A stretch of DNA of 64,000 nt. It comes from a bacterium (GTDB lineage: Bacteria; Bdellovibrionota; Bacteriovoracia; Bacteriovoracales; Bacteriovoracaceae). Below, in pieces: positions 1-64,000 of this stretch (within the stretch, counting starts at the first letter, position 1; every line of letters starts with the position of its first letter). The notes beneath the pieces were generated by a model. That model was given only the letters and a program-made list of their open reading frames with translations, had not been told where the DNA came from and searched no databases. The stretch lies in contig JAUHVL010000001.1 in the NCBI GenBank assembly GCA_030425045.1, forward strand, positions 124,001 to 188,000, read 5' to 3'. Made by a program: the position numbers and the translations under genes.

Positions 1-426
1 GCTAAATCGGTTAGTCATTTTCTCGGTGGTAAAACAGGGACAACTAATAATTATGTCGATGCATGGTTTATAGGTTTTAGTAGTAATACGGCCACTGGTG
101 TTTGGACAGGGTTTGATGAAAATGAAACTCTGGGTTGGGGTGAAACTGGAGCTAAGTCAGCACTTCCCATTTGGAAAGAGTTTATGAAAAAGAACTTACG
201 TAAATATGGAGAGTTCGACTTCCGAATGCCTTTGGGAATTGTGAATGCGCTTATAAATAAAGATACAGGAAAACTTATTGTTGATAATTCTGCTGGTGGT
301 TTTATGGAATCATTCGTTGAGGGCTTTGGTCCACTTGCAAACAGTGCTAATCAAAATGAACCAGATGAGAATATTAATAATATGGAACTCAACCTTCTTG
401 AAGAAGATGATTATTACGGCCAGTAA
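1..426 (+). CDS. Penicillin-binding protein 1A-type (class A), C-terminal part only
   Basis: The reading frame is open from base 1, so the gene starts left of the window; 141 codons plus stop are present. The KTG box (GKTGTTNN, residues 10-17 of the fragment) is the third active-site motif of penicillin-binding transpeptidases. It is followed by the usual WFIGFS and VWTGFDE strands and the ALPIWKEFM segment seen near the C-terminus of class A PBPs. The protein would polymerise and cross-link peptidoglycan in the periplasm, anchored by an N-terminal helix not seen here. The tail is acidic and low in complexity (EEDDYYGQ end). An internal ATG at 184 is in the same frame and is not a separate gene. 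Confidence 0.88.
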   Translation, partial: AKSVSHFLGGKTGTTNNYVDAWFIGFSSNTATGVWTGFDENETLGWGETGAKSALPIWKEFMKKNLRKYGEFDFRMPLGIVNALINKDTGKLIVDNSAGGFMESFVEGFGPLANSANQNEPDENINNMELNLLEEDDYYGQ

Positions 427-554
427 GTAGCTGCATTTATTAGAAAGATAATCTATACCTTTTTTGTTCAGAAAAAGATGCCACCCGCATTATTACTTAA
501 AATTTATTTCACTTAGATTAAAAAACTGCCGATAAATCTCTATAGGAAACGACT

Positions 555-1493
555 ATGTTTGAGAGATTTAAAAAAGAAGTCAGTGAAAATAAATGGATAT
601 TACTTTTAGTAATGTTTATCCATGCTGTTACGTTGACTCTATATTTCGATAATAAGCCAAAGTTAATCGCTAATAATAAAACTGAGAAGAAGAAGGTTAT
701 AAAGATAAGGCTGAATCCTAATCAAAAGCCTAAAATACGAAAGCAAATTGTTACCACTGAAGATTCTAAGCAAAACTTAAAAGATAATAAAAAGAAAAAA
801 TTCCTTAGCAAGAAAGATCAAACTGTTGATAGGCAAACTGTTGCAAAGTCTATTGGTTCATTTAAAAAAGCTGGTAAGGGAAGTAAAGATGGCCGGAATA
901 AGCCAGTTACTAAACAGCACAGCAAGGTTGTAAAAAAGAAACAAGTAAAGAAGGCCAGAAAAGTAGTTAAAAAGCGTTCTAAAAATAAAAAGATACTACT
1001 TTCTGACCTTATGATGGATAGCAAAATATTTAAAGAGCAAGCCTTGCAGAAAAAGGTATCCGCTAAGGGTATGAAAAATGGTGATAGCAAAAAGACCGGA
1101 GCATCTCAAAATAATGATTATATTGAAGACATCCCACTTGGCGATTTTACACGCCTTAATACTGCAGAGTTTAAGTATTACGGCTTTTATTTCAGAATAA
1201 AGCAAAAGCTAGAGCAGTACTGGGGTAATACTCTTAAAAAGAAAGCTGAGGCTCTCTGGAGAGGTGGAAGAAGAATGCCTGCCAACGTTGAGAGAATAAC
1301 ATCACTTAAAATAAAGCTCGATAGTAAGGGTAATATCGTTAATATTTTTATAAAAGGAACCAGCGGTATTAGCGAGCTAGATGATGCTGCTATAGAAAGT
1401 TTTAATAAAGCGGGACCTTTTCCCAATCCACCATCAGGAATGCTTCAAAATGGCTTCGCTTATATAGAGTGGGGATTTGTTGTAAAAAGTTAG
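555..1493 (+). CDS. TonB/AgmX-like energy transducer with C-terminal TonB domain
   Basis: The 312-residue protein has a short cytoplasmic start, one membrane helix at about residues 14-32, a long Lys-rich and probably extended periplasmic linker (about 35-195), and a C-terminal TonB-like fold (about 205-310) with the typical LKIKLDSKGNIVN strand and a DDAAIESFNKAGPFPNPP stretch. Such proteins couple inner-membrane proton-motive force (with ExbB/ExbD or TolQ/R-type partners) to outer-membrane machines, and in delta-proteobacteria-like predators and myxobacteria also to gliding complexes. No ExbBD genes are nearby. A GGAAAC Shine-Dalgarno-like sequence lies just before the ATG. The TonB C-terminal fold is well supported; the partner is not known. 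Confidence 0.75.
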   Translation: MFERFKKEVSENKWILLLVMFIHAVTLTLYFDNKPKLIANNKTEKKKVIKIRLNPNQKPKIRKQIVTTEDSKQNLKDNKKKKFLSKKDQTVDRQTVAKSIGSFKKAGKGSKDGRNKPVTKQHSKVVKKKQVKKARKVVKKRSKNKKILLSDLMMDSKIFKEQALQKKVSAKGMKNGDSKKTGASQNNDYIEDIPLGDFTRLNTAEFKYYGFYFRIKQKLEQYWGNTLKKKAEALWRGGRRMPANVERITSLKIKLDSKGNIVNIFIKGTSGISELDDAAIESFNKAGPFPNPPSGMLQNGFAYIEWGFVVKS

Positions 1494-1783
1494 TGAGTGT
1501 TCTTAAGTAGGTCTTTAAGTTTGCTGAGGCCTTCCATCATTACATAATCAGTCCAAACAGAATCGAGCTCTCTCAAAGTTTCAACGAGCATTACAGCAGC
1601 TTGGTCTTTAGAAATTTTTTGTGACTCAGCTAAGTGATTTACGGCAACAGATAGAGCTTCAACAGCAGGGCTCTGACAAGTTGAAGAAAGTCTTTCTTCG
1701 TATGAACTATTAATTCTTTTTTCTTTTGTTTTAACAATAGCGGTATTAATTAATTGAACAAATTCTTGGCTTTCAGCAATCAT
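1490..1783 (-). CDS. Small hypothetical protein, helical, 97 residues
   Basis: A 97-residue soluble protein without signal peptide or membrane segment, predicted mostly alpha-helical from its composition (SVAVNHLAES, DQAAVMLVETLREL). I do not recognise a family. Its stop overlaps the end of the convergent TonB-like gene by 4 bases. It is on the same strand as gcvH but separated from it by about 210 bases that contain a likely terminator, so it is probably transcribed alone. A regular coding pattern and acceptable start make it more likely real than a shadow frame. Confidence 0.6.
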   Translation of the reverse strand: MIAESQEFVQLINTAIVKTKEKRINSSYEERLSSTCQSPAVEALSVAVNHLAESQKISKDQAAVMLVETLRELDSVWTDYVMMEGLSKLKDLLKNTH

Positions 1784-1887
1784 TGTCGTTCGTTCCTACG
1801 TCAGAAGTATCATTGAAATTTGATAGCGTGAGTATTAAGCCTTTTTAGTAATTCGTAAAGTAAAAATTATTTTTTAAGTAAAAAAAA

Positions 1888-1920
1888 TTGAGCAAGAGTG
1901 GCGTCAAGAAAAAAGCTCAA
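1888..1920 (-). terminator. Probable intrinsic terminator downstream of the gcvT-gcvH operon
   Basis: Read on the minus strand, a TTGAGC/GCTCAA stem (6 bp, 21-nt loop) is followed directly by a run of seven T. It lies 75 bases after the gcvH stop codon. The loop is long, so the hairpin is not strong. Confidence 0.45.
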
Positions 1921-1978
1921 TGGATAATTAGTAGTTTCTAAAATTAATTAAACTTTTTTTTAAATTTTCTTGACACCA
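1899..1978. repeat. Interrupted inverted repeat (14-bp arms)
   Basis: TGGCGTCAAGAAAA at 1899-1912 and TTTTCTTGACACCA at 1965-1978 are reverse complements except for one base, with a 52-base AT-rich gap. The left arm is inside the loop of the terminator candidate, so the two structures would compete. Function is unknown; it could be an alternative fold of the 3' end of the gcv transcript or a protein-binding pair. Confidence 0.5.
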
Positions 1979-1994
1979 ATTTTTTATAAAAAAG

Positions 1995-2375
1995 TTATTG
2001 ACACAAGTTTTCGTAAGAAGAGGAGTCTAAAAGTTCATCAATTTGAGATGAGTTTGAAAGTTTTATTTTTATAATCCAGCTATCGTAAGGAGAGTTGTTA
2101 CAAAGCTCTGGCTCGTCTTCTAGTTGATTATTTACTTCAGTAACTTCACCATCGAGTGGGCTATAGAGATCACTTACAGACTTAATAGATTCAACAACGC
2201 CAAATGAGCCACCTTGTTTAACGTCTGAGCCAACTTCAGGAAGTTCGATAAAAACAATGTCTCCTAGTTGAGATTGGGCAAAGTCAGTAATTCCAACAAG
2301 TGCGATATCATTTTCAATAGATACCCATTCATGTTCTTTCGTATATTTTAAAGTGTTGGGTGTATTGTATGACAT
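1995..2375 (-). CDS. gcvH: Glycine cleavage system H protein
   Basis: The 126-residue length is normal for GcvH. The lipoyl-attachment region reads VESIKSVSDLYSP, with the modified lysine at about K65, and the typical start (YTKEHEW) and GDIVFIELPEVG segments are present. The lipoylated arm carries the aminomethyl group between GcvP, GcvT and Lpd in the cytoplasm. It is the last gene of a folD-gcvT-gcvH unit; its ATG overlaps the gcvT stop by one base (TAATG), which suggests translational coupling. gcvP is not in this window. Confidence 0.95.
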   Translation of the reverse strand: MSYNTPNTLKYTKEHEWVSIENDIALVGITDFAQSQLGDIVFIELPEVGSDVKQGGSFGVVESIKSVSDLYSPLDGEVTEVNNQLEDEPELCNNSPYDSWIIKIKLSNSSQIDELLDSSSYENLCQ

Positions 2376-3445
2376 TATTTATGACCTCCAGTTACAAATG
2401 GCTTAGTACAATATATAGCTTCGTATTTTTTATTACGAATTGAAACAAAAAACTTTTTATCTTCAGGAAATTGATCTCTCTGCACCAAACCAAGGCAGAC
2501 GCCTGATCCAAGTGCAACAGACATCGTACCCGATGTCACTTTACCGATTTCTTTTTCGTTAGCATCTAAGATTGGATATCCTTCTCTAGGAATACCTTTT
2601 TCTAGCTTAAGCTTAATGAGTCTTAATTTGGGATTGTATTCTGAGAGGGCCTGTTTCCCAATAAAACTATCTTTATTTAGCTTCACAGTCCATTTTAATG
2701 CTGCGTCTAGAGGGGTCCACTCATCTGATAGTTCATGACCGTAAAGGGGATAGCAAACTTCAAGTCTTAAAACATCTCTTGAGGCCAAACCACAAGGAGT
2801 TGCACCTGCTGCAAGGACCTTATTCCAGAGAGTTGCCATTTTTTCGTTTTTACAGAAAACCTCAAATCCATCTTCACCAGTATATCCGGTCCTTGCAATA
2901 ATGATTTCGTTATCCTCAAAAGTATTGTAATCAGCGCTATAGTACTCAAAGTTTTCATCAAGTTTGATTCCAATATCTTGAATTAATTTCGTACTATTGG
3001 GACCTTGGATAGCGAGAAGGCCATAATCATTTGATTGATTAGTAAGTGTGCAATTAAATTTTTCAGTATGTTGAGAGATCCAATCCCAGTCTTTTTGAAT
3101 ATTAGCTGCGTTAACACAAATAAGTGCTTGATCACTTTTTAGTTTGTAGGCGATAAGGTCATCGATTACGGTACCATTTTCTCTACATAGTGGTGAGTAA
3201 ACAGCTTTATTGAGGGCGGCATTTTTAAAATCATTTGTAATCAGAAAATCCACAAAGTCATGAGCCCCTGGGCCTTCCACAAAGAATTCACCCATATGAC
3301 TAACATCAAATACACCGACATTATTTCTTACGGCAATGGCTTCGTCTTTAACGCTTGTGTATTGAACTGGCATTTCAAATCCAGCAAAGGGAACCATTTT
3401 CGCATTTAGTTTTAAATGCTCTTCAAATAAGATCGTTTTATTCAT
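2375..3445 (-). CDS. gcvT: Aminomethyltransferase, glycine cleavage T protein
   Basis: At 356 residues it has the usual GcvT length and hallmark segments: FDVSHMGEF near the N-terminus, NDYGLLAIQGPNS in the middle, ARTGYTGEDGFEVF, and the LRLEVCYPLYGHEL segment of the folate-binding domain. It transfers the methylene group from H protein to tetrahydrofolate, releasing ammonia and forming 5,10-methylene-THF. The upstream folD product uses the same C1 carrier, which explains the operon. One-base TAATG overlaps at both ends indicate tight coupling. Confidence 0.95.
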   Translation of the reverse strand: MNKTILFEEHLKLNAKMVPFAGFEMPVQYTSVKDEAIAVRNNVGVFDVSHMGEFFVEGPGAHDFVDFLITNDFKNAALNKAVYSPLCRENGTVIDDLIAYKLKSDQALICVNAANIQKDWDWISQHTEKFNCTLTNQSNDYGLLAIQGPNSTKLIQDIGIKLDENFEYYSADYNTFEDNEIIIARTGYTGEDGFEVFCKNEKMATLWNKVLAAGATPCGLASRDVLRLEVCYPLYGHELSDEWTPLDAALKWTVKLNKDSFIGKQALSEYNPKLRLIKLKLEKGIPREGYPILDANEKEIGKVTSGTMSVALGSGVCLGLVQRDQFPEDKKFFVSIRNKKYEAIYCTKPFVTGGHK

Positions 3446-4311
3446 TATTTGTTCCTTAAGTTGTTTGCAGCAACGAGTAGGTTTTCAGCCAAGCAATATA
3501 TTGTCATTGGGCCAACGCCACCAGGTACGGGTGTAATGGCGTGGCATTTATTTTTCATACTTTCAGTATCGACATCACCACAAAGTTTTCCTTCGCTGTC
3601 TTTGTTAATTCCAACATCAACAATGACTTGATCACCTTTTTCATTTAAATAATCTGCATTAAGAAAGTTTGCCTTGCCAATAGCCGCAACAATGATATTT
3701 GCAGCTTTTGTTTTTTCGATTAAATCTTTGGTTTTTGAATGGCAGATTGTTACAGTTGAATTTTCTGCCGTGAAAAGTAAAGAGAGTGGTTTTCCAACAA
3801 TCATGCTCCTGCCGATGATAACGACATCTTTACCTTCGAGTTCAACTTTATACTCTTTTAAAAGCTTAATAACGCCTTTTGGGGTGCAGGGAAGTAGTGT
3901 CGTTTCATCAAAGTTACCGGTCATGACATGATAAAGATTTTCGGCATGAAATCCGTCTACATCCTTTGATGGGGGAATAAGCTGACCAACATCTAGATGA
4001 GATAAATGTTGGGGTAGTGGCATTTGCACAAAGCAGCCATGTATATCAGGACTTGAAGATATATTATTAATATTTTCTAAAAGCTCTTTTTCTGAAATGG
4101 TCTCAGGTAAATTGATGATTTCACATTTACCGCCGAGGTTTTCAATAAATTTCTTTTTATTACGAGTATAGATAACGCTGGCAGGGTTTTCTCCAACTAA
4201 AATGACGTGGAGAGTTGGTATCGTGCCTTTTTCTATGAGGTCGGCATATTGTTTTTTAAGAGTGGGAAGATTTGTAGATTTATAATCTTTCGCAGTAATC
4301 AATATGGTCAT
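3445..4311 (-). CDS. folD: Methylene-THF dehydrogenase / methenyl-THF cyclohydrolase
   Basis: A 288-residue bifunctional FolD. It shows the substrate-site segment YTRNKKKFIENLG (the catalytic lysine is in this region), the QMPLPQHL loop, the KDVDGFH motif, the nucleotide-binding GRSMIVGKPL segment and the C-terminal PVPGGVGPMT signature. It interconverts 5,10-methylene-THF and 10-formyl-THF in the cytoplasm. As first gene of the folD-gcvT-gcvH unit it links glycine cleavage to purine and formyl-Met supply. The divergent gene to its right is a very small membrane protein. Confidence 0.95.
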   Translation of the reverse strand: MTILITAKDYKSTNLPTLKKQYADLIEKGTIPTLHVILVGENPASVIYTRNKKKFIENLGGKCEIINLPETISEKELLENINNISSSPDIHGCFVQMPLPQHLSHLDVGQLIPPSKDVDGFHAENLYHVMTGNFDETTLLPCTPKGVIKLLKEYKVELEGKDVVIIGRSMIVGKPLSLLFTAENSTVTICHSKTKDLIEKTKAANIIVAAIGKANFLNADYLNEKGDQVIVDVGINKDSEGKLCGDVDTESMKNKCHAITPVPGGVGPMTIYCLAENLLVAANNLRNK

Positions 4312-4368
4312 ATCACCATGCCTAGTATAGTTTCACTCATGAATACACTAAATTTAGGAATGTGAACA

Positions 4369-4539
4369 TTGGTATTTTATCTAGGTTTTGGATTACAGCT
4401 GATTGGTCTTAGTTCTGTTGGAATTTGCTTCTATTCTGGAATGATAAAAGGGGACTATGGTCAATTAGAGCTCATACAACTTGTTGGTGGTTCTCTTGTC
4501 TTTTACATTGGACATTATCTAAGAGGCGCAAAAAAATAA
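4369..4539 (+). CDS. Small two-helix membrane protein (56 aa), TTG start
   Basis: An open frame starting at TTG 4369, preceded by AGGA at 4356-4359 (9-base spacing), encodes 56 residues. It has two hydrophobic helices (about 2-22 and 35-50) joined by a polar SGMIKGDYGQLEL loop, ending in RGAKK, so both ends probably face the cytoplasm. An in-frame TGA just upstream limits the start. It stands 41 bases before ruvC on the same strand and could be co-transcribed with it. No function is recognised; the clear reading frame, ribosome site and membrane topology argue that it is real. Confidence 0.6.
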   Translation: MVFYLGFGLQLIGLSSVGICFYSGMIKGDYGQLELIQLVGGSLVFYIGHYLRGAKK

Positions 4540-4580
4540 GATTTGGACGAAGCGTCTGAAATCACGTTATCATTTTGTTA

Positions 4581-5090
4581 ATGATTATTCTTGGTATTGA
4601 CCCTGGTTCTAGGGTTTCCGGTTATGGATTGATTGAAGTCAATGGACGTAAGTTTCGTTATCTCGATTCTGGGATTTTAAAATTTGATCATATAGATTCT
4701 TTTATCGATCGTTTACGAGTTATTTATGAAGAGACAGAAATCTTAATTGATAAGTACCAACCAGATGAAGTGGCACTTGAGTCTCTCATTTATGTGAAAA
4801 GTGTTACAGCATTAGCAAAATTGGCCCAGGCGAGAGGTGCCATGGTGGCGGCCCTAAAAACGACAAAAAGTTTTGAATATTCTCCCAACCTGGTGAAGAG
4901 CACTGTGTCGGGTCATGGTCACGCGTCAAAGGAAGCTATAGAAAAAGTCCTTAAAATGACGTTAGGGGATATTAAGATTAGACGCCATGATGAAAGTGAT
5001 GCCTTGGCGATTGCCCTATGTCATGTTTTATTAAGAGGGAGAAATCTAGCTCCTAGAGAAAGAAAAAATAGCCTAAGAAACTTGAGGTAA
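4581..5090 (+). CDS. ruvC: Holliday junction resolvase RuvC
   Basis: The N-terminal IILGIDPGSR segment contains the first catalytic Asp (D7), EVALESL the catalytic Glu, and RRHDESDALAIALCH the last Asp pair. This is the RNase H-like fold that cuts Holliday junctions symmetrically. The ATG at 4581 gives the canonical MIILGIDPG start (169 residues); the in-frame TTG at 4575 adds only two residues and is less likely. ruvA follows after three bases and ruvB directly after that, so this is a complete ruvCAB operon. Confidence 0.95.
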   Translation: MIILGIDPGSRVSGYGLIEVNGRKFRYLDSGILKFDHIDSFIDRLRVIYEETEILIDKYQPDEVALESLIYVKSVTALAKLAQARGAMVAALKTTKSFEYSPNLVKSTVSGHGHASKEAIEKVLKMTLGDIKIRRHDESDALAIALCHVLLRGRNLAPRERKNSLRNLR

Positions 5091-5093
5091 AAA

Positions 5094-5687
5094 GTGATTG
5101 GATATCTTGAAGGTGATGTTCTTTATCAAGACGAAAAAGAAGTTTTAATTAAGCTTGCCGATGGCATGGGATACACGGTTTTTTATCAAGGTAAAATCTT
5201 TGGTGAAAAAGCTTCCTTGTATATTGTTCATATTATTAAAGAAGCAGATGAAGAGCTTTATGGTTTTGAAACAATCCGAGACAAAAAACTCTTTGAATAC
5301 CTTGTTTCTGTGAAAGGAGTGGGGCCAAAGTCAGCTCAAGCTTTAATGTTAACTTTAGACTTTGATCAAATTATGTTTGCCATAAAAACTGAGGCGAAGA
5401 AAACTCTTTCTAAAGCTCCAGGAATCGGGCCAAAGGCAGCAGCGCAAATTATTTTAGATTTATCATCAAAGATCCAAACGTTAGAACATATGCTTGATGG
5501 AAAAATGCCTAATGCTCCAATGGAAACGGTTCACGTTGGAAACTCAATATATCAAGAAGCATTGTTGGCTGGAATTGAGCTTGGCTTTAAAGAAAATCAA
5601 ATTGGCCCAATTCTTAAGGATATTATGGAAAACAATAATATCGAAAAACCAGAGCAGCTATTACAGCAAGCGCTAAAGGAATTATAA
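5094..5687 (+). CDS. ruvA: Holliday junction DNA helicase subunit RuvA
   Basis: A 197-residue RuvA starting at GTG with GAGG upstream. It has the N-terminal OB-fold (about 1-60), two helix-hairpin-helix motifs (SVKGVGPKSAQ and KAPGIGPKAAAQ, about 75-130) and the short C-terminal domain III (about 150-197) that contacts RuvB. The RuvA tetramer binds the four-way junction and positions the RuvB motors. It lies between ruvC and ruvB; the ruvB ATG follows its stop directly. Confidence 0.95.
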   Translation: MIGYLEGDVLYQDEKEVLIKLADGMGYTVFYQGKIFGEKASLYIVHIIKEADEELYGFETIRDKKLFEYLVSVKGVGPKSAQALMLTLDFDQIMFAIKTEAKKTLSKAPGIGPKAAAQIILDLSSKIQTLEHMLDGKMPNAPMETVHVGNSIYQEALLAGIELGFKENQIGPILKDIMENNNIEKPEQLLQQALKEL

Positions 5688-6683
5688 ATGGAAAGTTCAA
5701 TCGATCGTTTTTATTCTCCTAATGTTAAAGAGCGCGATAAAAATGCAGAAAGTAGATTGAGGCCGGCTGGCTTCATCGAGTATATTGGTCAAAAAAATGT
5801 AGTTGATAATGTTAAAGTTATGGTTGAGTCTGCCAACATTCGCGAGCAGGCTATGGATCATGCATTATTATCTGGTCCTCCCGGTTTAGGAAAAACATCA
5901 CTTGCGATGTTAATTGCAGATGCTTTAGGTAGTGAGCTTCATATGATATCTGGCCCGGCCATCGAGCGTAAGGGTGACTTGGCAGCAATTTTAACTTCGT
6001 TACAACCTCGTGACGTTTTGTTTATTGATGAAATTCACAGAATGCATATTAGTATTGAAGAAATTCTTTACTCTGCAATGGAAGATTATCGTTTGGATAT
6101 TGTTATTGGACAGGGGCCAAGTGCAAGAACAATGCAAATTGATGTAAATCCATTTACGTTAATTGGAGCGACGACAAGGTCAGGCCTTCTATCAAATCCT
6201 CTTCGAACACGTTTCATGGCCAATCTTCATTTTGATTTTTATAACCCATCAGAAATTGGGGAGATCCTTGCACTGAATGCCAAAAAACTTGAAGTCTCTT
6301 TAGACAATGATGCAAAAGAAATTATGGCTAAATGTAGTAGGGGAACACCTAGAATTGCCAACAGAATTTTAAGAAGAGTGCGAGACTTTTCGCTCATTGA
6401 TGGTTCAAAAAAATTAGAAATTGAACAAGTAAAAAAATCTCTTTCATTAATGGAAATTGATGAAAGGGGATTAGATAGAATGGATCGAAAAATTTTAAAA
6501 ACGATTCATGATTATTATAAGGGTGGTCCTGTTGGTATCGAAGCTCTTTGCGCCACTTTAGGTGAAGACAGAAGTACGATCGAAGACGTTTTTGAACCCT
6601 ATCTACTTCAAGAGGGTTATCTTACGAGAACGCCAAGAGGCAGAGAGATTACTCAAAAATCTGTAGATTTACTTTCAAATTAA
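5688..6683 (+). CDS. ruvB: Holliday junction branch-migration ATPase RuvB
   Basis: A 331-residue AAA+ protein with Walker A (GPPGLGKTS), Walker B (LFIDEIHR), sensor 1 (LIGATTRSG), the arginine finger (LRTRF) and a C-terminal winged-helix domain with GPVGIEALCATLGED. It is the hexameric motor that drives branch migration on RuvA-bound junctions. It begins one base after ruvA ends. Its last four bases overlap the end of the convergent recQ gene, so both DNA-repair transcription units share their 3' boundary. Confidence 0.96.
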   Translation: MESSIDRFYSPNVKERDKNAESRLRPAGFIEYIGQKNVVDNVKVMVESANIREQAMDHALLSGPPGLGKTSLAMLIADALGSELHMISGPAIERKGDLAAILTSLQPRDVLFIDEIHRMHISIEEILYSAMEDYRLDIVIGQGPSARTMQIDVNPFTLIGATTRSGLLSNPLRTRFMANLHFDFYNPSEIGEILALNAKKLEVSLDNDAKEIMAKCSRGTPRIANRILRRVRDFSLIDGSKKLEIEQVKKSLSLMEIDERGLDRMDRKILKTIHDYYKGGPVGIEALCATLGEDRSTIEDVFEPYLLQEGYLTRTPRGREITQKSVDLLSN

Positions 6684-8485
6684 TGCTCGTTAATGGCATT
6701 CAGAAAATAGTTGGCGTAGCGATCACATTTGCTTTGCCCAACCCCATTAACCATTAAAAACTCATCTTTATTTCTCGGTAAGATGTGGCACATGTCGTGT
6801 AAACTTTTATCAGCAAAGATTATATAGGGCGGAACATTGTTTTCTTCTGCAAGGTCTTTTCTTATTTTTCTTAACTTCTCAAAAAGATCGACTCTTTCAT
6901 GTGAGAGGTCTGCTTGAGATGATTTAGCTTTTGAATTTTTAAATTTACGTTTCTTTGTTTGTTTTAAGAGGAGTTTTTCTTCACCTTTAAGTAAGCTAAG
7001 ACTTTTTGGAGTGAGACCAAAGTTTCTATATTCCCAATTCTTTATGATGAGAAATTTTGCATGTAATAGATGCCTAATAATAAAATTCCAATGTTGATTA
7101 CTTTGATCTTTGCCGATGCCATAGACCGATAGTTGATCATGTCCTCTTTGAAGAACTTTACTATTTTGACTACCTCTTAAAACGTCAATGATATGTCCAG
7201 CTCCAAAGTTTTGACCTGTATGATAAATGGCACTTAAAACCTTTTGCGCATCAATGGTAGCATCCCAAGATTCAGAAGGAGTTAGGCAGCTATCACAGTT
7301 ATTACAATTAACATCATACTTTTCCTCAAAGTAATGTAATAAATATTTTCTTCGACATGAACTCGTTTCACAGAGGGAGAGCATGGCATTTAATTTAGTT
7401 CTTGCAACGTTTTTATAAGATTCACTAGCATCACTAGATTCAAGCATATGGCTTAGCTTTATCACATCTTGAAGACCATAAACCATCCAGGCATTAGCCT
7501 CTAGACCATCTCTTCCTGCTCTTCCCGTTTCTTGATAATAACCTTCAATACTTTTTGGTAGATCAAGATGAGCGACGAAGCGAACATCTGGTCTATCAAT
7601 TCCCATACCAAAAGCGATGGTGGCCACAACAATGATGTTTTCTTCTCGACTAAATTTTTTTTGAATCCGTTCTCGTTTGGTTGAGCTTAAGCCGGCGTGA
7701 TAAGGGAAGGCTTTGTGACCGAGTTTACATAATTCATTGGCAACTTTTTCTACTTTTTTTCTAGATAAACAATAAACGATACCAGTGTCATGTTCATGAT
7801 TTGCTGTAATAAATTTGTCTAATTGAATGATGTCATTTTTTCTTTCTTCAATTGTGTATTTAATATTAGGTCTATCAAAAGAGTTTAAAAAAATCTCAGT
7901 ATCAACTAAGCCAAGCTGATTAATGATATCACTTCTTGTTTTTTTGTCGGCAGTAGCAGTGAGTGCTAAAAAAGGTGTGTCTGGAAACTCTTCTTTTAAT
8001 TCACCTAGTCTCGTATAATCGTTTCTAAATTCATGACCCCATTGGGAAACACAATGTGCTTCATCTATCGCAATTAAAGATACATCTTGCATCAGAAAAA
8101 AATTAAGTAATTGCCCTGATAAAATTCCTTCTGGTGAAACATAGACTATTTTTATAGTTCCGTTTTCAATTTCTTCAAGAGAGTCTTTTCTTTCCTGATA
8201 GGTTTGAGTCGAGTTTAAAAAACAAGCTTTAATATTTAGTGTTTTTAGGTTTGCAACCTGATCTTGCATAAGGGAAATGAGTGGAGAAATAATGATACTA
8301 ATTCCCTCAGAGCATAATGCTGGAATTTGATAACATACTGACTTACCCGCACCAGTCGGCATAATGGCAAGAGTATCTTTTCCATCTAAGATAGAGTTGA
8401 TAATTTTTAGCTGATTAAAACGAAAATTGGGATATCCATAATAATTAGATAAAAGCGCTTTAAGTTCGGTGTCTCTATTTAGCAT
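6680..8485 (-). CDS. recQ: ATP-dependent DNA helicase RecQ
   Basis: A 601-residue superfamily 2 helicase. Motif I is MPTGAGKSVCYQIPA, motif II IDEAHCVSQWGHEFR, motif VI QETGRAGRDG. The zinc-binding RQC region is visible as CRRKYLLHYFEE followed by CNNCDSC, and an HRDC domain lies at about 525-600 (PPYIIFADKSL, NGVGQSKCDRY). All three classical RecQ domains are therefore present. It unwinds 3'-5' in recombination and replication-fork repair. It is a single gene, convergent with ruvB. Confidence 0.95.
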   Translation of the reverse strand: MLNRDTELKALLSNYYGYPNFRFNQLKIINSILDGKDTLAIMPTGAGKSVCYQIPALCSEGISIIISPLISLMQDQVANLKTLNIKACFLNSTQTYQERKDSLEEIENGTIKIVYVSPEGILSGQLLNFFLMQDVSLIAIDEAHCVSQWGHEFRNDYTRLGELKEEFPDTPFLALTATADKKTRSDIINQLGLVDTEIFLNSFDRPNIKYTIEERKNDIIQLDKFITANHEHDTGIVYCLSRKKVEKVANELCKLGHKAFPYHAGLSSTKRERIQKKFSREENIIVVATIAFGMGIDRPDVRFVAHLDLPKSIEGYYQETGRAGRDGLEANAWMVYGLQDVIKLSHMLESSDASESYKNVARTKLNAMLSLCETSSCRRKYLLHYFEEKYDVNCNNCDSCLTPSESWDATIDAQKVLSAIYHTGQNFGAGHIIDVLRGSQNSKVLQRGHDQLSVYGIGKDQSNQHWNFIIRHLLHAKFLIIKNWEYRNFGLTPKSLSLLKGEEKLLLKQTKKRKFKNSKAKSSQADLSHERVDLFEKLRKIRKDLAEENNVPPYIIFADKSLHDMCHILPRNKDEFLMVNGVGQSKCDRYANYFLNAINEH

Positions 8486-8548
8486 AGAAATAGCTTAACT
8501 AAACTTAACTCTTTTGGAAAAGATTCAGATGCTTTTTTCAGAAGGGAA

Positions 8549-8974
8549 TTAGGATTTTTCTATTACTGCGTTTGTCAGTTTAATTGTTGAAACAAGTTTG
8601 TCATCTGCATTAGTAATATCGATATTCCAAATATGTGAACGACGACCTTTGTGAATGATGGTGGCCTTTGCAAAGACAGTGTCGCCTTCTTTTGCTGGCC
8701 GAATATAATTTGCATGTAGATTTTGGCCTACGATCGTATATTTTTCACGATCAATTAATAAATAGCTGGCCAAAGACCCAAGGCTTTCAGCTAGGGCACA
8801 CGAGGCACCTCCATGAAGTAGCCTTGCTGGTTGAACAGTTTTATGAGTAACAGGCATTGTTCCTTTAACGTAATCATCACCAACTTCAGTTACGAGAATT
8901 TCCCAGTTGTCATAAAGTGTATTTTTACAAAAGTTGTTTATTTCATCGATTGTATAATCTGTTTTTATTCCCAT
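8549..8974 (-). CDS. Hotdog-fold thioesterase, YdiI/MenI-PaaI type
   Basis: The frame is open from 9007, but the ATG at 8974 has GAGG nine bases upstream and gives 141 residues, the usual family size. Family features are TVQPARLLHGGASCALAES (His plus the catalytic Glu of the helix start) and a GQNLHANYIRPA strand, closest in pattern to YdiI/MenI 1,4-dihydroxy-2-naphthoyl-CoA thioesterases. It would hydrolyse an acyl-CoA in the cytoplasm; substrate cannot be decided, and no other men genes are nearby. Its start overlaps the end of the upstream lipoprotein gene by 10 bases. Confidence 0.8.
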   Translation of the reverse strand: MGIKTDYTIDEINNFCKNTLYDNWEILVTEVGDDYVKGTMPVTHKTVQPARLLHGGASCALAESLGSLASYLLIDREKYTIVGQNLHANYIRPAKEGDTVFAKATIIHKGRRSHIWNIDITNADDKLVSTIKLTNAVIEKS

Positions 8975-9357
8975 CCGATAACCTCGTAGCCTTTGTTGTG
9001 AAGACACCTGTTTACATAACGTCTTTCAATCTCGTCAGGAGATAAGGCCTCTCCAACTCCACCGGCCGTGCCTCCGACAGCTCCACCAAAAAGAGCCCCG
9101 CCGATAATATCACCAGATAATAATCCTGTGACCGCGCCAATAGCACTACCCGCGATAGCACCTTTTCCTGCACTTTTGAGAATTTGTTTACCCCTTGGGG
9201 ACTCTAAAAACTCATCGGCTTCATCTTGGCATCTTTCTATATCTCTTTTAGAAGCTTCTTTACCGACTTTCTTTAATTTGGCATTAGGGTAGAGAACTGG
9301 CTTTGAAGCACAACTCGTAAGAGTGAGAATAAGGACAATGGGGGGTATTAATTTCAT
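8965..9357 (-). CDS. Lipoprotein with glycine-zipper segment
   Basis: A 130-residue protein with a lipoprotein signal peptide (lipobox LTSC, Cys at 16). The mature part contains a Gly/Ala-rich zipper (about 65-105: KGAIAGSAIGAVTG, GGALFGGAVGG) that probably inserts in or associates with a membrane, followed by a polar end with Cys (VNRCLHNKGYE). Proteins of this type are outer-membrane or envelope lipoproteins of the YMGG/Rick_17kDa_Anti-like glycine-zipper group; the exact role is unknown. It shares a probable transcript with the downstream thioesterase. Confidence 0.75.
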   Translation of the reverse strand: MKLIPPIVLILTLTSCASKPVLYPNAKLKKVGKEASKRDIERCQDEADEFLESPRGKQILKSAGKGAIAGSAIGAVTGLLSGDIIGGALFGGAVGGTAGGVGEALSPDEIERRYVNRCLHNKGYEVIGWE

Positions 9358-9551
9358 ACTAAAAAACTTTGTTATTACAGTTACTTAACCTATCTACCGA
9401 ATAATTATAGGGCAGATTCAACTGCTATGAAATCTCTCTGATTTGGGGAAATTGGTGAAAGTTACTGAAATCAGTAAAAATGACCATATTGAAAAAAAAA
9501 CCTCGTGATTAGAGTTACGATTTGGTAATGGAAGAGGAAAAAGAATCCTAC

Positions 9552-9582
9552 TTGCACAGACAAAAGCTGATTAAGATATACT
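9552..9582 (+). promoter_or_regulatory. Possible sigma-70-like promoter of the lpxC operon
   Basis: TTGCAC (9552-9557) and TATACT (9577-9582) are good matches to -35 and -10 boxes, but the spacer is 19 bases, longer than ideal. The 297-base gap 9358-9654 between the divergent lipoprotein gene and lpxC otherwise shows only short inverted repeats (one with TTACTGA/TCAGTAA arms at 9462-9477). Confidence 0.35.
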
Positions 9583-9614
9583 TAAATAGTGATTGTCAGA
9601 TAAAGATATGAGGA

Positions 9615-9638
9615 TTTACAATAGTAAACTGTTGTAAA
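9615..9638. repeat. Near-perfect inverted repeat just upstream of lpxC
   Basis: TTTACAATAG and CTGTTGTAAA are reverse complements with one mismatch (10-bp arms) around a TAAA centre. The repeat ends 16 bases before the lpxC ATG and just before its AGGTGG ribosome site. It could be an operator or an mRNA hairpin limiting lpxC translation. LpxC level is tightly controlled in many bacteria, but no specific regulator is implied here. Confidence 0.5.
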
Positions 9639-9654
9639 TATTAGGTGGCACTTA

Positions 9655-10575
9655 ATGTTAAACCAAAGAACGATTGCTAGTACTGTAAAGGTAACGGGAA
9701 TCGGCATACATTCAGGACGTAAAGTTACTTTAACTATGCATCCCGCCGAGGCTGACTTCGGAATACAATTTAAAAGAACAGATCTTCCTGGGGCAGAGGT
9801 TTTAAAAGCTTGTGCAACGACTGTTGGTGCAACAGAAAATAATACGACATTGGGTTCAGGTGTAAATGCAGTTCATACTGTTGAGCATCTTCTCTCTGTT
9901 TTTTACGGGTTAGGTATTAATAATATTTACTGTGAACTCGACGGTCCTGAAGTACCGATCATGGACGGCTCTGCTGCATCTTTTGTTTTTCTATTAAAAG
10001 AAACAGGAATCAGAACATTAAATAAATCAAAAAAGTTTTTAGTTGTACTTGAGCCAGTTGAGGTAAAAGTTGATGATAAATGGGCAAGAATAGAGCCAAG
10101 CTCTCGGCTTGTTATAGACTCAACGATTGTATTTGCTCACCCGATTATTAAAACTCAGAAAAAAGTTTTTGATTTTACATGTGAAGGTTATATCAACGAA
10201 ATTGGTAGAGCGAGAACCTTTGGAATGTTACGTGATGCAGACATGCTTAAACGAAAAGGTTTAGCTAAGGGTGGCTCCCTAGATAATGCCATTATTCTTG
10301 ATGACTTCAATATTGTTAATAAAGAAGGATTAAGATTTAAGGATGAATTTATTCGTCATAAAATTTTAGATACTATCGGTGATATAAGTTTACTTGGTCA
10401 TGAGATTGCTGCAAAAGTAACAACTTTTAAATCTGGTCATAATTTACACAACCTTTTGTGTAGAAAACTTTTAGATACACCGTCTGCTTATCAAATCGTT
10501 TCAGCTTCATCTCTACAAAAAGAAGCAATTGAAGCATTTGAACTGCCAATGGCACTCGCACCTGCTTTCCATTAA
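9655..10575 (+). CDS. lpxC: UDP-3-O-acyl-N-acetylglucosamine deacetylase LpxC
   Basis: A 306-residue LpxC. The zinc-ligand motif HTVEHLL lies at about 78-84, the GPEVPIMDGSA segment follows, and the second metal site FIRHKILDTIGD is at about 232-243. It catalyses the committed step of lipid A synthesis in the cytoplasm, so the host makes lipopolysaccharide or a lipid A-like outer leaflet. The AGGTGG ribosome site is strong. Three membrane or envelope genes follow with 6-base spacing or overlaps and may be co-transcribed. Confidence 0.96.
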   Translation: MLNQRTIASTVKVTGIGIHSGRKVTLTMHPAEADFGIQFKRTDLPGAEVLKACATTVGATENNTTLGSGVNAVHTVEHLLSVFYGLGINNIYCELDGPEVPIMDGSAASFVFLLKETGIRTLNKSKKFLVVLEPVEVKVDDKWARIEPSSRLVIDSTIVFAHPIIKTQKKVFDFTCEGYINEIGRARTFGMLRDADMLKRKGLAKGGSLDNAIILDDFNIVNKEGLRFKDEFIRHKILDTIGDISLLGHEIAAKVTTFKSGHNLHNLLCRKLLDTPSAYQIVSASSLQKEAIEAFELPMALAPAFH

Positions 10576-10581
10576 TTCAAA

Positions 10582-10992
10582 ATGGCCAATTCTGGAAACA
10601 TAAAAATAGCAATTACTTTATTTATTATTGCTGCCTTATTCCCAACGATTGTTGGATTTACTTTTTTTATAGATACGGTAGGTCTTTACGGAAACCCTGA
10701 AAGCCATGTCATGTTAAGGCAATACAAACATATTGTCGGTGTAAACTTAATGGGTACTGGTATTAGCTCTCTTGTGATGGCCATATATGGGATTCCCAAA
10801 AGAATAAAATGGTGTTGGCTTTTAGGTTTTTTTAATACGTTTTGGGTGGGGTTAAATGATACCCTGGCTGTCGCACTAACTCCTGGTAATACACTTCCTT
10901 TACCATTGATTCCTACTACAATAGCTGCTTTTGGGTTGGCTTTGAGTTATAGTTTTGTTTTTGATTCAAGGAACTCCACTGTTGAAAAGTGA
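10582..10992 (+). CDS. Four-helix integral membrane protein of unknown function
   Basis: A 136-residue protein with about four transmembrane helices (roughly 7-30, 50-68, 76-96, 105-127) and an external NPESHVMLRQYKHIVG stretch. I do not recognise a family. It starts 6 bases after lpxC and its end overlaps the next gene by 11 bases, so it belongs to the same unit. Hydropathy and topology alone cannot tell transport from structural roles. Confidence 0.65.
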   Translation: MANSGNIKIAITLFIIAALFPTIVGFTFFIDTVGLYGNPESHVMLRQYKHIVGVNLMGTGISSLVMAIYGIPKRIKWCWLLGFFNTFWVGLNDTLAVALTPGNTLPLPLIPTTIAAFGLALSYSFVFDSRNSTVEK

Positions 10993-12751
10993 ATTTATTG
11001 GCCCTATTGTTCTGATCATCTTTTTTTCAAGTTTTATATATCTTCAGTCCAATCAAAAATTTTCGATAGAAAAGAATAGTGAACCAACGGCCAGAGAAGA
11101 AAAACTGCATAGTTTTAAATTGAAAGAAGTTTCAAAAGAGCTAGCTATTATCTTTGAACATAAAAAATATAATGTTCATCCTAAATTATATCATCTTAAT
11201 GACTGGTTTAACTCTCTTGGGTCAAGCGTAAGTGCTACAGATTATGATAATGATGGTAATGTCGATCTCTTTTTTTGTAATGGAAAGCTTGGTAGCGAAA
11301 ATAAGTTGTTTAGAAATTTAGGAAATGGGAAATTTGAAGATGTATCCAAAAAAGTTAACTTAAATTTTTTTAATACTAAAGAATCAGTTTGTGTAAGACC
11401 TATATTCTTTGATTTTAATAATGATAAATTAAAAGATCTTTTTGTGTCGACACATTATTGCCCTAAGCTATTTAAACAAAAATTAGATGGAACCTTTGAG
11501 GATATAACAAAGAAAGCTGGTCTTGGTAAGTACTGTATTGGAGGTACGGCTTCTAATATTCTTGATTATGATAAAGATGGATTTATAGATGTTTTTCTTG
11601 CTGGTTATGGACCAAGCTTTAATGTTTTTGAACCAAAAACAACGAAGGTTTTACACAATTCAAATACAAATGCGACAAATAGTGGAGAAACAATTCTTTT
11701 AAAAAATAGAGGGGATGGTTCTTTCGAAGATGTCTATGAGAAAACAAATATGGGCAAGAATGGTTGGGCATTAGCAGTTGGTATCCACGATTTTAATTTG
11801 GATAATTACCCAGACGTTTGGGTTGCAAGTGATTACGGACCAAGTAAGTTATATTTAAATAATACTGATGGCACGTTTTCTAACGAATCAAGTAGGCTGG
11901 CCCACGATTATGCTAGATCTGGTATGGGGGTAGAGGTTGCAGACGTATTTCATACAAATGATTGGTATGTTTATGTTTCTCAAAACTATAATCCTTTCGA
12001 CAAAATAGCTGGCAATCAGCTTTATCAATTTAATAAATATACTAAAATTGAAGATTTAGCTTATGGAAGAAATGTAAGTAAATGTGGATGGTCTTGGGGG
12101 AGTAAGTTTGTAGACCTCAATAATGATGGTTTTGAAGACCTCGTGGTGGCAAACGGTTTTATATCTGGAGATCCGAAAAAAGAATATTGGTATCATATAG
12201 GCGAATTAAATGCTGCAGGTCCAGATGTTTTATCAGACGCAAAAAATTGGAAGCCAATTAATGGATATACTTTTGGTGGACATCAAAAAAATTGTTTATT
12301 TGTTAATAATGGAAGAGAGTTTATAAATATTTCAAAAAGTAGTAATTTTTCATCAAAAGCTTTTGATTCACGAGGTGTCGCTAAAGTTGATTTCGATAAT
12401 AATGGATCGCTCGATATTGTTGTAACAAATCAAGGTGAAAAGCCCTTTGTTTTTAAAAATATAATAAGTAATCAGAATAAATGGATTGGTTTCAAGCTCT
12501 ATGGCAAAGACCAAAATTATTTTGCTATAGGTGCAAAAATTAAATTAACGCTTAAAAATGGTAAAGTATTTGTTAAACAAATGTATGACGCTAATGGCTT
12601 TAGTGCACAGAGTGACTCCAGAATACACTTTGGCTTAGGAAAAAGGGAAATTAAAGAGATCGATATCCTTTGGCCTTGGGGAAAAGAACAAAAAATAAAA
12701 AAGTTTGTTTATAATAAATACAATGAAATCAAATTCGATAAATCACTTTAA
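10982..12751 (+). CDS. CRTAC1/UnbV-like FG-GAP repeat protein with ASPIC domain
   Basis: The likely start is TTG 10982 (AAGGAA 9 bases upstream), giving 589 residues; an in-frame TTG at 10955 is less likely. An N-terminal membrane anchor or signal (about 4-22) precedes at least six FG-GAP/VCBS calcium-binding repeats with the DxDxDG pattern (DYDNDGNVDL, DFNNDKLKDL, DYDKDGFIDV, DLNNDGFEDL, DFDNNGSLDI). The C-terminus (about 505-580) is an ASPIC/UnbV domain (AIGAKIKLTL, HFGLGKREIKEIDILWPWG). The protein should form an extracytoplasmic beta-propeller. It overlaps the downstream RnfD-like gene by 29 bases, which suggests the two products work together. Confidence 0.8.
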   Translation: MKSEFIGPIVLIIFFSSFIYLQSNQKFSIEKNSEPTAREEKLHSFKLKEVSKELAIIFEHKKYNVHPKLYHLNDWFNSLGSSVSATDYDNDGNVDLFFCNGKLGSENKLFRNLGNGKFEDVSKKVNLNFFNTKESVCVRPIFFDFNNDKLKDLFVSTHYCPKLFKQKLDGTFEDITKKAGLGKYCIGGTASNILDYDKDGFIDVFLAGYGPSFNVFEPKTTKVLHNSNTNATNSGETILLKNRGDGSFEDVYEKTNMGKNGWALAVGIHDFNLDNYPDVWVASDYGPSKLYLNNTDGTFSNESSRLAHDYARSGMGVEVADVFHTNDWYVYVSQNYNPFDKIAGNQLYQFNKYTKIEDLAYGRNVSKCGWSWGSKFVDLNNDGFEDLVVANGFISGDPKKEYWYHIGELNAAGPDVLSDAKNWKPINGYTFGGHQKNCLFVNNGREFINISKSSNFSSKAFDSRGVAKVDFDNNGSLDIVVTNQGEKPFVFKNIISNQNKWIGFKLYGKDQNYFAIGAKIKLTLKNGKVFVKQMYDANGFSAQSDSRIHFGLGKREIKEIDILWPWGKEQKIKKFVYNKYNEIKFDKSL

Positions 12752-13547
12752 TTTAGGGGAAATAAAACTTGATCCAAGAGTTCCACTCTTTGTCCTTTTG
12801 GTTTTCTTTGCTCTTGTTTTGATGCTTAACCCAGCATTCGGAAAAAGCTATTATCATCTAGGTTTAATATTTAGTATTGTTACGTTCTCAGATTTCTTTT
12901 TAAATTATATTTTTAATAAAAAAATACATTTTTCATTAAGTCCAATGGCAAGTTCTATTGGAATTGTATTACTTGTTTATTCTGTAAGTTGGAAATATTT
13001 TATTTTAATCTCTTTAATGGTTTCTCTTTCGAAATTTTTTATAAAAGAAAAAGGTCTTCATATTTATAATCCAAACAATTTTGGGATTGTCTTCGGGTTA
13101 ATTTTCTTCTCCGATCACGTAACCACAACGATTGGTCGATGGAACTTTAATCAGGAAATGTTTATCACCATGATTGTATTTGGTTTTTTGATTAGTTTGT
13201 TGGCCAATAGGGCACTTGTCTCAATTGCTTATTTTTTATCATTTACATTGTTCTCGTTAATGAGATCATTTTTTTTAGGTACGACGATAAGTTATGAGCT
13301 GCTCCCTCTCAATTCACCTACTTTTTATTTGTTTATGTTTTATCATATAACTGACCCTGGAACTGGACCGGTAAATAAGAAAGGCATGATTCTTTTTGCT
13401 GTATTAATTGCACTAGTTGAAAGTGTTCTCCGATCTATGGAAGTCATTTACTCGCCATTTTTTTCTTATTTTATTGTTTTGAGCTTTCAACCCTTTCTTT
13501 CGAGTATTTTTGAGAGAAGGTACCGTAACCAGCTGCGCCCGGCGTAA
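12723..13547 (+). CDS. RnfD/NqrB-like polytopic membrane protein
   Basis: From ATG 12723 the protein has 274 residues and about nine hydrophobic helices. The motif ITDPGTGPVNKKG near residue 208 resembles the conserved D-P-x-S/T-G segment of RnfD/NqrB-type subunits. The family members carry covalent FMN and move electrons across the membrane, but the other Rnf subunits are not in the window. The start lies inside the upstream FG-GAP gene. The pairing of an ASPIC protein with an isolated RnfD-like protein is the main hint to function. Confidence 0.55.
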   Translation: MKSNSINHFNLGEIKLDPRVPLFVLLVFFALVLMLNPAFGKSYYHLGLIFSIVTFSDFFLNYIFNKKIHFSLSPMASSIGIVLLVYSVSWKYFILISLMVSLSKFFIKEKGLHIYNPNNFGIVFGLIFFSDHVTTTIGRWNFNQEMFITMIVFGFLISLLANRALVSIAYFLSFTLFSLMRSFFLGTTISYELLPLNSPTFYLFMFYHITDPGTGPVNKKGMILFAVLIALVESVLRSMEVIYSPFFSYFIVLSFQPFLSSIFERRYRNQLRPA

Positions 13548-13610
13548 ATAATTTATGGTATAGTTGGATTTAAACTGTGAATTCTATAATTTAACTGCTA
13601 AGAGACAAAT

Positions 13611-15338
13611 ATGAAATTATCAAAAAGTTTATGGCAAACATATAAGGAAACACCTGCTGAAGCAGAAATCCCAAGTCATCAATTGATGTTAAGAGCTGGC
13701 TTATTACATAAGTCTGGAGCAGGTCTTTATCATTATCTCCCTTTTGTTTATCGATCAATTAGAAAAGTTGAACAAATTGTAAGAGAAGAAATGGATGCAA
13801 TTGATGGTCAAGAATTGATTATGAGTGTGGTGACTCCTGGAGAGTTATGGCAAGAGTCTGGTCGTTGGGATGTCATGGGTGATCTTATGCTCAAATTCAA
13901 AGATAAAGGTGATCGCGATCTTTGTATAAGCCCAACCAATGAAGAAACAGTTACAGATATTTTTAGAAAAGGTGTGAAGTCTTATAAGCAATTACCAATT
14001 AACGTTTATCAAATAAACACAAAGTTTCGTGATGAAATACGTCCAAGGTTTGGACTGATGAGAGCACGAGAATTTACCATGAAAGATGCTTATACTTTTC
14101 ATATGACAAAAGAGTGTATTGATGAGGTATACGATAAATTCTTCAAAGCATATTGTAATATCTTGGACCGTATGGGACTTGAGTATACTGCCGTAGAGGC
14201 AGATGCAGGAGCAATGGGAAGTGCCGACTCAAAGACTCATGAGTTTCAAGTTCTAGCAGAAACAGGTGAAGACGAAATCGTTTATTGTGATAAAACGGGT
14301 TATTCCGCAAATAGTGAAAAAGCTCAAACAAAAAGAAAAGCGGTAGATTATTTTAAAACAGATAAACCTGTTGCAGAAGTTTCAACTCCTAATATGGCAA
14401 CAATAGAGGATGTTTGTAACTTTCTCAAAAGACCACAAACACATTCTTTAAAGTCTCTTGTTTATACCGGTATCAAAGGCGAAGACGAAGAGCATGTTCT
14501 TGTCCTTCTGCTTGGGGATGATGAGTTAAATGAGGTTAAACTTAAAAACCATTTAGGTGCAGATCATTTATTACCTGCGGCTGGTGAAGTTCTTAGGGAA
14601 TATGAAATGCCAAAAGGTTTTATTGGACCCTATGGTTTAAAGAAAAAGATTAAAGTTATTTTCGATAATGAGGTTGATACTGACGCGGCTTACGTTGTAG
14701 GAGCTTTGAAAGTTGATCTTCACTTAGAAAATTTTATCCCAAAGCGAGATGGAGGCGAGTTTGAGCAAGTCGATCTTCGTTTGGCAAAAGCAGGAGATCT
14801 CACTTTAGATGGTAAGGGTGAAGTTGCTGTGAAGAGAGGTATAGAGGTTGGCCATATTTTTCAACTTGGTGACAAATATACGAAGGCAATGAGTACGACT
14901 GTGCTTGATCAAAATGGGAAAGCCTTTCATCCTCTAATGGGATGTTATGGTTTTGGCGTTACGAGATCAATTGCTGCTTCTATTGAACAGAACCACGATG
15001 AGAAGGGAATTATTTGGCCTAAGGCCATAGCTCCTTATCATATTTACTTCGCTCTTATTGCAAAGACAGATGAATATCATCAGCTTGGTGAAGAGGTATA
15101 TAACGATCTTAAAAAAGAGGGTTTTGAAGTTATCTTTGATGATAGAAAAGCCGGTCCTGGTTTTAAATTTAAGGATGCCGATCTACTTGGTTTACCAATA
15201 AGATTAGTTCTTGGAGAGAGAGACTACAAAGAAAAACAAGAATTTGAAATTGTTCATCGGCAAACAGGTGAAAAGACTTTTTGTAAAAGAGAAGATTTAG
15301 TATCGACTCTAAAGAGCCTATTGGAAAAAACTAAATGA
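13611..15338 (+). CDS. proS: Prolyl-tRNA synthetase (bacterial type)
   Basis: A 575-residue class II synthetase. Motif 1 lies in the HQLMLRAGLLHKSGAGLYHYLP region, motif 2 in FRDEIRPRFGLMRAREF, motif 3 in MGCYGFGVTRSIAA. The editing (INS) domain typical of the bacterial form fills about residues 230-390, and a C-terminal anticodon-binding domain (about 470-565) contains DDRKAGPGFKFKDADL. It charges tRNA-Pro and clears Ala-tRNA-Pro. The stop overlaps the start of the next gene (ATGA). Confidence 0.96.
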   Translation: MKLSKSLWQTYKETPAEAEIPSHQLMLRAGLLHKSGAGLYHYLPFVYRSIRKVEQIVREEMDAIDGQELIMSVVTPGELWQESGRWDVMGDLMLKFKDKGDRDLCISPTNEETVTDIFRKGVKSYKQLPINVYQINTKFRDEIRPRFGLMRAREFTMKDAYTFHMTKECIDEVYDKFFKAYCNILDRMGLEYTAVEADAGAMGSADSKTHEFQVLAETGEDEIVYCDKTGYSANSEKAQTKRKAVDYFKTDKPVAEVSTPNMATIEDVCNFLKRPQTHSLKSLVYTGIKGEDEEHVLVLLLGDDELNEVKLKNHLGADHLLPAAGEVLREYEMPKGFIGPYGLKKKIKVIFDNEVDTDAAYVVGALKVDLHLENFIPKRDGGEFEQVDLRLAKAGDLTLDGKGEVAVKRGIEVGHIFQLGDKYTKAMSTTVLDQNGKAFHPLMGCYGFGVTRSIAASIEQNHDEKGIIWPKAIAPYHIYFALIAKTDEYHQLGEEVYNDLKKEGFEVIFDDRKAGPGFKFKDADLLGLPIRLVLGERDYKEKQEFEIVHRQTGEKTFCKREDLVSTLKSLLEKTK

Positions 15339-16072
15339 TAGATTTGATAATTGGAAACCACGGTATTGTTGAAGCAATAAATAATCCAAATAGAAAAAAT
15401 AAAAAAGTAGTTGGAACCAAAGAAGCCATTGATAAACTTTTTGGGTCAAATGTTTTTGAAATCAAAGTTGATAGAGAAGTCGTTTCACATGAAGAACTTA
15501 AAAAAAGAGTTCAGCAATATTGTCAGGTCAATAACTTTGCTCCAGTTAAGGGCGTTAAGGTCTTTCTGCAAGCTGATACATTAGGTGAAACTCATGTTGG
15601 TGATATTTATGACCAACTAAAAGAAAGGCCTATGAAGTTTCTCGCCTTAGATGATATTACAGATGTCCATAACTTCGGTGCAATTTTAAGGACGGCCGTT
15701 TTTTATGGAGTGGATGCAGTTTTCTACTCACAAAAAGAAAAAAGATTTCCTCCTGGTTTTTTTCGCATAGCATCTGGAGCACCAGAACATATTAAACTGG
15801 TCAACTTAACGTCCTTGTCAAAAGGCTTATCCCAACTTCAAAAAAGAGATGTTGTTTGCCTTGGCTTTTCTGAGCACGAGCAAGATAAGAGCTTTGAGAA
15901 GCCTTCTGAAGCCAGTCTGTGCTTGGTTTTGGGATCTGAAGAGCGAGGGATATCAAATGCTGTTAAAAGAATCATTGACGCCTGTGTGGCCATTGAGAGT
16001 TGCGGACCAATAAAAAGTCTTAACGTTTCTGTTGCCTCGGCAATTGCCATGGAAAGGTTTTTTACGAAATAA
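15335..16072 (+). CDS. rlmB: 23S rRNA (guanosine-2'-O-)-methyltransferase, SpoU/TrmH family, RlmB-like
   Basis: A 245-residue SPOUT methyltransferase. An N-terminal substrate-binding domain (about 1-75, starting IGNHGIVEAINN) precedes the three SpoU motifs: DDITDVHNFGAILRTA, LVLGSEERGIS and IKSLNVSVASAIAMERF, which form the knotted SAM site. RlmB methylates G2251 of 23S rRNA; TrmH-like tRNA targets cannot be excluded. It overlaps proS by four bases (ATGA). Confidence 0.85.
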   Translation: MIDLIIGNHGIVEAINNPNRKNKKVVGTKEAIDKLFGSNVFEIKVDREVVSHEELKKRVQQYCQVNNFAPVKGVKVFLQADTLGETHVGDIYDQLKERPMKFLALDDITDVHNFGAILRTAVFYGVDAVFYSQKEKRFPPGFFRIASGAPEHIKLVNLTSLSKGLSQLQKRDVVCLGFSEHEQDKSFEKPSEASLCLVLGSEERGISNAVKRIIDACVAIESCGPIKSLNVSVASAIAMERFFTK

Positions 16073-16084
16073 GATAATTAAACC

Positions 16085-16113
16085 TTGATTTTACTAGCTT
16101 TCTCGTTTAAAAA
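16085..16113 (+). promoter_or_regulatory. Possible promoter of the tRNA-Thr-Tyr-Gly cluster
   Basis: TTGATT at 16085-16090 and TAAAAA at 16108-16113 with a 17-base spacer; the start of transcription would fall about 12 bases before the first tRNA. The -10 box is weak (4 of 6). Confidence 0.3.
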
Positions 16114-16131
16114 AATCGAACGGATTATGTT

Positions 16132-16207
16132 GCTGGCATAGCTCAGTTGGTAGAGCATCGGTTTTGTAAACCGGCGGTCGTAGGTTCGAGTCCTATTGCC
16201 AGCTCCA
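16132..16207 (+). tRNA. tRNA-Thr (anticodon TGT)
   Basis: A 76-base cloverleaf with acceptor GCTGGCA/TGCCAGC, D arm GCTCAGTTGGTAGAGC, anticodon loop TTTGTAA (anticodon TGT), T arm with GGTTCGAGTCC, and an encoded CCA. It is the first of three tRNAs spaced 6-8 bases apart. Confidence 0.96.
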
Positions 16208-16215
16208 TGTATTTA

Positions 16216-16301
16216 GGCGAGGTTGCCGAGTGGCCAAAGGCAACAGACTGTAAATCTGTCGGGTTTTCCCTTCGATGGTTCGAATCCATCTCTCGCCACC
16301 A
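16216..16301 (+). tRNA. tRNA-Tyr (anticodon GTA)
   Basis: An 86-base tRNA with the long variable arm expected for tRNA-Tyr. Acceptor GGCGAGG pairs with TCTCGCC (one G-U), anticodon stem-loop CAGACTGTAAATCTG gives GTA, T arm GATGGTTCGAATCCATC, encoded CCA. Confidence 0.95.
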
Positions 16302-16307
16302 CCTTAA

Positions 16308-16383
16308 GCGGGTGTAACTCAGTTGGTAGAGTGCCAGCCTTCCAAGCTGGATGTCGCGCGTTCGAATCGCGTCGCCCGCTCCA
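16308..16383 (+). tRNA. tRNA-Gly (anticodon TCC)
   Basis: A 76-base tRNA: acceptor GCGGGTG with CGCCCGC (allowing one wobble), anticodon stem-loop CCAGCCTTCCAAGCTGG giving TCC, encoded CCA. A T7 run follows directly and may end the transcript. The 251 bases after it (16384-16634) hold no gene I can support. Confidence 0.95.
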
Positions 16384-16634
16384 TTTTTTTCATTAACATT
16401 CAAACTAATTAAGCGACGCTGGGACACACCTCTGCTTCAAAATACTATTCAGGTTAAGGTGTCAGTTTGTATTTTTTGGTATGGTTTTGGTGCCGAGTTA
16501 GCTCTGAAAATTGTAAAAAATTTCTGATTTTAAAACGACGTATTGTAGTTTTAGAGGTTTAGAGCTGTGTAAATAATACATGTTTTAACAAATCTTACAC
16601 CTGATCTGTTAGGATGCGTGCTCTGGGGTGAGAC

Positions 16635-17072
16635 ATGAAAAACATAATAATTTTATTATTTCTCTTATTTTTATCATCAGTAAAAGCTGAAGCTTTGAAG
16701 GGTGCTTATTCTTGTCCAGTAACTTTTCCAAATGGAGCATTTGAAGTTCTGATGTTCGATTTTAGTGACAAAGTAGAAGAGCCTGTATTTTTAATCAACG
16801 CAAGCCAGACAACTCCAAACTTCATGTTGATAAAAGTTGAAAACGAAGAAAAGCAACAATCAATAAAAATGGATACTGCTGAAGACGGTGATTACCTCGA
16901 AACGTATCAGATCTTTTGGAAAGATACTTGGTATTTTGGCTCTACTTTAAGAATTCATTTAAAGAAGCTAATCAAAAACGGTTTTGAAGCAGATATCGAG
17001 TTCAATGATAATGATGGATTTGAAGAAACACTCGAGTCGACGTGCTTGAAAGCAAAAGACACTAGCTCTTAA
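16635..17072 (+). CDS. Secreted protein of unknown function, 145 aa
   Basis: An N-terminal signal peptide (about 1-19, cleavage after VKA) precedes a polar mature domain of about 125 residues with two cysteines (C27 and C136 region, SCPVTF and STCLKA) that could form a disulfide. GGGGTGAG gives a good ribosome site. I do not recognise a family. It lies right after the tRNA trio, inside what is normally a continuous tRNA-tuf locus, and converges on a glycosyltransferase gene with an 11-base overlap. Confidence 0.65.
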   Translation: MKNIIILLFLLFLSSVKAEALKGAYSCPVTFPNGAFEVLMFDFSDKVEEPVFLINASQTTPNFMLIKVENEEKQQSIKMDTAEDGDYLETYQIFWKDTWYFGSTLRIHLKKLIKNGFEADIEFNDNDGFEETLESTCLKAKDTSS

Positions 17073-18636
17073 AAACCGGCCAGCTCCAAAATATTCGCTT
17101 TTTAAATCTCAGTAAAGTTCTCTTTAGAAAAGATCTTATTTTAAATTCAGAAGACATGAGATCGATAAATGTTTGATAAATATTTTTTTCGAGATGAATG
17201 ATAAAAAATATTTGTGCTGTTCTGGCCAAAAGTAATTTACGAATAAATTTAGAATTAAAAAACTCTGATCTCGAATTTTGATGAAACAGGTGAAAGACAG
17301 GCTTTTCGTTCAGTTTAAATTTAAGATCTCTAAGTTTGTAACCAAGATCGGTGTCTTCAAAGCCGTAATAGATAAAGTTAGTCTCAAAGTTACCAAATTG
17401 ATCTAGTGTTTTTTTACTAATACATAATGAGTGAGTGCAAAGATATTTCCATTTATCTTCAATTTCATCCCACTGTTTAGGGTTATTATGAAAATCGATC
17501 CAGTATTGATCACGATTCTTTATTGATGAAACGTCAATATCTTCATAGAGATTACTGCTACGTGAACACTCTTCCGTAAGATCAAATCTTTTTGATTGAA
17601 CGATATCGTACTCTTTTAAGAGATTTAGATTATCAATTAGGTAATCTTTATAAACGATGATGTCTGAATCTAAAAAGAAGATATATTGTCCACGGGCCAT
17701 GTTCTTAGCAAAGTTTCTAGAAATCCCTGCTCTATAGCGAGCATCACCCATAACTCGTCTTTGAAAACGGGGAAGGTAATAGTAGAAAAAATTATACTCA
17801 TTTTCTTTTTTGCAAAGAAGTTTGATCATTGTTTCATAGGTTCCATCATTGCTTCCATCATCAATTATGATAATTTCGAAATTTTCTTTTGAGTAATTTA
17901 GTTCGAATAAATTGTTGAGAACTTGTACAAGATAATTTTTGTTCTCAAACGAAGGAATAATGATAGAGCATTCAATATATTGTTGAATTGTTTTGCCGCT
18001 AAGTATGGGCTTATAAAAAGGAACGAGTTCTAAATCATCAGGAATCCGATGATCCCATAATACTTGCCATGGTGATGAGTGAAACTCAAAGGTGTTCTCA
18101 TTTAACAGCTTGTGGATTTCTTTAGCCGATAAATAATGAGAGTTTTCATTGTAGTTTAAACTAAAATAATAACAAATGTATTCTTCATAGTTTTTTAAAG
18201 CAACTCTAAGCTTTGAAATATCTAAACTTCGATGAACGACAATAACGATTTTGAAGGTTGTTTCAGTATCGATGAGATGGTTAATTTGAGCTTTAAAAAG
18301 TTCAAGCTCTTCATGATCTAATTCACTGTCAATAATAAACTCAAAGGGAATATTTTTTAATTCTAGATGGGCATAGCTTATAAGTCCCTTCTTGAAATCA
18401 CTTTGAATGATCAACTGCAGACCATTATCTTTAAGAGATTGATATACTTCTGGAATCAAATGTGAGTCTTCAAGTCTAAAAGGAATTTTAAAATATTTAT
18501 AATTATTTTTTTTTGCCTTTATAATGTAGTTGTCTATAATCTCAAGTTTTTTAATGTTTTTATTAACACCCAAAGAATAAGAGCTTATTTTTGAAAACTC
18601 ATTATTGTTTTTATATTTAAAGTAAAATGTACTCAT
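17062..18636 (-). CDS. Family 2 glycosyltransferase with an extra N-terminal domain
   Basis: A 524-residue protein. A GT-A domain starts at about 222 (CSIIIPSFENKNYL), with IIIDDGSNDGT, the metal-binding DxD (FFLDSDIIV) and a C-terminal GT7-like segment GFEDTDLGYKL; a basic tail closes the protein. The N-terminal 215 residues are not a glycosyltransferase; they resemble the N-terminus of the protein at 19445-20404 (FKIVIVVHRSL here, VKFVLVVNKSW there). It probably adds a sugar to a surface glycan. Stop/start overlap (ATGA) with the next upstream gene indicates a three-gene operon. Confidence 0.8.
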   Translation of the reverse strand: MSTFYFKYKNNNEFSKISSYSLGVNKNIKKLEIIDNYIIKAKKNNYKYFKIPFRLEDSHLIPEVYQSLKDNGLQLIIQSDFKKGLISYAHLELKNIPFEFIIDSELDHEELELFKAQINHLIDTETTFKIVIVVHRSLDISKLRVALKNYEEYICYYFSLNYNENSHYLSAKEIHKLLNENTFEFHSSPWQVLWDHRIPDDLELVPFYKPILSGKTIQQYIECSIIIPSFENKNYLVQVLNNLFELNYSKENFEIIIIDDGSNDGTYETMIKLLCKKENEYNFFYYYLPRFQRRVMGDARYRAGISRNFAKNMARGQYIFFLDSDIIVYKDYLIDNLNLLKEYDIVQSKRFDLTEECSRSSNLYEDIDVSSIKNRDQYWIDFHNNPKQWDEIEDKWKYLCTHSLCISKKTLDQFGNFETNFIYYGFEDTDLGYKLRDLKFKLNEKPVFHLFHQNSRSEFFNSKFIRKLLLARTAQIFFIIHLEKNIYQTFIDLMSSEFKIRSFLKRTLLRFKKRIFWSWPVFKS

Positions 18637-19451
18637 TTGAGAATCGCTCGCTTCATCATCCCGAGTCTGAAAAAGAAATTATATAGTTTTCTGAAAATAT
18701 GAAACATGAAATTATTTTTTTTCAGATTATTTTCACCTAAAATTGTAAAACGTTTAGGATAAGAGAGTATTTTGTACTTCGAAGAAAAATAACCTTGCTT
18801 GAAAGCCTTTTTTATAAACTTTTTAAATGAAATATCTGGTTTATGGATTGCAATTAAACGAGATGAAAATGCCATTTTGTATCCCACTTGGTTCAGTCGA
18901 GATAAAAATTCTGTCTCGCTACTTCCGTAGCTAATTCTTTCATCAAAAAAATTATTTTCTTGAAAAACGGAAGAGTGAATAACAAGACATCCACCAAGTA
19001 AGGTCCAGTGATTGGATCCAATACGAGCGTAGCGAACCCACTCAGAGCAAAGCAAATTATAAAAGCTATCTAAACGAGAGCAGTTCAGGTGATCTTTATA
19101 TTCACCTCCAAATACTTTGATAAAAGAGTTCTTAGAAATAAAATGATCGATCTCTTCAAAAAAGTTAATATTATCAATAAAGCAATCATCATCGAGAAAC
19201 AAAACGTAATCATGTTCTTTAATAGCTTCTTTTGCTCCTAGGTTTCTTGCTTTGTTTACACCAAGCTCATTAGTAAAAAGATAATGAGTGAAATTAAAAT
19301 GAGAGGATACCTCTTGGTCATCTTTTGAAAAATAATTAGAGACAATATAAGTATCAATATTTAGATTAAGTTTATCTAGAGAATTCAAAAGCTCACTCAG
19401 TTTATGAGATCGATTATGTGTTGGTATGACGATGGCTAATTTTTCTACCAT
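18633..19451 (-). CDS. Family 2 glycosyltransferase
   Basis: A 272-residue single-domain GT2 enzyme: N-terminal LAIVIPTHNRSHKL, the GVNKARNLGAKEA helix and the metal-binding LFLDDDCFID motif, then an acceptor-side YGSSETEFLSRL segment. A basic, aromatic C-terminus may associate with the membrane. Donor and acceptor are unknown. It is the middle gene of the operon 20404 to 17062. Confidence 0.85.
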   Translation of the reverse strand: MVEKLAIVIPTHNRSHKLSELLNSLDKLNLNIDTYIVSNYFSKDDQEVSSHFNFTHYLFTNELGVNKARNLGAKEAIKEHDYVLFLDDDCFIDNINFFEEIDHFISKNSFIKVFGGEYKDHLNCSRLDSFYNLLCSEWVRYARIGSNHWTLLGGCLVIHSSVFQENNFFDERISYGSSETEFLSRLNQVGYKMAFSSRLIAIHKPDISFKKFIKKAFKQGYFSSKYKILSYPKRFTILGENNLKKNNFMFHIFRKLYNFFFRLGMMKRAILK

Positions 19452-20404
19452 GGCTTCTTCTTACCTCTCAGGATTAAAAGTATTTTTTTTGGCAATTGAT
19501 TTCTGTTCTCGAAATGAAATAATAGGATGAAGTAAAGTTTTCTGATGGGTTCACCGTAATCCCACCAGGATTGGACAATAATGTCCCACCAGAATTTATT
19601 TATTTTACCGTACGAATATTTTATATAACCCATCACTCTTATAGGAATAACTTTTGATATAAAGAAAATAGCTGGAGAGAAAAATCCTAAAATAATTGAG
19701 TATATTGAGTAAAAAGTACTAATTATAAATATTAAGGGGTGAGTGGTAAGAAAATAGGTAACTGCTTTGAGCTGAGAATTAAGAACAATAAAAAACTCTT
19801 TTAAGCTTGGTAAGGGGATATTTTTATTTGTTATTACTTTACTTTGATACTCATAAGAAAATTTATCACAGGTAATAAGCGGGTCTTGGGTGATTCTTAA
19901 TTTTTTAGAGTTTTTATATTTAAGGAAACGAAGTAGTAATTCTTGTTGTTCATTTTTAGAGAGTTTAAACTTGTTAGTTGGAGAGTCAAAACTTATTAAT
20001 GTATTGTTTTTAATTTTCTGAGACAGAGTTCTATAAACTTCTTCGGCAAACCAGGATTTATTAACAACCAATACAAATTTAACTGATTTAAATTTAACTA
20101 TAGTGTTTTGAAAACTTTCGAATTCATTTGGCTTGAGGGGTTTATATAAAATTATATTAATATTAAACTTATTTGATAAATCAGTGTAGCTATTGAGTTC
20201 ATCTTGAAAAATTGAAACAAAAAAATTGTAATCATCGCTTTTCTGTTCAATAGATCCCCAAAGAGGCCATTGGTAATCAATAATAGGTAGAGAGACGTCG
20301 CTTCCTATAGGAAACTTTTCTAAAACTTGATCAAGCTGCTCGATTTGATAAATGCCATGAAGGCAATTTTCAGAAATTAAGTATTGATCGGGTGTATTCT
20401 TCAT
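19445..20404 (-). CDS. Membrane protein sharing the N-terminal module of the neighbouring GT2
   Basis: A 319-residue protein. Residues 1-190 look like a soluble domain similar to the N-terminus of the protein at 17062-18636: both have an IxxVVxxSW/L strand followed by a Lys-rich helix and a similar order of elements. Residues about 205-265 hold two to three hydrophobic helices (TYFLTTHPLIFIISTFYS, YSIILGFFSPAIFFIS), then an aromatic, basic tail. It starts the glycosyltransferase operon. It may anchor the pathway or bind its acceptor; no family is recognised. Confidence 0.6.
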   Translation of the reverse strand: MKNTPDQYLISENCLHGIYQIEQLDQVLEKFPIGSDVSLPIIDYQWPLWGSIEQKSDDYNFFVSIFQDELNSYTDLSNKFNINIILYKPLKPNEFESFQNTIVKFKSVKFVLVVNKSWFAEEVYRTLSQKIKNNTLISFDSPTNKFKLSKNEQQELLLRFLKYKNSKKLRITQDPLITCDKFSYEYQSKVITNKNIPLPSLKEFFIVLNSQLKAVTYFLTTHPLIFIISTFYSIYSIILGFFSPAIFFISKVIPIRVMGYIKYSYGKINKFWWDIIVQSWWDYGEPIRKLYFILLFHFENRNQLPKKILLILRGKKKPW

Positions 20405-20592
20405 AAGCCATGTTCTATTCTAGACTAATGTGACTGGGAAAACATTTCTTGTGCGCAATGCACCAGTAGATAAGTTCAAAAAAAAGATCTCTTAATTGAA
20501 TATTCAAATTGGTTTTTAAAATTAAATTGCTAGTAATCAGATTCAATAGTTTGTTTTGCTGCGCGTAGGCCTCTTAACTATTCAGTTTTCTT

Positions 20593-20621
20593 TTGCCGAT
20601 GGCCAAAACTTTCTATATAAA
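20593..20621 (+). promoter_or_regulatory. Probable promoter of tRNA-Thr(GGT)-tuf
   Basis: TTGCCG (20593-20598), a 17-base spacer and TATAAA (20616-20621) make a convincing sigma-70-type promoter. Transcription would begin at about 20628, 20 bases before the tRNA. Confidence 0.55.
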
Positions 20622-20649
20622 TCCCTTTACGATTTCTCGGAAAGACGAC

Positions 20650-20724
20650 GCTCGCGTGGCTCAGGGGTAGAGCGTTCCCTTGGTAAGGGAGAGGTCGCGG
20701 GTTCAATTCCCGCCGCGAGCTCCA
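20650..20724 (+). tRNA. tRNA-Thr (anticodon GGT)
   Basis: A 75-base tRNA with acceptor GCTCGCG/CGCGAGC, D arm GCTCAGGGGTAGAGC, anticodon loop TTGGTAA, T arm CGGGTTCAATTCCCG, and encoded CCA. It immediately precedes tuf, as thrT precedes tufB in Escherichia coli. Confidence 0.96.
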
Positions 20725-20862
20725 TTTTTATTGGCATTTGTGGCCAAGTTGTCTTGCCTAGTGTAAAGAAATCGAGGATACTTGTGAGTCTGTGAATTAG
20801 ACATAAATTGAGATTTAATCTCTTAGATGAATTTTATAGAAAAGCTTAAGGAGTAAAAAGCC

Positions 20863-22053
20863 ATGGCAAAGGAAAAATTTGACAGAAGTAAACCCCACGT
20901 AAACGTTGGTACTATTGGACACGTTGACCACGGTAAAACAACACTAACTGCTGCGATCACTATGACTATGGCTGATCTACACGGTGGTGCTGCTCAGGAC
21001 TACGCAGAAATCGATTCTGCTCCTGAAGAAAAAGCTCGTGGTATTACGATTAACTCTGCTCACGTTGAGTATGAAACAGCTAATCGTCACTACGCCCACG
21101 TTGATTGTCCAGGTCACGCCGACTACGTTAAAAACATGGTTACTGGTGCTGCTCAGATGGACGGTGCAATTTTAGTTGTATCTGCTGCTGACGGACCTAT
21201 GCCTCAAACAAGAGAACACATCCTTCTTGCACGTCAGGTTGGTGTTCCTGCAATCGTTGTTTTCATGAACAAAGTTGATCAAGTTGATGACGAAGAATTA
21301 TTAGAACTAGTTGAAATGGAAATTAGAGAACTATTATCTTCTTATGATTTCCCAGGTGATGATATTCCTATCACAAAAGGATCTGCTCTTGCTGCTGTTG
21401 AAAACAGAGATGCAAACATTGGGCGTGAAAGAATCGTTGAGTTAATGGAAACTGTAGACTCATATATCCCTGAGCCAACTCGTGACGTTGATAAGCAATT
21501 CTTAATGCCTATCGAAGACGTTTTCTCAATCTCTGGACGTGGTACTGTTGTTACAGGTCGTATCGAAAGAGGGATTGTTAAAGTTAACGAAGAAGTTGAA
21601 ATCGTTGGTATCAGAGAAACTCAAAAAACTACTGTTACTGGTGTTGAAATGTTTAGAAAGCTTCTTGACGAAGGTCAAGCTGGTGACAACGTTGGTCTTT
21701 TACTTCGTGGTACAAAAAGAGAAGAAGTTGAAAGAGGTCAAGTATGTTGTGTTCCAGGAAGTGTTAAGCCACACAAGAAATTTAAGTGTGAGGTTTATAT
21801 TCTTTCTAAAGATGAAGGTGGACGTCACACTCCAATCTTCCCTGGTTACCGTCCTCAGTTCTACTTCAGAACGACTGACGTTACTGGTGACATCAAGCTT
21901 GCTGACGGTGTTGAAATGGTTATGCCAGGTGATAACACTTCTTTCGACGTTGAACTTATTACTTCTATTGCGATGGAAAAAGGTCTTAAGTTTGCGATCC
22001 GTGAAGGTGGTAGAACAATTGGTGCCGGTACCGTTTCTGAAATTGTTGAATAA
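20863..22053 (+). CDS. tuf: Elongation factor Tu
   Basis: A 396-residue EF-Tu, with the GTPase motifs GHVDHGKTT, the switch-2 [11 protein letters not shown] and [10 protein letters not shown], and domains 2 and 3 ([33 protein letters not shown]). It delivers aminoacyl-tRNA to the ribosome. AAGGAG lies before the ATG. Codon use is visibly different from the flanking island genes (many GGT, CGT, GTT and AAC codons), as expected for a highly expressed gene. Confidence 0.98.
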
Positions 22054-22079
22054 TATTTAATCAATATTTCAAATAAATT

Positions 22080-22108
22080 AGGCCAGTCTTTGACTGGCCT
22101 TTTTTTTT
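22080..22108 (+). terminator. Intrinsic terminator of tuf
   Basis: AGGCCAGTC, a TTT loop and GACTGGCCT form a perfect 9-bp hairpin followed by a run of nine T. It isolates tuf from the radical SAM gene that begins 17 bases later. Confidence 0.92.
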
Positions 22109-22124
22109 GCTTGAAACTGTAATA

Positions 22125-23252
22125 ATGAAAGAAAAGATGCATCTAGATTATAATTATTGCGCAATGTTAAAAAATGCTACTTGCTATAATATGGGTGATG
22201 ATGCAAAGGCTTGCGACCTTTCAATTCATTCAATTCCAAAAGAGTACCAATCTTTAGATTTTAGACAGAATCTAGCTAGTGAATGGATAAGTGAAAATTG
22301 TAAAAAGTGTATTGATCTTGAAAATAATAATCAGAAATCTCAAAGATATTACTTAAATAGTAGATTTGAAAATGAGCTCGAAGATTACATATATTTTGAT
22401 ATTAGATTTTCAAGTGTATGTAATTTAGTTTGTGTCGGATGTTCAGAACAATATTCATCGAGTTGGGCAAAATTAAAAGGTTTATCTGTAAGGAAAAAAC
22501 AAAACAAAGATCAGGCAATAGAGAATATTGTTAGTGAAGTAAAAAAAACAGATAAGAATATTTTGTTGTATTTTGCAGGTGGTGAGCCTTTCTTGATTAA
22601 AGAACATTTCCATTTAATTGCAAAAGTAAGAGAAGTTTTATCGAATGATCAAATTTTAAAACTTCAGTTTTTAACAAATTTAACCCGCTTAAACGATGAA
22701 GTTCTAGACTTAGCCAAGTCATATGAGATTATACTTGGAATTAGTATAGACTCTTGGGGAGAGGCAAATCAATATTTACGCTACCCCTGTAATAATGATG
22801 AAATTATTAATAATATTGTCAATTTGCATACTCTTGGTATCCGGAGGCTTTATTTTCAACCAACGGTTAGTTTGTTGAATATTTTTCATTTGAGAGAATT
22901 TTTAAATTTAAGTAAAATAATAAGAGATAGGCTTAAAGAGAAAGTAATGTATTATCCTCACTTACTGGTAGATCCTGTCGAATTATCTATTTTTAATACA
23001 CCTAAGAATTTAAGAGCATTTATTCTTGAAGAAATAACCCATCTTAAGAATGCTTTTAAAAACATTAGTGAATTTAAGTATTTCTATGATCTTTTAATTT
23101 CAATCGAGGCAAACTTAGCAGTCAATAGTTCTGCCTTAGAGCTGCCGGAGATTTTAAAATATATTGAAAGAAAAGATGAAGAAAGAAATCTAAAATATGA
23201 GATATCACTACCTGAGTTAAAAAAAATAATCGATAAAGTATATAATGAGTAA
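22125..23252 (+). CDS. Radical SAM protein, divergent N-terminal-twitch type
   Basis: A 375-residue protein. The [4Fe-4S]-SAM motif is C99-x3-C103-x2-C106 (CNLVCVGC), followed by the GGEP box (YFAGGEPFL). The first 80 residues carry extra cysteines, ending in ENCKKCIDLENNNQKSQR, matching the Cys-rich N-terminal layout of twitch-domain radical SAM proteins. It probably binds a second cluster and modifies a peptide or small molecule. The in-frame TTG at 22107 lies within the tuf terminator, so ATG 22125 (or 22137) is preferred. It overlaps a 2OG oxygenase gene by 8 bases. It sits between tuf and tRNA-Trp, a place normally free of such genes. Confidence 0.8.
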   Translation: MKEKMHLDYNYCAMLKNATCYNMGDDAKACDLSIHSIPKEYQSLDFRQNLASEWISENCKKCIDLENNNQKSQRYYLNSRFENELEDYIYFDIRFSSVCNLVCVGCSEQYSSSWAKLKGLSVRKKQNKDQAIENIVSEVKKTDKNILLYFAGGEPFLIKEHFHLIAKVREVLSNDQILKLQFLTNLTRLNDEVLDLAKSYEIILGISIDSWGEANQYLRYPCNNDEIINNIVNLHTLGIRRLYFQPTVSLLNIFHLREFLNLSKIIRDRLKEKVMYYPHLLVDPVELSIFNTPKNLRAFILEEITHLKNAFKNISEFKYFYDLLISIEANLAVNSSALELPEILKYIERKDEERNLKYEISLPELKKIIDKVYNE

Positions 23253-23970
23253 CTTATTTAAAAAATTAAACTTAGAAATCAAGCCAGAAGAACAATTAGA
23301 GATACTTAATCCTGTTATTGTGAAACAGCAAGAAGCAGTTTCAGAAAAAGAGCTAGTGCCATCATTTTGGATAAGTGGGGGAATGAGATATTTAAAAAAT
23401 CCTCCGTCAATCTTAAGTAAATATCAGCAAGGTCGATTTTCATACCTTGCTCGTGGAATGAGTGAATTAAATTGGGTGTGGGGTGATAATGCTGGCGTTG
23501 ATAATGTAAGATCGCTATTATCGAAACTAAATGGTTTCTTAGTAAATATAACAAGAATTGCGATCATTATTCAGAAGCCCGGCTACGAAGTTCCAACTCA
23601 TAGAGATTTGATTGTGGGATCGAATTATTCTAATTTGAAAGACTCATATAGTACTTTCTTGGGCTCTCAAGAGTTGATCTATTTTGGAGAAGATTGGTTT
23701 CATAAACTATTAGAGATACCAAAAAATACATATCATAGTGATCAAAATTATTTCGGCTTACGGATACCAATCTCTGAAAAGCCAGGAGAAAATGGAAGAC
23801 CATATGTAATCAATGAAGATGGTAAGAAGGAGTATTATGACTTTGGAAATAATCTCTTCTTATTAAATGAAGCACACTATGGTCATGGTGCAGATCCGGT
23901 TGATTTTTATCGAGGTGTTATTATTGTCGATGGAAAGCTAAATTTAGAACACTTAGATAAGTATAGTTAA
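23245..23970 (+). CDS. 2OG/Fe(II) oxygenase-like protein (aspartyl/asparaginyl hydroxylase type)
   Basis: A 241-residue protein whose second half fits a double-stranded beta-helix oxygenase: metal-binding H119-x-D121 (VPTHRDLIV), distal His in NEAHYGHGADP (H211 or H214) and a 2OG-binding Arg in FYRGVIIVDG (R223). Its start codon overlaps the preceding radical SAM gene, and the pair probably acts on one substrate. Substrate is unknown. Confidence 0.65.
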   Translation: MSNLFKKLNLEIKPEEQLEILNPVIVKQQEAVSEKELVPSFWISGGMRYLKNPPSILSKYQQGRFSYLARGMSELNWVWGDNAGVDNVRSLLSKLNGFLVNITRIAIIIQKPGYEVPTHRDLIVGSNYSNLKDSYSTFLGSQELIYFGEDWFHKLLEIPKNTYHSDQNYFGLRIPISEKPGENGRPYVINEDGKKEYYDFGNNLFLLNEAHYGHGADPVDFYRGVIIVDGKLNLEHLDKYS

Positions 23971-24044
23971 ATTTAATGCAAAGCCTCATTTGAATATTTA
24001 GTTCACATTTTCAATAGGATATGATTCAATCACTGATCTCATAA

Positions 24045-24120
24045 GGGTGTATAGCTCCAACGGTAGAGCGGCTGATTCCAAATCAGTAGGTTGGGAGTTC
24101 GAATCTCTCTGCACCCGCCA
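24045..24120 (+). tRNA. tRNA-Trp (anticodon CCA)
   Basis: A 76-base tRNA: acceptor GGGTGTA/TGCACCC, D arm GCTCCAACGGTAGAGC, anticodon loop TTCCAAA, T arm GGGAGTTCGAATCTCTC, encoded CCA. In many bacteria this gene lies between tuf and secE-nusG; here accessory genes surround it on both sides. Confidence 0.95.
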
Positions 24121-24123
24121 CTA

Positions 24124-25182
24124 TTAAAACTTATCTGGATCGATATAAGGCATAATTTCTAAAGCGTATTTTGAATAAGGCAAATGGAGATTCCCTTTAA
24201 TAAACTCAGTGAGCTCATCCTTTAAAGGAGAGTTGTAAGTTTTAAGATTGTTTACACGTGCAATTTTTTTGGCATTAGTACCTTGTTTCACTAGAGTAAT
24301 TAAATCATTTTCTTTAAGGCCATAACTAAGAATCTCTATATCAAGGAGGTCGGTGCAGTAATGCTCTAGTATGTATTGATAAATTTGATAGTCATATAAA
24401 AGCCTGGCGGGACATTTTGTAAGAGTGCTTAGAAAATGGTCGTCTAGAAATGGCGTTACGGCTACTGACTCTGCAAAGCTAGGTTTAAGCCAGATAGGTG
24501 TTTGATAAAAAGAAGTTATATTAGAATTACGTAATAGAAAAAAATAGATAAAAAAATTAGTATTATCATTTAACGTATTTGATGAGATTTCATTGTTTAG
24601 TACTTCTTTTAGCGGCGAATTTCTCGTGCTATTAAGGATGCTTTGAAGTTGACATGTTTGATTGTCTCGAACTTGTCCTCCAAGTAATTCGCCTCCCCAA
24701 AGTCCAGATAAGGTTTTACTTTGTTGATTATCTCGAATGAGATAACCGTTAGAGTGAAGTTTTGGTTTTTCAATTTGAATATTAAGGTTAAATTTCTTTG
24801 CTAGTTTTTTTACTAAGATTACATCTTGGTCTGTATTACTATCTAAATTTGGATGAACTCTGGTATAGAGGTATTTATTATGAAGGACAGATGGATGATT
24901 TTTTAAAAGAATCGATAAAATCAGTCTTGTATCGACTCCCCCACTGAGTGCGACAGCATCAAAAGAATCATTTCTTACGAAAGTATCAATTGAGGCTTCT
25001 AGGCTTTGATATATTTTTTTTGCCAGTAGCTTTAAATCTTGATCTATAGAGTGTGAGTTGAAAATATCGGGGTATGTATTGTAGAGACTGAGATGTACTG
25101 TTTCATAGTCACGAAAAAGACTACTTCCTTTAGTTGTAATTCCAAATTCCAAAAAGTCTAAAGCTGTATCTTTATTAATCAT
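24124..25182 (-). CDS. Asparagine synthase-like PP-loop protein without glutaminase domain
   Basis: A 352-residue protein with the ATP pyrophosphatase PP-loop ALSGGVDTRL (about residues 78-86), a variant of SGGxDS, and AsnB-like later segments (TPFLDDHFLSTL, about 265). The N-terminal Ntn-type glutaminase domain of AsnB is missing, so it would use another nitrogen or amine donor, or form an amide or lactam as the stand-alone cyclases do. Its stop lies 3 bases from tRNA-Trp and it is divergent from the next gene. Function is open. Confidence 0.65.
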   Translation of the reverse strand: MINKDTALDFLEFGITTKGSSLFRDYETVHLSLYNTYPDIFNSHSIDQDLKLLAKKIYQSLEASIDTFVRNDSFDAVALSGGVDTRLILSILLKNHPSVLHNKYLYTRVHPNLDSNTDQDVILVKKLAKKFNLNIQIEKPKLHSNGYLIRDNQQSKTLSGLWGGELLGGQVRDNQTCQLQSILNSTRNSPLKEVLNNEISSNTLNDNTNFFIYFFLLRNSNITSFYQTPIWLKPSFAESVAVTPFLDDHFLSTLTKCPARLLYDYQIYQYILEHYCTDLLDIEILSYGLKENDLITLVKQGTNAKKIARVNNLKTYNSPLKDELTEFIKGNLHLPYSKYALEIMPYIDPDKF

Positions 25183-25207
25183 CGTATATGATTATAGAAT
25201 AGATAGA

Positions 25208-26701
25208 GTGAAAACATCAAAAAATATGAATAACCAGATTAAGAAAAAAGACCCTATACTTTTAATTATTATTTCTTGCCTTGTCTACTTATATATCTTT
25301 AGAGTATTTGGACATCACGGTGGAGATAATTTTGCGTTCTTATATACTTTTAACGAGAAAATATCATTAGATCGCTTTTGGTTTCTTCTTACAGAGTCCA
25401 AAACACATGGATATCAGTATCGACCATTAGGATTTTTTGGGTTTTATTATCTTTTGGGTAGCTTCTTCTCTGTAAATGTTTGGGGTTATAAAATAATTAA
25501 TGCTGCTTTAATGATTGTGAACTCCTACTTGGTTTACTCGATTAGTTTTAAGTTCGTCGCAAAGAGGGATCTCGCTTTAATTAGCAGCTTTATATTTTTA
25601 AGTTCATATGGATTTCAACCTCAGCAGATTGATTTAAGCCTTATTGCCAAATATGGTTTTGTTACAACGTTGTTTTTATTTTTGTACAAATATCATATAC
25701 AGAATAATTCGCTAGGAAATATGGTTTTATTTTTATGTAGTGCAATTATGATTATGCTGCATGAAGGGGTTGTTGGAATTATTTTGGTGCTCTCTCTTAT
25801 GTCTGTAGTTTTGTTAAAAAACTATATTTCAGCATTGGTTTTAATTTTTCCATTAGGGCTTTATTCAGTAATGAGAATTTTTGTATGGGAAGTTCCAAGT
25901 AGTGGCTTTATGGCCATTGGTGTAGATAGAGTTTTGTTATATTTTTTATATAGTGGAGCAGCTTCTTTCTCCTCCATGGTCTCATTGGATAATTATGTAA
26001 TTTTATTTTTTGTTTTGTTTGTTCCAATTATTTATTGGTTGATAAAGAAAAAAGACAAAACACTATTTTTCTTATTTACGATGACGTTGTTTTCTTATTT
26101 ACCTTTTTGCTTTTTAAGAGAACATACAATTACTGATGTAACAATTAAGTCGCCGATCTGGTCGGCTTCCTTTGCCTCAATTTTAGTGGTTGCTTTATTT
26201 AAAGACTTAAAGCGTAAGAAGGTATTATTTGGATTAATATTTTGGACTAATGTCTTTGGTTCTTATCAGTTTCATCAAAAAGTACTTATCCCTAAGTACA
26301 AGTGGTTTGATAGTATTGTCGAAAGAACAAAAAGAAGCTTTGATAAAGTAGTTTTAGGCAATACATCAAAGAAAATATATATAAACTTAAATGACAATGA
26401 TAAGATTAAACCTGTAGAAAAGATTTATAATAGAGTCTTTCTTCCTGGTGTTCTATCGTATCTATACCCTGATCATTCTTTTATTCTGAAATATCCAGAT
26501 TATCAAAACCTATCAAAGACTAGTTTTACTCACATAAATATTGAAAAGAAAAGTTTACCAAAATATATACTGAACGAGGGTGAGATCTTAAAGGTATTTG
26601 ATGAATATGGATATATTTATGATGTTAAAAATATCGATATAAAACTTAATGGTGAATACTCAGAGTTGAACTTTATTACGTCTAAAGAAATAATAAATTA
26701 A
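25208..26701 (+). CDS. Polytopic membrane protein, GT-C glycosyltransferase-like
   Basis: A 497-residue protein with about ten transmembrane helices in the first 335 residues and a polar C-terminal domain of about 150. An early acidic loop follows helix 1 (FGHHGGDNFAF), as in GT-C enzymes that use polyprenyl-phosphate sugars, but the match is only by topology. GTG 25208 is used as start; ATG 25226 is possible. The end overlaps the convergent VanZ-like gene by 42 bases. Confidence 0.5.
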   Translation: MKTSKNMNNQIKKKDPILLIIISCLVYLYIFRVFGHHGGDNFAFLYTFNEKISLDRFWFLLTESKTHGYQYRPLGFFGFYYLLGSFFSVNVWGYKIINAALMIVNSYLVYSISFKFVAKRDLALISSFIFLSSYGFQPQQIDLSLIAKYGFVTTLFLFLYKYHIQNNSLGNMVLFLCSAIMIMLHEGVVGIILVLSLMSVVLLKNYISALVLIFPLGLYSVMRIFVWEVPSSGFMAIGVDRVLLYFLYSGAASFSSMVSLDNYVILFFVLFVPIIYWLIKKKDKTLFFLFTMTLFSYLPFCFLREHTITDVTIKSPIWSASFASILVVALFKDLKRKKVLFGLIFWTNVFGSYQFHQKVLIPKYKWFDSIVERTKRSFDKVVLGNTSKKIYINLNDNDKIKPVEKIYNRVFLPGVLSYLYPDHSFILKYPDYQNLSKTSFTHINIEKKSLPKYILNEGEILKVFDEYGYIYDVKNIDIKLNGEYSELNFITSKEIIN

Positions 26702-27067
26702 GAAAAAAGATAATCCGATTAAAGTTCCCATAATATTAAAAAAAACATCCATATGAGAGGCTATCCTCGTAGGTGTGAAGTACTGAATAACTTCAGTGAA
26801 AATTCCCAGAAAAGTACTTGCAGCGAAAGATAGAAGTAAAGATTTCTTTAATGAAAACTTAAAAGAAACTGTAAAGGAAAAAACAGTAAGAAGTGAAAGA
26901 AGGGAGTATTTAATTAAGTGTCTCGTTTTAAAGTTTGTTTTTTGAGGAATATTTTTTACCCAACCGATGTGTTCTCTTGTTTCTTCCCAAGTCCAAAACG
27001 AGCTATAAATTAAAAAAGTAATATAGATAATAGTGATTATTGGTAAAAGATATTTAGCGTTTTTCAT
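26660..27067 (-). CDS. VanZ-like membrane protein
   Basis: A 135-residue protein with four hydrophobic helices and the VanZ-family signature TEVIQYFTPTRIASHMDVFFN followed by a Gly-containing helix. VanZ proteins bind or alter lipoglycopeptide and lipid-linked cell-wall processes; here the role is unknown. It is the last gene of a three-gene minus-strand unit with ATGA-type overlaps. Confidence 0.75.
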   Translation of the reverse strand: MKNAKYLLPIITIIYITFLIYSSFWTWEETREHIGWVKNIPQKTNFKTRHLIKYSLLSLLTVFSFTVSFKFSLKKSLLLSFAASTFLGIFTEVIQYFTPTRIASHMDVFFNIMGTLIGLSFFLIYYFFRRNKVQL

Positions 27068-28116
27068 ATTATAAATGTGTAAGAATGAAAGTATCGGGAT
27101 TCTTTCCAGTTGTTTGGTTTTAAATGTTTTGGAAACGTATTAGAAAATAGCTTTTTTTGTTTGGGTAATGTCTGGTTGAGTGAAATTTGAAAAACTCCTC
27201 CGTTGCTAATAATAATAAATGAATTTAATTTTTTCGAAAAGCTAATACCTGTTGGAAACGGTATTTGGAATGTATTTTGGCACCTGTAGGAAGACTTATT
27301 CCAAAAATGTATATGATTATCCCAAGGTGCTGTTGTAATAACATAATCTGAATCAGAGTGATCACAGATACTAAGAATTTCATATTTTAAAGTGTCTTTT
27401 TGTTTGTGGCTTGTTTCGAAAACGTTAGTTTTAAATGTTTCTAAATCAATTGAAGCCATAGTAGAGCAACCACTCTCACCAAGAGGCTTTTGCTTAATAA
27501 CCGTTGAAAAGGCCATGGATCCAGAGTTAAAAGTATGGCCAAAATTACCGAGAATAGGACTATTATGGTTACTCAAAAAACGATGATAATTAGACACAAA
27601 AACAATATTTCCCGATGGTAAGATATGATTTTTTCGATTCGAAATAATGTCATGAAATTCACTTTTAAAGTCTGACGAGACCAGTATTGGTTGTGAAAAG
27701 TCTTTTAGATTTATATTAGCGATGCCGTGTTGATTAGTTTTTGTGTTATAAGCGGTGGCCACTAGCTGGTTTTCTTTGTTAATTATTCCGTGACCATAAA
27801 AGTGCATATTTTCTTCTAGTTTATAGTAGGAGATATGACCGACCTTGTTGGCTGTAATAAAACAAATATTTGGACCATTCTTTTCTAGTCCTATAAGAAT
27901 ATTGCTAGATTTGTTATAGACAAATGAGTGAATTAAAAACTTCGTTTCTATATTTTGAATTGTTTGATTTTCTAGATTAAAAATAGAGAAGCCGTACTTA
28001 TGACCTTTCTTTTTAAAGGAAGAAAAAATTAATTCATTTTTTTTGTCTTTAGCATAAGTCTGAAGCGTAAACGGTAGACTAATTAAATAGGTAAGAAATG
28101 TTCTTCTTTCGATCAT
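27064..28116 (-). CDS. DUF1513-like exported beta-propeller protein
   Basis: A 350-residue protein starting with a twin-arginine-like export signal (IERRTFLTYLISLP). The segment HFYGHGIINKENQLVAT and the general order of short beta repeats match DUF1513 proteins, which are exported propeller-like proteins often near iron-uptake genes. No iron genes are nearby here. It overlaps both neighbours by 4 bases, so it forms a unit with the VanZ-like and the His-containing membrane protein. Confidence 0.65.
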   Translation of the reverse strand: MIERRTFLTYLISLPFTLQTYAKDKKNELIFSSFKKKGHKYGFSIFNLENQTIQNIETKFLIHSFVYNKSSNILIGLEKNGPNICFITANKVGHISYYKLEENMHFYGHGIINKENQLVATAYNTKTNQHGIANINLKDFSQPILVSSDFKSEFHDIISNRKNHILPSGNIVFVSNYHRFLSNHNSPILGNFGHTFNSGSMAFSTVIKQKPLGESGCSTMASIDLETFKTNVFETSHKQKDTLKYEILSICDHSDSDYVITTAPWDNHIHFWNKSSYRCQNTFQIPFPTGISFSKKLNSFIIISNGGVFQISLNQTLPKQKKLFSNTFPKHLKPNNWKESRYFHSYTFII

Positions 28117-29111
28117 TTTGCAAGACTACTGTTAAATGGTGAATAACGTTTTTTCCATATAAAAAAGTCAAAAACGTAATGAACAATTAGTGGTACCCAC
28201 ACAAAAGCCATGCTCCAATGCTTCAGGTCAAAGTTAGGTTTAATGACCATATTGTTTGAGACATACCATATTATGGCCAGCAGGATTGAGATTGCAAAAA
28301 AAGAGTAGTTGAAATAGATTTTCTTCATACTTGGGTTTTTTTGATAACCGTAGTCTAAATGAGAGTAGGTGATATAAAAAAGACCATGGTTGATAATTAA
28401 AAAAGACCAAAAAATATCAGGGTTTTTTAAAATAACAATTGATAAATATAACCAAGTCCAAACACTAAACATATTTGAAAGTTTGAATAAATTAAGAGAT
28501 ACATTTTTATACTTTAGATAGAATTGATAAAAAATATAAAAGAGAATTATCAAAAGGTGACAGGCATGTAATATGTTGGCAATTTCGATTGGTATGCCAG
28601 TGATAAAGTCATCTCGATGAAAATAAGATTGAGCAAAAGGCTTATGATCTGATATCCACCATAATAAAGGAAAAAGCATTATATTTATTGAAAAAATATT
28701 GTCTATTATTCTTGAAGATTGATCTTTCGTTTTGGCCCTTGAAACCATAAAAAAACCATAATGTTGTCTAAAAATATGAAAGATTGCAAAAAAAGCGAGG
28801 CAGGTAATAAAGAGCTCAAAAGTTACACTATAGAAAAAAACGAGAAGCATTATTGTTAAAGTTGATATTAGCAGAACTTTATTTAGGTTGAGTTGATTTT
28901 TTTTCATCCTCGCCATAAGTGGAATAAAGGTTGAGCAAACATGGGCCATTTCGATCGGGATTCCTATTAAAAGCACATACTTAAGGGACTCGTACTCAGA
29001 GTGAAAGTTTAAATCAGTTAATAGAAAAGCGGTAAGAAGCAGTAGAAGAACTCCCCATGAGTAAAATGTGTCAATTTTGGGGCTGAAAATAAATCCATTC
29101 TTAGCGAGCAT
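28113..29111 (-). CDS. Polytopic membrane protein with conserved-looking His residues (paralogue of 42679-43728)
   Basis: A 332-residue protein with eight or nine transmembrane helices. Polar residues in or near helices include EMAHVCSTF, FRQHYGFF, NHGLFYI and a final VHYVFDFFIWK. The protein at 42679-43728 shows the same spacing: a His after helix 2, IGHYYKQLIGY and LHIWADNIFYS. These positions could bind metal or haem, as in some membrane oxidases, but I recognise no family. It is the first gene of a three-gene unit. Confidence 0.55.
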   Translation of the reverse strand: MLAKNGFIFSPKIDTFYSWGVLLLLLTAFLLTDLNFHSEYESLKYVLLIGIPIEMAHVCSTFIPLMARMKKNQLNLNKVLLISTLTIMLLVFFYSVTFELFITCLAFFAIFHIFRQHYGFFMVSRAKTKDQSSRIIDNIFSINIMLFPLLWWISDHKPFAQSYFHRDDFITGIPIEIANILHACHLLIILFYIFYQFYLKYKNVSLNLFKLSNMFSVWTWLYLSIVILKNPDIFWSFLIINHGLFYITYSHLDYGYQKNPSMKKIYFNYSFFAISILLAIIWYVSNNMVIKPNFDLKHWSMAFVWVPLIVHYVFDFFIWKKRYSPFNSSLAK

Positions 29112-29178
29112 AATATTGAATTATACACTAATATTTGACGATTAAGCCTAAGTTCTTGATTTTATGTTATTTTTTTTA

Positions 29179-29209
29179 TTGCTTTAGAAAAGGGAAGTCG
29201 TGTTATCAT
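29179..29209 (+). promoter_or_regulatory. Possible promoter of the twin-arginine protein/TauD-like operon
   Basis: TTGCTT (29179-29184) and TATCAT (29204-29209) with a TG-type extended -10. The segment AAGTCGTGTTATCATAT (29195-29211) closely matches AAGTTGTGTTAGAATAT upstream of the related gene at 36439. The spacer is 19 bases, a little long. Confidence 0.4.
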
Positions 29210-29236
29210 ATGTATTAGACGGAAATCGAGATAGTT

Positions 29237-29635
29237 ATGAAATTTACAGATAGAAGAAAATTGATTTTGAAAGGTTTTTTTGGTTTGGCATACTTGATGC
29301 CGCTGACGAGTATTAGAGCGAGTGAGGAAAACTATAAAAGCCAGATTAAAACTCAATTTGAAAATAAAGACGAGTTGGATAGGTTTCTTTTGGCGAGATC
29401 GCGTATTCAAGGTTTTGTCGAGCAGGATAAACTAATAAGAACGTTTATAAATGCTGGTAAAATTACCTCTAGTAAAATGGCAAACTTTGATAATATTCAA
29501 TCATGGAATGTTGTTTTCAAAAGAAAAACTGACTTTTTAGAGTTTAATCAAGAAGTTTTACGAATCTATAAAAAGCACAATATAATTCAGAAATTAGAAG
29601 AAATGAAAATTAATCTCAGGTATTGGCAGGCTTGA
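29237..29635 (+). CDS. Small exported protein with twin-arginine-like signal
   Basis: A 132-residue protein whose N-terminus (TDRRKLILKGFFGLAYLMPL) is a Tat-type signal with RR, a hydrophobic stretch and a likely cleavage near IRAS. The mature part of about 105 residues is helical and charged. No family is recognised. It overlaps the following TauD-like gene by 13 bases. A second gene pair with the same layout lies at 36439-37907, so these small proteins may be partners or substrates of the oxygenases. Confidence 0.6.
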   Translation: MKFTDRRKLILKGFFGLAYLMPLTSIRASEENYKSQIKTQFENKDELDRFLLARSRIQGFVEQDKLIRTFINAGKITSSKMANFDNIQSWNVVFKRKTDFLEFNQEVLRIYKKHNIIQKLEEMKINLRYWQA

Positions 29636-30498
29636 TAGAGTCCCTTGATTCGAATAAAGACAAATTTCCTTATAGAAAGTTAAGTTCTTTCGGTGTTGAA
29701 CTCAACCTAAATGTATTAGAATTTATAGAGACTATCGGTCCAGAAGAATTTGCTAAGTTTTTGTGCCAGCATATTCTTGTTGTATTTAAAAATCAAAATT
29801 TAAATAAGTCTGAACTTGCTATGATTGCTAACCGTATAGGTAGGGTTGAAAAACTGCGTGTTCCCTTTGCAGATAAGAGTGTGCCTGAAGTTTTGCTTGT
29901 TACGAATAAGAAAAACGAGAAAGGTGAGTTCATCGGAATGTTTGGCGAAGAAGAGTTGGGTTGGCATTCAAATGGCAATAGCCGTAAAAATATTTTTGAT
30001 TCTTGTGTAGCTTTGTATTGTGAAATGCCCGGAGAAGAAACAATTACCAAATGGGTAAACACAAGAAAAGCGTTTGAAGAATTAGAGGAAGATTACAGGG
30101 ACTTGGCAGAGAAGGTCAGTTTAAACATAAAGTTTCAAAATAACAGAATTTATAACCTAAGTAAAAATTCGAATGAGTATAAAGCATTTCAAAAAACGAG
30201 TGGATTTATAAGAGAGCTTGTCTATGAACATCCATTAGATCGAAAGAAGGGATTATATTTTCCCTACCATTTTGTAGAAAAGGTGAACCTTCCTAGTGAT
30301 TGTGAGATAAGTGAAGAAGATTTTTTAGAAGAATTGAAAAAAAGAGTTTTCAAAGAAGAGTTTATGACAGATATATCCTTTGAAAAAGGTGACCTCGTTT
30401 TTAGCGATCAGTTGCACTCTCTTCATAAGAGAAGTAAGGTTCAGGGTGATCGGTTATTATATCGATTGGCTTTTAATTATGAAAAGGTGAGAGATTGA
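29623..30498 (+). CDS. TauD/TfdA-like oxygenase with His-Ser-Asn motif (copy 1)
   Basis: A 291-residue member of the TauD/TfdA fold. The segment LGWHSNGNS aligns with the WHTD motif of TauD, followed by ALYCEMPG and WVNTRKAFEEL as in TauD, but the metal-binding Asp is replaced by Asn (H115-S-N117). The distal His (SDQLHSLHKR, H268) and the Arg pair R277/R281 (DRLLYRLAF) remain. The canonical facial triad is thus 2-His plus Asn, so hydroxylation cannot be assumed; halogenase-like or inactive forms are possible. It is directly followed by a paralogue whose TTG start overlaps its stop. Confidence 0.75.
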   Translation: MAGLIESLDSNKDKFPYRKLSSFGVELNLNVLEFIETIGPEEFAKFLCQHILVVFKNQNLNKSELAMIANRIGRVEKLRVPFADKSVPEVLLVTNKKNEKGEFIGMFGEEELGWHSNGNSRKNIFDSCVALYCEMPGEETITKWVNTRKAFEELEEDYRDLAEKVSLNIKFQNNRIYNLSKNSNEYKAFQKTSGFIRELVYEHPLDRKKGLYFPYHFVEKVNLPSDCEISEEDFLEELKKRVFKEEFMTDISFEKGDLVFSDQLHSLHKRSKVQGDRLLYRLAFNYEKVRD

Positions 30499-31313
30499 GT
30501 AGTTTTGAAGCATATAATTTAGGTGAATTAAATTATGAAGAGCTCTTAAATATATCTGGCCCTGAGCTACGAGATTTGATTTGCCAGCATTTGGTAGTTA
30601 AGGCTTCTGTTAAAGATTTAGCACCTCAATTGTTTCTTGATTTATGTCGTAAAATGGGCCGGTTGCGTAAACCGAGGCAGCAATATACTCACCCAGAATT
30701 TCCGGATTTATTTCTTGTGACAAATAGAAGGGATAATGAGGGACAAAAAACAGGACTTTTTGCAGATGGTGAAATTGGTTGGCATAGCAATGGTGTTTGT
30801 ATTCCAAACTTAAAAGAAATATGTGTTGGTCTATACTGTGTTGAACCTGCAGATGGCTCCGTAACGAGATGGGTGAATACGAGAAGAGCATATCAAAACT
30901 TAAGTGAATCTGAAAAAAGTGAATTTGAAAATTTAGTTTTGCAGTTAAAGTTTCGAAATAATAAGTTTTATAAATTTGATGATTCTGATTTTGAAATGAA
31001 AGTTTTGAAAAATTTAGATGTCGTTGAAAAACCACTTGTCATGTCACACCCATTTACTGAAAAGAATGGTTTATATTTTCCACATCATTTTGTTGAAAAC
31101 TTTAGAGATCTATCTGGTTTAACTTGCGAAAAGAAAAGTCTTTTAGAGAGATTAGAAAAGATAGTTTTTAAAGATGAGTATATTTATGATCATCTCTGGA
31201 GTAAGGGAGATATTGTCTTTAGTGACCAGCTTCACTCATTACACAAAAGGAACGACTTTTCCGGCGATAGATTGCTTTATCGAACAGCTTTTGACTACAA
31301 ATATTGCAATTAA
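30495..31313 (+). CDS. TauD/TfdA-like oxygenase with His-Ser-Asn motif (copy 2)
   Basis: A 272-residue tandem paralogue of the preceding gene, starting at TTG that overlaps the previous stop (TTGA) with GGTGAG upstream. The motif is again WHSNG (H97-S-N99) and the C-terminal SDQLHSLHKR and DRLLYRTAF segments are kept. The last 4 bases overlap the convergent hydroxylase-like gene. Two different but equally modified active sites side by side suggest two steps, or a heteromer. Confidence 0.75.
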   Translation: MSSFEAYNLGELNYEELLNISGPELRDLICQHLVVKASVKDLAPQLFLDLCRKMGRLRKPRQQYTHPEFPDLFLVTNRRDNEGQKTGLFADGEIGWHSNGVCIPNLKEICVGLYCVEPADGSVTRWVNTRRAYQNLSESEKSEFENLVLQLKFRNNKFYKFDDSDFEMKVLKNLDVVEKPLVMSHPFTEKNGLYFPHHFVENFRDLSGLTCEKKSLLERLEKIVFKDEYIYDHLWSKGDIVFSDQLHSLHKRNDFSGDRLLYRTAFDYKYCN

Positions 31314-32032
31314 AGATGAGCGATATCTTCTTGATCTTCTAAGCTAAACATTAAACAGATACGATCTTGATCACTATTGTTTTCTACAGAGTGCTTGAAT
31401 CCAGTATTGAGAAAATAAGCATCTCCATTAGCCGGAAGGTTGTATGACTTCTCTTCTCCTCTTACCCAAAACTTATTTATGACATGGTCATTAGAAATGA
31501 TAGGGACAAGAACTCTAACGGCATAACTTGGATCGTAGTCAATATGAGGTGTAATTGATGAATTACCATTGAGTTTGGTTAATCTGACACGAATAGCTTT
31601 AGATTTAAACATATTGACGATTTCTTCAAAGTAACTGTTTTTATAAAGCTCAGTTGGAAAATTGTAATTATGTTCATTTAAGGCTGGATGAAGATTTTCT
31701 TTTTTTATTTTGAGACGGTAGGCACCAATTTTAGAAATTCCTTTAAGGTCATCATCACCTAAGGTTTCAGAGTAATGTTGGCAAACATCCTTTGAGACTT
31801 CTTCAATAGCGGGGCCATTATAAGTTGTTAATGTAATTTGTTCGAAATTATTATAAACGTTATCGACAAGCTGTAGGTTATTAGAGCAAAAGAGCTTGTT
31901 GGCAGAAACGACATCGACAAATTGCTCTTCGATTTTTTTTACTTCTTGAACTAGTCTTTCTATATCAAAACGAAAGCCGGGTATTGGACAGCAAACGGGC
32001 AATTCATATTTTGTTCTTTTTTTCGCATTCAT
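31310..32032 (-). CDS. Aspartyl/asparaginyl beta-hydroxylase-like 2OG oxygenase
   Basis: A 240-residue protein with the metal-binding H163-x-D165 (SITPHIDYDPSYAVRVLVPI), distal H214 (NTGFKHSVENN) and R224 (DRICLMFSL), the order seen in the Asp/Asn hydroxylase family (PF05118-type). An early CCPIPGF segment is present. Such enzymes hydroxylate amino-acid side chains in proteins, peptides or free amino acids. It follows the PLP-enzyme gene by 24 bases on the same strand. Confidence 0.75.
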   Translation of the reverse strand: MNAKKRTKYELPVCCPIPGFRFDIERLVQEVKKIEEQFVDVVSANKLFCSNNLQLVDNVYNNFEQITLTTYNGPAIEEVSKDVCQHYSETLGDDDLKGISKIGAYRLKIKKENLHPALNEHNYNFPTELYKNSYFEEIVNMFKSKAIRVRLTKLNGNSSITPHIDYDPSYAVRVLVPIISNDHVINKFWVRGEEKSYNLPANGDAYFLNTGFKHSVENNSDQDRICLMFSLEDQEDIAHL

Positions 32033-32056
32033 ATTAGCGATTATAGCTCATCGGGT

Positions 32057-32932
32057 CTACACTGCAAATAGATTTGGAGTATGTTGTGCAAAGTAGGGGG
32101 TTAGAGAAATCCTTGAAACCCCATTGTCGCGTTGCCATTTTTTATATTTATCATCACTTGTGTAACCAAGTATAACGCTGTGACTTTGCTCAATTTCGAG
32201 ATGATTGCAGACATCTTTTTGCAGCTGATGAAGAGTTTGGTGTAAGTAAAAAGGTGAGAAATTATTGAAAATACAGCTCATAATCTCAAGCTTAAACTGT
32301 GGCAAATAGGCTGCTTGATGAAGCTTTTCAAGGGCATCTATGGGGGTAGATGAAAACAAGAGGCCAGCTCTAACACTGCCTAGACCAAAAGCCTTTGAGA
32401 GTGAAAAAGTGAAGTATTTAGTATTATTTGGAAGAGAAAATGTTACTTCTTCTGAAGTACTTCCGATATAAGCACCATCAATTAATAATTGATGGGAGCT
32501 TTCAGATAATATTTTATTTAAGTTGAAAATATTTCCATCTGCAGCAAAAGGCTGAGAAAGATAAATTATTTTATTTTTGGGTATTTCATTGATGTGGCCG
32601 TAATGAGAGTTAGGCTTTAGTAAGTTTAGCCAATGGTAATCTCCTCTTAGTAACGCGATGTCATCTAGTGAGGCAAGTAGATTTAATGCTCCAGTTATTC
32701 CATTGGTAAAGTAAATATATTTTAGTTCTCGAATATTAGGGATGACTTTTTCAAGCCAGATATAAGAATGTTCAGCAAGGCTATTCCAAAGGGTGAGCAT
32801 TTCTTGATAGTTATGCGTGTTTTGGGTGAAACTGTAAGGCTGTAGTGATGCTTGTAGCTTTTGCTCAACTTCTTTGAGTAATTTTGTTTTCACTAAACGG
32901 CTTGAATCGATGCAATAAAAAGAGCTTTTCAT
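32057..32932 (-). CDS. PLP-dependent aminotransferase-like protein (fold type I), short
   Basis: A 291-residue protein, clearly shorter than the about 390 usual for class I enzymes. Fold-type-I elements are visible: cofactor-phosphate segment TNGITGALNLLASL (about 76-89), LLIDGAYIGS with Asp152 and Tyr155, and the Schiff-base lysine in FTFSLSKAFGLGSVRAG (K180). The C-terminal small domain is reduced. It could transaminate, or decarboxylate or epimerise an amino acid. It probably forms an operon with the downstream hydroxylase. Confidence 0.7.
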   Translation of the reverse strand: MKSSFYCIDSSRLVKTKLLKEVEQKLQASLQPYSFTQNTHNYQEMLTLWNSLAEHSYIWLEKVIPNIRELKYIYFTNGITGALNLLASLDDIALLRGDYHWLNLLKPNSHYGHINEIPKNKIIYLSQPFAADGNIFNLNKILSESSHQLLIDGAYIGSTSEEVTFSLPNNTKYFTFSLSKAFGLGSVRAGLLFSSTPIDALEKLHQAAYLPQFKLEIMSCIFNNFSPFYLHQTLHQLQKDVCNHLEIEQSHSVILGYTSDDKYKKWQRDNGVSRISLTPYFAQHTPNLFAV

Positions 32933-32990
32933 TGAATATAACTATATTACAAACTATTCATTGAAGATATTAAAATGATAAATTTACCTT

Positions 32991-33995
32991 ATGGATACTG
33001 TTTACACTGTCAGAGAATATGAAAAAAGAGATCGAGAATTAATTGAGGATTTTCGAAAGCAAACATTTATAGAAGGCAACGATAGTTTAACAGTTGAAAA
33101 ATTTGACCCCGAAAAACTTGAAGGCTTAACTCTTTTATTATTCTGTAATGATAAACTTGCGAGTATTTCAGTATGTGAGGCAAGTCACTATACGAATGAT
33201 ATGACCATTGCTGCTCGGATTTGTCGTTTTCATGTATTAAGAGAATTTAGGCATTGTAATGCCGGATTCAGAATGATTCGACAGCAAGTTGAATGGGCCA
33301 GGCAAACGGGCTTTAAATCTCTTTATTGGACGAATGACATTAATAAGAAAATTCTTAATGTTCTTTATCAACACGAAAGAAAAATTGGAAGAAGTGGTTT
33401 AGAAGAGGAATATGAAATTTATAAAAGCTTTAAATTAAGAAATGATTTATTGTTTCGAGTGAGTAAAAAGTCAGACTTCCTTCAGTATGTTTATGAAAAA
33501 AAACTTGATGAAAACTTCTTATGGTTACCAAAAGAAAATATGATTTATTATGCTCACGATGGGAAGGACATAAATGTTGAGGAGGTTCTTTCCATAGAAA
33601 AGCAACCCAACGTTTGGCATTTCAAAACCTCATTTAAAAAATCGAGTATTCATGGGATAGGGAGATTTTGTGAGGAAGAAATTAAAAATGGGGAAGTTGT
33701 TTGTACACTCGGTGGAGTTTTGGCAGAGAAGTCATTTAAGTCAGGATTTATGCCTATGGGAGAAAATACGGAGCTAAGATGTCAGCCAACTTTTGTAAAT
33801 CATTCCTGCGCACCAAATGTGGAACTTAAAGAAGAAAAAAAATTCGTTGCTATCAAAGATATTATGCCCGAAGAAGAAATTTGTATCGACTATTCTAATT
33901 TAAAAGAAAAAGACAAACTTGTTTTAAGTAGATGTTATTGTAAAAGTGAGAATTGCCGTAATGAAATCTTTGGTAATAAGAATTTTATCTCGTAA
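32991..33995 (+). CDS. GNAT-like domain fused to SET methyltransferase domain
   Basis: A 334-residue protein of two parts. Residues about 1-150 look like a GNAT acetyltransferase fold (LLLFCNDKLASISV; FHVLREFRHCNAGFRMIRQQVEWA). Residues about 205-325 are a SET domain: GIGRFCEEEIKNGE, the NHSCAPN motif (270-276), EEEICIDYS, and a post-SET-like Cys cluster (C315, C317, C322). SET enzymes methylate lysine on proteins. Bacterial SET proteins exist, but the fusion is unusual. It overlaps the convergent radical SAM gene by 11 bases. Confidence 0.7.
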   Translation: MDTVYTVREYEKRDRELIEDFRKQTFIEGNDSLTVEKFDPEKLEGLTLLLFCNDKLASISVCEASHYTNDMTIAARICRFHVLREFRHCNAGFRMIRQQVEWARQTGFKSLYWTNDINKKILNVLYQHERKIGRSGLEEEYEIYKSFKLRNDLLFRVSKKSDFLQYVYEKKLDENFLWLPKENMIYYAHDGKDINVEEVLSIEKQPNVWHFKTSFKKSSIHGIGRFCEEEIKNGEVVCTLGGVLAEKSFKSGFMPMGENTELRCQPTFVNHSCAPNVELKEEKKFVAIKDIMPEEEICIDYSNLKEKDKLVLSRCYCKSENCRNEIFGNKNFIS

Positions 33996-35517
33996 CTTTT
34001 AAAAAGTAATCATTGATAACGTTTTCTTTTCTTCTGGCAATCTCTTCTAGAAAATTATTATTAGAAGAGTTTGTTTCATTTCTTAGGTCTTGATAATCAA
34101 AAGACAAATTACGTAGCCGTGAATAAAAACCAGATCTGTTTGCGAGGGTTTTGTTTTTTGTCGATTTCAAAGTATAGATTTTATCGACAATTTTAAATGC
34201 TTGGTCCCGGTCCATGAGCTCATGCTTCCAGTAGCCATTATCGGGATTATAGAGATAGCCATATTTGTGAGGCATGAGGCCAAGCTCATTGGTAAATTTA
34301 GCTGTTTGATCAAGTGACTCAGCATAGTCGTGAACGAGATAAAGAGGGTGGAAGTTGAAAGAATCGACAGGAGAGTCATCTGATACGAGCCATTCATACG
34401 TTTCCCAGATACTTTCTTCTGACTCGTGTCTTAAGCCTACTATAAAGTTACAGCTAATAATAACTCGATCACCCCAGGTATCTTTTAATTTGTACAATGT
34501 ATCTTTTGTTTTTTGTGGAGAAAGGCCTTTTCCTACAGCAGCTCCTGCTTTTTGATTCAAGGTCTCAATTCCAAAATTAGCAAAGCGTAACCCTGTTTCC
34601 AGAATAGTTGGGATAGTGTCTTTATTAGCGTAGAAGAGATCGGCCCTACAATAACCTGCCCACTCTAACTCAAAATCTAGTGAGCTCGCAGCTTTAGCAT
34701 ACGAAAAAACCTTTTCCCGGCTATCGTTAAAAGTATCATCAGAAAACATATACCCAGTTGTTCCAAAGCGCTGATAGTTTTCATTCACTTCATTTGTAAA
34801 AGCGTCGAGAGATTTAATAAGTTCGTCAGAACCACGACCCAAGTTTTTAAAACTACAGTATTTACATTTAAAGACACACCCACGTGAAATTTCAATTGGT
34901 AAATGTTCATTTGGGTAAATGTGATCAGACTCATGCCACTTGATCGAAGAGATCGTATCGACGGGATAGTCGCTAGAGTGAATACATATCGTATTGTTTA
35001 TCTTTTGTGTTTTTAAGTTTGGATTACTTTTCAAAAGATACTGAGTAAGGGCAACAACAGAGTTATCGGCTTCGCCATGAAGATAATAATCAATGAGGTC
35101 TGAATCTCTTTGATGAGATTTTCCTCCACCGATAACAAGCTTTATATTTTTATTTTTACTTTTTATATACTTTAAAAGTTCTTCAGATTCATTTTCATGC
35201 ATTGGGAACTGACCTCTTTCCCAGTTCGCTATCATGTTTTTATTTGTATAACCTTCACCCTTTATAAGTTCGATTAGTTTTTTATTATTCCAGTTGGGAG
35301 AAATCAAAGTTGTAGAAAAGCCAACCCAAAGGGTTTCATGGTTTACATGCCTATTAATAAGTGAAAAGAGTTGAGATTGATTGAATTCTGCGAAAAATTC
35401 TATAACCTGAACAGAAATATTGAGTTGTCTTAATTCTGTAGCAATGCGGTAGGGGCCGGCATATCTGCCAAAACCAAGAGCACCATTGCTATCTGTAAAT
35501 ATAACTACCTGGGCCAT
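33985..35517 (-). CDS. B12-binding-domain-type radical SAM protein (1)
   Basis: A 510-residue protein. An N-terminal Rossmann-like segment (about 1-165; WVGFSTTL, KLVIGGGKSH, LHGEAD) resembles cobalamin-binding domains but lacks an obvious DxHxxG cobalamin-ligand motif. The radical SAM core has C214-x3-C218-x2-C221 (CVFKCKYC) and FGIETLNQ further on. Such enzymes methylate unactivated carbons or rearrange rings. AGG stands 7 bases before the ATG. Confidence 0.8.
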   Translation of the reverse strand: MAQVVIFTDSNGALGFGRYAGPYRIATELRQLNISVQVIEFFAEFNQSQLFSLINRHVNHETLWVGFSTTLISPNWNNKKLIELIKGEGYTNKNMIANWERGQFPMHENESEELLKYIKSKNKNIKLVIGGGKSHQRDSDLIDYYLHGEADNSVVALTQYLLKSNPNLKTQKINNTICIHSSDYPVDTISSIKWHESDHIYPNEHLPIEISRGCVFKCKYCSFKNLGRGSDELIKSLDAFTNEVNENYQRFGTTGYMFSDDTFNDSREKVFSYAKAASSLDFELEWAGYCRADLFYANKDTIPTILETGLRFANFGIETLNQKAGAAVGKGLSPQKTKDTLYKLKDTWGDRVIISCNFIVGLRHESEESIWETYEWLVSDDSPVDSFNFHPLYLVHDYAESLDQTAKFTNELGLMPHKYGYLYNPDNGYWKHELMDRDQAFKIVDKIYTLKSTKNKTLANRSGFYSRLRNLSFDYQDLRNETNSSNNNFLEEIARRKENVINDYFLKVTR

Positions 35518-35593
35518 ATAAAAACCTGATGGTTGAAATGTGTACTATTAATGCTAGCATATATTTGTTTCAAGCTTTATATAAATAATTACT

Positions 35594-36331
35594 ATGATTT
35601 CAGCGCCTCAAAAATTATTTTTATTTCAATTGATAGCTCATCTAAGTTTGGTGCCAATGATTATTTATGCCTCTTTTGAAGAGTATCTTATAGGTTTTAT
35701 TGTTTATTTTTTTACTGGTTGTTTTGGGATGACGATGACATATCATCGGCTTTTATCTCATCGATCTTGGCAAGCTCCGCGTTGGTTTTGGTACTTCGGA
35801 ACACTTTGCGCTGTATTTGGATTGACGGGAAGCCCTATTGCATGGGCTGCTGTTCACCGAGAGCATCATCGTTTTTCAGATACGGATAAAGATCCTCATT
35901 GTCCCGAAAGAATTGGTTTTTTGAAAGCCCAGTGGGGAAGTATGTTTTGTCCGGTAAAAGTTAAATATGTTACAGACTTACTAAAAGATAGATTTTTACT
36001 TTTTATTCATAAACATTATTTTAAAATAAATATGGTTTGGGCTTTAATATGTTTTTTGATAGAGCCTTTTGCGGTTGTTTATCTCTATTTATTTCCAGCT
36101 TTTTTACTTTGGAATATGGGGAGCTTTATCATCACACTGACTCATATGTTTGGCTATGAGGTAGAAGGTACTCCCGATAAAAGTAAAAATATCTTTTTTC
36201 TCGGGTATTTGCTTTGGGGTGAAGGATGGCATGCTAATCACCACAAAGATCCCAATAACCCTGTATTTTCAAATAGATGGTGGGAGTTGGATCTAGGGGG
36301 AGTCTTCATACGGATCATTTCTAGAAATTAA
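35594..36331 (+). CDS. Membrane fatty acid (acyl-CoA/lipid delta-9 type) desaturase (1)
   Basis: A 245-residue membrane protein with the three histidine boxes of acyl desaturases: HRLLSH (51-56), HREHH (88-92) and HANHH near residue 214, with WxxxHREHHRFSDTDKDPH as in delta-9 enzymes. Four transmembrane segments surround them. It would introduce a cis double bond into an acyl chain at the di-iron site, with electron donors encoded elsewhere. Its paralogue is at 37897-38685. Confidence 0.85.
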   Translation: MISAPQKLFLFQLIAHLSLVPMIIYASFEEYLIGFIVYFFTGCFGMTMTYHRLLSHRSWQAPRWFWYFGTLCAVFGLTGSPIAWAAVHREHHRFSDTDKDPHCPERIGFLKAQWGSMFCPVKVKYVTDLLKDRFLLFIHKHYFKINMVWALICFLIEPFAVVYLYLFPAFLLWNMGSFIITLTHMFGYEVEGTPDKSKNIFFLGYLLWGEGWHANHHKDPNNPVFSNRWWELDLGGVFIRIISRN

Positions 36332-36382
36332 GTAATTTCAGGTGCTTGTGAGGTCATAAGTCATTGGAATTAAATGTTCTCA

Positions 36383-36412
36383 TTGAGCGTATTTCTGAAG
36401 TTGTGTTAGAAT
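36383..36412 (+). promoter_or_regulatory. Probable promoter upstream of the second twin-arginine protein
   Basis: TTGAGC (36383-36388), 18 bases, TAGAAT (36407-36412). The surrounding AAGTTGTGTTAGAATAT shares 14 of 17 positions with the sequence upstream of the related gene at 29237. Confidence 0.5.
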
Positions 36413-36438
36413 ATTTAAAGTAAACTTAGGTGAAAACT

Positions 36439-37017
36439 ATGAATACGAGAAGATCAATTATTAAAAAACTAATGGCTGGAGTTGTAGGTACTGTTTCATC
36501 TGGTTCGATTTTGGGAGTTGAAACGATGCTGGAACTAAGTGAAGAGAACCTTAAGTATGATGAATATTTTTTCACTGTGAGAACGATCGTAATGAAAGAT
36601 AAAAAACAAAATGAAGAATTTGTTGAAAACTATTTAGACGATGGAAAATATAGAATGAGGTCTTTGTTTTCTTATCTTAAAAGTACTTTCTGGCAAAAGC
36701 ACTCTGACGAAATTGTAAAACTATATAAATCAAAAGATCTAGTTTTTAGAGCGAAGGTTGCTAACGTAGGTAACAATTGTGTTGAAGTTATAAATATTTG
36801 GTCTAGTAAAAAAATTCATGATGATTGTTATAATAAATGTAACGGTGACATGATGTTTTCAGAGTTTGATCAAAGAGGATTTAAAACAGAACTTAAGTCG
36901 GGTGTTTTAAAGAAATCTGATGTTCTTACTTTTGCAAATAAAGTAACGAGCAATGGTAAGCACGTTGTTGAAATTGGTGCAGGACCAAATAGGCATATTA
37001 AAGTTAATATTATCTAA
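36439..37017 (+). CDS. Small exported protein with twin-arginine-like signal (2)
   Basis: ATG 36439, with AGGTGA just upstream, gives 192 residues; a GTG at 36430 is a weaker option. The N-terminus NTRRSIIKKLMAGVVGTV is a clear Tat-type signal. The mature domain of about 165 residues has three cysteines close together (NNCVEV; DDCYNKCNGD) and ends HVVEIGAGPNRHIKVN. It resembles the end of SoxY/SoxZ-like or quinoprotein partner domains only loosely; no family is claimed. It precedes a TauD-like HSN gene by 11 bases, as at 29237. Confidence 0.6.
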   Translation: MNTRRSIIKKLMAGVVGTVSSGSILGVETMLELSEENLKYDEYFFTVRTIVMKDKKQNEEFVENYLDDGKYRMRSLFSYLKSTFWQKHSDEIVKLYKSKDLVFRAKVANVGNNCVEVINIWSSKKIHDDCYNKCNGDMMFSEFDQRGFKTELKSGVLKKSDVLTFANKVTSNGKHVVEIGAGPNRHIKVNII

Positions 37018-37028
37018 TCTTTATTCTT

Positions 37029-37907
37029 GTGAAAATTAATGAAATTAGTCCATGCGGAGCTTTGGAGATTGAAATAAATCTTCAAAATGCGAGCAAGGAG
37101 CAATTGTATGAAATTGCTAAGCTTACTTGTAAAAATGTTACGATCTTAATAAGAAATCAAAATCTTACTAAAAAAAACTTAATTGAAATTTACACTACAT
37201 TGGGCTCAGCACATAAGAGAAAGTTTTTTTTCTCTGATGATGAGTATCCAGAAATTTGTTTAGTAACAAATAAGAGAAGTGAAAAAGGTGAAAAACTTGG
37301 GGTGTTTGCAGATCTCGAGCTTGGTTGGCATTCGAATGGAAATACCAGAAGTAATCCAGATCAAGACTTAATTATGTTGTATTGTGAAAAGCCTGGTTTG
37401 GGTGGAGATACTTCTTTTGTAAACACAAAGATGGCCTTTGAAGAACTTTCTGATGAAGATAAGAAATATTATGAAACATTAACTTCAGAGATAAGATTTG
37501 ATGTATCTCATAAAGAAAAATTTTACGACTTGTCTAAGGATGATCCTGAATATCAAGTTTTCTCAGGAGTATCTGAAAAAAAGAGAGGTCTTGATACAGA
37601 TTATGGGATAGCAAAAAAACCACTAGTCTGTGAGCATCGCTACACTAAAGATAAAGCACTTTATTTTTGCTATCCACTAATTGAAAGGTTGGTAGATGAT
37701 AAAGGTGATACAGTTGATTCTGTTGTAGTGGAAAAATTAAAAGCCCATGTTTTTCAAAAAAGATATATTTATGAACATAAATGGCAACCCGGCGATGTTA
37801 TATTTAACGATCAGGTGATGGGGCTTCATAAAAGAACAGCGGTATCGAGAGAGGTTGAAAGACTTCTTTATCGACTTTGTTTTAATTTAAAACATGTTAA
37901 GTGGTAA
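37029..37907 (+). CDS. TauD/TfdA-like oxygenase with His-Ser-Asn motif (copy 3)
   Basis: A 292-residue TauD-like protein starting at GTG. LGWHSNGNT (H101-S-N103) again has Asn in place of the metal-ligand Asp, while GDTSFVNTKMAFEEL, NDQVMGLHKRT and RLLYRLCFNL keep the family pattern. It is closer in the middle region to TauD (GLGGDTSFVNT) than copies 1 and 2. It overlaps the convergent desaturase gene by 11 bases. Three independent copies with the same substitution make a sequencing error or random loss improbable. Confidence 0.75.
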   Translation: MKINEISPCGALEIEINLQNASKEQLYEIAKLTCKNVTILIRNQNLTKKNLIEIYTTLGSAHKRKFFFSDDEYPEICLVTNKRSEKGEKLGVFADLELGWHSNGNTRSNPDQDLIMLYCEKPGLGGDTSFVNTKMAFEELSDEDKKYYETLTSEIRFDVSHKEKFYDLSKDDPEYQVFSGVSEKKRGLDTDYGIAKKPLVCEHRYTKDKALYFCYPLIERLVDDKGDTVDSVVVEKLKAHVFQKRYIYEHKWQPGDVIFNDQVMGLHKRTAVSREVERLLYRLCFNLKHVKW

Positions 37908-38685
37908 ACGATTTAGGAAGCTTGGGTAATGGTTTTCTTGAAAGTTTAAACTTCTCAATAAGAAAAGCAGAAAGATCATATTCAGACTTCTTCAGACCAA
38001 TTCTATAATGTGAGGGGAATTTATGGTGGTTGTTGTGCCAGCCTTCTCCGCAAGTGAAAATATTTACAAGAAAGTTGTTGGTTGAAGTGTCATTCACGTT
38101 GTAAGTTCGGTAGCCATTACGATGACCAAGAGTATTGATTAAGCCAAAGGCGTGAAAGGCTAAAGCTGCGGGAACGCTGTAAACAAAGACGCCAACCAAA
38201 GGATCGATAAGGTAGAGTAAGGCGACCCAAAGTGAGAGAATTAAAAAGTATTTTTTATATAGAAACTTTTGAAAGTCTGACTTTAATAAATCTTGAACTA
38301 GCTTTCTGGGAATATAAACTTTTCCCCATAAGTGGAAATAGACATTAAAAAATCCTTTTTTGATGGGAGAGTGTGGATCTTTTTTTCCATCCGGTTCTAA
38401 GTGATGAAGTCTATGAGCTCCAACCCATGATAAGGGGGCACCTCCAGTTGCAAGACAACCAACTAAAGAAGAAAGTTTGATAAAAAAATCAGAGGCATGA
38501 AAACTTTTATGAGAAAGCAGGCGATGATATCCAATCGAGATACCAATGGAGCCAATGATGTTCCAAATGAGAAAAGAAAGTATCCACATCCACCACGAAC
38601 CATAAACGAAGGCATAAACAAGCATAGCATGATTAAAAATATGGAAAATTCTTAATTTATTGGAATTAGAGATTTTTAAATTCAT
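37897..38685 (-). CDS. Membrane fatty acid desaturase (2)
   Basis: From ATG 38685 the protein has 262 residues; the frame extends to 38709 but the GAG upstream of 38685 favours the internal start. It shows HRLLSHKSF, HRLHHLEPDGKKDPH and HNNHH boxes, the same di-iron layout as the desaturase at 35594, and GHRNGYRTYN before the third box. It is last in a minus-strand unit with the acetyltransferase-like, hydroxylase-like and small unknown genes. Confidence 0.83.
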   Translation of the reverse strand: MNLKISNSNKLRIFHIFNHAMLVYAFVYGSWWMWILSFLIWNIIGSIGISIGYHRLLSHKSFHASDFFIKLSSLVGCLATGGAPLSWVGAHRLHHLEPDGKKDPHSPIKKGFFNVYFHLWGKVYIPRKLVQDLLKSDFQKFLYKKYFLILSLWVALLYLIDPLVGVFVYSVPAALAFHAFGLINTLGHRNGYRTYNVNDTSTNNFLVNIFTCGEGWHNNHHKFPSHYRIGLKKSEYDLSAFLIEKFKLSRKPLPKLPKSFTT

Positions 38686-39265
38686 GATACTCTTTTTCCC
38701 ATTGTGCAAAACTTTTCATGGGTAATTCTAACTCAAAATGCTCGATTAGCGGAAGGTAAGCGACATGTTGCCAGCATAAAGGGTCGTCTCCATTAGCAAC
38801 TTTTCTCACTCCTGATGCAATTTGCCAACCAGGGATGTCTTTCTTTGCTTCACTGACCCATCTTCTTAGCCAATTTGACCTTTCGCCCTGTACAGAAATG
38901 AAAATGGCTTTTTTATTCAACGATTTAGCTGCCTCTATTTGCGGAAGCAGCATTTTCCTTGAAACTACCCAGTATGGCCTATCGAGAAACCGTATACTTG
39001 GATCTTTCCACATTCTGTTAAGTGCCCTTGAGACTCTGTCTGGAAAAATATCCCTATGAAATAAAGTGGAGAAGGCAACAACTTCATTTTTATAAAGTAA
39101 GAGAGTAACTTCCTCTTGCTCATCGAGAGGAAATCTTTTTGGCGTGTAGTTTAATTTGTTGGGGTCATTAGATTTTTGTATTTTATCTAAGATATTATCA
39201 AATGAATTTTTGTAAGTTGAAAAATCCTCTTTAGTGACGACACGAAGCTCTGACTCAAAACTCAT
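38666..39265 (-). CDS. GNAT acetyltransferase-like protein
   Basis: A 199-residue protein with a GNAT-like order: a beta strand with LLLYKNEVVAFSTLF, then RALNRMWKDPSIRF, a helix (SRKMLLPQIEAAKSLNKKAIFIS) and an aromatic C-terminus. Its middle resembles the N-terminal half of the GNAT-SET protein at 32991. The acetyl-CoA loop (Q/RxxGxG/A) is not well kept, so the assignment is tentative. It overlaps the desaturase start by 20 bases and the hydroxylase gene by 4. Confidence 0.5.
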   Translation of the reverse strand: MSFESELRVVTKEDFSTYKNSFDNILDKIQKSNDPNKLNYTPKRFPLDEQEEVTLLLYKNEVVAFSTLFHRDIFPDRVSRALNRMWKDPSIRFLDRPYWVVSRKMLLPQIEAAKSLNKKAIFISVQGERSNWLRRWVSEAKKDIPGWQIASGVRKVANGDDPLCWQHVAYLPLIEHFELELPMKSFAQWEKEYHEFKNL

Positions 39266-39915
39266 TGATCTTCCAGAAGGGGAAGTTTGTCGGCGATGTT
39301 TTCATAGTCGATATCAAGTAAGAGACTGATCCTTCTTTTATCACTATTGTTAGTAACTTTGTGAGGGTAGGCCGTATTGGTAAAAAATAGTGATCCTTCT
39401 TCAAAAGGTATCGAAGCGATATCACCCTTTCTATTTACTTCAAAGTTAATATCTTTATTTTCAATAAGAAGATGAAAGCGACAGCTTACTCTCGTATTCA
39501 TATCAATGTGCCAGTCAATCGATGACTTTGGTGCTAGTACAGCGATTCGTGCTCTATAGCAGCCAGGAAATTCACTATTTAAAAAATTCTTAATGACTGG
39601 GTTCTCACCATATTGAGTTAGGTTGGTATATTCTTTTTGGTTCATTCCATCCGAGCCTTCGGTTGGCTTTTGGAGTAGTATGTTAACGTGCTCTCTTGGG
39701 AGCATGGCCCTTAAGTCACAATACTTAGAAACACTGTAGTCACTTCCATAAATGTCATTTGTTTCTAGATTGGAGTCGACGATTTTGACAATTTCATTCA
39801 TGAGTTCTTTTTCAACATTCATGATTTTATAGAAGTTTGGGAGGCGGTCTCTTGCGGGTCCAGTGCCACGTACCCTCTCTTTTTTTGATGCGATAAACTG
39901 AGATCTACTCATCAT
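39262..39915 (-). CDS. Aspartyl/asparaginyl hydroxylase-like 2OG oxygenase
   Basis: A 217-residue protein: H136-x-D138 (SIDWHIDMNTRVSCRFHLLIEN), distal H185 (NTAYPHKVTNNSDKRR) and the Arg after it (R194 or R195). The pattern matches the same family as the proteins at 31310 and 60042. It overlaps the upstream small gene by 11 bases and the downstream acetyltransferase-like gene by 4, so the four genes 40174 to 37897 are one operon. Confidence 0.78.
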   Translation of the reverse strand: MMSRSQFIASKKERVRGTGPARDRLPNFYKIMNVEKELMNEIVKIVDSNLETNDIYGSDYSVSKYCDLRAMLPREHVNILLQKPTEGSDGMNQKEYTNLTQYGENPVIKNFLNSEFPGCYRARIAVLAPKSSIDWHIDMNTRVSCRFHLLIENKDINFEVNRKGDIASIPFEEGSLFFTNTAYPHKVTNNSDKRRISLLLDIDYENIADKLPLLEDQ

Positions 39916-40174
39916 TATTTCCGTTCATTAGCTCTTCAGTGAAGATATTATAGGTTTCTAGGGCTTTATCTAAAGCGCCATTTATATCTGTTATTTTCAC
40001 GAGTTCACCACTTTTGTTTGGGAGGATAATGAACTTATTTTTATCTTTGTAGTACTGAGTACTCGTTCCAAAATTCCAATGATGGAGAAAGCTCATTGTG
40101 TTTGGGTTAAGTTCGAACTCATTATTCTGCCATTCGAAAGTTAAGTTCTCTGTTAGTTTTGTTAGTTGATCCAT
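39905..40174 (-). CDS. Small protein of unknown function
   Basis: From ATG 40174 this is an 89-residue soluble, acidic protein (AGAG lies about 10 bases upstream); the frame is open to an ATG at 40237, which would leave only 17 bases to the divergent gene and shows no ribosome site. It has aromatic MSFLHHWNFG and a TQYYKDKNKFIILP strand. It shows no recognised family. It opens the hydroxylase/GNAT-like/desaturase operon and may be an assembly or substrate-binding partner. Confidence 0.5.
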   Translation of the reverse strand: MDQLTKLTENLTFEWQNNEFELNPNTMSFLHHWNFGTSTQYYKDKNKFIILPNKSGELVKITDINGALDKALETYNIFTEELMNGNNDE

Positions 40175-40254
40175 GGCGTTATTCTCTGCTAATAGAATAT
40201 CAAAAAAATGACCTATCTTGCAATTAAGTATGGGCATAATTAAGCTAAAATTAA

Positions 40255-40965
40255 GTGATGGATACTAATGATTTTCTCAATTCTTCTCCTGTTTATTTTC
40301 CTTTGGATTTGGGGGTTCTGCATGAGCGTATTTCGGCCATCAAAGATGAGCTAGATCATCTCGGTAGCGAGTGTTGGTTTTACGATAAGTATAGAAAAGT
40401 AGAAATGTGCAGTATCTACAGTGGTGGCGGGGCAAAAAATTCTAAGAAAGAGCTTTGGAGTAATAAAAACTTAGAATTAAAGTGGACAGAAAATGCTGAT
40501 AAAACTCCAGCTCTTAAAGCTTTTCTTGAAGAAAAAATATTTGAAATTATTAAACCCATGGGAAGAGTGACTATTTTAAAAACAGCTCCGGGTAATATCA
40601 TGAATGAGCACTATGATTGTGCAGAAGATGAGCTTAATAAATATAAACCTAAGTTGAGAGTTGTTGTCTCTGGTGAAATAGAGGGGCTCTATTTTTGTGG
40701 AGAAAGTGAAAAAGTTTATATACCAAAAGACTTTAATACTTATGTCATTGATGGAGCTTCAGCACACGGGATGAAAAATGTTTCTTCAGAATATAAGTAT
40801 ACAATTTGTATTGGTGCACCCTGGGAAGGGGAATACACCGAAAAAGGTGAAGAGCTTCTTCGTGAATCTATCGAGAAGTATAAAGATATAATTATTTTCA
40901 AAGAGCAACTGGGACAAAAGATTAAAAGAGTTGATTTTCAAAATTATCAAGAGGAAGCCTATTGA
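40255..40965 (+). CDS. 2OG/Fe(II) oxygenase-like protein (aspartyl hydroxylase type), variant
   Basis: A 236-residue protein with H119-x-D121 (IMNEHYDC) and distal H171 (IDGASAHGMKN). The expected 2OG-binding Arg is replaced by Lys in EYKYTICIG (K181), which could still bind 2OG's carboxylate. The order fits the aspartyl hydroxylase family. It overlaps the following radical SAM gene: TTG start over the TGA stop. Confidence 0.6.
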   Translation: MMDTNDFLNSSPVYFPLDLGVLHERISAIKDELDHLGSECWFYDKYRKVEMCSIYSGGGAKNSKKELWSNKNLELKWTENADKTPALKAFLEEKIFEIIKPMGRVTILKTAPGNIMNEHYDCAEDELNKYKPKLRVVVSGEIEGLYFCGESEKVYIPKDFNTYVIDGASAHGMKNVSSEYKYTICIGAPWEGEYTEKGEELLRESIEKYKDIIIFKEQLGQKIKRVDFQNYQEEAY

Positions 40966-42689
40966 AAAATGTACAGCTCGCTACATTTTCAATCCCCTAC
41001 TATAATTGGATTCCTTATCCCGTAGGATGTCTCATCTCTTATGTTAAAAATAATGAGATAATTTCGAATAATTTTAATTTTAAAGAACCTCTCTATAAAA
41101 TGACGGATTATTCAGATGAAGTTTTTAAAGATGTAGATATCCTTGGCTTGAGTAATTATATATGGAATCAGGATTATAACGATAAGTTTGCTAAACGTTT
41201 TAAAGAGATAAAGCCAAATGGTATAGTTATTTATGGTGGCCCAAATGTTCCTGAGAATATTGACGATACGATTAGTTATAAAAGTGAGAGAACGTTTGTT
41301 GACCTTTTTGTTCCTGGCCCCGGTGAAAAAAAGTTTGAAAATGTTTTATTGTCTATAAGTGAAGGTAAAAACAAAGAAATCGATGAGACATATGGAGAAA
41401 GTTGGTTTCGTGTTAGTAATAGAAACAATGCGTTCAGTTTAGATAAAGCACCATCGCCATATCTCGAAGGTATTTTTGATTCCATCATTCAAAATAATAA
41501 GAATCTGGGGATGATCATTGAGACGAATAGGGGATGTCCCTATAGCTGTTCATTTTGTGATTGGGGTAGCTTAACTCGTTCGAGAGTTTTTAGTCTCGAT
41601 GATCATGTTGTTTATGAAAGTTTGGAAAAAGTTCTAAAAAATGAATCTGTCGAGAGAGTTTACTTTGCTGATGCAAATTTTGGGATGTTTAAAAGAGATT
41701 CAGAGTTTATAAGTTTTCTTGCTCAATATAAAAAAGATTTAGGAAGACATTTTTATGTTGATTTTTGTGTTACTAAAAACCCTGGTGAAAATGTCATTGA
41801 TTTATTAAAGGTATTGCACGAAGAGCTTGAAGATAAAGAACGAAAGAATTATCGATTTAGTATCCAGAGTCATACTCCTGAAGTCTTAAGAATTTCCCAG
41901 AGAGATAATATCGACAATAAGAAGTTCTACGAGATAATTAAAAAAGTTGGTGTTTATAAATCAGCGACAGAGCTAATTTTAGGTATGCCGGGAGAAACGG
42001 TTGAGAGTTGGTTAGATAACTTTCAAAAAGAAGTTGATTTGGCAACGGGGACAACCAGGGCCTATAAAATACAAATGTTAAATAATACTCCCATGAATTC
42101 AAAAGAATTTCGAGAGAGGCATGGTATTGTAAGTAGAGAGTTTAAAATTTCTCAGGATTTTATAATTCAGCCTCTCAAAGAGTATCACTCTCTTAAGGAT
42201 AAGAGCTTTGACGTTAACTCTAAAGGTGAGTTGTTTTATCAATTTGAAACGATAGTAGAATGTAATTCCTATTCAACAGAAGAATTGAGAGAAATTTATT
42301 CTATTTGGTATTGGTACTCATTGTTAAGTAATAGCCGATTGGCTTTTAGTGATATGCGAGAGTCTGATTTTTCTGTAAGAGAACAATACGCACTCTTTAA
42401 AGAAAATCTTGAAAAAATGCCTTTATTTTCAAAAATATGGTCTTGGCATAATCGATCTTTTGATGAAATATTTTTAAGTGATAATGATATTGTAAGCTCT
42501 TTAGAAAATGTGAACTATTTAGTAAAGCAACCGAAATATCTTGCTACCTTGTATGAAAATCTAGAACAAACATTAGATGAACTTTCTTTGATTTATCCAA
42601 CCATCAACGACATGGGGATAATGAATTTCAATAATAAAATGCAAGAGATGTATAAAATAGACTCATATATTAGAGAAATTAATCTTTAG
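40962..42689 (+). CDS. B12-binding-domain-type radical SAM protein (2)
   Basis: A 575-residue protein, starting at TTG with AGAGGAAG upstream. Residues about 1-140 are a cobalamin-domain-like fold (VIYGGPNVPENI; LFVPGPGEKKFENVL) without a DxHxxG ligand motif. The radical SAM cluster is C192-x3-C196-x2-C199 (CPYSCSFC), then ELILGMPGETVESW. The C-terminal 190 residues are helical. It is coupled to the hydroxylase gene and overlaps the end of a convergent membrane protein gene by 11 bases. Confidence 0.8.
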   Translation: MKNVQLATFSIPYYNWIPYPVGCLISYVKNNEIISNNFNFKEPLYKMTDYSDEVFKDVDILGLSNYIWNQDYNDKFAKRFKEIKPNGIVIYGGPNVPENIDDTISYKSERTFVDLFVPGPGEKKFENVLLSISEGKNKEIDETYGESWFRVSNRNNAFSLDKAPSPYLEGIFDSIIQNNKNLGMIIETNRGCPYSCSFCDWGSLTRSRVFSLDDHVVYESLEKVLKNESVERVYFADANFGMFKRDSEFISFLAQYKKDLGRHFYVDFCVTKNPGENVIDLLKVLHEELEDKERKNYRFSIQSHTPEVLRISQRDNIDNKKFYEIIKKVGVYKSATELILGMPGETVESWLDNFQKEVDLATGTTRAYKIQMLNNTPMNSKEFRERHGIVSREFKISQDFIIQPLKEYHSLKDKSFDVNSKGELFYQFETIVECNSYSTEELREIYSIWYWYSLLSNSRLAFSDMRESDFSVREQYALFKENLEKMPLFSKIWSWHNRSFDEIFLSDNDIVSSLENVNYLVKQPKYLATLYENLEQTLDELSLIYPTINDMGIMNFNNKMQEMYKIDSYIREINL

Positions 42690-43728
42690 ACTTATAGGTT
42701 AATCTCGGCCCTAGGACTTTTCTAATTTCAGGATTTTTCATTGAGTAAAAAATATTATCTGCCCAAATATGAAGAGTTATACTCAAACCTAAATGAAGAT
42801 ATAAGAAAAGGTTTATTTCAAAATCAAAAATGGGATAATACTCAATTCCCCAGCGTATAAAAATAGCAATAAAAACTAGTAAAAATATAATAAATAAATT
42901 GTATAAAATTGTTGTACTGAATTTTGTTTTTTCATGGGAGAGAATCTTTTGGCTTAAAAGTAGGTACTCAATAGAGTGGATGATTTTATTCGCAGCTATC
43001 GAGATAGGGTTATGATAGAAGAAGGTAAAGGATATCCCTCTCAAAAGATATAAGCTTTTATTTTTTGATATATGATAATTTTTTATGGCTATGTAAATTA
43101 GTATGAAAGCTGGAATTAAAATTAGAATAGGTGTTAATTCTTTTATTTTAAAATTACTGATAGCAATTTCAGAAAAGCTAACGGGGAACACAAGTATGGC
43201 AATGTGGTTTGCAACGTTGAGAAGACTTCGCTCTTCATTTAGCCAAGTTTTATTTTTAAAGCTACTTCTTTTATTTTCATTGTAAATAGCATTATAACCA
43301 ATAAGCTGTTTATAGTAATGGCCGATTGATGCATAAGAAATAATATAGTTTCTGATAAAGAAAATAAAAGACTCTTGGGAGTGGTTTTTTCCTATATAAT
43401 ATTCAAAGGCAACGAGGGGTACAGAAATAAAGAGTATTGCATAGAAAAGTTTTAATAGAGTATTGCTAAGTTGCTTTTTAAATAAAATTTCCCGTACATC
43501 TTTTACAACAATTAAGTTTGAATAGGATAGCCCCCCATGTATCCCGCTTAAAATAATGACGACCTTTACTGTGAGCTCATAACTGGTTCTTTCTGTTAAA
43601 AAATAGCTATAAATACAAAAAAGAGTACAAATTAGGCCCGTTAAAAGATTTAAGTATTCTGTATTTTGTTTAAAAATAGATGATTCTTCATCTAGTTTAA
43701 ACACACTTGAGTTATTCACTATTCTCAT
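42679..43728 (-). CDS. Polytopic membrane protein, paralogue of 28113-29111
   Basis: A 349-residue protein with eight or nine transmembrane helices. Helix-associated histidines recur: IHGGLSYSN, IGHYYKQLIGY, YHNPISIAAN and LHIWADNIFYS, in the same relative positions as in the protein at 28113. The ends (MKNPEIRKVLG here, IWKKRYSPFN there) are also alike. Function is unknown; a membrane-bound metal or haem site is possible. Confidence 0.55.
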   Translation of the reverse strand: MRIVNNSSVFKLDEESSIFKQNTEYLNLLTGLICTLFCIYSYFLTERTSYELTVKVVIILSGIHGGLSYSNLIVVKDVREILFKKQLSNTLLKLFYAILFISVPLVAFEYYIGKNHSQESFIFFIRNYIISYASIGHYYKQLIGYNAIYNENKRSSFKNKTWLNEERSLLNVANHIAILVFPVSFSEIAISNFKIKELTPILILIPAFILIYIAIKNYHISKNKSLYLLRGISFTFFYHNPISIAANKIIHSIEYLLLSQKILSHEKTKFSTTILYNLFIIFLLVFIAIFIRWGIEYYPIFDFEINLFLYLHLGLSITLHIWADNIFYSMKNPEIRKVLGPRLTYKSKD

Positions 43729-43787
43729 TTTCTAATTATAAACGATTTAGATTTTTTTAAGAAAGTATTAAATAATAAGTTATTTGA

Positions 43788-44978
43788 CTAATTTAGTTTA
43801 TTGATCGTGTTAAAGTAATAAGAGTTTGTGCCATACTGGTATTCAACTTTGGCTTTATATTCTTTGATAAGCTCTTGTTTTAGGTTTTTTTTATAAAGAT
43901 GATGATCCCCTAAATGCTTTAAGAGGTTATAAAAGTTATGGTCTCTCTGACTAAGATTTTTTCTTTTATCTAAAATACTTTTGGTATATTTTGAAGAGAT
44001 AGAAAAAAGCTCTTTGTTTTTGAGAAGAATAGATGCTCTTAATACTTCAAAATTGAAGTTAACCATCGTGACAGAAAGTCGAGAAAGCTTAGACAGTGAA
44101 AAGAGCTTCTTTGCATATTTTAGTGCGACATTTGGCTTTGTCTTTATATTGCTATTGAGATCGATAATAGTTTTCATGCCCTCTGTGTATTGATTATTAG
44201 ACAGTAAGTTTTTGATCTGAAGAGCGTTTTTATAATCTCCTTCTAAAATGTAAATAAAGCTATTGAGAAAGTTGGCAATATCTTTACAGACGGTCGTTGA
44301 TTTTTTGTTGAACAGAACTTTGTCTATTCCTAAGATTTTTGCTTTTGAGAAGTTTCCTTGTGAAATGTAAAACTTTGCAAGCTCGATTTGATATGAGCAA
44401 TTTTTTTTCAGTGCTGAGGGTACGTTCTTATTGAACCTTTCATAGCGCTCATTCTTTCCGGAAATCCTCAATAAGACTAAACGACTCAGGTTAAGGCTAT
44501 CGGTAATGGCGCTTTTAATAAGAGGTCTTCTTTTAAATAAATCATCATCATTCATTAGGGGAAGGGTTTGATAATTAGAAAACTCTTCACTTCTCGCAAT
44601 CTTAAGTGCATGCTCGGCAAGTAAAACGATGTGTTGGTCTTTGTAGTCTTTCTTTAGAGATTTATCACGATTTAATTTAAAAACTGTAGTCATGAGTCGG
44701 TTGAAATAAGAAAAGCTTTCTGTGATATCATTATTTCGATAGAAAGAGAGAATTTCTTCAAGCTTACTGGTCAGCTGATTGTTAAGAAATTTGCCCTCGA
44801 GTATTTCTTTAAATATTTTTTGATCAACTTTTGTTACATCTGCAATGCTTTCAGCACCTGTTATTGAGTATTGGTCTACGTGTACGCTGTTGTTTGCGTA
44901 TAGGCAGTGAATAAATAAAAATAAAATTATATTAAATTTTATCTTTCCACTTTGAAATATTTTCAGAATATTCCTCAT
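43788..44978 (-). CDS. Secreted helical-repeat protein of unknown function
   Basis: A 396-residue protein with an N-terminal hydrophobic signal (about 15-28, IILFLFIHCLYA) and a long helical mature region, with segments resembling tetratricopeptide-type pairs (QIELAKFYISQGNFSKAKIL; FIYILEGDYKNALQI). It overlaps the end of the DGD-motif gene upstream by 47 bases, so it is translated from the same message. It may be a periplasmic scaffold for the cluster. Confidence 0.55.
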   Translation of the reverse strand: MRNILKIFQSGKIKFNIILFLFIHCLYANNSVHVDQYSITGAESIADVTKVDQKIFKEILEGKFLNNQLTSKLEEILSFYRNNDITESFSYFNRLMTTVFKLNRDKSLKKDYKDQHIVLLAEHALKIARSEEFSNYQTLPLMNDDDLFKRRPLIKSAITDSLNLSRLVLLRISGKNERYERFNKNVPSALKKNCSYQIELAKFYISQGNFSKAKILGIDKVLFNKKSTTVCKDIANFLNSFIYILEGDYKNALQIKNLLSNNQYTEGMKTIIDLNSNIKTKPNVALKYAKKLFSLSKLSRLSVTMVNFNFEVLRASILLKNKELFSISSKYTKSILDKRKNLSQRDHNFYNLLKHLGDHHLYKKNLKQELIKEYKAKVEYQYGTNSYYFNTINKLN

Positions 44979-45729
44979 AACTTTCTTCTGGTGTTAAGTT
45001 TTTAACGCTTATTTTATTATCGAGGAGTCTTTGAAAGATTTCAACATCATCATCATTGATATTTTGATCAAATAAATCTTTAAGTATATTAAAGTCATTT
45101 ATTTTTGTAGAAATAACGTCTTCATTGTTTTCCAGAGCAAAAAGCAGTCCTTGTCTAGCCCCTTTAATAACATACTGACCAAGGTCAGTATGTGTGCCGA
45201 CATTGATCCAAGAATTTAGTCTACCTAATGAGACATTATCTTTTTGTTTTTTTATATTATTAAAAAGTTTAGTTGCTTCACGAAAACCAGATCTCCAGGC
45301 GGGGTAGGGTGACGTTGCATATAGCGTTTTTGATCCGAGTTCGTTTATGACGATATATTTTTTGGTCGCATTTGTGGCATGGTCTTGAAATTTTTTTAAT
45401 GAGTTTGAAAATGTTTTTTTTGACCATAGTTTAAGTCCACCAAAGCCATATACAAGTCCATTTATAGGGTTCAAACATCTCCACACATAAATAGAATCCG
45501 TCTCAAGATTTTCTGGTGAGTTAAAACTAAAAGAGTCTAAAAGTTGATTATCACCATCGAGAGTGTAAAAAAAATTAGTCTCTGCTAAAAGTGATGCTTC
45601 ATGGTGAGCTTCTCTTATACCTTTAACACCATGAACTCTTTTTGATTGTGGATATTTTGTGAGAAGCTTTTTCCAGTTCTCTTCGGCATTTTCTTCATCG
45701 TAAGAAATAAAAACGATATCGTGATTCAA
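44932..45729 (-). CDS. DGD-motif glycosyltransferase-like protein (1)
   Basis: A 265-residue protein. The order YDEENAEENW, KRVHGVKGIREAHHEAS, the DxD-like LDGDNQ and the NPINGLVYGFGGLKLW signature define a family shared with the protein at 48283-49206. The DxD motif after a hydrophobic strand suggests a GT-A nucleotide-sugar fold, but no donor is known. It follows a SPASM-type radical SAM gene by 3 bases. From memory, similar proteins occur in marine T4-like phages; this needs a search. Confidence 0.55.
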   Translation of the reverse strand: MNHDIVFISYDEENAEENWKKLLTKYPQSKRVHGVKGIREAHHEASLLAETNFFYTLDGDNQLLDSFSFNSPENLETDSIYVWRCLNPINGLVYGFGGLKLWSKKTFSNSLKKFQDHATNATKKYIVINELGSKTLYATSPYPAWRSGFREATKLFNNIKKQKDNVSLGRLNSWINVGTHTDLGQYVIKGARQGLLFALENNEDVISTKINDFNILKDLFDQNINDDDVEIFQRLLDNKISVKNLTPEESYEEYSENISKWKDKI

Positions 45730-45732
45730 GGT

Positions 45733-46845
45733 TTAAACCTTTATTTTGGGAATTTTGCTATCGACACTTGAAACACAGGTCGGAGTCATACACTCTTTTG
45801 GTTCTTTAAAAATTTGAAAATCATCCTCAATATGTCCAATAGGCTGATCGTGACAACTATAACTTCTTTTTATATTGCCATCCGGCTCTCTAATGACAAT
45901 ACCCTGAAAGCCGGCATTACATTTCCAGCCTTTAAAGCGATTAAAGTTAAATGCATTAAATCTCTCGGCTTGATCCATATACCATTTTTTGCCAGAATCG
46001 TCGGTTAGTTCTACCTGCATTCTTTGCGGTACATTTGAATCGTCACCTCGACTAAATTGCATTTCTTTGAGATTAAGTTTTGGTTTTGGACGACTCGATG
46101 CTTTTCCTGATTTCTGAAGTCTTGCAAGTGTATAATCTCGCTGAGGCATTCCGTTGTGAAGAGTTCTCAATTGCTCTTTTGTATAACCATCGACAACACG
46201 ACTTGCCGTTGGATCAGATTGAGGCTTGAGTGTGACATTGATCCCTGCTTCGTGAAAAAAAAGTGCTTCGGCAAAATACTTATCAAACCACTCTGGAACC
46301 ATCACCATATTGATTGTTACTTGTACGTCATTTTCTTGTAGAAAAATGATCTTATCTCTAAAGTCTTCTTTGACACCAAACTCACGGTGCCAAGATGCCG
46401 TTACACTTACTCTATGTAAGTTTTTTGTAGCTTCTATATACTTTTTAAACCAGGGTATCCCTGGTGAAAGATTGGATGTCATATGACAAGATTGATAATC
46501 GGTATTTTCAATATCATCTGCATAATGATTTAAAAGTTTTAAATAACCAGGGTGAAGAGTTGGTTCTCCTCCTGAAAAACTAAAATGGAACGAATTAAAA
46601 CCATTTTCTCTTGCTTGGAGTTTAATTTTATCCATCGTTCTTATGAGGAGTTCAAGGGGCCGGTGATCTCTCTCATCACTTCTGGCATAAGGCCAACAGT
46701 AACTACACTTATAATTACAAAACCTACCGAGTAACCAAGAAACATTAAAAATATTTCTATAGAGGAGTGTTCTTTGCCCGACTTTAGTGATGTTATCAAA
46801 AGGAATTTTAGAAAAGTCGTATTCAGACCATTTGAGCTCTGTCAT
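45733..46845 (-). CDS. Radical SAM protein with SPASM-like C-terminus (type B, 1)
   Basis: A 370-residue protein with C43-x3-C47-x2-C50 (CNYKCSYC), GGEP (SFSGGEPTL) and a C-terminal Cys set for auxiliary clusters (GWKCNAGF, SYSCHDQP, ECMTPTCVSS). The same architecture occurs in the truncated gene at the right edge (62843). SPASM-type enzymes commonly act on peptides or proteins. It overlaps the upstream twitch gene by 23 bases. Confidence 0.82.
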   Translation of the reverse strand: MTELKWSEYDFSKIPFDNITKVGQRTLLYRNIFNVSWLLGRFCNYKCSYCWPYARSDERDHRPLELLIRTMDKIKLQARENGFNSFHFSFSGGEPTLHPGYLKLLNHYADDIENTDYQSCHMTSNLSPGIPWFKKYIEATKNLHRVSVTASWHREFGVKEDFRDKIIFLQENDVQVTINMVMVPEWFDKYFAEALFFHEAGINVTLKPQSDPTASRVVDGYTKEQLRTLHNGMPQRDYTLARLQKSGKASSRPKPKLNLKEMQFSRGDDSNVPQRMQVELTDDSGKKWYMDQAERFNAFNFNRFKGWKCNAGFQGIVIREPDGNIKRSYSCHDQPIGHIEDDFQIFKEPKECMTPTCVSSVDSKIPKIKV

Positions 46846-48235
46846 ATTCTTCGTCTAGTAAAAGTGCCATTTCAGGAAAAACTTCTCTAAAGTTTGTTCC
46901 ACGTATTTTATCCATTCTATTTATATACTCGATAAACTCAGGCATACGGTTTGACCAATCTTCTGATTCCATAAATTGAACCATGCCTTTTAATCTCTTG
47001 ATTCCATAGCTAGCTTCCATGAATTCTTCTTTGGAGTAAGTTTCACCACCATTAGGAGCAACTTCTTTTTCTAACCAAAGATAGAAATTTTCATACTTAG
47101 CTCTAATTTTTTCTTTAAACCACTTTGGAAAAACTTTAACGTTTAGGTGTGGAGGATGATAAACAAAATGATAATTAATTAACCCAGCACCAAGAGGCCA
47201 TGGATTAATCTTCTTATACTTCTGTTCCCACTTCCATTTTATAAAGTCTGGGATGTAGTACATGTTTAACATTTGTACTGCACAAGCAATAGTAACTTCA
47301 ATATGATCTGGAGTATCGTCAAGTCTTCGTAACATTGGTTCTACTTGACTCCACTGTGAAGGAAAACGAATATAGCTATTCATTGCTTCTATTGAGTCAA
47401 TTGAGTAATGAAAACGTACAGATTTAAATTTATTCCAAAGTTCAAATAGACGATCTGGCATCTCAACGGCGTTAGAATTATAACGTAATTGGATTTTATC
47501 TGCGTATCCCATCTCAACACACTTTTCTAAAAGAAGGTAATGGTGCTCGATAATGGTAGCTTCACCACCAGCAAAATAAAGTTGTTTGATATGGGGGATC
47601 TGTTCGTAAAGTTGATTCCAAAAACGGTCATTATTTAAATGCCAATTATATGAAGCTCCGTCTACCTGGCCTTTGTTATGCCATTGCATCGTTTCTTTTA
47701 GTGCAGGACTTTGTATTTGAGGGTGAAGTTTTTTCCAATCCTCAACCCACATCGAACTATCATGAGGAGAGCACATCACACATTTAAGGTTACACTTCGT
47801 TCCCAGTCTTAAGTCGATATAATAAACCTTGGGAGGAATAGAACCATCTTCAGCAGTGTCTGCTATAAGTTGATCGACATCGACTCTTCTTTGCCAAAAC
47901 TCTGTTTCCCACTGCCTTTTACTTCGATGGCCAGCTTCTTCTTCTTTAAAACATTTGAGACAACTCGGTGGAATTCTTCCTGCGAGCATATCCTTACGAA
48001 TATTTCTCATATAAGAATTATTCCAAGCCCTTAATAAATCAGTGTGATTAAAGTTCGCAGGCTTACCATCTTCATTTTTCAAAATTCCAACTTCACCACC
48101 GTGAACCTTATCGTTTGTAGCTCCAACTGAACTAGCATTGGCCGTACAGCAAACTCTCATATGCCCATTTGGACGAGTACTTAGATGAATCCATGGAAGA
48201 ATACAAAACGTTGAAAGGTCTTTATTATTGCTCAT
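46823..48235 (-). CDS. N-terminal twitch-domain radical SAM protein (1)
   Basis: A 470-residue protein of the twitch-first architecture: FCILPWIHLSTRPNG with C11, C29 and C30 (RVCC), C92/C95 (CLKCFKEEEAGHRSKR), then the radical SAM motif C148-x3-C152-x2-C155 (CNLKCVMC) and the GGEA variant of GGEP (YFAGGEATI). The N-terminal cysteines should bind an auxiliary [4Fe-4S] cluster. It starts the rSAM-rSAM-DGD run and has a 47-base gap from the second DGD-motif gene. Confidence 0.85.
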   Translation of the reverse strand: MSNNKDLSTFCILPWIHLSTRPNGHMRVCCTANASSVGATNDKVHGGEVGILKNEDGKPANFNHTDLLRAWNNSYMRNIRKDMLAGRIPPSCLKCFKEEEAGHRSKRQWETEFWQRRVDVDQLIADTAEDGSIPPKVYYIDLRLGTKCNLKCVMCSPHDSSMWVEDWKKLHPQIQSPALKETMQWHNKGQVDGASYNWHLNNDRFWNQLYEQIPHIKQLYFAGGEATIIEHHYLLLEKCVEMGYADKIQLRYNSNAVEMPDRLFELWNKFKSVRFHYSIDSIEAMNSYIRFPSQWSQVEPMLRRLDDTPDHIEVTIACAVQMLNMYYIPDFIKWKWEQKYKKINPWPLGAGLINYHFVYHPPHLNVKVFPKWFKEKIRAKYENFYLWLEKEVAPNGGETYSKEEFMEASYGIKRLKGMVQFMESEDWSNRMPEFIEYINRMDKIRGTNFREVFPEMALLLDEEYDRAQMV

Positions 48236-48282
48236 TTAAGCATCCTAAGAGAGAAATAAAAGAAGGTCAAAAGAGCAGTGAG

Positions 48283-49206
48283 TCACTCTTCCATTTCAGG
48301 AAACATTAAGCCTTCTCTTCGAGGATTTTTTAAGTTCTTTTTAAACTCTGATGACTTTGCACTGTCTAGTTCATTTATTTTGAATTGATATAAGTCTTGA
48401 AGTTTGGTGGCGATTAGCGATGCTTGATCTTCAGGAGATAAGGACTGAACTTGATTCCACTTTTCGTAAAACCACTCATAATCTCTTATATTTTCAAGAG
48501 TTTCAGGCTTTTCAAGAATTTCGAATAGGCCCAAGCGAGCCCCGTATATGGCCCAAATTCCATTTTCCACATCTCTGCCAACTTCGCACCATGTTCTTAG
48601 CCTAAAGACATTGCCCTTAAAGAGAGTGTTATCTAAATTGTGTTTTTGTTTATCTGATAAAAGGTGCCCCTTATCCAAGCTCATTTTAACACCTTCGCGA
48701 TAACCTGCTCTAAAAGCCTGAAAAGCGGTAATATTAACGTTGGATATGGTGGGTGATTCTGGAACTTGGTAATAAGGAATAGTGAAGCAAAAATCTACAG
48801 AGGAGTCTTCAGTTGTCGAACTTTCATGGCTATTAGATGTTAAAAGTAATTTTTTTGGCCAACACTTTATTCCGCCGTTTCCATATATCAGTCCATTAAT
48901 TGAGTTTTTAGAAGAGTAGGAAAATACGTAATTTTTTTTAAGTAGTTTTTTTGAAATAGTGAGTTTTAATGAGCGCTCTGTGTCGAAAGAGTTGTCACCA
49001 TCAATTATTGTTAACCTTTCTGTGGTAGCGATTCTTGCACATTCTTTGTGTGCTTTATCAAAACCTTTAATACCATCAACTCGCTTTGCATTAGGTAAAA
49101 GGTTTTTAATAACAGGCCAACGCTCGTCTTTACCTGGTTCATCATAGGTAAGATAAAAAGTATCGTAATCAAAAATATTTTTCGTTTTATTAAATGGCCA
49201 AAACAT
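48283..49206 (-). CDS. DGD-motif glycosyltransferase-like protein (2)
   Basis: A 307-residue paralogue of the protein at 44932: LTYDEPGKDERW, KRVDGIKGFDKAHKE, the IIDGDNSF motif, SINGLIYGNGGIKCWPKK and a matching late segment WAIYGARLGLFEIL (KGARQGLLFAL in the other). The two copies flank the two radical SAM genes, giving the order DGD, rSAM, rSAM, DGD on one strand. It shares a short divergent gap with the methyltransferase-like gene. Confidence 0.55.
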   Translation of the reverse strand: MFWPFNKTKNIFDYDTFYLTYDEPGKDERWPVIKNLLPNAKRVDGIKGFDKAHKECARIATTERLTIIDGDNSFDTERSLKLTISKKLLKKNYVFSYSSKNSINGLIYGNGGIKCWPKKLLLTSNSHESSTTEDSSVDFCFTIPYYQVPESPTISNVNITAFQAFRAGYREGVKMSLDKGHLLSDKQKHNLDNTLFKGNVFRLRTWCEVGRDVENGIWAIYGARLGLFEILEKPETLENIRDYEWFYEKWNQVQSLSPEDQASLIATKLQDLYQFKINELDSAKSSEFKKNLKNPRREGLMFPEMEE

Positions 49207-49248
49207 ATATTATTTCTTTTGAATGAATATACCTCTCAATATAACAAT

Positions 49249-50415
49249 ATGAAAAATGAAAATATATATTTAGAAACAGAGCAAATACTTCTTGGGTTAG
49301 AATTAATGCATCCCGAAGTAGGCATCATTCCTAAACTTCGCCATAGCTTAGAAGGGATGACTTACCATTCGAATAATGATTCTAGAATTTTAGATGAATT
49401 ATTTAACACGATAAAATCTCTTGGAGAGTATGACTTAACATTTCCAATAGAGTCATTAATGATTTCCTCACAACAAAAAGACATTTTTATATGTGTTCAG
49501 GAAATTTTTAGAATTTTTGAGATTAAAATTACCGATGAGCATTTTAGAACGATATTTAATCATCTCAAAACGGAAAGTAGCTTGGATGAATTTAAACCGG
49601 TTCTATTTCTTTTTTTAGATCAAAATGAAAGTGTTGGTGGAGATTTAAAGTCATTATTATCTGAAGATAAATTAATAGAAAAGATAAAAACAATTTTAGA
49701 TATTTATTCTAAAAAATATGAAGATAAAGTTTTTGAAAACTTAAAAAACTTCTATAAACATTACCTTCTTCTAGAGTCTGAGCAAAAGCTATGGGAACTT
49801 TTGCATCAGTACACAAGCGTTACTTTATTTCATCGAATAAAAAGAGTTAAGCAATTAGAGTTAACATCGAGCTTAGCGGATTCTTTTTCTAAAGGACAAG
49901 TTAAAAGCAAAATTTGGGCTGTAGATGAATTGCAGAAAATAAAAGAAATAAAATATAACAAAGTTTATCTCATGTGTGGCTGGTATGGTCTTTTGGCGAG
50001 ACTTCTGTTTGACCATTATAACAAAAGTGGTGATACCTCAAAAGTAATTCAGTCTATTGATATTGATGAGAGCTGCAAGCCTGTTGCTGATTGTTTGAAT
50101 TATGATGAACATGTTGCAGGACGATTTATTTCTAATACAGATGATATTTTAAATATAAAAAATATTGAACGAGACTCACTGGTTATTAATACGTCATGTG
50201 AACACCTTGAAAACTTTAAAAAGTGGATGGAATTGTTGTCTGATGACCAAGCCGTTTTGCTACAGTCAAATGACTATTTTGAATGCGATCAACATGTTAA
50301 TTGTGCTGAAAGCCTCGAAGTATTTATTAAAAAAGCAAACTTAAAAACTGTTTATTTTTCAGGAGAGCTTCAGCTTGAGAAGTATAAAAGATTTATGATT
50401 ATTGGTTTAAAGTAA
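49249..50415 (+). CDS. Methyltransferase-like protein with helical N-terminal domain
   Basis: From ATG 49249 the protein has 388 residues; a TTG at 49219 is an alternative. The N-terminal half is helical. The C-terminal half has a Rossmann-type methyltransferase layout: KVYLMCGWYGLLARLL (SAM loop), SIDIDESCKPVADCLN (acidic end of strand 2), SLVINTSCEHLENF (motif IV-like) and LQSNDYFECDQHVNCAESL. From memory this motif set is common in marine T4-like phages. Acceptor unknown. Confidence 0.6.
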   Translation: MKNENIYLETEQILLGLELMHPEVGIIPKLRHSLEGMTYHSNNDSRILDELFNTIKSLGEYDLTFPIESLMISSQQKDIFICVQEIFRIFEIKITDEHFRTIFNHLKTESSLDEFKPVLFLFLDQNESVGGDLKSLLSEDKLIEKIKTILDIYSKKYEDKVFENLKNFYKHYLLLESEQKLWELLHQYTSVTLFHRIKRVKQLELTSSLADSFSKGQVKSKIWAVDELQKIKEIKYNKVYLMCGWYGLLARLLFDHYNKSGDTSKVIQSIDIDESCKPVADCLNYDEHVAGRFISNTDDILNIKNIERDSLVINTSCEHLENFKKWMELLSDDQAVLLQSNDYFECDQHVNCAESLEVFIKKANLKTVYFSGELQLEKYKRFMIIGLK

Positions 50416-50416
50416 G

Positions 50417-51592
50417 TTAGTTATCAAAAATACCCTCGAAGTAAGGGTAGCTATCCATAAAACATTGTTTTCTACTTTTGTCAGTTAAAGTTATATACCG
50501 TTCTAAATCTGGTAGCTTTGAAGAATGGTCTGCATGGTTCATATAATTTAAAATGTATTCAAGGCTATTTTTAGCTTTCCCGTTAAAAGTAGGAATATAA
50601 TCCCTATATTTGTCATTAATTTTTTGTTTGATCTTTTTGGGGAGAACAGTAATCGATAAAAAGTCTGGATAGGTAAGATGAGTTGGATTTAATTGCGGAA
50701 GATCCGAAGTGTCTCGCTCAAGCCAATAATTTAAAGTTTCAGGTAAAGTCCAAACATTTAAAATACTAACGGTAGCCCTCATTATGATATGGATATTCTT
50801 TTGTCTATTTAACTCAAAAAACTGATTCATTACTTTTATCATTCTTTCTTGTTTTGAGGGCCAACGTATATATTCCCATTCGTTTTTTAAACAACTATCA
50901 AAACTAAGAGCTAGTTCTATGAACTTAAACTTGTTCCATATATCAAGCTGTTTGCTAGATGGGAAAATGGTGCAATTACTACTATAGTTCAAAAAGATTG
51001 ATTGAGAATTATCTGAGCTTACAAGTTCTTGAAGAAGTTTCCACTGCTCATCGATAATGAGAGGCTCACCGCCTGTAAACTTTAAGTGTGTTAAACTTTT
51101 GTGATAAGCGGATAAACTTTTTAGTGAAATGTTAGCATTTCTTTCTTTTGAAAAAGTTTTTCCAAAAAGCCTTTTTTCTTCATTGAACCAAAGCCTTGAG
51201 TAGCGACTATCACACATTCTACATGCTAAGTTGCATTCATTTGAAATTGAAAGCTCAAGCCATTTTAAATCAGGATCTTCTGTATCGTAATTATCAATTT
51301 TTGAAAAATTTGAATTGTTATTATATCGTTCACGCAAACTCTTCTTGCTAGCTTTCTCTTCTTGATAACATCTTTGACATCCCTCAATTTCAAACCCCTC
51401 AAGTGATTTCTTTCGAAGATTAATCATCCAATCGCTGGAGAAAATTTCTTTAAGTGTTTTTGAGTTTATATTATGTGATTTGGGTCTTTCTTTTTCAAGA
51501 AATCTACAACAAGGTTTAACTCTGCCTGTTGGGTCTATAAATTGATGTGTCCAGAGTAGAGAACAAAATGTTTTTTTATTTGAAGTATTCAC
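50417..51592 (-). CDS. N-terminal twitch-domain radical SAM protein (2)
   Basis: A 391-residue protein with the same twitch-first order: FCSLLWTHQFIDPTGR and KPCC (C28, C29), GCQRCYQEEKASKKSLRER, the radical SAM motif C120-x3-C124-x2-C127 (CNLACRMC) and GGEP (KFTGGEPLI). Last of four consecutive radical SAM genes on the minus strand, 3 bases after the B12-type gene. Confidence 0.85.
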   Translation of the reverse strand: MNTSNKKTFCSLLWTHQFIDPTGRVKPCCRFLEKERPKSHNINSKTLKEIFSSDWMINLRKKSLEGFEIEGCQRCYQEEKASKKSLRERYNNNSNFSKIDNYDTEDPDLKWLELSISNECNLACRMCDSRYSRLWFNEEKRLFGKTFSKERNANISLKSLSAYHKSLTHLKFTGGEPLIIDEQWKLLQELVSSDNSQSIFLNYSSNCTIFPSSKQLDIWNKFKFIELALSFDSCLKNEWEYIRWPSKQERMIKVMNQFFELNRQKNIHIIMRATVSILNVWTLPETLNYWLERDTSDLPQLNPTHLTYPDFLSITVLPKKIKQKINDKYRDYIPTFNGKAKNSLEYILNYMNHADHSSKLPDLERYITLTDKSRKQCFMDSYPYFEGIFDN

Positions 51593-51595
51593 AGA

Positions 51596-53086
51596 TTAAA
51601 AAGCGTAATGAGCATAGTTATTACTGTCAACGTTTATACCATAATCTTCTAGTTCTTTTAGTAAATGATTTGTGGCTTTTTCAACGATTGGATAACCCAG
51701 TTCTTCACATTTCTGCTTAAGTCGAAGCCATCTTTTAATTCTGTTAACTCTATTATTGTCTCCTAGGTACCAATTTTTTTTCTCATCCCACTTTATATTC
51801 ATGTCTTTGTGCTTATTATATAGAGGTGATCCTGGAACGATATCTAGTGTTGGGCCTAGAGCAACACTACGGATAAGTTTTTTCTCATTAATCCAGTTAT
51901 ACTTATCGAGAAGTTCTAATGTTTTTTGAAACTCTTCCTCAGTTTCTGTGGGATAACCTACAATCATAAGCCAAGCCATCTGAATTTCGTATTTAGCACA
52001 CATTTCAAAAGTATAGCGTAGGTCTTCATCATTAAACATTTTTTTCATATCATCACGAACTTTCTCAGAGCCACTTTCCACACCTATGCTTACAAAAAAA
52101 CAACCAGCTTCTTTCATAAGTTTAAAAACTTCTTCGGGCATATCTTTTCTTGATCTTGCAATAAACTGTCCTTGCCACTTAACAGGCTTCATTTGCTTTG
52201 TATTTTTGTACTCTATTAATGTTTGGCAAAGGTCTTTAAGGACTTTAATGGAGCCATTTAGCAGACTATCTGTAAAGAGAAATCGTGAGCTTCCAAAACG
52301 ATTGTTTTGAATTTTCATTTCTTCAGCAATAGAAAAGCCAGATCTGTATCTAAATTTTGGCCATAAGTTTTGAATGTCACAAAATTCACACTTTCGAACA
52401 CACCCTCTAGAGCCTGTTATGTAGATAAATTCGCTACCAAGTTTTTTTGGGTCTTTAACTCTTGGGTCATTCCATGTTTTTGGATAACATTCAAAATTAA
52501 AGTCACTGTAATCTGGAATTGGTATACCGTCTAAGTTATCAATTTGTTTAGGAGCAATTCCATTGATACCGGGAGATTCGATACTTCCCTTAAGGAGGTT
52601 AATAATTGCTTCTTCCCCCTCACCAACAATGTAAGCATCAATTATTTTTTTTTCAAAAAGTGGCTTTGCGAAGTACTCAGTATAAGGTCCTCCAAAAACG
52701 ATTTTAATATCAGGGTATTTTTGTTTTATGAGTTGAGAGAAATAAATACTAATAAATTTACTTCTCTGGCTAAAAATAGTCATACCAACCCATTTTGGCT
52801 TTCTTTTTGCGATGTCTTCAGCCCAACCATTCGCAATGTCTCTTAGTATGTTTTCCCAAAAACTCTGAAATTTATCTTCATGCCTAAATGTTAAATCAGT
52901 ATCAAACCATAAATGGCCATATTTTTGACTATCTAGCTTTTCCCATAGTGATAAGTTTAGATCAATGCATAAGGCTTTCATGCCTTCTCTTTCTACACTA
53001 GCTTTTAGAAGTGCTGGAGCTGTAAGCGGGCTTCTGAGTTCTAACCTAGGGAGTGTAAGAAGAATTATATCTAGAATGCTATTCAT
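51596..53086 (-). CDS. B12-binding-domain-type radical SAM protein (3)
   Basis: ATG 53086 overlaps the previous stop in ATGAATAG and gives 496 residues; the frame is open to 53143 but that would extend far into the upstream gene. The cobalamin-like domain (about 1-180) has WVGMTIFS, KIVFGGPYTEYFAK and YIVGEGEEAI segments, typical of class B methyltransferases. The radical SAM motif is C229-x3-C233-x2-C236 (CVRKCEFC), followed by FVSIGVESGSEKVRD. Of the three B12-type proteins it is the one closest to the usual class. Confidence 0.85.
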   Translation of the reverse strand: MNSILDIILLTLPRLELRSPLTAPALLKASVEREGMKALCIDLNLSLWEKLDSQKYGHLWFDTDLTFRHEDKFQSFWENILRDIANGWAEDIAKRKPKWVGMTIFSQRSKFISIYFSQLIKQKYPDIKIVFGGPYTEYFAKPLFEKKIIDAYIVGEGEEAIINLLKGSIESPGINGIAPKQIDNLDGIPIPDYSDFNFECYPKTWNDPRVKDPKKLGSEFIYITGSRGCVRKCEFCDIQNLWPKFRYRSGFSIAEEMKIQNNRFGSSRFLFTDSLLNGSIKVLKDLCQTLIEYKNTKQMKPVKWQGQFIARSRKDMPEEVFKLMKEAGCFFVSIGVESGSEKVRDDMKKMFNDEDLRYTFEMCAKYEIQMAWLMIVGYPTETEEEFQKTLELLDKYNWINEKKLIRSVALGPTLDIVPGSPLYNKHKDMNIKWDEKKNWYLGDNNRVNRIKRWLRLKQKCEELGYPIVEKATNHLLKELEDYGINVDSNNYAHYAF

Positions 53087-54122
53087 TGTGTTTGCTTTTT
53101 TCATAGGCAATGTTTTGATTTTTTTCTCGGTCGACAACACCACAGGTTAAAATACATCGCTTCATTGTTTTGTTGTTGCTAAAAGATTTAACAAATTTTT
53201 CCCTATAAAAGGGATGTTCTAATATTTTACGCCATGAATTCTTTCGAAGAGAAAATTCATTTATTGGAAAAAAAATTTCAGTATCATTTTTATTTAAAAC
53301 CATAGATTCGTTATTGTCACTAATATAACAACAAGGAAATACCTCAAGTCTGCTATTAACGTAAATTTTTGAAGCCTCTCTATAAATACAGTTAATATTA
53401 TAATTGGTAGGTGTTTCCTTAAATATGGTTTTGATTTTGTCTAAGTCAGGATGCCTTAGATCTTTATTTTTTGGTGGCTCTAGATAGTGAGAAAATTCTC
53501 CAAACTTATTTTTTACTTCAAATGAATCAGATTTGAAGCGGGGTGTTTTTCTAATTCTGAATTTATCGACACCTAAGTTGTCAGCGAGCTTCTTGCAGCT
53601 GTCTAGCTCATGTTCATTATGTTTAAAGGCTAGAAAGTCCCACTGAGTTTTAACATTGGAATTACAGCATATTTTTAAATTTCTTATTATAAGATCGATT
53701 TCTGTGCCTTGACGGTAAAGATGATTTGTTTCTACTCCATCTATTCCAAATGCTATTTTGTCATTAGAAGTAAGATGACTTGTAAGAGTATCCCACCAGC
53801 TCTCGTTTTGAAGACTTCCATTTGTAAAGATTTCAATGTCAATATTGTTAGATTTAAGATGTTGAATAGCATCTATTAAATATTTAAACGTGATGGGATC
53901 TCCGTGAGTCCCACAAAAATAAACCTTTTTAAGATTTTTGAGCTCTTTAGAAAAAACGTTAGGTATATCATCTTTTTGCCATTGTCCCCAGCCGGGATTA
54001 TCTCTTAACCCGAATCCGTTTTTATTTCTTGCACACATAGGACAAGAAGCATTACACAGGTTACTAACTTCAACATGTATCTCTTTTATATTTTCTGGAG
54101 TTAAGTATTCAAAGTTCTTCAT
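53079..54122 (-). CDS. Radical SAM/SPASM protein, GDP-motif subfamily (1)
   Basis: A 347-residue protein: C23-x3-C27-x2-C30 (CNASCPMC), then CGTHGDPIT where GGEP normally stands, FTNGSLQNESWW, a GIDGVETNHLYR segment and a C-terminal EVFPCC plus CILTC auxiliary-cluster set. The neighbour at 54109 and the genes at 60746 and 61827 share the entire order. They probably bind SAM with a variant amino-group loop and modify peptides or proteins. It overlaps both neighbouring radical SAM genes. Confidence 0.83.
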   Translation of the reverse strand: MKNFEYLTPENIKEIHVEVSNLCNASCPMCARNKNGFGLRDNPGWGQWQKDDIPNVFSKELKNLKKVYFCGTHGDPITFKYLIDAIQHLKSNNIDIEIFTNGSLQNESWWDTLTSHLTSNDKIAFGIDGVETNHLYRQGTEIDLIIRNLKICCNSNVKTQWDFLAFKHNEHELDSCKKLADNLGVDKFRIRKTPRFKSDSFEVKNKFGEFSHYLEPPKNKDLRHPDLDKIKTIFKETPTNYNINCIYREASKIYVNSRLEVFPCCYISDNNESMVLNKNDTEIFFPINEFSLRKNSWRKILEHPFYREKFVKSFSNNKTMKRCILTCGVVDREKNQNIAYEKSKHNE

Positions 54123-55182
54123 AGCTTAATTTGTCACGCGTAATGTTTGTACCGTGTCCACTACTAAACTCATACTTGCTTCCACAAGTTCTACCGCAAG
54201 TATAAATTCTTTTGAATTGTTCGTTTGGATTATCCCATGAGTTTGCTAAATATTCTTGAAAAAAATCATGATTAAGAACGTCCCAGCCTTTTACCCTTAG
54301 GTCATTAAAATTATTGCCATACAGTTTGTATAGATATTTGATTGAATCACTTTGTTTATTTTTATGTAAAAAGTAAGAAGGTGCTCCAAGCCAACAGCAT
54401 GGCCAAAGTTTCATTTCCATATCTATAAAAATCTTAAAGTCACTTTTAAATTTACAATTGATCTTTGTATGGTTTACATAGCTATCAAAATCTCCGTATT
54501 GAGCAATAGCTTTAGATTTGGACAATTCACTTTGATCATTTTTAGGCTGATTAATAGTTTGTCCTTTAATTGTTTTTACTTTTCTCTTACCTTCATTTGA
54601 AAATCTTGAACTTTTTTTGTGAATAAACTTTTTGACACCGATATCATTTGCCAGTTGCTTTATTTCATGTACTTGATGTTGATTGTGTTCAAATTCGATA
54701 AAATGCCATTCTGCGTTTCCTCCAGCTTTTGTAAACGACTTTAGGTTGCTTAAGAGTAAATTCCAGTTTGCTCCAACACGATAAACATGATTTGTGTCAG
54801 CTAGGCCATCAATAGAAAAAATAACAGTGAGCTTATCTTTTCCCTTGAGCGCAAATTGCTCCCACCATTTATTTGTTTTGAGGCTACCATTTGTAGCAAT
54901 CTTTATATGTTTGACATTTTTTTTAAGACAATATTCAAAAGTATTATCAAAAGTTGGACTTGCTAGAGCATCACCATAGTTTCCGCAATGAAAAAGTTTA
55001 ATTTTATTCTCTTCAAATGGTTCTAAAATAATTTGGTAATCCTGAACGGAAAGGTCGGATAATCTTTGGCTACTCTTAAGGCTCCATTGATGTGATTGCC
55101 TTGCACATTGAGGACATGATAAATTACATCTACCGGTGTGGTCTAGTTGTATCTGGTTGACATCATTAATATTTAAATACAT
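54109..55182 (-). CDS. Radical SAM/SPASM protein, GDP-motif subfamily (2)
   Basis: A 357-residue paralogue: C19-x3-C23-x2-C26 (CNLSCPQC), CGNYGDALA in place of GGEP, ATNGSLKTNKWW, IDGLADTNHVYR, and the C-terminal LWPCCW and TCGRTCG sets. It is the first gene of the four-gene radical SAM operon reading leftward and overlaps the next gene by 14 bases. Divergent from the anchored-protein operon beginning at 55248. Confidence 0.83.
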   Translation of the reverse strand: MYLNINDVNQIQLDHTGRCNLSCPQCARQSHQWSLKSSQRLSDLSVQDYQIILEPFEENKIKLFHCGNYGDALASPTFDNTFEYCLKKNVKHIKIATNGSLKTNKWWEQFALKGKDKLTVIFSIDGLADTNHVYRVGANWNLLLSNLKSFTKAGGNAEWHFIEFEHNQHQVHEIKQLANDIGVKKFIHKKSSRFSNEGKRKVKTIKGQTINQPKNDQSELSKSKAIAQYGDFDSYVNHTKINCKFKSDFKIFIDMEMKLWPCCWLGAPSYFLHKNKQSDSIKYLYKLYGNNFNDLRVKGWDVLNHDFFQEYLANSWDNPNEQFKRIYTCGRTCGSKYEFSSGHGTNITRDKLSYEEL

Positions 55183-55247
55183 CCTTTTTTCAAGTTATAT
55201 TTATGATACCGTAATGTCTAGTATTTAGGGCTTATGAAGGTTTAGGA

Positions 55248-55721
55248 TTGTCTTTTAATAGATTAAGAATCTCATTTTTTATAATTATACTAATCTTTAT
55301 TGTTCACGCACCTATTGAAAAGTTTTTCTTAAAAGAAAGAACCTTTTACCCACTTTATAACTGGGAGTTGGGTTTTGGGCATATCACGACTGTCGCAAAA
55401 ATGAGTAAGATTGTTTTATTAGGAATTAATAATAAAAAGTTAAAAAGTGAAACAATATATCATAGACATCCGCTATTTGAGAAAAGCTGGAATAAAACAA
55501 ACGATTATAAAATTCCTGCAAAACTCGTTAGGGCTTTTCAATCTGGAAACAAGTATAGAATAAAAAGAGAAAAGAGTAGTTTTGAAGATTATTTTTTTAA
55601 AAGGTTTAACTTGAATCAAGTCGAATACAAAATTGTATATAGGGAGTACAATCCTATTGAGTCAGATAATAAATCTTTAAAAGTGATAGAATATGGTCCG
55701 TACTTGTACACTAATGAATAG
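55248..55721 (+). CDS. Small membrane-anchored protein, WELGFG family (1)
   Basis: A 157-residue protein starting at TTG, with AAGG about 8 bases upstream. One membrane helix (about 8-24) is followed by the motif YPLYNWELGFGHI and a polar exported domain. The motif recurs in the protein at 58613 (WPYFNWELGFGSI). Each copy is immediately followed by an HTTM-like gene, so the two probably form a complex. No catalytic function is evident. Confidence 0.6.
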   Translation: MSFNRLRISFFIIILIFIVHAPIEKFFLKERTFYPLYNWELGFGHITTVAKMSKIVLLGINNKKLKSETIYHRHPLFEKSWNKTNDYKIPAKLVRAFQSGNKYRIKREKSSFEDYFFKRFNLNQVEYKIVYREYNPIESDNKSLKVIEYGPYLYTNE

Positions 55722-56682
55722 TTTCTTAAAAAAAATGAGGCCAAATTACGGATCAAAAAATCCGATAGCGTTGCTTTCAAGGCATTATCTACAATCCCTG
55801 GATTCTTTAAGGGTTTTTTACTTTTTTTTATTTTATGTTTCGACACGTTACTTAACCTTGGTTTGGAAGGATGTTTCTAGCTCAACTAGCTTAAGTCCTC
55901 CTGGCATATTCTTTTTTTTCAAGTATGTAGATGTAACCTTCTTTGAAGCCGCAATTTATCTATCTCCGATAATTACTTTTATTTGTATGTTAACACCAAG
56001 GCATAGAGCTTTGAGGATAGCATCAATCATGATGATATTAATTGTGTTCACTTATAAGAACTCATTCGGTAGAAAGCTTCATGGAGAACTCTTGTATTTA
56101 TATATAGGAATTGTCTACGCATTCATCCCCACGTGGCCAAAGAACCCTTCCCTGGTGAATAATAAACAAAAGCATTATCATTTACACCTTTATTGGTTTG
56201 GATTGTTGTTGTTTTTATTTCCTTATACTTTGTCAGGCTTGTGGAAATTATTTTGGGGAATGGGTTGGCAGTTATTTTTTGAAGAAAAAAGTTTTCTATC
56301 TATAGACTCATTGTCATATATTATAAAAATGTATGCTCAAAGAATTCAAACACCTCCCGTGTTAGGAGATTTCCTTATAAATAACCCAGCGCTAGGTTGG
56401 TTTTTGAATATTGCTGGAACCTATTGGGAGGTGATTGCCATATTGCCATTATTTAAACCTAGGCACTGGAGGTTGACGGCAGCTTTGATTTTAATTTTCC
56501 ACTTAATGTCGTTTTATACTTTAAATATTATTTTTGCTTATCAGTTTGCGATCGTTCCATTTTTTTTACTGACGGTACCACTACACAAAGAGGCAAAGAA
56601 CTGGGGAGAATTAGTAGAGGACTTACCTTTGTTAGGTGGTCTCTATAGGTTAGTTAGAAGAAGTAGGATAAGTCTTTTATGA
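55714..56682 (+). CDS. HTTM-like polytopic membrane protein (1)
   Basis: From ATG 55714 (in ATGAATAG, overlapping the upstream stop) the protein has 322 residues; the frame is open to 55693. It has six to eight hydrophobic helices, with the SGLWKLFWGMGWQLFFEE segment that resembles the conserved region of horizontally transferred transmembrane (HTTM, vitamin-K-carboxylase-like) proteins. The carboxylase C-terminal part is missing. Its second copy is at 59103. It overlaps the downstream radical SAM gene by 4 bases. Confidence 0.55.
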   Translation: MNSFLKKMRPNYGSKNPIALLSRHYLQSLDSLRVFYFFLFYVSTRYLTLVWKDVSSSTSLSPPGIFFFFKYVDVTFFEAAIYLSPIITFICMLTPRHRALRIASIMMILIVFTYKNSFGRKLHGELLYLYIGIVYAFIPTWPKNPSLVNNKQKHYHLHLYWFGLLLFLFPYTLSGLWKLFWGMGWQLFFEEKSFLSIDSLSYIIKMYAQRIQTPPVLGDFLINNPALGWFLNIAGTYWEVIAILPLFKPRHWRLTAALILIFHLMSFYTLNIIFAYQFAIVPFFLLTVPLHKEAKNWGELVEDLPLLGGLYRLVRRSRISLL

Positions 56683-57821
56683 ATTCAATATACTGTTATG
56701 ACTCTGAGCTAGCATTATCCATATCACCCAAGGGTTTTTTGACACCTTGTTGTGCGAGCTCATTAAGAAAAGAAGTTGTTAATGAATTAGCAGATTTGTC
56801 AGATTTTTATAATGGTTCGGAAATGAAAAATATTAGAGAAACATTGGCTCGTGGAGAGTGGCCTAATTCTTGTTTGGCTTGTAAATCAAGGGAAAGAAAA
56901 GGAGTTCTTTCTAGGAGGCAAAAATCTAATAAGACTAATTTGAAAAAAATTGATAGTTATTCACTAGAGACAATAGCATCGCTAGAGAAAATAGATATAG
57001 CCTTTTCTAACAAGTGTAATATGGACTGTGTTTTTTGTTCTCCAGAGTTTAGCTCAATGTGGAAAAAGCATGTCAAATCTGTTCAGGATCTTGATGTTGG
57101 GTTGAGATTTGGGAAGACTGACTCATCTACATCAATGGATTTTAGTAAGGAAGATTGGATATCTTTTTTGGTGGAGGCTTCTGGCTTAAAGAAAATAGAT
57201 GTAAAAGGTGGGGAGCCAACTATAGAAGAATCTTTTATTAACCTTCTAGAGGCTGTAGTAGAGTTAAGCCGCTTTGACATACATATTAACGTAAATACAA
57301 ATGGAATTGGGAAAAATGATAAATTCATAAAATACGTTAAATTAATTCCAAATTTAAATTATTGTTTTAGTATTGATGGTATTGGTAAAACATATGAGTT
57401 TATTCGTGGACAAAAATTTTCATTAATTGAAGAAAACTTTAAAAAGTATCTTGCTCATTGTTCAGAGAGAGTAACTGTAAATTTTACATCATGTAATTTA
57501 AATATTCTTGGTTTGGAAGACTTCGTAGGTTGGCTGAGTAGCTTAGAGCTATTTGTTGGAAAAAGATTGGCATATTTAGATTTGAGACAAATTGTAGACC
57601 ATCCAGATTTTTTGTCTCCGTTGGTTATCTCGGAAGGTGAGGTATTGCAGGCTAAAAACATGCTATTAAGAATTGCAAAGAAAAATTATCACTTTATAAA
57701 AAAAAATGAGCTTTATGATCTTAATAATCTTATAGTTAACAGCTCAAGAGACGAATACTATAAACACAAAGATAGTTTAGAAAAATATTTAAGCTATTTT
57801 AAACAAGTAAGAATGACATAG
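56679..57821 (+). CDS. N-terminal twitch-domain radical SAM protein (3)
   Basis: A 380-residue protein: PKGFLTPCC, NSCLACKSRERKGVLSRRQ, then C113-x3-C117-x2-C120 (CNMDCVFC) and KGGEPTI. It lacks the usual FCxLPW start (YCYDSELALS instead). It is the centre of the six-gene plus-strand unit 55248-60062 and overlaps the preceding membrane gene by 4 bases. Confidence 0.82.
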   Translation: MNSIYCYDSELALSISPKGFLTPCCASSLRKEVVNELADLSDFYNGSEMKNIRETLARGEWPNSCLACKSRERKGVLSRRQKSNKTNLKKIDSYSLETIASLEKIDIAFSNKCNMDCVFCSPEFSSMWKKHVKSVQDLDVGLRFGKTDSSTSMDFSKEDWISFLVEASGLKKIDVKGGEPTIEESFINLLEAVVELSRFDIHINVNTNGIGKNDKFIKYVKLIPNLNYCFSIDGIGKTYEFIRGQKFSLIEENFKKYLAHCSERVTVNFTSCNLNILGLEDFVGWLSSLELFVGKRLAYLDLRQIVDHPDFLSPLVISEGEVLQAKNMLLRIAKKNYHFIKKNELYDLNNLIVNSSRDEYYKHKDSLEKYLSYFKQVRMT

Positions 57822-57863
57822 TTTTTTTGAAGCTACTTGCTATAACGTTCTACGGGGGATTAA

Positions 57864-58616
57864 GTGCTAAAAGAGACATTTTACAGAGGAAAACAAGATA
57901 TAGATATTGAAGAAGAAATCTTCTTTGAAAATAAATTCGGAACAAAAACAATTATTCCTTTTAATTCTAAGTGGAAGCGTATTGTTCTTCAGGCATCTGG
58001 GGGGCTAGATAGTTCATTACTTCTATTTCTTACAGCAAAAGCGTTCAAAGAAAAAGGTGCAGCTGTTGAAATTTTTCCTTTAAGTTTAGAAATTCCAACT
58101 AAGGCAAAAAATCTAGAGTCTGCTAGAAGAATTATTGCTACCGTTAAAAAACTAACAGGCTACGAGCATTTGAAAGACGGTATTGAAGTTGTAATGCCAC
58201 TGGAAGAAGCAATGCCTCCTAAGAAAAATGAATTTTTTAATAACACTATAATAGAACTTTTTAGAGAATATAAATTCAATATGGAGTTTAATGGAAATAC
58301 AAGAAACCCGCCTGAGGAGGATAGGGTTTTTTTTCCTAACGATAACTTTAGAGAGCTTCATAGGGATGATAGAACAACTATTTACAATTCGGACTTATCT
58401 GTAAGCCCCCACTCTTACGTTTCTAAAAAAGGAATTGTAAGCCAATATATAAAATATAATTTGTTAGAAGATTTAGCGGTACATACTGTATCTTGTGATA
58501 TGAATCTTGAAGATCTTGAAAGAAGGGGGTTGGGGTTTCCTTGTATGCAGTGTTGGTGGTGCTATGAAAGGAAGTGGGGGTTTGATTCAAACAATATAAA
58601 GGACCCTGCAACTTGA
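57864..58616 (+). CDS. QueC-like PP-loop ATPase
   Basis: A 250-residue protein starting at GTG. The PP-loop ASGGLDSS begins at about residue 44, and a zinc-type Cys cluster CMQCWWCYERKWG (C227, C230, C233) stands near the C-terminus, as in QueC. QueC makes 7-cyano-7-deazaguanine, but no other queuosine gene is nearby and the middle region is different, so a nitrile- or amide-forming role on another substrate is possible. GGGGG lies before the start. Confidence 0.6.
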   Translation: MLKETFYRGKQDIDIEEEIFFENKFGTKTIIPFNSKWKRIVLQASGGLDSSLLLFLTAKAFKEKGAAVEIFPLSLEIPTKAKNLESARRIIATVKKLTGYEHLKDGIEVVMPLEEAMPPKKNEFFNNTIIELFREYKFNMEFNGNTRNPPEEDRVFFPNDNFRELHRDDRTTIYNSDLSVSPHSYVSKKGIVSQYIKYNLLEDLAVHTVSCDMNLEDLERRGLGFPCMQCWWCYERKWGFDSNNIKDPAT

Positions 58617-59119
58617 AAGTAAAAACGTATTGGAACCGTATAGCCTTTTATATAGTGTTTACATTTTTGTTGATACTTGTAGCTCCTTTTGATCGTTTTT
58701 ATCATGCAGACTTTATTAGGGCTTGGCCATATTTTAACTGGGAGCTTGGTTTTGGGTCCATACCATACGAGAAGGTTTGGAACATTATTTTTATCGATGA
58801 GATCGATGGTAAAAAATTTGATCCTCCTGTTCGCCTATCTGATTATATACAAAAGAATAAGAGTGGTCAGATGTACTGGATTCCAACTAAGCACTATATT
58901 ATTCAAAGCATGCTGGCTCAGGCACATTACTCAAAGGATCAAGCAAGAATAGATAGAATCAATAGATTAATACAAAAAAGGTGGTTGAACTTCTTAGCTA
59001 GGCAGGAGGTAAAATACCACTTGGCAACGTTAATAATTGACCCGTTAAAATATCGAAAAGATAAAACTCCATTGAGAAGTAAAATAATAAGAAGAGAAAG
59101 ATATGTTCTTAAATATTAA
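58613..59119 (+). CDS. Small membrane-anchored protein, WELGFG family (2)
   Basis: A 168-residue second copy of the protein at 55248: one helix (about 9-25), then the AWPYFNWELGFGSIPYE motif and a basic exported tail. It starts at TTG overlapping the previous stop (TTGA) with AAGGA upstream, and overlaps the following HTTM-like gene by 17 bases. Confidence 0.6.
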   Translation: MKVKTYWNRIAFYIVFTFLLILVAPFDRFYHADFIRAWPYFNWELGFGSIPYEKVWNIIFIDEIDGKKFDPPVRLSDYIQKNKSGQMYWIPTKHYIIQSMLAQAHYSKDQARIDRINRLIQKRWLNFLARQEVKYHLATLIIDPLKYRKDKTPLRSKIIRRERYVLKY

Positions 59120-60062
59120 TTTCTTAAAAAATATTTACAGAAAACTTCGAGAGAATAGAAGTCTCGCTAATAATACGATTGCGAACCAAAATAGAACTTA
59201 TGAAAACATTAAAAAGCAACTTCCAATAATTTATATGGTTTTATCATATTTCGCATTTTTGCAGGTAAGGCACTCAATGGCTTTAACGGGAGAGGTTCGG
59301 ACACCGATTTTGTTCTTTTATTTAAAGTATTATACTGCAGATATATTTCTTTTCTTTAGATGGATAACTCCTTTTGCTTTGCTCGCTGCTGCGTGTTTCC
59401 CTAACAATAAGTTCACCGTCCGACTTTCTCTTTTCTTATATGTTCATTTAGGAGCTATTGCTAATGTAACAACTGTTCCTGAAAATGGTTTTCGACCTTC
59501 TATATGGTTAGCTTTTTGTTTACTTTTTATGCCTTGGAATGACGGACAGTCGGTCTATAAGAGGACGATGTTTAATCTTCACTACTGGTTTAGTTTAATA
59601 ATGTTCTCTTTTGCCTACTCTGCGGCAGGTATTTGGAAAATTTTGTGGGGTGGAGTGTATCAATTATTTGAAGGGAGGCTGGGGCTTTGGGATCCACAAG
59701 CGATGGCATATATTATTGCTGAATATTGTCTAAGAACAATTAAGACTTTTCCAATTGGTGAATGGTTTATTGAGAATTATTTCCTAGGCTGGGTGCTGCT
59801 AATTGGAGCATCTTTTGCCGAAGCAACCATATGGATAGTGTTCTTAAGACCTTCTCTTTGGAGGGTGTATGGAGTCTTGATGGTAGTTATGCATACAACG
59901 TCCAAGATGACTTTGAATATTGGATTTGAGCAACAATATATTCTAACGGGTTTGATTTTCTTAAACTCACCATTTGAGGTTAAAGATAGTTTAAAAAGAA
60001 CATTTTTGGAATTACCAGCAGTTAAGTTTGTAAGTAGCAGGTCATTTTTCAAGAAGTTTTGA
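59103..60062 (+). CDS. HTTM-like polytopic membrane protein (2)
   Basis: A 319-residue paralogue of the protein at 55714: AAGIWKILWGGVYQLFEG instead of SGLWKLFWGMGWQLFFEE, and a matching end (LTLNIIFAYQFAIV there, MTLNIGFEQQYILT here). About seven membrane helices. The last 21 bases overlap the convergent hydroxylase gene. Confidence 0.55.
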   Translation: MFLNINFLKNIYRKLRENRSLANNTIANQNRTYENIKKQLPIIYMVLSYFAFLQVRHSMALTGEVRTPILFFYLKYYTADIFLFFRWITPFALLAAACFPNNKFTVRLSLFLYVHLGAIANVTTVPENGFRPSIWLAFCLLFMPWNDGQSVYKRTMFNLHYWFSLIMFSFAYSAAGIWKILWGGVYQLFEGRLGLWDPQAMAYIIAEYCLRTIKTFPIGEWFIENYFLGWVLLIGASFAEATIWIVFLRPSLWRVYGVLMVVMHTTSKMTLNIGFEQQYILTGLIFLNSPFEVKDSLKRTFLELPAVKFVSSRSFFKKF

Positions 60063-60686
60063 TCTAACAAAGGACGCAGTTTCTATATTTACTAAGATAT
60101 TAAAAACAAAAAAGAACACGTCGTCTTCAAAGCTAAATACTGAATGCGCAACACGTGTATTAAGAAAGTATAAATGTTGTTGGTCCAAAAAGATTCTTTG
60201 ATTATTAAGCAAGAGAACAAAATTAGAAATAGAGCAATTATTTGAAAGAGAAATTAATCGAAAAGTTTTTGGATCAAGATCTCTATGGGGAGGAAAAAAT
60301 CCTCCTGCATTTAATTTTATTATATGTGATCGACAAATATATTGTGATATAGGCTCTAGGTCTTTTTGAAGTTTACTGAAAGATTTAAATACGCTTGTTT
60401 TGGTTTTAAAGCTATCTTCCTCGAAGCTTGTATTATGAAGCTTATTGTATTCATGTAAAGAATCGAGGTCTATCTGGTTTGGGCCATCTATGCTTCCATC
60501 ATGAGAGGTAAGGCTTAGCCCAAAGCGCTTATTTTCTTTTCTTGGATTATATGGCTGCCACTTTTCTTTAAAGTTATTTATGGCATTATCTGCTTCTTCT
60601 TTTTCAATGATAATTTCGAGTGGGTAGTAATCCCCTAGATGTATAAGGTTATTATAGATTGAGCTAAGGTTTGCACTTTCAGTCAT
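60042..60686 (-). CDS. Aspartyl hydroxylase-like 2OG oxygenase
   Basis: A 214-residue protein with H134-x-D136 (GGFFPPHRDLDPKTFRLI), distal H181 (NTRVAHSVFSF) and an N-terminal YNPRKENKRFGLSLTSHDG segment. A clear Arg after the distal His is missing, so 2OG binding may differ. From memory the YNPRK...GLSLTS layout is known in cyanophage proteins; a search would settle this. It lies alone between the two plus-strand units. Confidence 0.65.
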   Translation of the reverse strand: MTESANLSSIYNNLIHLGDYYPLEIIIEKEEADNAINNFKEKWQPYNPRKENKRFGLSLTSHDGSIDGPNQIDLDSLHEYNKLHNTSFEEDSFKTKTSVFKSFSKLQKDLEPISQYICRSHIIKLNAGGFFPPHRDLDPKTFRLISLSNNCSISNFVLLLNNQRIFLDQQHLYFLNTRVAHSVFSFEDDVFFFVFNILVNIETASFVRSKLLEK

Positions 60687-60745
60687 AGGGGTATTTTAAT
60701 GCAAGATGTGTTAACAACGCTATATATATTTATTATCGTCATGTT

Positions 60746-61804
60746 ATGATAAATAACTCTTACTTTAAAAATGATTATACAAATGAGCTTAAGTGGGTAC
60801 AGGTTGAATTATCATCGCTTTGCAATGCGCTGTGTCTTGGTTGCGTAAGGACAAGTAGCACTGGTAATAGTTTAATAGATACTTTAGACAGTTCAATAAT
60901 AAATAAAGATACTATCCTAGAGCTAATTTGTTCGAGAGCTTTTGATCGAGTTGAAAAATTAGAGTTTTGTGGAACAGTTGACGAACCTTTTGCCTATCCT
61001 GAGTTTTATGAGCTCTTAAAAGAAATACTTAGTGTTAGGAAAAGCTTAAGGGTATACATACATACTAATGGGAGTTTAAGAGATCCAAGCTATTTTAAAA
61101 AAGTGGGGAACCTCATTGGATCAGCAAACAAGCTTAGCACCATAAGATTTAGTGTCGATGGACTAGAAAATACAAATCAAATATACCGTCAAAAAACAAA
61201 CTTTAAATTAATAATGGATAATATGAAGGCAGTGTGTACAACTGAGGCTCAGGTTATTTGGCAATATATAGTATTTCCATGGAATAAGCATCAGATAAAA
61301 GAAGCAGAGCAATTAGCAATTGAAATAGGATGCACTGAGTTTTGGGTAAGGCCAGATAGAAGTAGTGCTTCAGTAAATTACTTAAAAAAAAATAATCTAG
61401 ATAAAATTGAAAGTGAGTTGAAAAATAAGAAGATATCGAATCAAAATAATGAAATTGAATGTTCATATAATATGAGAAATGGGATTTTTATAAGTAATGA
61501 GGCTAAGGTTTGGCCTTGTTGTTATATTGCTAATTTGAGGTATTTAAAAAAAGATAAATTTGAAGCTTTAGAAAACTATTTATCAAAAAACTATGGAGAT
61601 AATTTCAATAATTTAAACTATTTTAATCTCGATAAAGTCTTAAGTAGTGATTATTTTAGGAATGATTTAATGCTTAGCTGGGATTCGAAAGCCGAGAAAA
61701 GTGAGCTAAATTCAAGATGTATTGAGAAATGCTCAAGTAAAGCTATAAGATCATCAGACAATAAAAAAGATGATAGGAAAGACTTTATTCATTTAAAGCT
61801 ATAG
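60746..61804 (+). CDS. Radical SAM/SPASM protein, GDP-motif subfamily (3)
   Basis: A 352-residue protein: C26-x3-C30-x2-C33 (CNALCLGC), CGTVDEPFA at the GGEP position, HTNGSLRDPSYF, VDGLENTNQIYR, and the late VWPCCYIAN and CIEKCSS cysteines. First gene of the last plus-strand unit, which continues past the window edge. Confidence 0.83.
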   Translation: MINNSYFKNDYTNELKWVQVELSSLCNALCLGCVRTSSTGNSLIDTLDSSIINKDTILELICSRAFDRVEKLEFCGTVDEPFAYPEFYELLKEILSVRKSLRVYIHTNGSLRDPSYFKKVGNLIGSANKLSTIRFSVDGLENTNQIYRQKTNFKLIMDNMKAVCTTEAQVIWQYIVFPWNKHQIKEAEQLAIEIGCTEFWVRPDRSSASVNYLKKNNLDKIESELKNKKISNQNNEIECSYNMRNGIFISNEAKVWPCCYIANLRYLKKDKFEALENYLSKNYGDNFNNLNYFNLDKVLSSDYFRNDLMLSWDSKAEKSELNSRCIEKCSSKAIRSSDNKKDDRKDFIHLKL

Positions 61805-61826
61805 CATTTAAAGTAGAGGTTAAAAA

Positions 61827-62825
61827 TTGTCTTTATTATTTAAAAATGTAGAACTAGAGATAACAAATAAGTGCAATGCGGAGTGTCCGGGCTGTCGGAG
61901 AACATTACACAGTAGAGGTTTTGATCTAACTGACATTGAACCCGAAATACTTTTTAAAACCTTTGAGGGTTATGACCTTACTCAAAAAAGAATTCGTCTG
62001 TGTGGTGTTTTAGGTGATCCCATGATGCATCCTGAAGTATTAAAAATATCTCAATGGTTTCTCGACAAAAAAGCAAAGCTACATATTTCTACAAACGCTA
62101 GCCTTAGAAGTGAAGATTTATGGCGTGAGTTGGGTAGTCTCTCCAAATCATCTGATAACCTCTATATCCAATTTGCTGTCGATGGTCTTGAAGACACGAA
62201 TCATCTCTACCGGGTCAATACTGATTTTAAAACAATAATGAGAAATATGGATGCTTATGTGTCAGCAGGCGGCGATGGTGGTTGGATATTTATTGAATTT
62301 GATCACAATAGACATCAAATTGAGCAGGCCCGGGAGCTAGCTCGAGAAAGAAATTTAGAATTTTTTGTGAGAAGAGCGGCAAAAAATAATATCCAAGAGT
62401 GGAAAGTTAAAAAAGAAAAGAAAAAAGTAGATTATAAAGTGACAAGTACTGGCGGGCAGTCACATCGAGAAGCCGAAACCTATAAGAAAATCAGAGAAGG
62501 TGATTTTAAATTTGATCATACACAAGTTAATTGCAAGCTTGTGCATGAGGGAGAATTTTTTATTGCTGCGGACTCAACGGTTTGGCCTTGTTGTTATCTT
62601 TGGGATGAATATCAAAAAAACGAAACGACATTATTTGATATTATAAATAAACAGGAGTCAGACTTTAATAGTCTTAAAAAATATTCCCTTGAAGAAATAT
62701 TTAATAGTAAATTTTATGAGAAACTCCAGGAATTATGGCACGAAGAATCTTCAATATTTTTAAAACGATGTCATTCTTCTTGTGGAGCGAAAGGGAAGCT
62801 TCGAAATAGCTTTTCTAAAAACTGA
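61827..62825 (+). CDS. Radical SAM/SPASM protein, GDP-motif subfamily (4)
   Basis: A 332-residue protein starting at TTG with AGAGG upstream: C16-x3-C20-x2-C23 (CNAECPGC), CGVLGDPMM, STNASLRSEDLW, VDGLEDTNHLYR, and VWPCCYLWD with a final RCHSSCGAK. It is closest in plan to the protein at 54109. It is 22 bases after its paralogue. Confidence 0.83.
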   Translation: MSLLFKNVELEITNKCNAECPGCRRTLHSRGFDLTDIEPEILFKTFEGYDLTQKRIRLCGVLGDPMMHPEVLKISQWFLDKKAKLHISTNASLRSEDLWRELGSLSKSSDNLYIQFAVDGLEDTNHLYRVNTDFKTIMRNMDAYVSAGGDGGWIFIEFDHNRHQIEQARELARERNLEFFVRRAAKNNIQEWKVKKEKKKVDYKVTSTGGQSHREAETYKKIREGDFKFDHTQVNCKLVHEGEFFIAADSTVWPCCYLWDEYQKNETTLFDIINKQESDFNSLKKYSLEEIFNSKFYEKLQELWHEESSIFLKRCHSSCGAKGKLRNSFSKN

Positions 62826-62842
62826 TTTAATTGGTGAACAAT

Positions 62843-64000
62843 ATGATTAGAGCAATAGACCCAGTAAATGAAGATCCGATTCACATCTCGTGGGACCTCG
62901 GTAGAAGATGTAACTTGGATTGTACATACTGCCCATCTCATCGGCATGATAACTTTAGCCCTCATGCAAGTTTAGATGAACTTAAAAAAACGGCGCAGTT
63001 TTTATTTCGTTATATTAAAGCAATAATTCCTTATAGAACCTCTAAGTATGTAAGTTTGGGTTTAACAGGGGGAGAGCCTACCACTAATCCAAACTTTGTT
63101 GAGTTTGCAAAATGGATGAGAGAGGAACATAAAAACAATTATCTGGATGACTTTTTTATCAGCATTAATGTAACGACAAATGGTGTACTAGGAAAACCCC
63201 TAAGAGACAGCTTGGTGAGATATTATGATTACGTCACGATATCATATCATGCTGAAGCTAATGAGAGGCAAAAACAACTTGTTTTGGAGAGTATAGATCA
63301 CTTCAGAGAAAATGATGTAAAGATGAAAATTAATGTCATGTTTCATGGAGAAGAAACTCTTTTTAATGAGTGTAAAAATCTATGTCGAGATTTATTTAAT
63401 AAAGGTATCGGTTTTATTCCAAGGATGATTGGCGAGCATGGTGATGATAATAAATACCATCATAAATACTCTGCTGAGCAGTTGAAATGGATGTCTTCTT
63501 ACTGGGAAGAAAAAAAGAACGAAAACCTTAACGAATTCTTTAATGGAAAACCTCTTTCTAAAAAAGTTAAAGAATATTTATCTGAAACATTTAAGAGGAA
63601 AGAGTCAGTGCCTGAAAAATTAGAAGAGAACAATGGCGAGAAGAAAGGTGCACGTTCTCTAGGAAGACCATGCTGTGGAAATAGAGAGTTTCAAACTATC
63701 GACTCAAGTGGAAAAGCTGAAAAGACAAAGTTTTTAAAGTCAGCAGACTTTATGAATTGGTACTGCTCTGTTAACTGGTTTTTCTTACATATTGAGCAGC
63801 AAACAGGCCTTGTTTATTATCATCAAACATGCCAAGCAGACTTCAACGGTAATCGAGGTGCTATCGCGAATTTAAATGATACGGAAACGTTTTTAAGTAA
63901 AATTGAAAACGATATTAAAAATGGATCTCTTCCTATTATTCAGTGTCCGAATAAAATTTGCGGTTGCGGTCTGTGTACGCCAAAGGCTGAGAATTTGGAT
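62843..64000 (+). CDS. Radical SAM protein with SPASM-like C-terminus (type B, 2), right-truncated
   Basis: ATG 62843, with GGTGA 5 bases upstream, opens a frame of 386 codons that runs to the window edge without a stop. C23-x3-C27-x2-C30 (CNLDCTYC), the GGEP box (LTGGEPTT), and C-terminal Cys-rich NWYCSV, HQTCQADF and ICGCGLC segments match the protein at 45733. A central stretch (ENNGEKKGARSLGRPCCGN) is an insertion relative to it. The missing 3' end is likely short. Confidence 0.8.
   Translation, partial: MIRAIDPVNEDPIHISWDLGRRCNLDCTYCPSHRHDNFSPHASLDELKKTAQFLFRYIKAIIPYRTSKYVSLGLTGGEPTTNPNFVEFAKWMREEHKNNYLDDFFISINVTTNGVLGKPLRDSLVRYYDYVTISYHAEANERQKQLVLESIDHFRENDVKMKINVMFHGEETLFNECKNLCRDLFNKGIGFIPRMIGEHGDDNKYHHKYSAEQLKWMSSYWEEKKNENLNEFFNGKPLSKKVKEYLSETFKRKESVPEKLEENNGEKKGARSLGRPCCGNREFQTIDSSGKAEKTKFLKSADFMNWYCSVNWFFLHIEQQTGLVYYHQTCQADFNGNRGAIANLNDTETFLSKIENDIKNGSLPIIQCPNKICGCGLCTPKAENLD

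Follow-up and report, generated by a model that had tools for sequence, protein, structure and literature searches.

Genes and features of the locus

The window, that is, the whole 64,000-nucleotide stretch of DNA analyzed here (contig C34:124001-188000, from a genome of 3.97 Mb), contains three intact open reading frames, termed copies 1 to 3, that encode TauD-like proteins. In all three, the HxD/E metal motif of the PF02668 family is absent and an HxN motif stands in its place. The features of the locus are as follows:

24121..64000 in the window and on to about 71437, no strand: island of ~47 kb between tRNA-Trp and secE
29237..29635, + strand: short open reading frame just ahead of copy 1, with a Tat-like start
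29623..30498, + strand: HxN TauD-like copy 1 (291 aa; Pfam TauD, E 1.6e-23); motif H115-S-N117; distal H268 (codon at 30424), then RLLYR
30495..31313, + strand: HxN TauD-like copy 2 (272 aa; Pfam TauD, E 1.4e-29; PHROG 24590, E 9.3e-15); motif H97-S-N99; distal H250 (codon at 31242)
31310..32032, - strand: Asp_Arg_Hydrox (PF05118) oxygenase adjoining copies 1 and 2
32057..32932, - strand: aminotransferase-like protein, also present on virus contigs with HxN genes
32991..33995, + strand: SET-domain protein, one region of which weakly resembles GNAT; a protein on virus contig L241 shares 46% identity with it
33985..35517, - strand: radical SAM protein, most similar to the B12-binding kinds; virus contig L041 encodes a protein 51% identical to it
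35594..36331, + strand: member of the fatty-acid-desaturase family, with a counterpart at 58% identity on virus contig L058
36430..37017, + strand: small protein encoded just ahead of copy 3, with a Tat-like start
37029..37907, + strand: HxN TauD-like copy 3 (292 aa; Pfam TauD, E 3.1e-35); motif H101-S-N103; distal H267 (codon at 37827), R269, R278, R282
37897..38709, - strand: another member of the fatty-acid-desaturase family, with a homologue at 68% identity in contig L005
39262..39915, - strand: second Asp_Arg_Hydrox (PF05118) protein
40255..40965, + strand: conserved partner with no family named; its homologue (44%) adjoins the HxN gene in L005

Copies 1 and 2, the reading frames of which share 4 bases, are 33-37% identical to copy 3. 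The PF02668 scores are 84, 104 and 123 bits for copies 1, 2 and 3, respectively, against a cut-off of 27, and the PHROG 24590 profile also recognizes copy 1 (E 1.8e-11) in addition to copy 2, with no match to copy 3 at 1e-5. Each copy carries the motif Trp-His-Ser-Asn-Gly (WHSNG) where TauD has His99-Thr-Asp101. A previous, sequence-only reading of this DNA had placed Asn codons at 29971, 30789 and 37335 in three TauD-like paralogues; these positions are exact, the codon is AAT in all three cases, and the Pfam matches confirm the family. On sequence grounds, the window copies represent a variant branch of the TauD/TfdA family (PF02668) and not canonical members of it. The genome also harbors, outside the window, a fourth and weak TauD-family match, which is HxD (L004, WHTDN). 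A sequencing or frameshift artefact is ruled out by the intact reading frames and by the recurrence of the motif in independent genomes and phages, and an oddity of a single genome by the presence of HxN across many viral and Bdellovibrionota relatives.

Alignment to TauD and predicted structure

In a profile alignment of 38 members against PDB sequences, the His-Ser-Asn motif falls on TauD His99-Thr-Asp101 (PDB 1gqw), while the distal His and both Arg of the clade fall on His255 and Arg266/Arg270 of TauD. The sequence-only reading had proposed such an alignment as a check and had held that the distal His and Arg were kept; the former puts the Asn on the metal Asp101 of TauD, and the latter is borne out by the aligned residues. 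The full-length 38-member profile matches TauD with an E-value of 9.6e-49. Judging by this alignment, the metal carboxylate is lost in the window copies. Across 32 aligned members, with identities as low as 21%, other positions do not vary: His101, Asp256, Asp261, His267, Arg269, Arg278 and Arg282. Asp256 and Asp261 align with Asp residues present in TauD itself, and Glu97 (ELGWHSN) aligns with TauD Asn95, a taurine-contacting residue.

The AlphaFold2 model of copy 3, the one copy modelled (38 sequences; pLDDT 95.1, pTM 0.92), adopts the jelly-roll TauD fold, and its nearest PDB folds are SfaA, ScoE and TauD (TM 0.74-0.82). The best viral structure match is A0A7S6INW9 (TM 0.86/0.93, 33% identity) which, judged by its length of 269, is probably the protein of Pelagibacter phage Mosig.

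Distribution of the HxN motif in viruses and bacteria

A first scan of viral sequences yielded 136 relatives, of which 80 were kept, with a pattern containing GWHSN that biased the share of HxN. Because this pattern contained the motif, the scans were repeated with patterns drawn from the C-terminal third only, the motif being excluded, and the relatives were then aligned to the family model. HxN was recovered in 171 of 182 relatives (query A6: HxN 55/59, HxD 4; A5: HxN 70/73, HxD 3; A7: HxN 46/50, HxD 4), counts in which identical sequences enter once per scan and near copies and overlaps between scans are still included. The residues that flank the Asn differ among relatives (WHSNG, WHANL, WHCNL, WHVNK, WHSNE), indicating that it is the Asn that is conserved and not a frozen word, and its retention across the clade to about 20% identity argues that HxN is not due to chance.

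The sampling covers mainly viruses and Bdellovibrionota, with very few chromosomes from outside the latter; a scan of genome contigs yielded two loci, and searches of whole genomes within the phylum contributed further ones. Bdellovibrionota relatives display HSN, HTN and, once, HSA. Among cultured phages, HxN is found in Pelagibacter phage Mosig (WHSNG) and Prochlorococcus phage P-HM2 (WHSNE); P-HM1 and MED4-213 are matches at the level of overall sequence. A further HxN member is carried by a Methylomagnum plasmid, adjoining acyl carrier protein and NRPS genes. Two to four HxN genes occur together in 85 of 257 viral loci, some of which come from the same contig, and tandem HxN paralogues are hence typical of viral loci and not special to the window. 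A T4 portal was recognized in 3/25 virus records carrying HxN and a terminase in 2/25; the remaining records may represent fragments, phages of other types or bacterial DNA miscalled as viral. Since most records have no recognized portal or terminase, the phage assignment rests mainly on the isolates and on the three portal-bearing records. The three window genes represent, at one locus, a clade that is widespread in marine phages. The openly accessible literature searched yielded no HxN or 2-His-1-Asn 2OG enzymes, and we know of no assayed member of the clade, which is apparently a large undescribed branch of the TauD family.

Phylogeny and selection

In a tree of 61 representatives, built by a quick search with the Asn column left out and midpoint-rooted (so that statements depending on the root are tentative), the 38 HxN proteins fall in one clade of 41 rows, with an SH-aLRT of 91, a value obtained by a quick method and below 95. 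All three window copies lie inside this HxN-dominated clade, and nested within it are an HxD pair from virus contigs (WHSDL, WHTDL) and a single HxA protein, L108 (WHSAG, codon GCT), which groups with copy 3 and is 41% identical to it. The tree implies 3 changes of motif state, versus 18.9 when states are shuffled. The median dN/dS over 60 pairs is 0.10 (range 0.04-0.23), indicating purifying selection, and the Asn of the motif is encoded by AAT 128 times and by AAC 67 times, both codons being one transition away from Asp.

The retention of Asn alongside the invariant His, His and three Arg shows that the clade is under strong selection for this residue. The sequence-only reading had suggested selection either for a changed chemistry or for binding only. 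The idea of selection is upheld by the clade, by the use of both AAT and AAC and by the dN/dS of about 0.10, whereas the invariance of the other catalytic residues argues against binding only. A decayed pseudoenzyme is unlikely for the same reasons of low dN/dS and invariant catalytic residues, and the swap probably marks a real change of iron chemistry. Separately, the existence of one HxA relative and one HxD subclade indicates that the site may not act alike throughout the clade.

Genomic context in the bacterial island and in phages

Much of the oxygenase, desaturase and radical-SAM content of the island also occurs on marine virus contigs. For the desaturase, two radical-SAM proteins and the SET/GNAT-like protein, virus contigs carry counterparts at 46-64% identity, and the PF05118 oxygenase near copies 1 and 2 is 44-45% identical to homologues in L124, where the homologue lies beside an HxN gene, and in virus contigs; in Mosig, a PF05118 homologue is found three genes from the HxN gene (L102 9862-10485). 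Homologues of the small protein upstream of copy 3, which bears a weak resemblance to the dimeric alpha/beta-barrel, are neighbors of HxN/HxA genes in L005 and L122. Among 90 neighbors of viral HxN genes, the Pfam tally is led by Asp_Arg_Hydrox (12), FA_desaturase (7) and radical SAM (4), together with methyltransferases and FMN reductase.

At the site of the island, tuf, tRNA-Trp, secE and nusG are contiguous in five relatives. By inspection of the sequence, the island also carries glycosyltransferase-like and nucleotide-sugar-dehydrogenase-like genes. A prophage remnant was rejected as an explanation of the island, no phage structural gene having been recognized among its proteins in a search that was not exhaustive.

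On the phage side, the HxN gene of Mosig lies ~18 kb from gp14, with tail-fibre genes in between, and that of virus contig G390 lies ~22 kb from gp14; the HxN gene of P-HM2 is located elsewhere, near gp59. The host recognition cluster of pelagimyophages is situated between VrlC and gp14 and comprises tail fibres, glycosyltransferases and radical-SAM cassettes (PMC7029224), and Fe(II)-dependent oxygenases have been listed among the genes of hypervariable islands of marine phages, for which a role in host recognition was inferred (PMC3909814).

Proposed mechanism and alternative readings

We favor, with a probability of about 0.5, the reading that the window copies catalyze Fe(II)/2OG-dependent oxidation at a neutral two-His(+Asn) site. 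With regard to metal ligation, activity, reaction type and substrate, we infer the following scheme. Iron would be held by the two His, and the third position would be taken either by the amide oxygen of the Asn, as a neutral and weak ligand, or by water; 2OG would be bound through the conserved Arg pair, and the ferryl species would then oxidize the substrate by hydroxylation, desaturation or a related oxidation. The enzymes would work as parts of multi-enzyme clusters (TauD, Asp_Arg_Hydrox, desaturase, aminotransferase, radical SAM and methyltransferase) that phages would keep in host recognition islands and the window bacterium in its glycosyltransferase-containing island. Because the clusters sit in such islands, the product is likely to be a surface molecule (glycan, lipid or adhesin) in modified form. 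Asn and Asp are isosteric, and the amide oxygen of Asn can ligate iron, for which lipoxygenase provides a precedent. In human AspH, carboxylate-free iron still supports hydroxylation (PMC8252765). Some activity is left in the Asp-to-Gly variant of FIH, but activity is not retained in the Asp-to-Ala or -Glu variants (PMC8252765), from which it follows that an enzyme of this kind can be inactivated when the carboxylate is lost.

The alternative that survives best, although we consider it unlikely, is a halogenase-like or anion-transfer chemistry, in which chloride, bromide or another anion would bind at the iron, be held by the Asn amide or by Arg269 and be passed to the substrate radical. Seawater is rich in halide, L108, which groups with copy 3, is exactly HxA, and the acyl carrier protein and NRPS neighbors of the Methylomagnum member recall a setting known for some halogenases. 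Moreover, the Asn occupies the position of the HxA/G site of 2OG halogenases, but those described have Gly or Ala there (PMC8252765, PMC12871659), and Asn would fill the site. None of the 36 PDB sequence matches at E<=1e-5 bears the name of a halogenase, and the nested HxD phage pair is evidence against an absolute requirement for an open site.

That the copies are pseudoenzymes, binding 2OG, substrate or a partner without catalysis, would agree with the disappearance of the canonical metal ligand and with the grouping of 2-4 paralogues seen both in the window and at many viral loci. This reading is made rather improbable by the invariance of the other catalytic residues, by a dN/dS that stays low over large distances and by the apparent reversion to HxD, which implies that the site is still able to use a carboxylate. 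A neutral triad would also change metal affinity, and the site might then employ a different metal (e.g. Mn, Co or Zn) or a redox-neutral chemistry (e.g. that of a lyase), which the conservation of the 2OG-binding Arg pair and of the TauD fold renders quite improbable. Lastly, the proposal that another side chain, above all the clade-specific Glu97 (position 97 is Glu in 93/98 relatives and Asp in 5/98), supplies a carboxylate and a normal charge at the iron is likewise quite improbable, given that Glu97 precedes His101 by four residues and takes the place of TauD Asn95 in the alignment, so that a substrate role is likelier, and that Asp256 and Asp261 have Asp counterparts in TauD.

Returning to the active oxygenase with a neutral site, a bolder and more doubtful extension is that the fixed 2-His-1-Asn site of this phage-borne clade performs a reaction beyond hydroxylation (halogenation or anion transfer), remodelling surface molecules from within host recognition islands, with the HxA and HxD branches as natural comparisons.

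Textbooks recognize 2OG oxygenases by their 2-His-1-carboxylate triad, and Gly or Ala at the carboxylate position is used to find halogenases; annotation based on such motifs would miss or mislabel the genes of the HxN clade. A clade with a fixed Asn and nested natural Asp and Ala variants offers a ready-made experiment on the role of the third ligand, and the presence of HxN in cultured phages of SAR11 and Prochlorococcus makes both the chemistry and its role in infection open to testing.

Comparison with known systems

The window copies share with the TauD/TfdA family (TauD, RdpA, ScoE/SfaA, Rv0097) the fold, the proximal and distal His and the Arg pair on the 2OG side; they differ from it in having Asn where the family has the metal Asp, and they fall in a separate clade on the tree. 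With the 2OG radical halogenases (SyrB2, WelO5, BesD and DAH; HxA/HxG) they have in common the loss of the carboxylate at the same motif position, but the halogenases have Gly or Ala there and the window copies Asn, Ala being found only in the relative L108. Human AspH, with its two-His iron (PF05118), is likewise a natural 2OG hydroxylase without a metal carboxylate (PMC8252765), although it belongs to another family and has HxG instead of HxN.

At the level of gene content, the P-HM2 protein annotated as a phage 'taurine catabolism dioxygenase' (PHROG 24590; T4-GC447 of P-HM1/P-HM2) lies inside the HxN clade; the accessible part of the source describes T4-GC447 only as an auxiliary metabolic gene and makes no mention of HxN (PMC3037559). 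In both Mosig and G390, the position of the HxN gene corresponds to the host recognition cluster of the pelagimyophages. The island in the window resembles that cluster in its radical SAM and glycosyltransferase content, but it is chromosomal, lies at tRNA-Trp and carries no recognized phage structural gene.

Genomic setting of the HxN genes

Whereas tRNA-Trp and secE are contiguous in five Bacteriovoracaceae relatives, in the genome analyzed here they are split by an island carrying glycosyltransferases, oxygenases and many radical-SAM proteins.

24121-64000, continuing to about 71437: island of ~47 kb between tRNA-Trp and secE
29237-29635 and 36430-37017: small proteins with Tat-like starts, each directly upstream of an HxN gene (TauD family, Asn for the metal-binding Asp of HxD)
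45733-46845: radical-SAM protein with 64% identity to genes of virus contigs L070 and L091

Among the bacterium-virus matches observed for the island, that of this radical-SAM protein is the closest. The tuf-tRNA-Trp interval holds two further genes (22107-23970). The 36430-37017 protein weakly resembles dimeric alpha/beta-barrel (antibiotic-monooxygenase-like) proteins, and its homologues adjoin HxN or HxA genes in loci L005 and L122.

Relatives of the HxN genes

L079 2660-3610, L075 1471-2421, L073 2681-3679: virus-contig HxD proteins (WHTDL/WHSDL)
L104 5159-12576: HxN gene near acyl carrier protein and NRPS genes, Methylomagnum plasmid
L108 1456-2301, L122 1582-2427: HxA (WHSAG) relative of window copy 3 (37029-37907)

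The HxD proteins of the virus contigs are nested within the HxN clade, and their HxD is an apparent reversion. The plasmid setting offers a possible route to the substrate of the Methylomagnum HxN product. The HxA gene, whose WHSAG is the halogenase-type motif, adjoins a homologue of the 36430-37017 protein as well as a second TauD-like gene carrying HxD.

Follow-up and report, generated by a model that had tools for sequence, protein, structure and literature searches.

A patchily distributed three-gene radical SAM module within a tuf–secE island of a Bacteriovoracaceae chromosome

Four intact, adjacent radical SAM (rSAM) genes, 54109, 53079, 51596, and 50417 (named by their lower coordinates in the window, i.e., the whole 64,000-nucleotide stretch analysed), were found on the minus strand within a 49-kb rSAM-rich island, and sequence comparison across the phylum indicated that the functional unit is three of these genes (54109, 51596, and 50417) rather than four, with a patchy distribution. 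The preferred reading, to which we give a probability of roughly 0.45, is a system for tailoring surface glycans, in which the module would catalyse several radical steps in succession on a single sugar acceptor; we infer a saccharide as the likeliest substrate because sugar genes are present both in the island and in related phage arrays. The enzyme families and multi-rSAM phage cassettes were already known; no description of the three-gene module or of a chromosomal island of 15 rSAM genes was found in the open-access literature searched, which is a limited negative.

The four-gene run and its conserved module

The run was composed of the following features:
54109–55182, minus strand: 357-aa rSAM protein with a C-terminal four-Cys (twitch-like) region; first gene of the run, module member
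53079–54122, minus strand: 347-aa second C-terminal-twitch rSAM protein, paralogue of 54109 (28% identity); outside the module elsewhere
51596–53086, minus strand: B12-domain-type rSAM protein; core of the module
50417–51592, minus strand: 391-aa N-twitch rSAM protein; last gene of the run, module member
50431–50449, minus strand: terminator-like hairpin at the 3′ end of the run, a weak match by pattern only

The ORF coordinates agreed with the initial annotation of four co-directional adjacent rSAM genes: 54109 and 53079 overlapped by 14 bases, 53079 and 51596 by 8 bases (with the start of 51596 set at the ATG at 53086; the longest ORF, 51596–53143, had 515 aa), and 51596 and 50417 were separated by a gap of 3 bases. 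One CX3CX2C motif was found in each of the four proteins, with no internal stops. The run was bounded by two plus-strand genes, the divergent 55248 upstream and the convergent 49219 downstream, and thus it contained exactly four genes. A promoter scan was uninformative (30 sites vs. 29.4 in shuffled sequences).

All four proteins belonged to the radical SAM superfamily, as judged from CX3CX2C plus the PF04055 core: the PF04055 cut-off was exceeded by 54109 (29.9 bits), 53079 (33.5 bits), and 51596 (63.2 bits), and 50417 (29.1 bits) lay 0.4 bits under the cut-off of 29.5. The types assigned earlier held for 51596 (B12-type) and 50417 (twitch) and were too loose for 54109 and 53079, which had been labelled SPASM. 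50417 was a twitch domain-containing radical SAM protein (N_Twi_rSAM; NF033640, 298.5 bits vs. cut-off 170) with a PF13186 SPASM match at its N-terminus (residues 10–76); 46823, 56679, 22107, and 64051 also exceeded the NF033640 cut-off and belonged to the same family, for which we know of no assigned reaction. 54109 had CX3CX2C at residues 19–26 and four C-terminal Cys residues (C243, C262, C329, and C333) that were invariant across 44 homologues. Neither 54109 nor 53079 matched PF13186, and SPASM assignment, which implies two auxiliary clusters and a seven-Cys motif, was rejected: four conserved C-terminal Cys residues would be enough for one auxiliary cluster (twitch), not two, so both proteins are twitch-like rather than SPASM. 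At the position where GGE is usual, their so-called GDP motif read GDA/GDP, preceded by a conserved Cys. Among NCBIfam models, 53079 and 54109 scored best with TIGR04317 (tungsten-cofactor oxidoreductase rSAM maturase; 72 and 62 bits, respectively), and membership was rejected against a cut-off of 380, no tungsten enzyme being seen nearby.

51596 carried an N-terminal cobalamin-type domain with a marginal PF02310 B12-binding match (33.1 bits vs. cut-off 32.1); its cobalamin binding is itself predicted, and the predicted binding mode is uncertain because the DXHXXG motif was absent from 51596 and its three orthologues. B12-dependent rSAM methyltransferases (TIGR03975, PhpK, and BzaD models) shared the B12-domain plus rSAM architecture with 51596, but 51596 lacked DXHXXG and scored far under all model cut-offs, the closest being RiPP C-methyltransferase TIGR03975 (103 vs. 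282 bits).

The genomes were scanned with the 54109 family, and all neighbouring ORFs were then compared with the island proteins. The order 54109–51596–50417 was kept at 48–68% identity in three further MAGs of Bdellovibrionota, whose annotation reads Bdellovibrionia or Bdellovibrionales: (i) 52/65/51% in L036, (ii) 50/64/48% in L037, and (iii) 51/68/50% in L067 (54109/51596/50417, respectively). A 53079 homologue stood between the 54109 and 51596 homologues in none of these three loci, and in L036 one was located approximately 3.5 kb upstream of the module (5390–6481). The conserved gene order supported a joint function of 54109, 51596, and 50417; the initial proposal of successive steps was not supported for the four genes as a fixed set, and 53079, the non-conserved member, would be a local addition. 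Strict 51596 orthologues (>1000 bits) were present in 4 of 368 phylum genomes including its own (families f1, f11, and f17), and twitch family A4 was present in 26 of 368 at E < 1e-50; the module has probably moved horizontally. Viral arrays L200/L202 and G225 (L205) also paired a 51596-type gene with an N-twitch rSAM gene, with an identity of 30%. With three genes instead of fifteen, the module is a tractable set for substrate finding.

The tuf–secE island and related phage arrays

The island spanned approximately 49.4 kb between the end of tuf (22053) and secE (position 71438 when the window numbering is extended, i.e., L003:8438), and the features below were recognised at its borders and around the run:
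20863–22053, plus strand: tuf (PF00009), left island border
22054–64000 inside the window, continuing to 71437 (L003:8437) just before secE: rSAM-rich island
24045–24120, plus strand: tRNA-Trp (ARAGORN) in the tuf–secE interval, beside the main island block
44932–45729, minus strand: second GT-A-like protein of the 48283 family (27% identity in alignment A3), with a homologue at 51 loci
45733–46845, minus strand: array-type rSAM protein adjoining 46823 (PF04055, 47.8 bits), with 58–69% identical homologues in other arrays
46823–48235, minus strand: N-twitch rSAM protein of the most conserved array family (NF033640, 435 bits; 73% identity to the L028 homologue)
48283–49206, minus strand: GT-A-fold glycosyltransferase-like protein with invariant D69 and D71
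49219–50415, plus strand: array-associated protein, its C-terminal half methyltransferase-like by eye, with no Pfam match
57864–58616, plus strand: PP-loop ATPase, QueC/NAD-synthase-like (PF06508, E 0.001, below cut-off)

The tuf–nusG distance was 49.8 kb here vs. <1 kb in ten relatives (e.g., G002, G014, G017, and G029–G031). At least 15 rSAM genes were present in the island, in which both strands were used: 22107, 33985, 40962, 45733, 46823, 50417, 51596, 53079, 54109, 56679, 60746, 61827, and 62831 within the window, plus 64051 and 67950 past its end. This 3.97-Mb genome had 50 PF04055 matches vs. 6–37 in 24 relatives, and 15 rSAM genes in approximately 49.3 kb compared to 50 genome-wide gave a Poisson P of ~3e-16, a value that is indicative only, since such genes cluster. 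GC content was of little help (32.9% for the island, 34.8% upstream, and 38.7% for the downstream ribosomal genes). An integrative element was considered and left unproven: no copy of the tRNA-Trp 3′ end was found at the opposite island border, nor was an integrase recognised. The initial annotation had missed this larger island, with its 15 rSAM genes and phage-shared families.

Further island genes were of several kinds: (i) oxygenase-type genes, namely three TauD genes and two Asp/Asn hydroxylase genes (Asp_Arg_Hydrox); (ii) fatty-acid desaturase gene 35594, related gene 37897 (by eye), and a SET-domain protein gene; (iii) sugar-type genes encoding a PMT_2-like membrane glycosyltransferase, a GT2 enzyme, and the UDP-Glc/GDP-Man dehydrogenase-like L003:3788; (iv) PP-loop/Asn-synthase-like 24124 and aminotransferase-like 32057; and (v) 29237 and 36430, encoding short proteins with Tat-like N-termini, each directly before a TauD gene. 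No undecaprenyl-phosphate (initiating) sugar transferase, flippase, or polymerase was recognised among the island proteins scanned. The neighbours of the module were genes for PP-loop ATPase (a 57864-like one adjoining the module in L037 and L067), Asp-hydroxylase-like, and HTTM-like proteins, not sugar genes. The AF2 model of 48283 (pLDDT 92.3; VIA Z 9.7) presented a GT-A fold, and 48283 is by this model a GT-A-fold protein; its best Foldseek match was the S-glycosyltransferase SunS (E 5.9e-5), SunS and ppGalNAcT topping the list, and 7 of 35 homologues of 48283 weakly matched Glycos_transf_2.

Core families of the island recurred in IMG/VR contigs, and those identified by sample were aquatic. 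The 46823-, L003:4950-, L003:1051-, 45733-, 61827-, 48283-, 49219-, and 57864-like families were common to the island and phage contigs, and island families occurred in phage clusters with at least four rSAM genes. A single rSAM query served to collect the viral loci, and the counts hold for that sample: runs of at least four consecutive co-directional rSAM genes were found at 19 of 79 viral loci; a GT-A homologue was present at 37 of 47 loci with at least four rSAM genes vs. 7 of 21 with two or fewer (P 7e-4); and, among the same 47 loci, a 49219 homologue was present at 39 and a TauD homologue at none. The phage arrays came after tail-type genes, and their sugar-type genes included UDP-Glc/GDP-Man dehydrogenase (L164), carbamoyltransferase, and FkbM methyltransferase genes. 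Amidinotransferase-like genes were seen by eye beside rSAM genes in L023 and L034. A run of 14 rSAM genes was found in contig L040, labelled Rickettsiales MED657, which is probably a phage contig in the wrong bin because it was placed among viral sequences in the 46823 tree. In this midpoint-rooted tree, phage sequences were located beside Bacteriovoracaceae, within otherwise Bdellovibrionota branches, which suggests bacterium-to-phage transfer of the 46823 family as far as a midpoint root allows. Tblastn against INPHARED phage isolates gave no match for 46823 or 48283 and weak ones only for 54109 (28%; Pelagibacter phage Mosig and Campylobacter phages).

Comparable arrays have been reported: the T4-like environmental genome TARA_ERS488813_N000010 has 12 rSAM genes (PMC5332604), and the host-recognition cluster (HRC) of pelagimyophages, a hypervariable region, combines rSAM cassettes with genes for glycosyltransferases and UDP-glucose dehydrogenase (PMC7029224). 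In both papers, the cassettes are mentioned in passing, without function (PMC5332604, PMC7029224). The island displayed the same kind of multi-rSAM array as these aquatic phages, IMG/VR contigs representing phages in the comparison of families; the two differed in location (the VrlC/tail-fibre locus of a T4-like genome vs. a bacterial chromosome between tuf and secE) and in content, the TauD, desaturase, and SET genes and the 54109–51596–50417 module belonging to the island.

Candidate substrates

The AF2 model of 54109 (pLDDT 93.5) consisted of a compact rSAM core plus a C-terminal auxiliary region only, and no leader-binding (RRE-like) domain was present in this one model. VIA Z values were 18.3 for SuiB, 18.0 for BlsE, 17.7 for DesII, 14.8 for BtrN, and 11.9 for SpeY; peptide-acting SuiB, SkfB, and anSME were among the top structural matches, and sugar-acting BlsE and DesII lay <1 Z from the top one, so the search did not separate peptide from sugar acceptors. 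54109 shared its fold with BtrN, SpeY, BlsE, and DesII (SPASM/twitch rSAM enzymes acting on sugars or nucleosides), but identity was 10–17% and peptide maturases matched equally well.

In the surface-glycan reading, the four genes would form an operon within a 49-kb tailoring island, where GT-A proteins 48283 and 44932, GT2, and PMT-like membrane enzymes would assemble a saccharide or glycoconjugate for the surface; single C–H positions of this product or of its sugar precursors would then be edited by the rSAM enzymes through epimerisation, dehydrogenation/deamination, or C-methylation (compare BtrN, SpeY, BlsE, and DesII on antibiotic sugars). 54109, 51596, and 50417 would act as one unit catalysing consecutive radical steps on one acceptor. 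The families would be exchanged with aquatic phages of oceans and lakes and kept by them in arrays within the host-recognition cluster, and there they may serve to modify the surface of either the infected cell or the virion. This reading was supported by (i) conservation of the module in L036, L037, and L067, (ii) recurrence of the 51596-type/N-twitch pairing in L200/L202 and G225, (iii) enrichment of GT-A homologues at viral loci with at least four rSAM genes, (iv) the GT-A-fold model of 48283 together with the high rank of BlsE and DesII for 54109, (v) phage host-recognition clusters combining rSAM cassettes with sugar genes (PMC7029224), and (vi) failure to find a peptide precursor. It was weakened by the equally good matches of SuiB, SkfB, and anSME to 54109, by peptide glycosyltransferases (SunS and ppGalNAcT) heading the Foldseek list for the GT-A model, by the non-sugar genes immediately beside the module, by the Asp/Asn-hydroxylases, TauD, and SET proteins, which would suit protein substrates too, and by the lack of a recognised undecaprenyl-phosphate sugar transferase, flippase, or polymerase.

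A strong rival, though doubtful in itself, was post-translational modification of a protein (a bacterial surface or exported protein, or a phage tail protein or adhesin) by the rSAM enzymes together with hydroxylases, TauD, and a peptide-type glycosyltransferase. It drew on the hydroxylase, TauD, and SET genes of the island, on SuiB, SkfB, and anSME as top structural matches of 54109, and on the peptide-type glycosyltransferases that led the GT-A search. The short Tat-like proteins 29237 and 36430 before TauD genes, and the position of phage arrays next to tail-type genes (also in PMC7029224), pointed the same way; against this, the hydroxylase, TauD, and SET genes all lay outside the module, TauD was missing from all 47 phage arrays, no protein partner was conserved beside the module, and the 54109 model had no leader-binding domain. 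This last point also told against the exported peptide substrate suggested in the initial annotation, which was not borne out, and against a classical RiPP pathway, in which a short precursor peptide would be matured by the four rSAM enzymes and then exported: no small ORF was conserved among the four module loci, which speaks against RiPP, the annotated island genes included no recognisable exporter or peptidase, and the partial likeness to RiPP maturase models, including that of 51596 to TIGR03975, was weak and far below cut-off throughout, leaving such a pathway very improbable.

A small diffusible compound (of modified amino acid or nucleoside type) would need no peptide substrate, and the rSAM, TauD, PP-loop/Asn-synthase-like (24124 and 57864), and aminotransferase-like (32057) enzymes of the island, like the amidinotransferase-like genes in L023 and L034, could fit its synthesis; this is improbable, given that no NRPS, PKS, or exporter was recognised and that the tail-fibre locus of the phage core families would be an odd place for a diffusible product. 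The least credible explanation was a pile-up of unrelated mobile cassettes without a common product at a tuf–secE hot spot, which would account for the patchy presence of the module orthologue (4 of 368 genomes), the mixed strands of the island, and the hypervariability of phage HRCs (PMC7029224), but not for a module order kept at 48–68% identity in three genomes or for the co-occurrence of the same families in many phages.

Should a surface glycan indeed be the substrate, a large and hypervariable portion of phage host-recognition clusters would find its explanation in the arrays, which would also represent a chemistry-based route to changing surface antigens. A bolder and somewhat unlikely extension is a mobile rSAM assembly line passing between predatory Bdellovibrionota and aquatic phages, by which a surface glycan or protein would be diversified through serial C–H edits rather than glycosyltransferase swaps, with 54109–51596–50417 as a fixed three-step unit; if true, this would be a new way to vary a cell or virion surface.

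Further genes of the island

Besides its 15 radical SAM (rSAM) genes, the 49-kb island between tuf and secE contained the following (window coordinates):

29237-29635, short protein with Tat-like N-terminus RRKLILKG, TauD oxygenase gene immediately downstream
36430-37017, short protein with Tat-like N-terminus RRSIIKKL, TauD oxygenase gene immediately downstream
32991-33995, N-terminal GNAT-like region fused to C-terminal SET-domain region
55248-56682 and 58613-60062, ~160-aa membrane protein paired with HTTM-like protein, one such pair at each position

The two short proteins were candidate substrates or partners. One copy of the membrane/HTTM-like pair also followed the twitch/B12-domain/N-twitch rSAM module in L067 (Bdellovibrionota MAG).

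rSAM clusters in other genomes

L205:7313-11387 (genome G225) harbored two tandem B12-domain rSAM genes (41% identical to 51596, the module's B12-domain rSAM) and then an N-twitch rSAM gene. L023:5580-9408 (G014) displayed a related combination that included a guanidine-type enzyme: N-twitch rSAM, amidinotransferase-like protein (called by eye, as in L034), and B12-domain rSAM in a single run. L034:2493-18267 (G010) had amidinotransferase-like, DegT-like, and PIG-L-like genes clustered with rSAM genes; moreover, two small proteins similar to phage structural proteins (14805-15314 and 17734-18267) adjoined rSAM genes 15304 and 16721.

Viral and probably viral rSAM arrays

L040 (NZHE01000012.1, labeled Rickettsiales MED657) carried 14 consecutive co-directional rSAM genes; it nested among viral sequences, and thus it was probably a phage contig placed in the wrong bin. 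Two small protein families accompanied phage rSAM arrays (L142:7757-8008 and L183:1322-1669), neither with a confident Pfam match: one of ~74 aa (35 viral loci), the other of ~115 aa (23).
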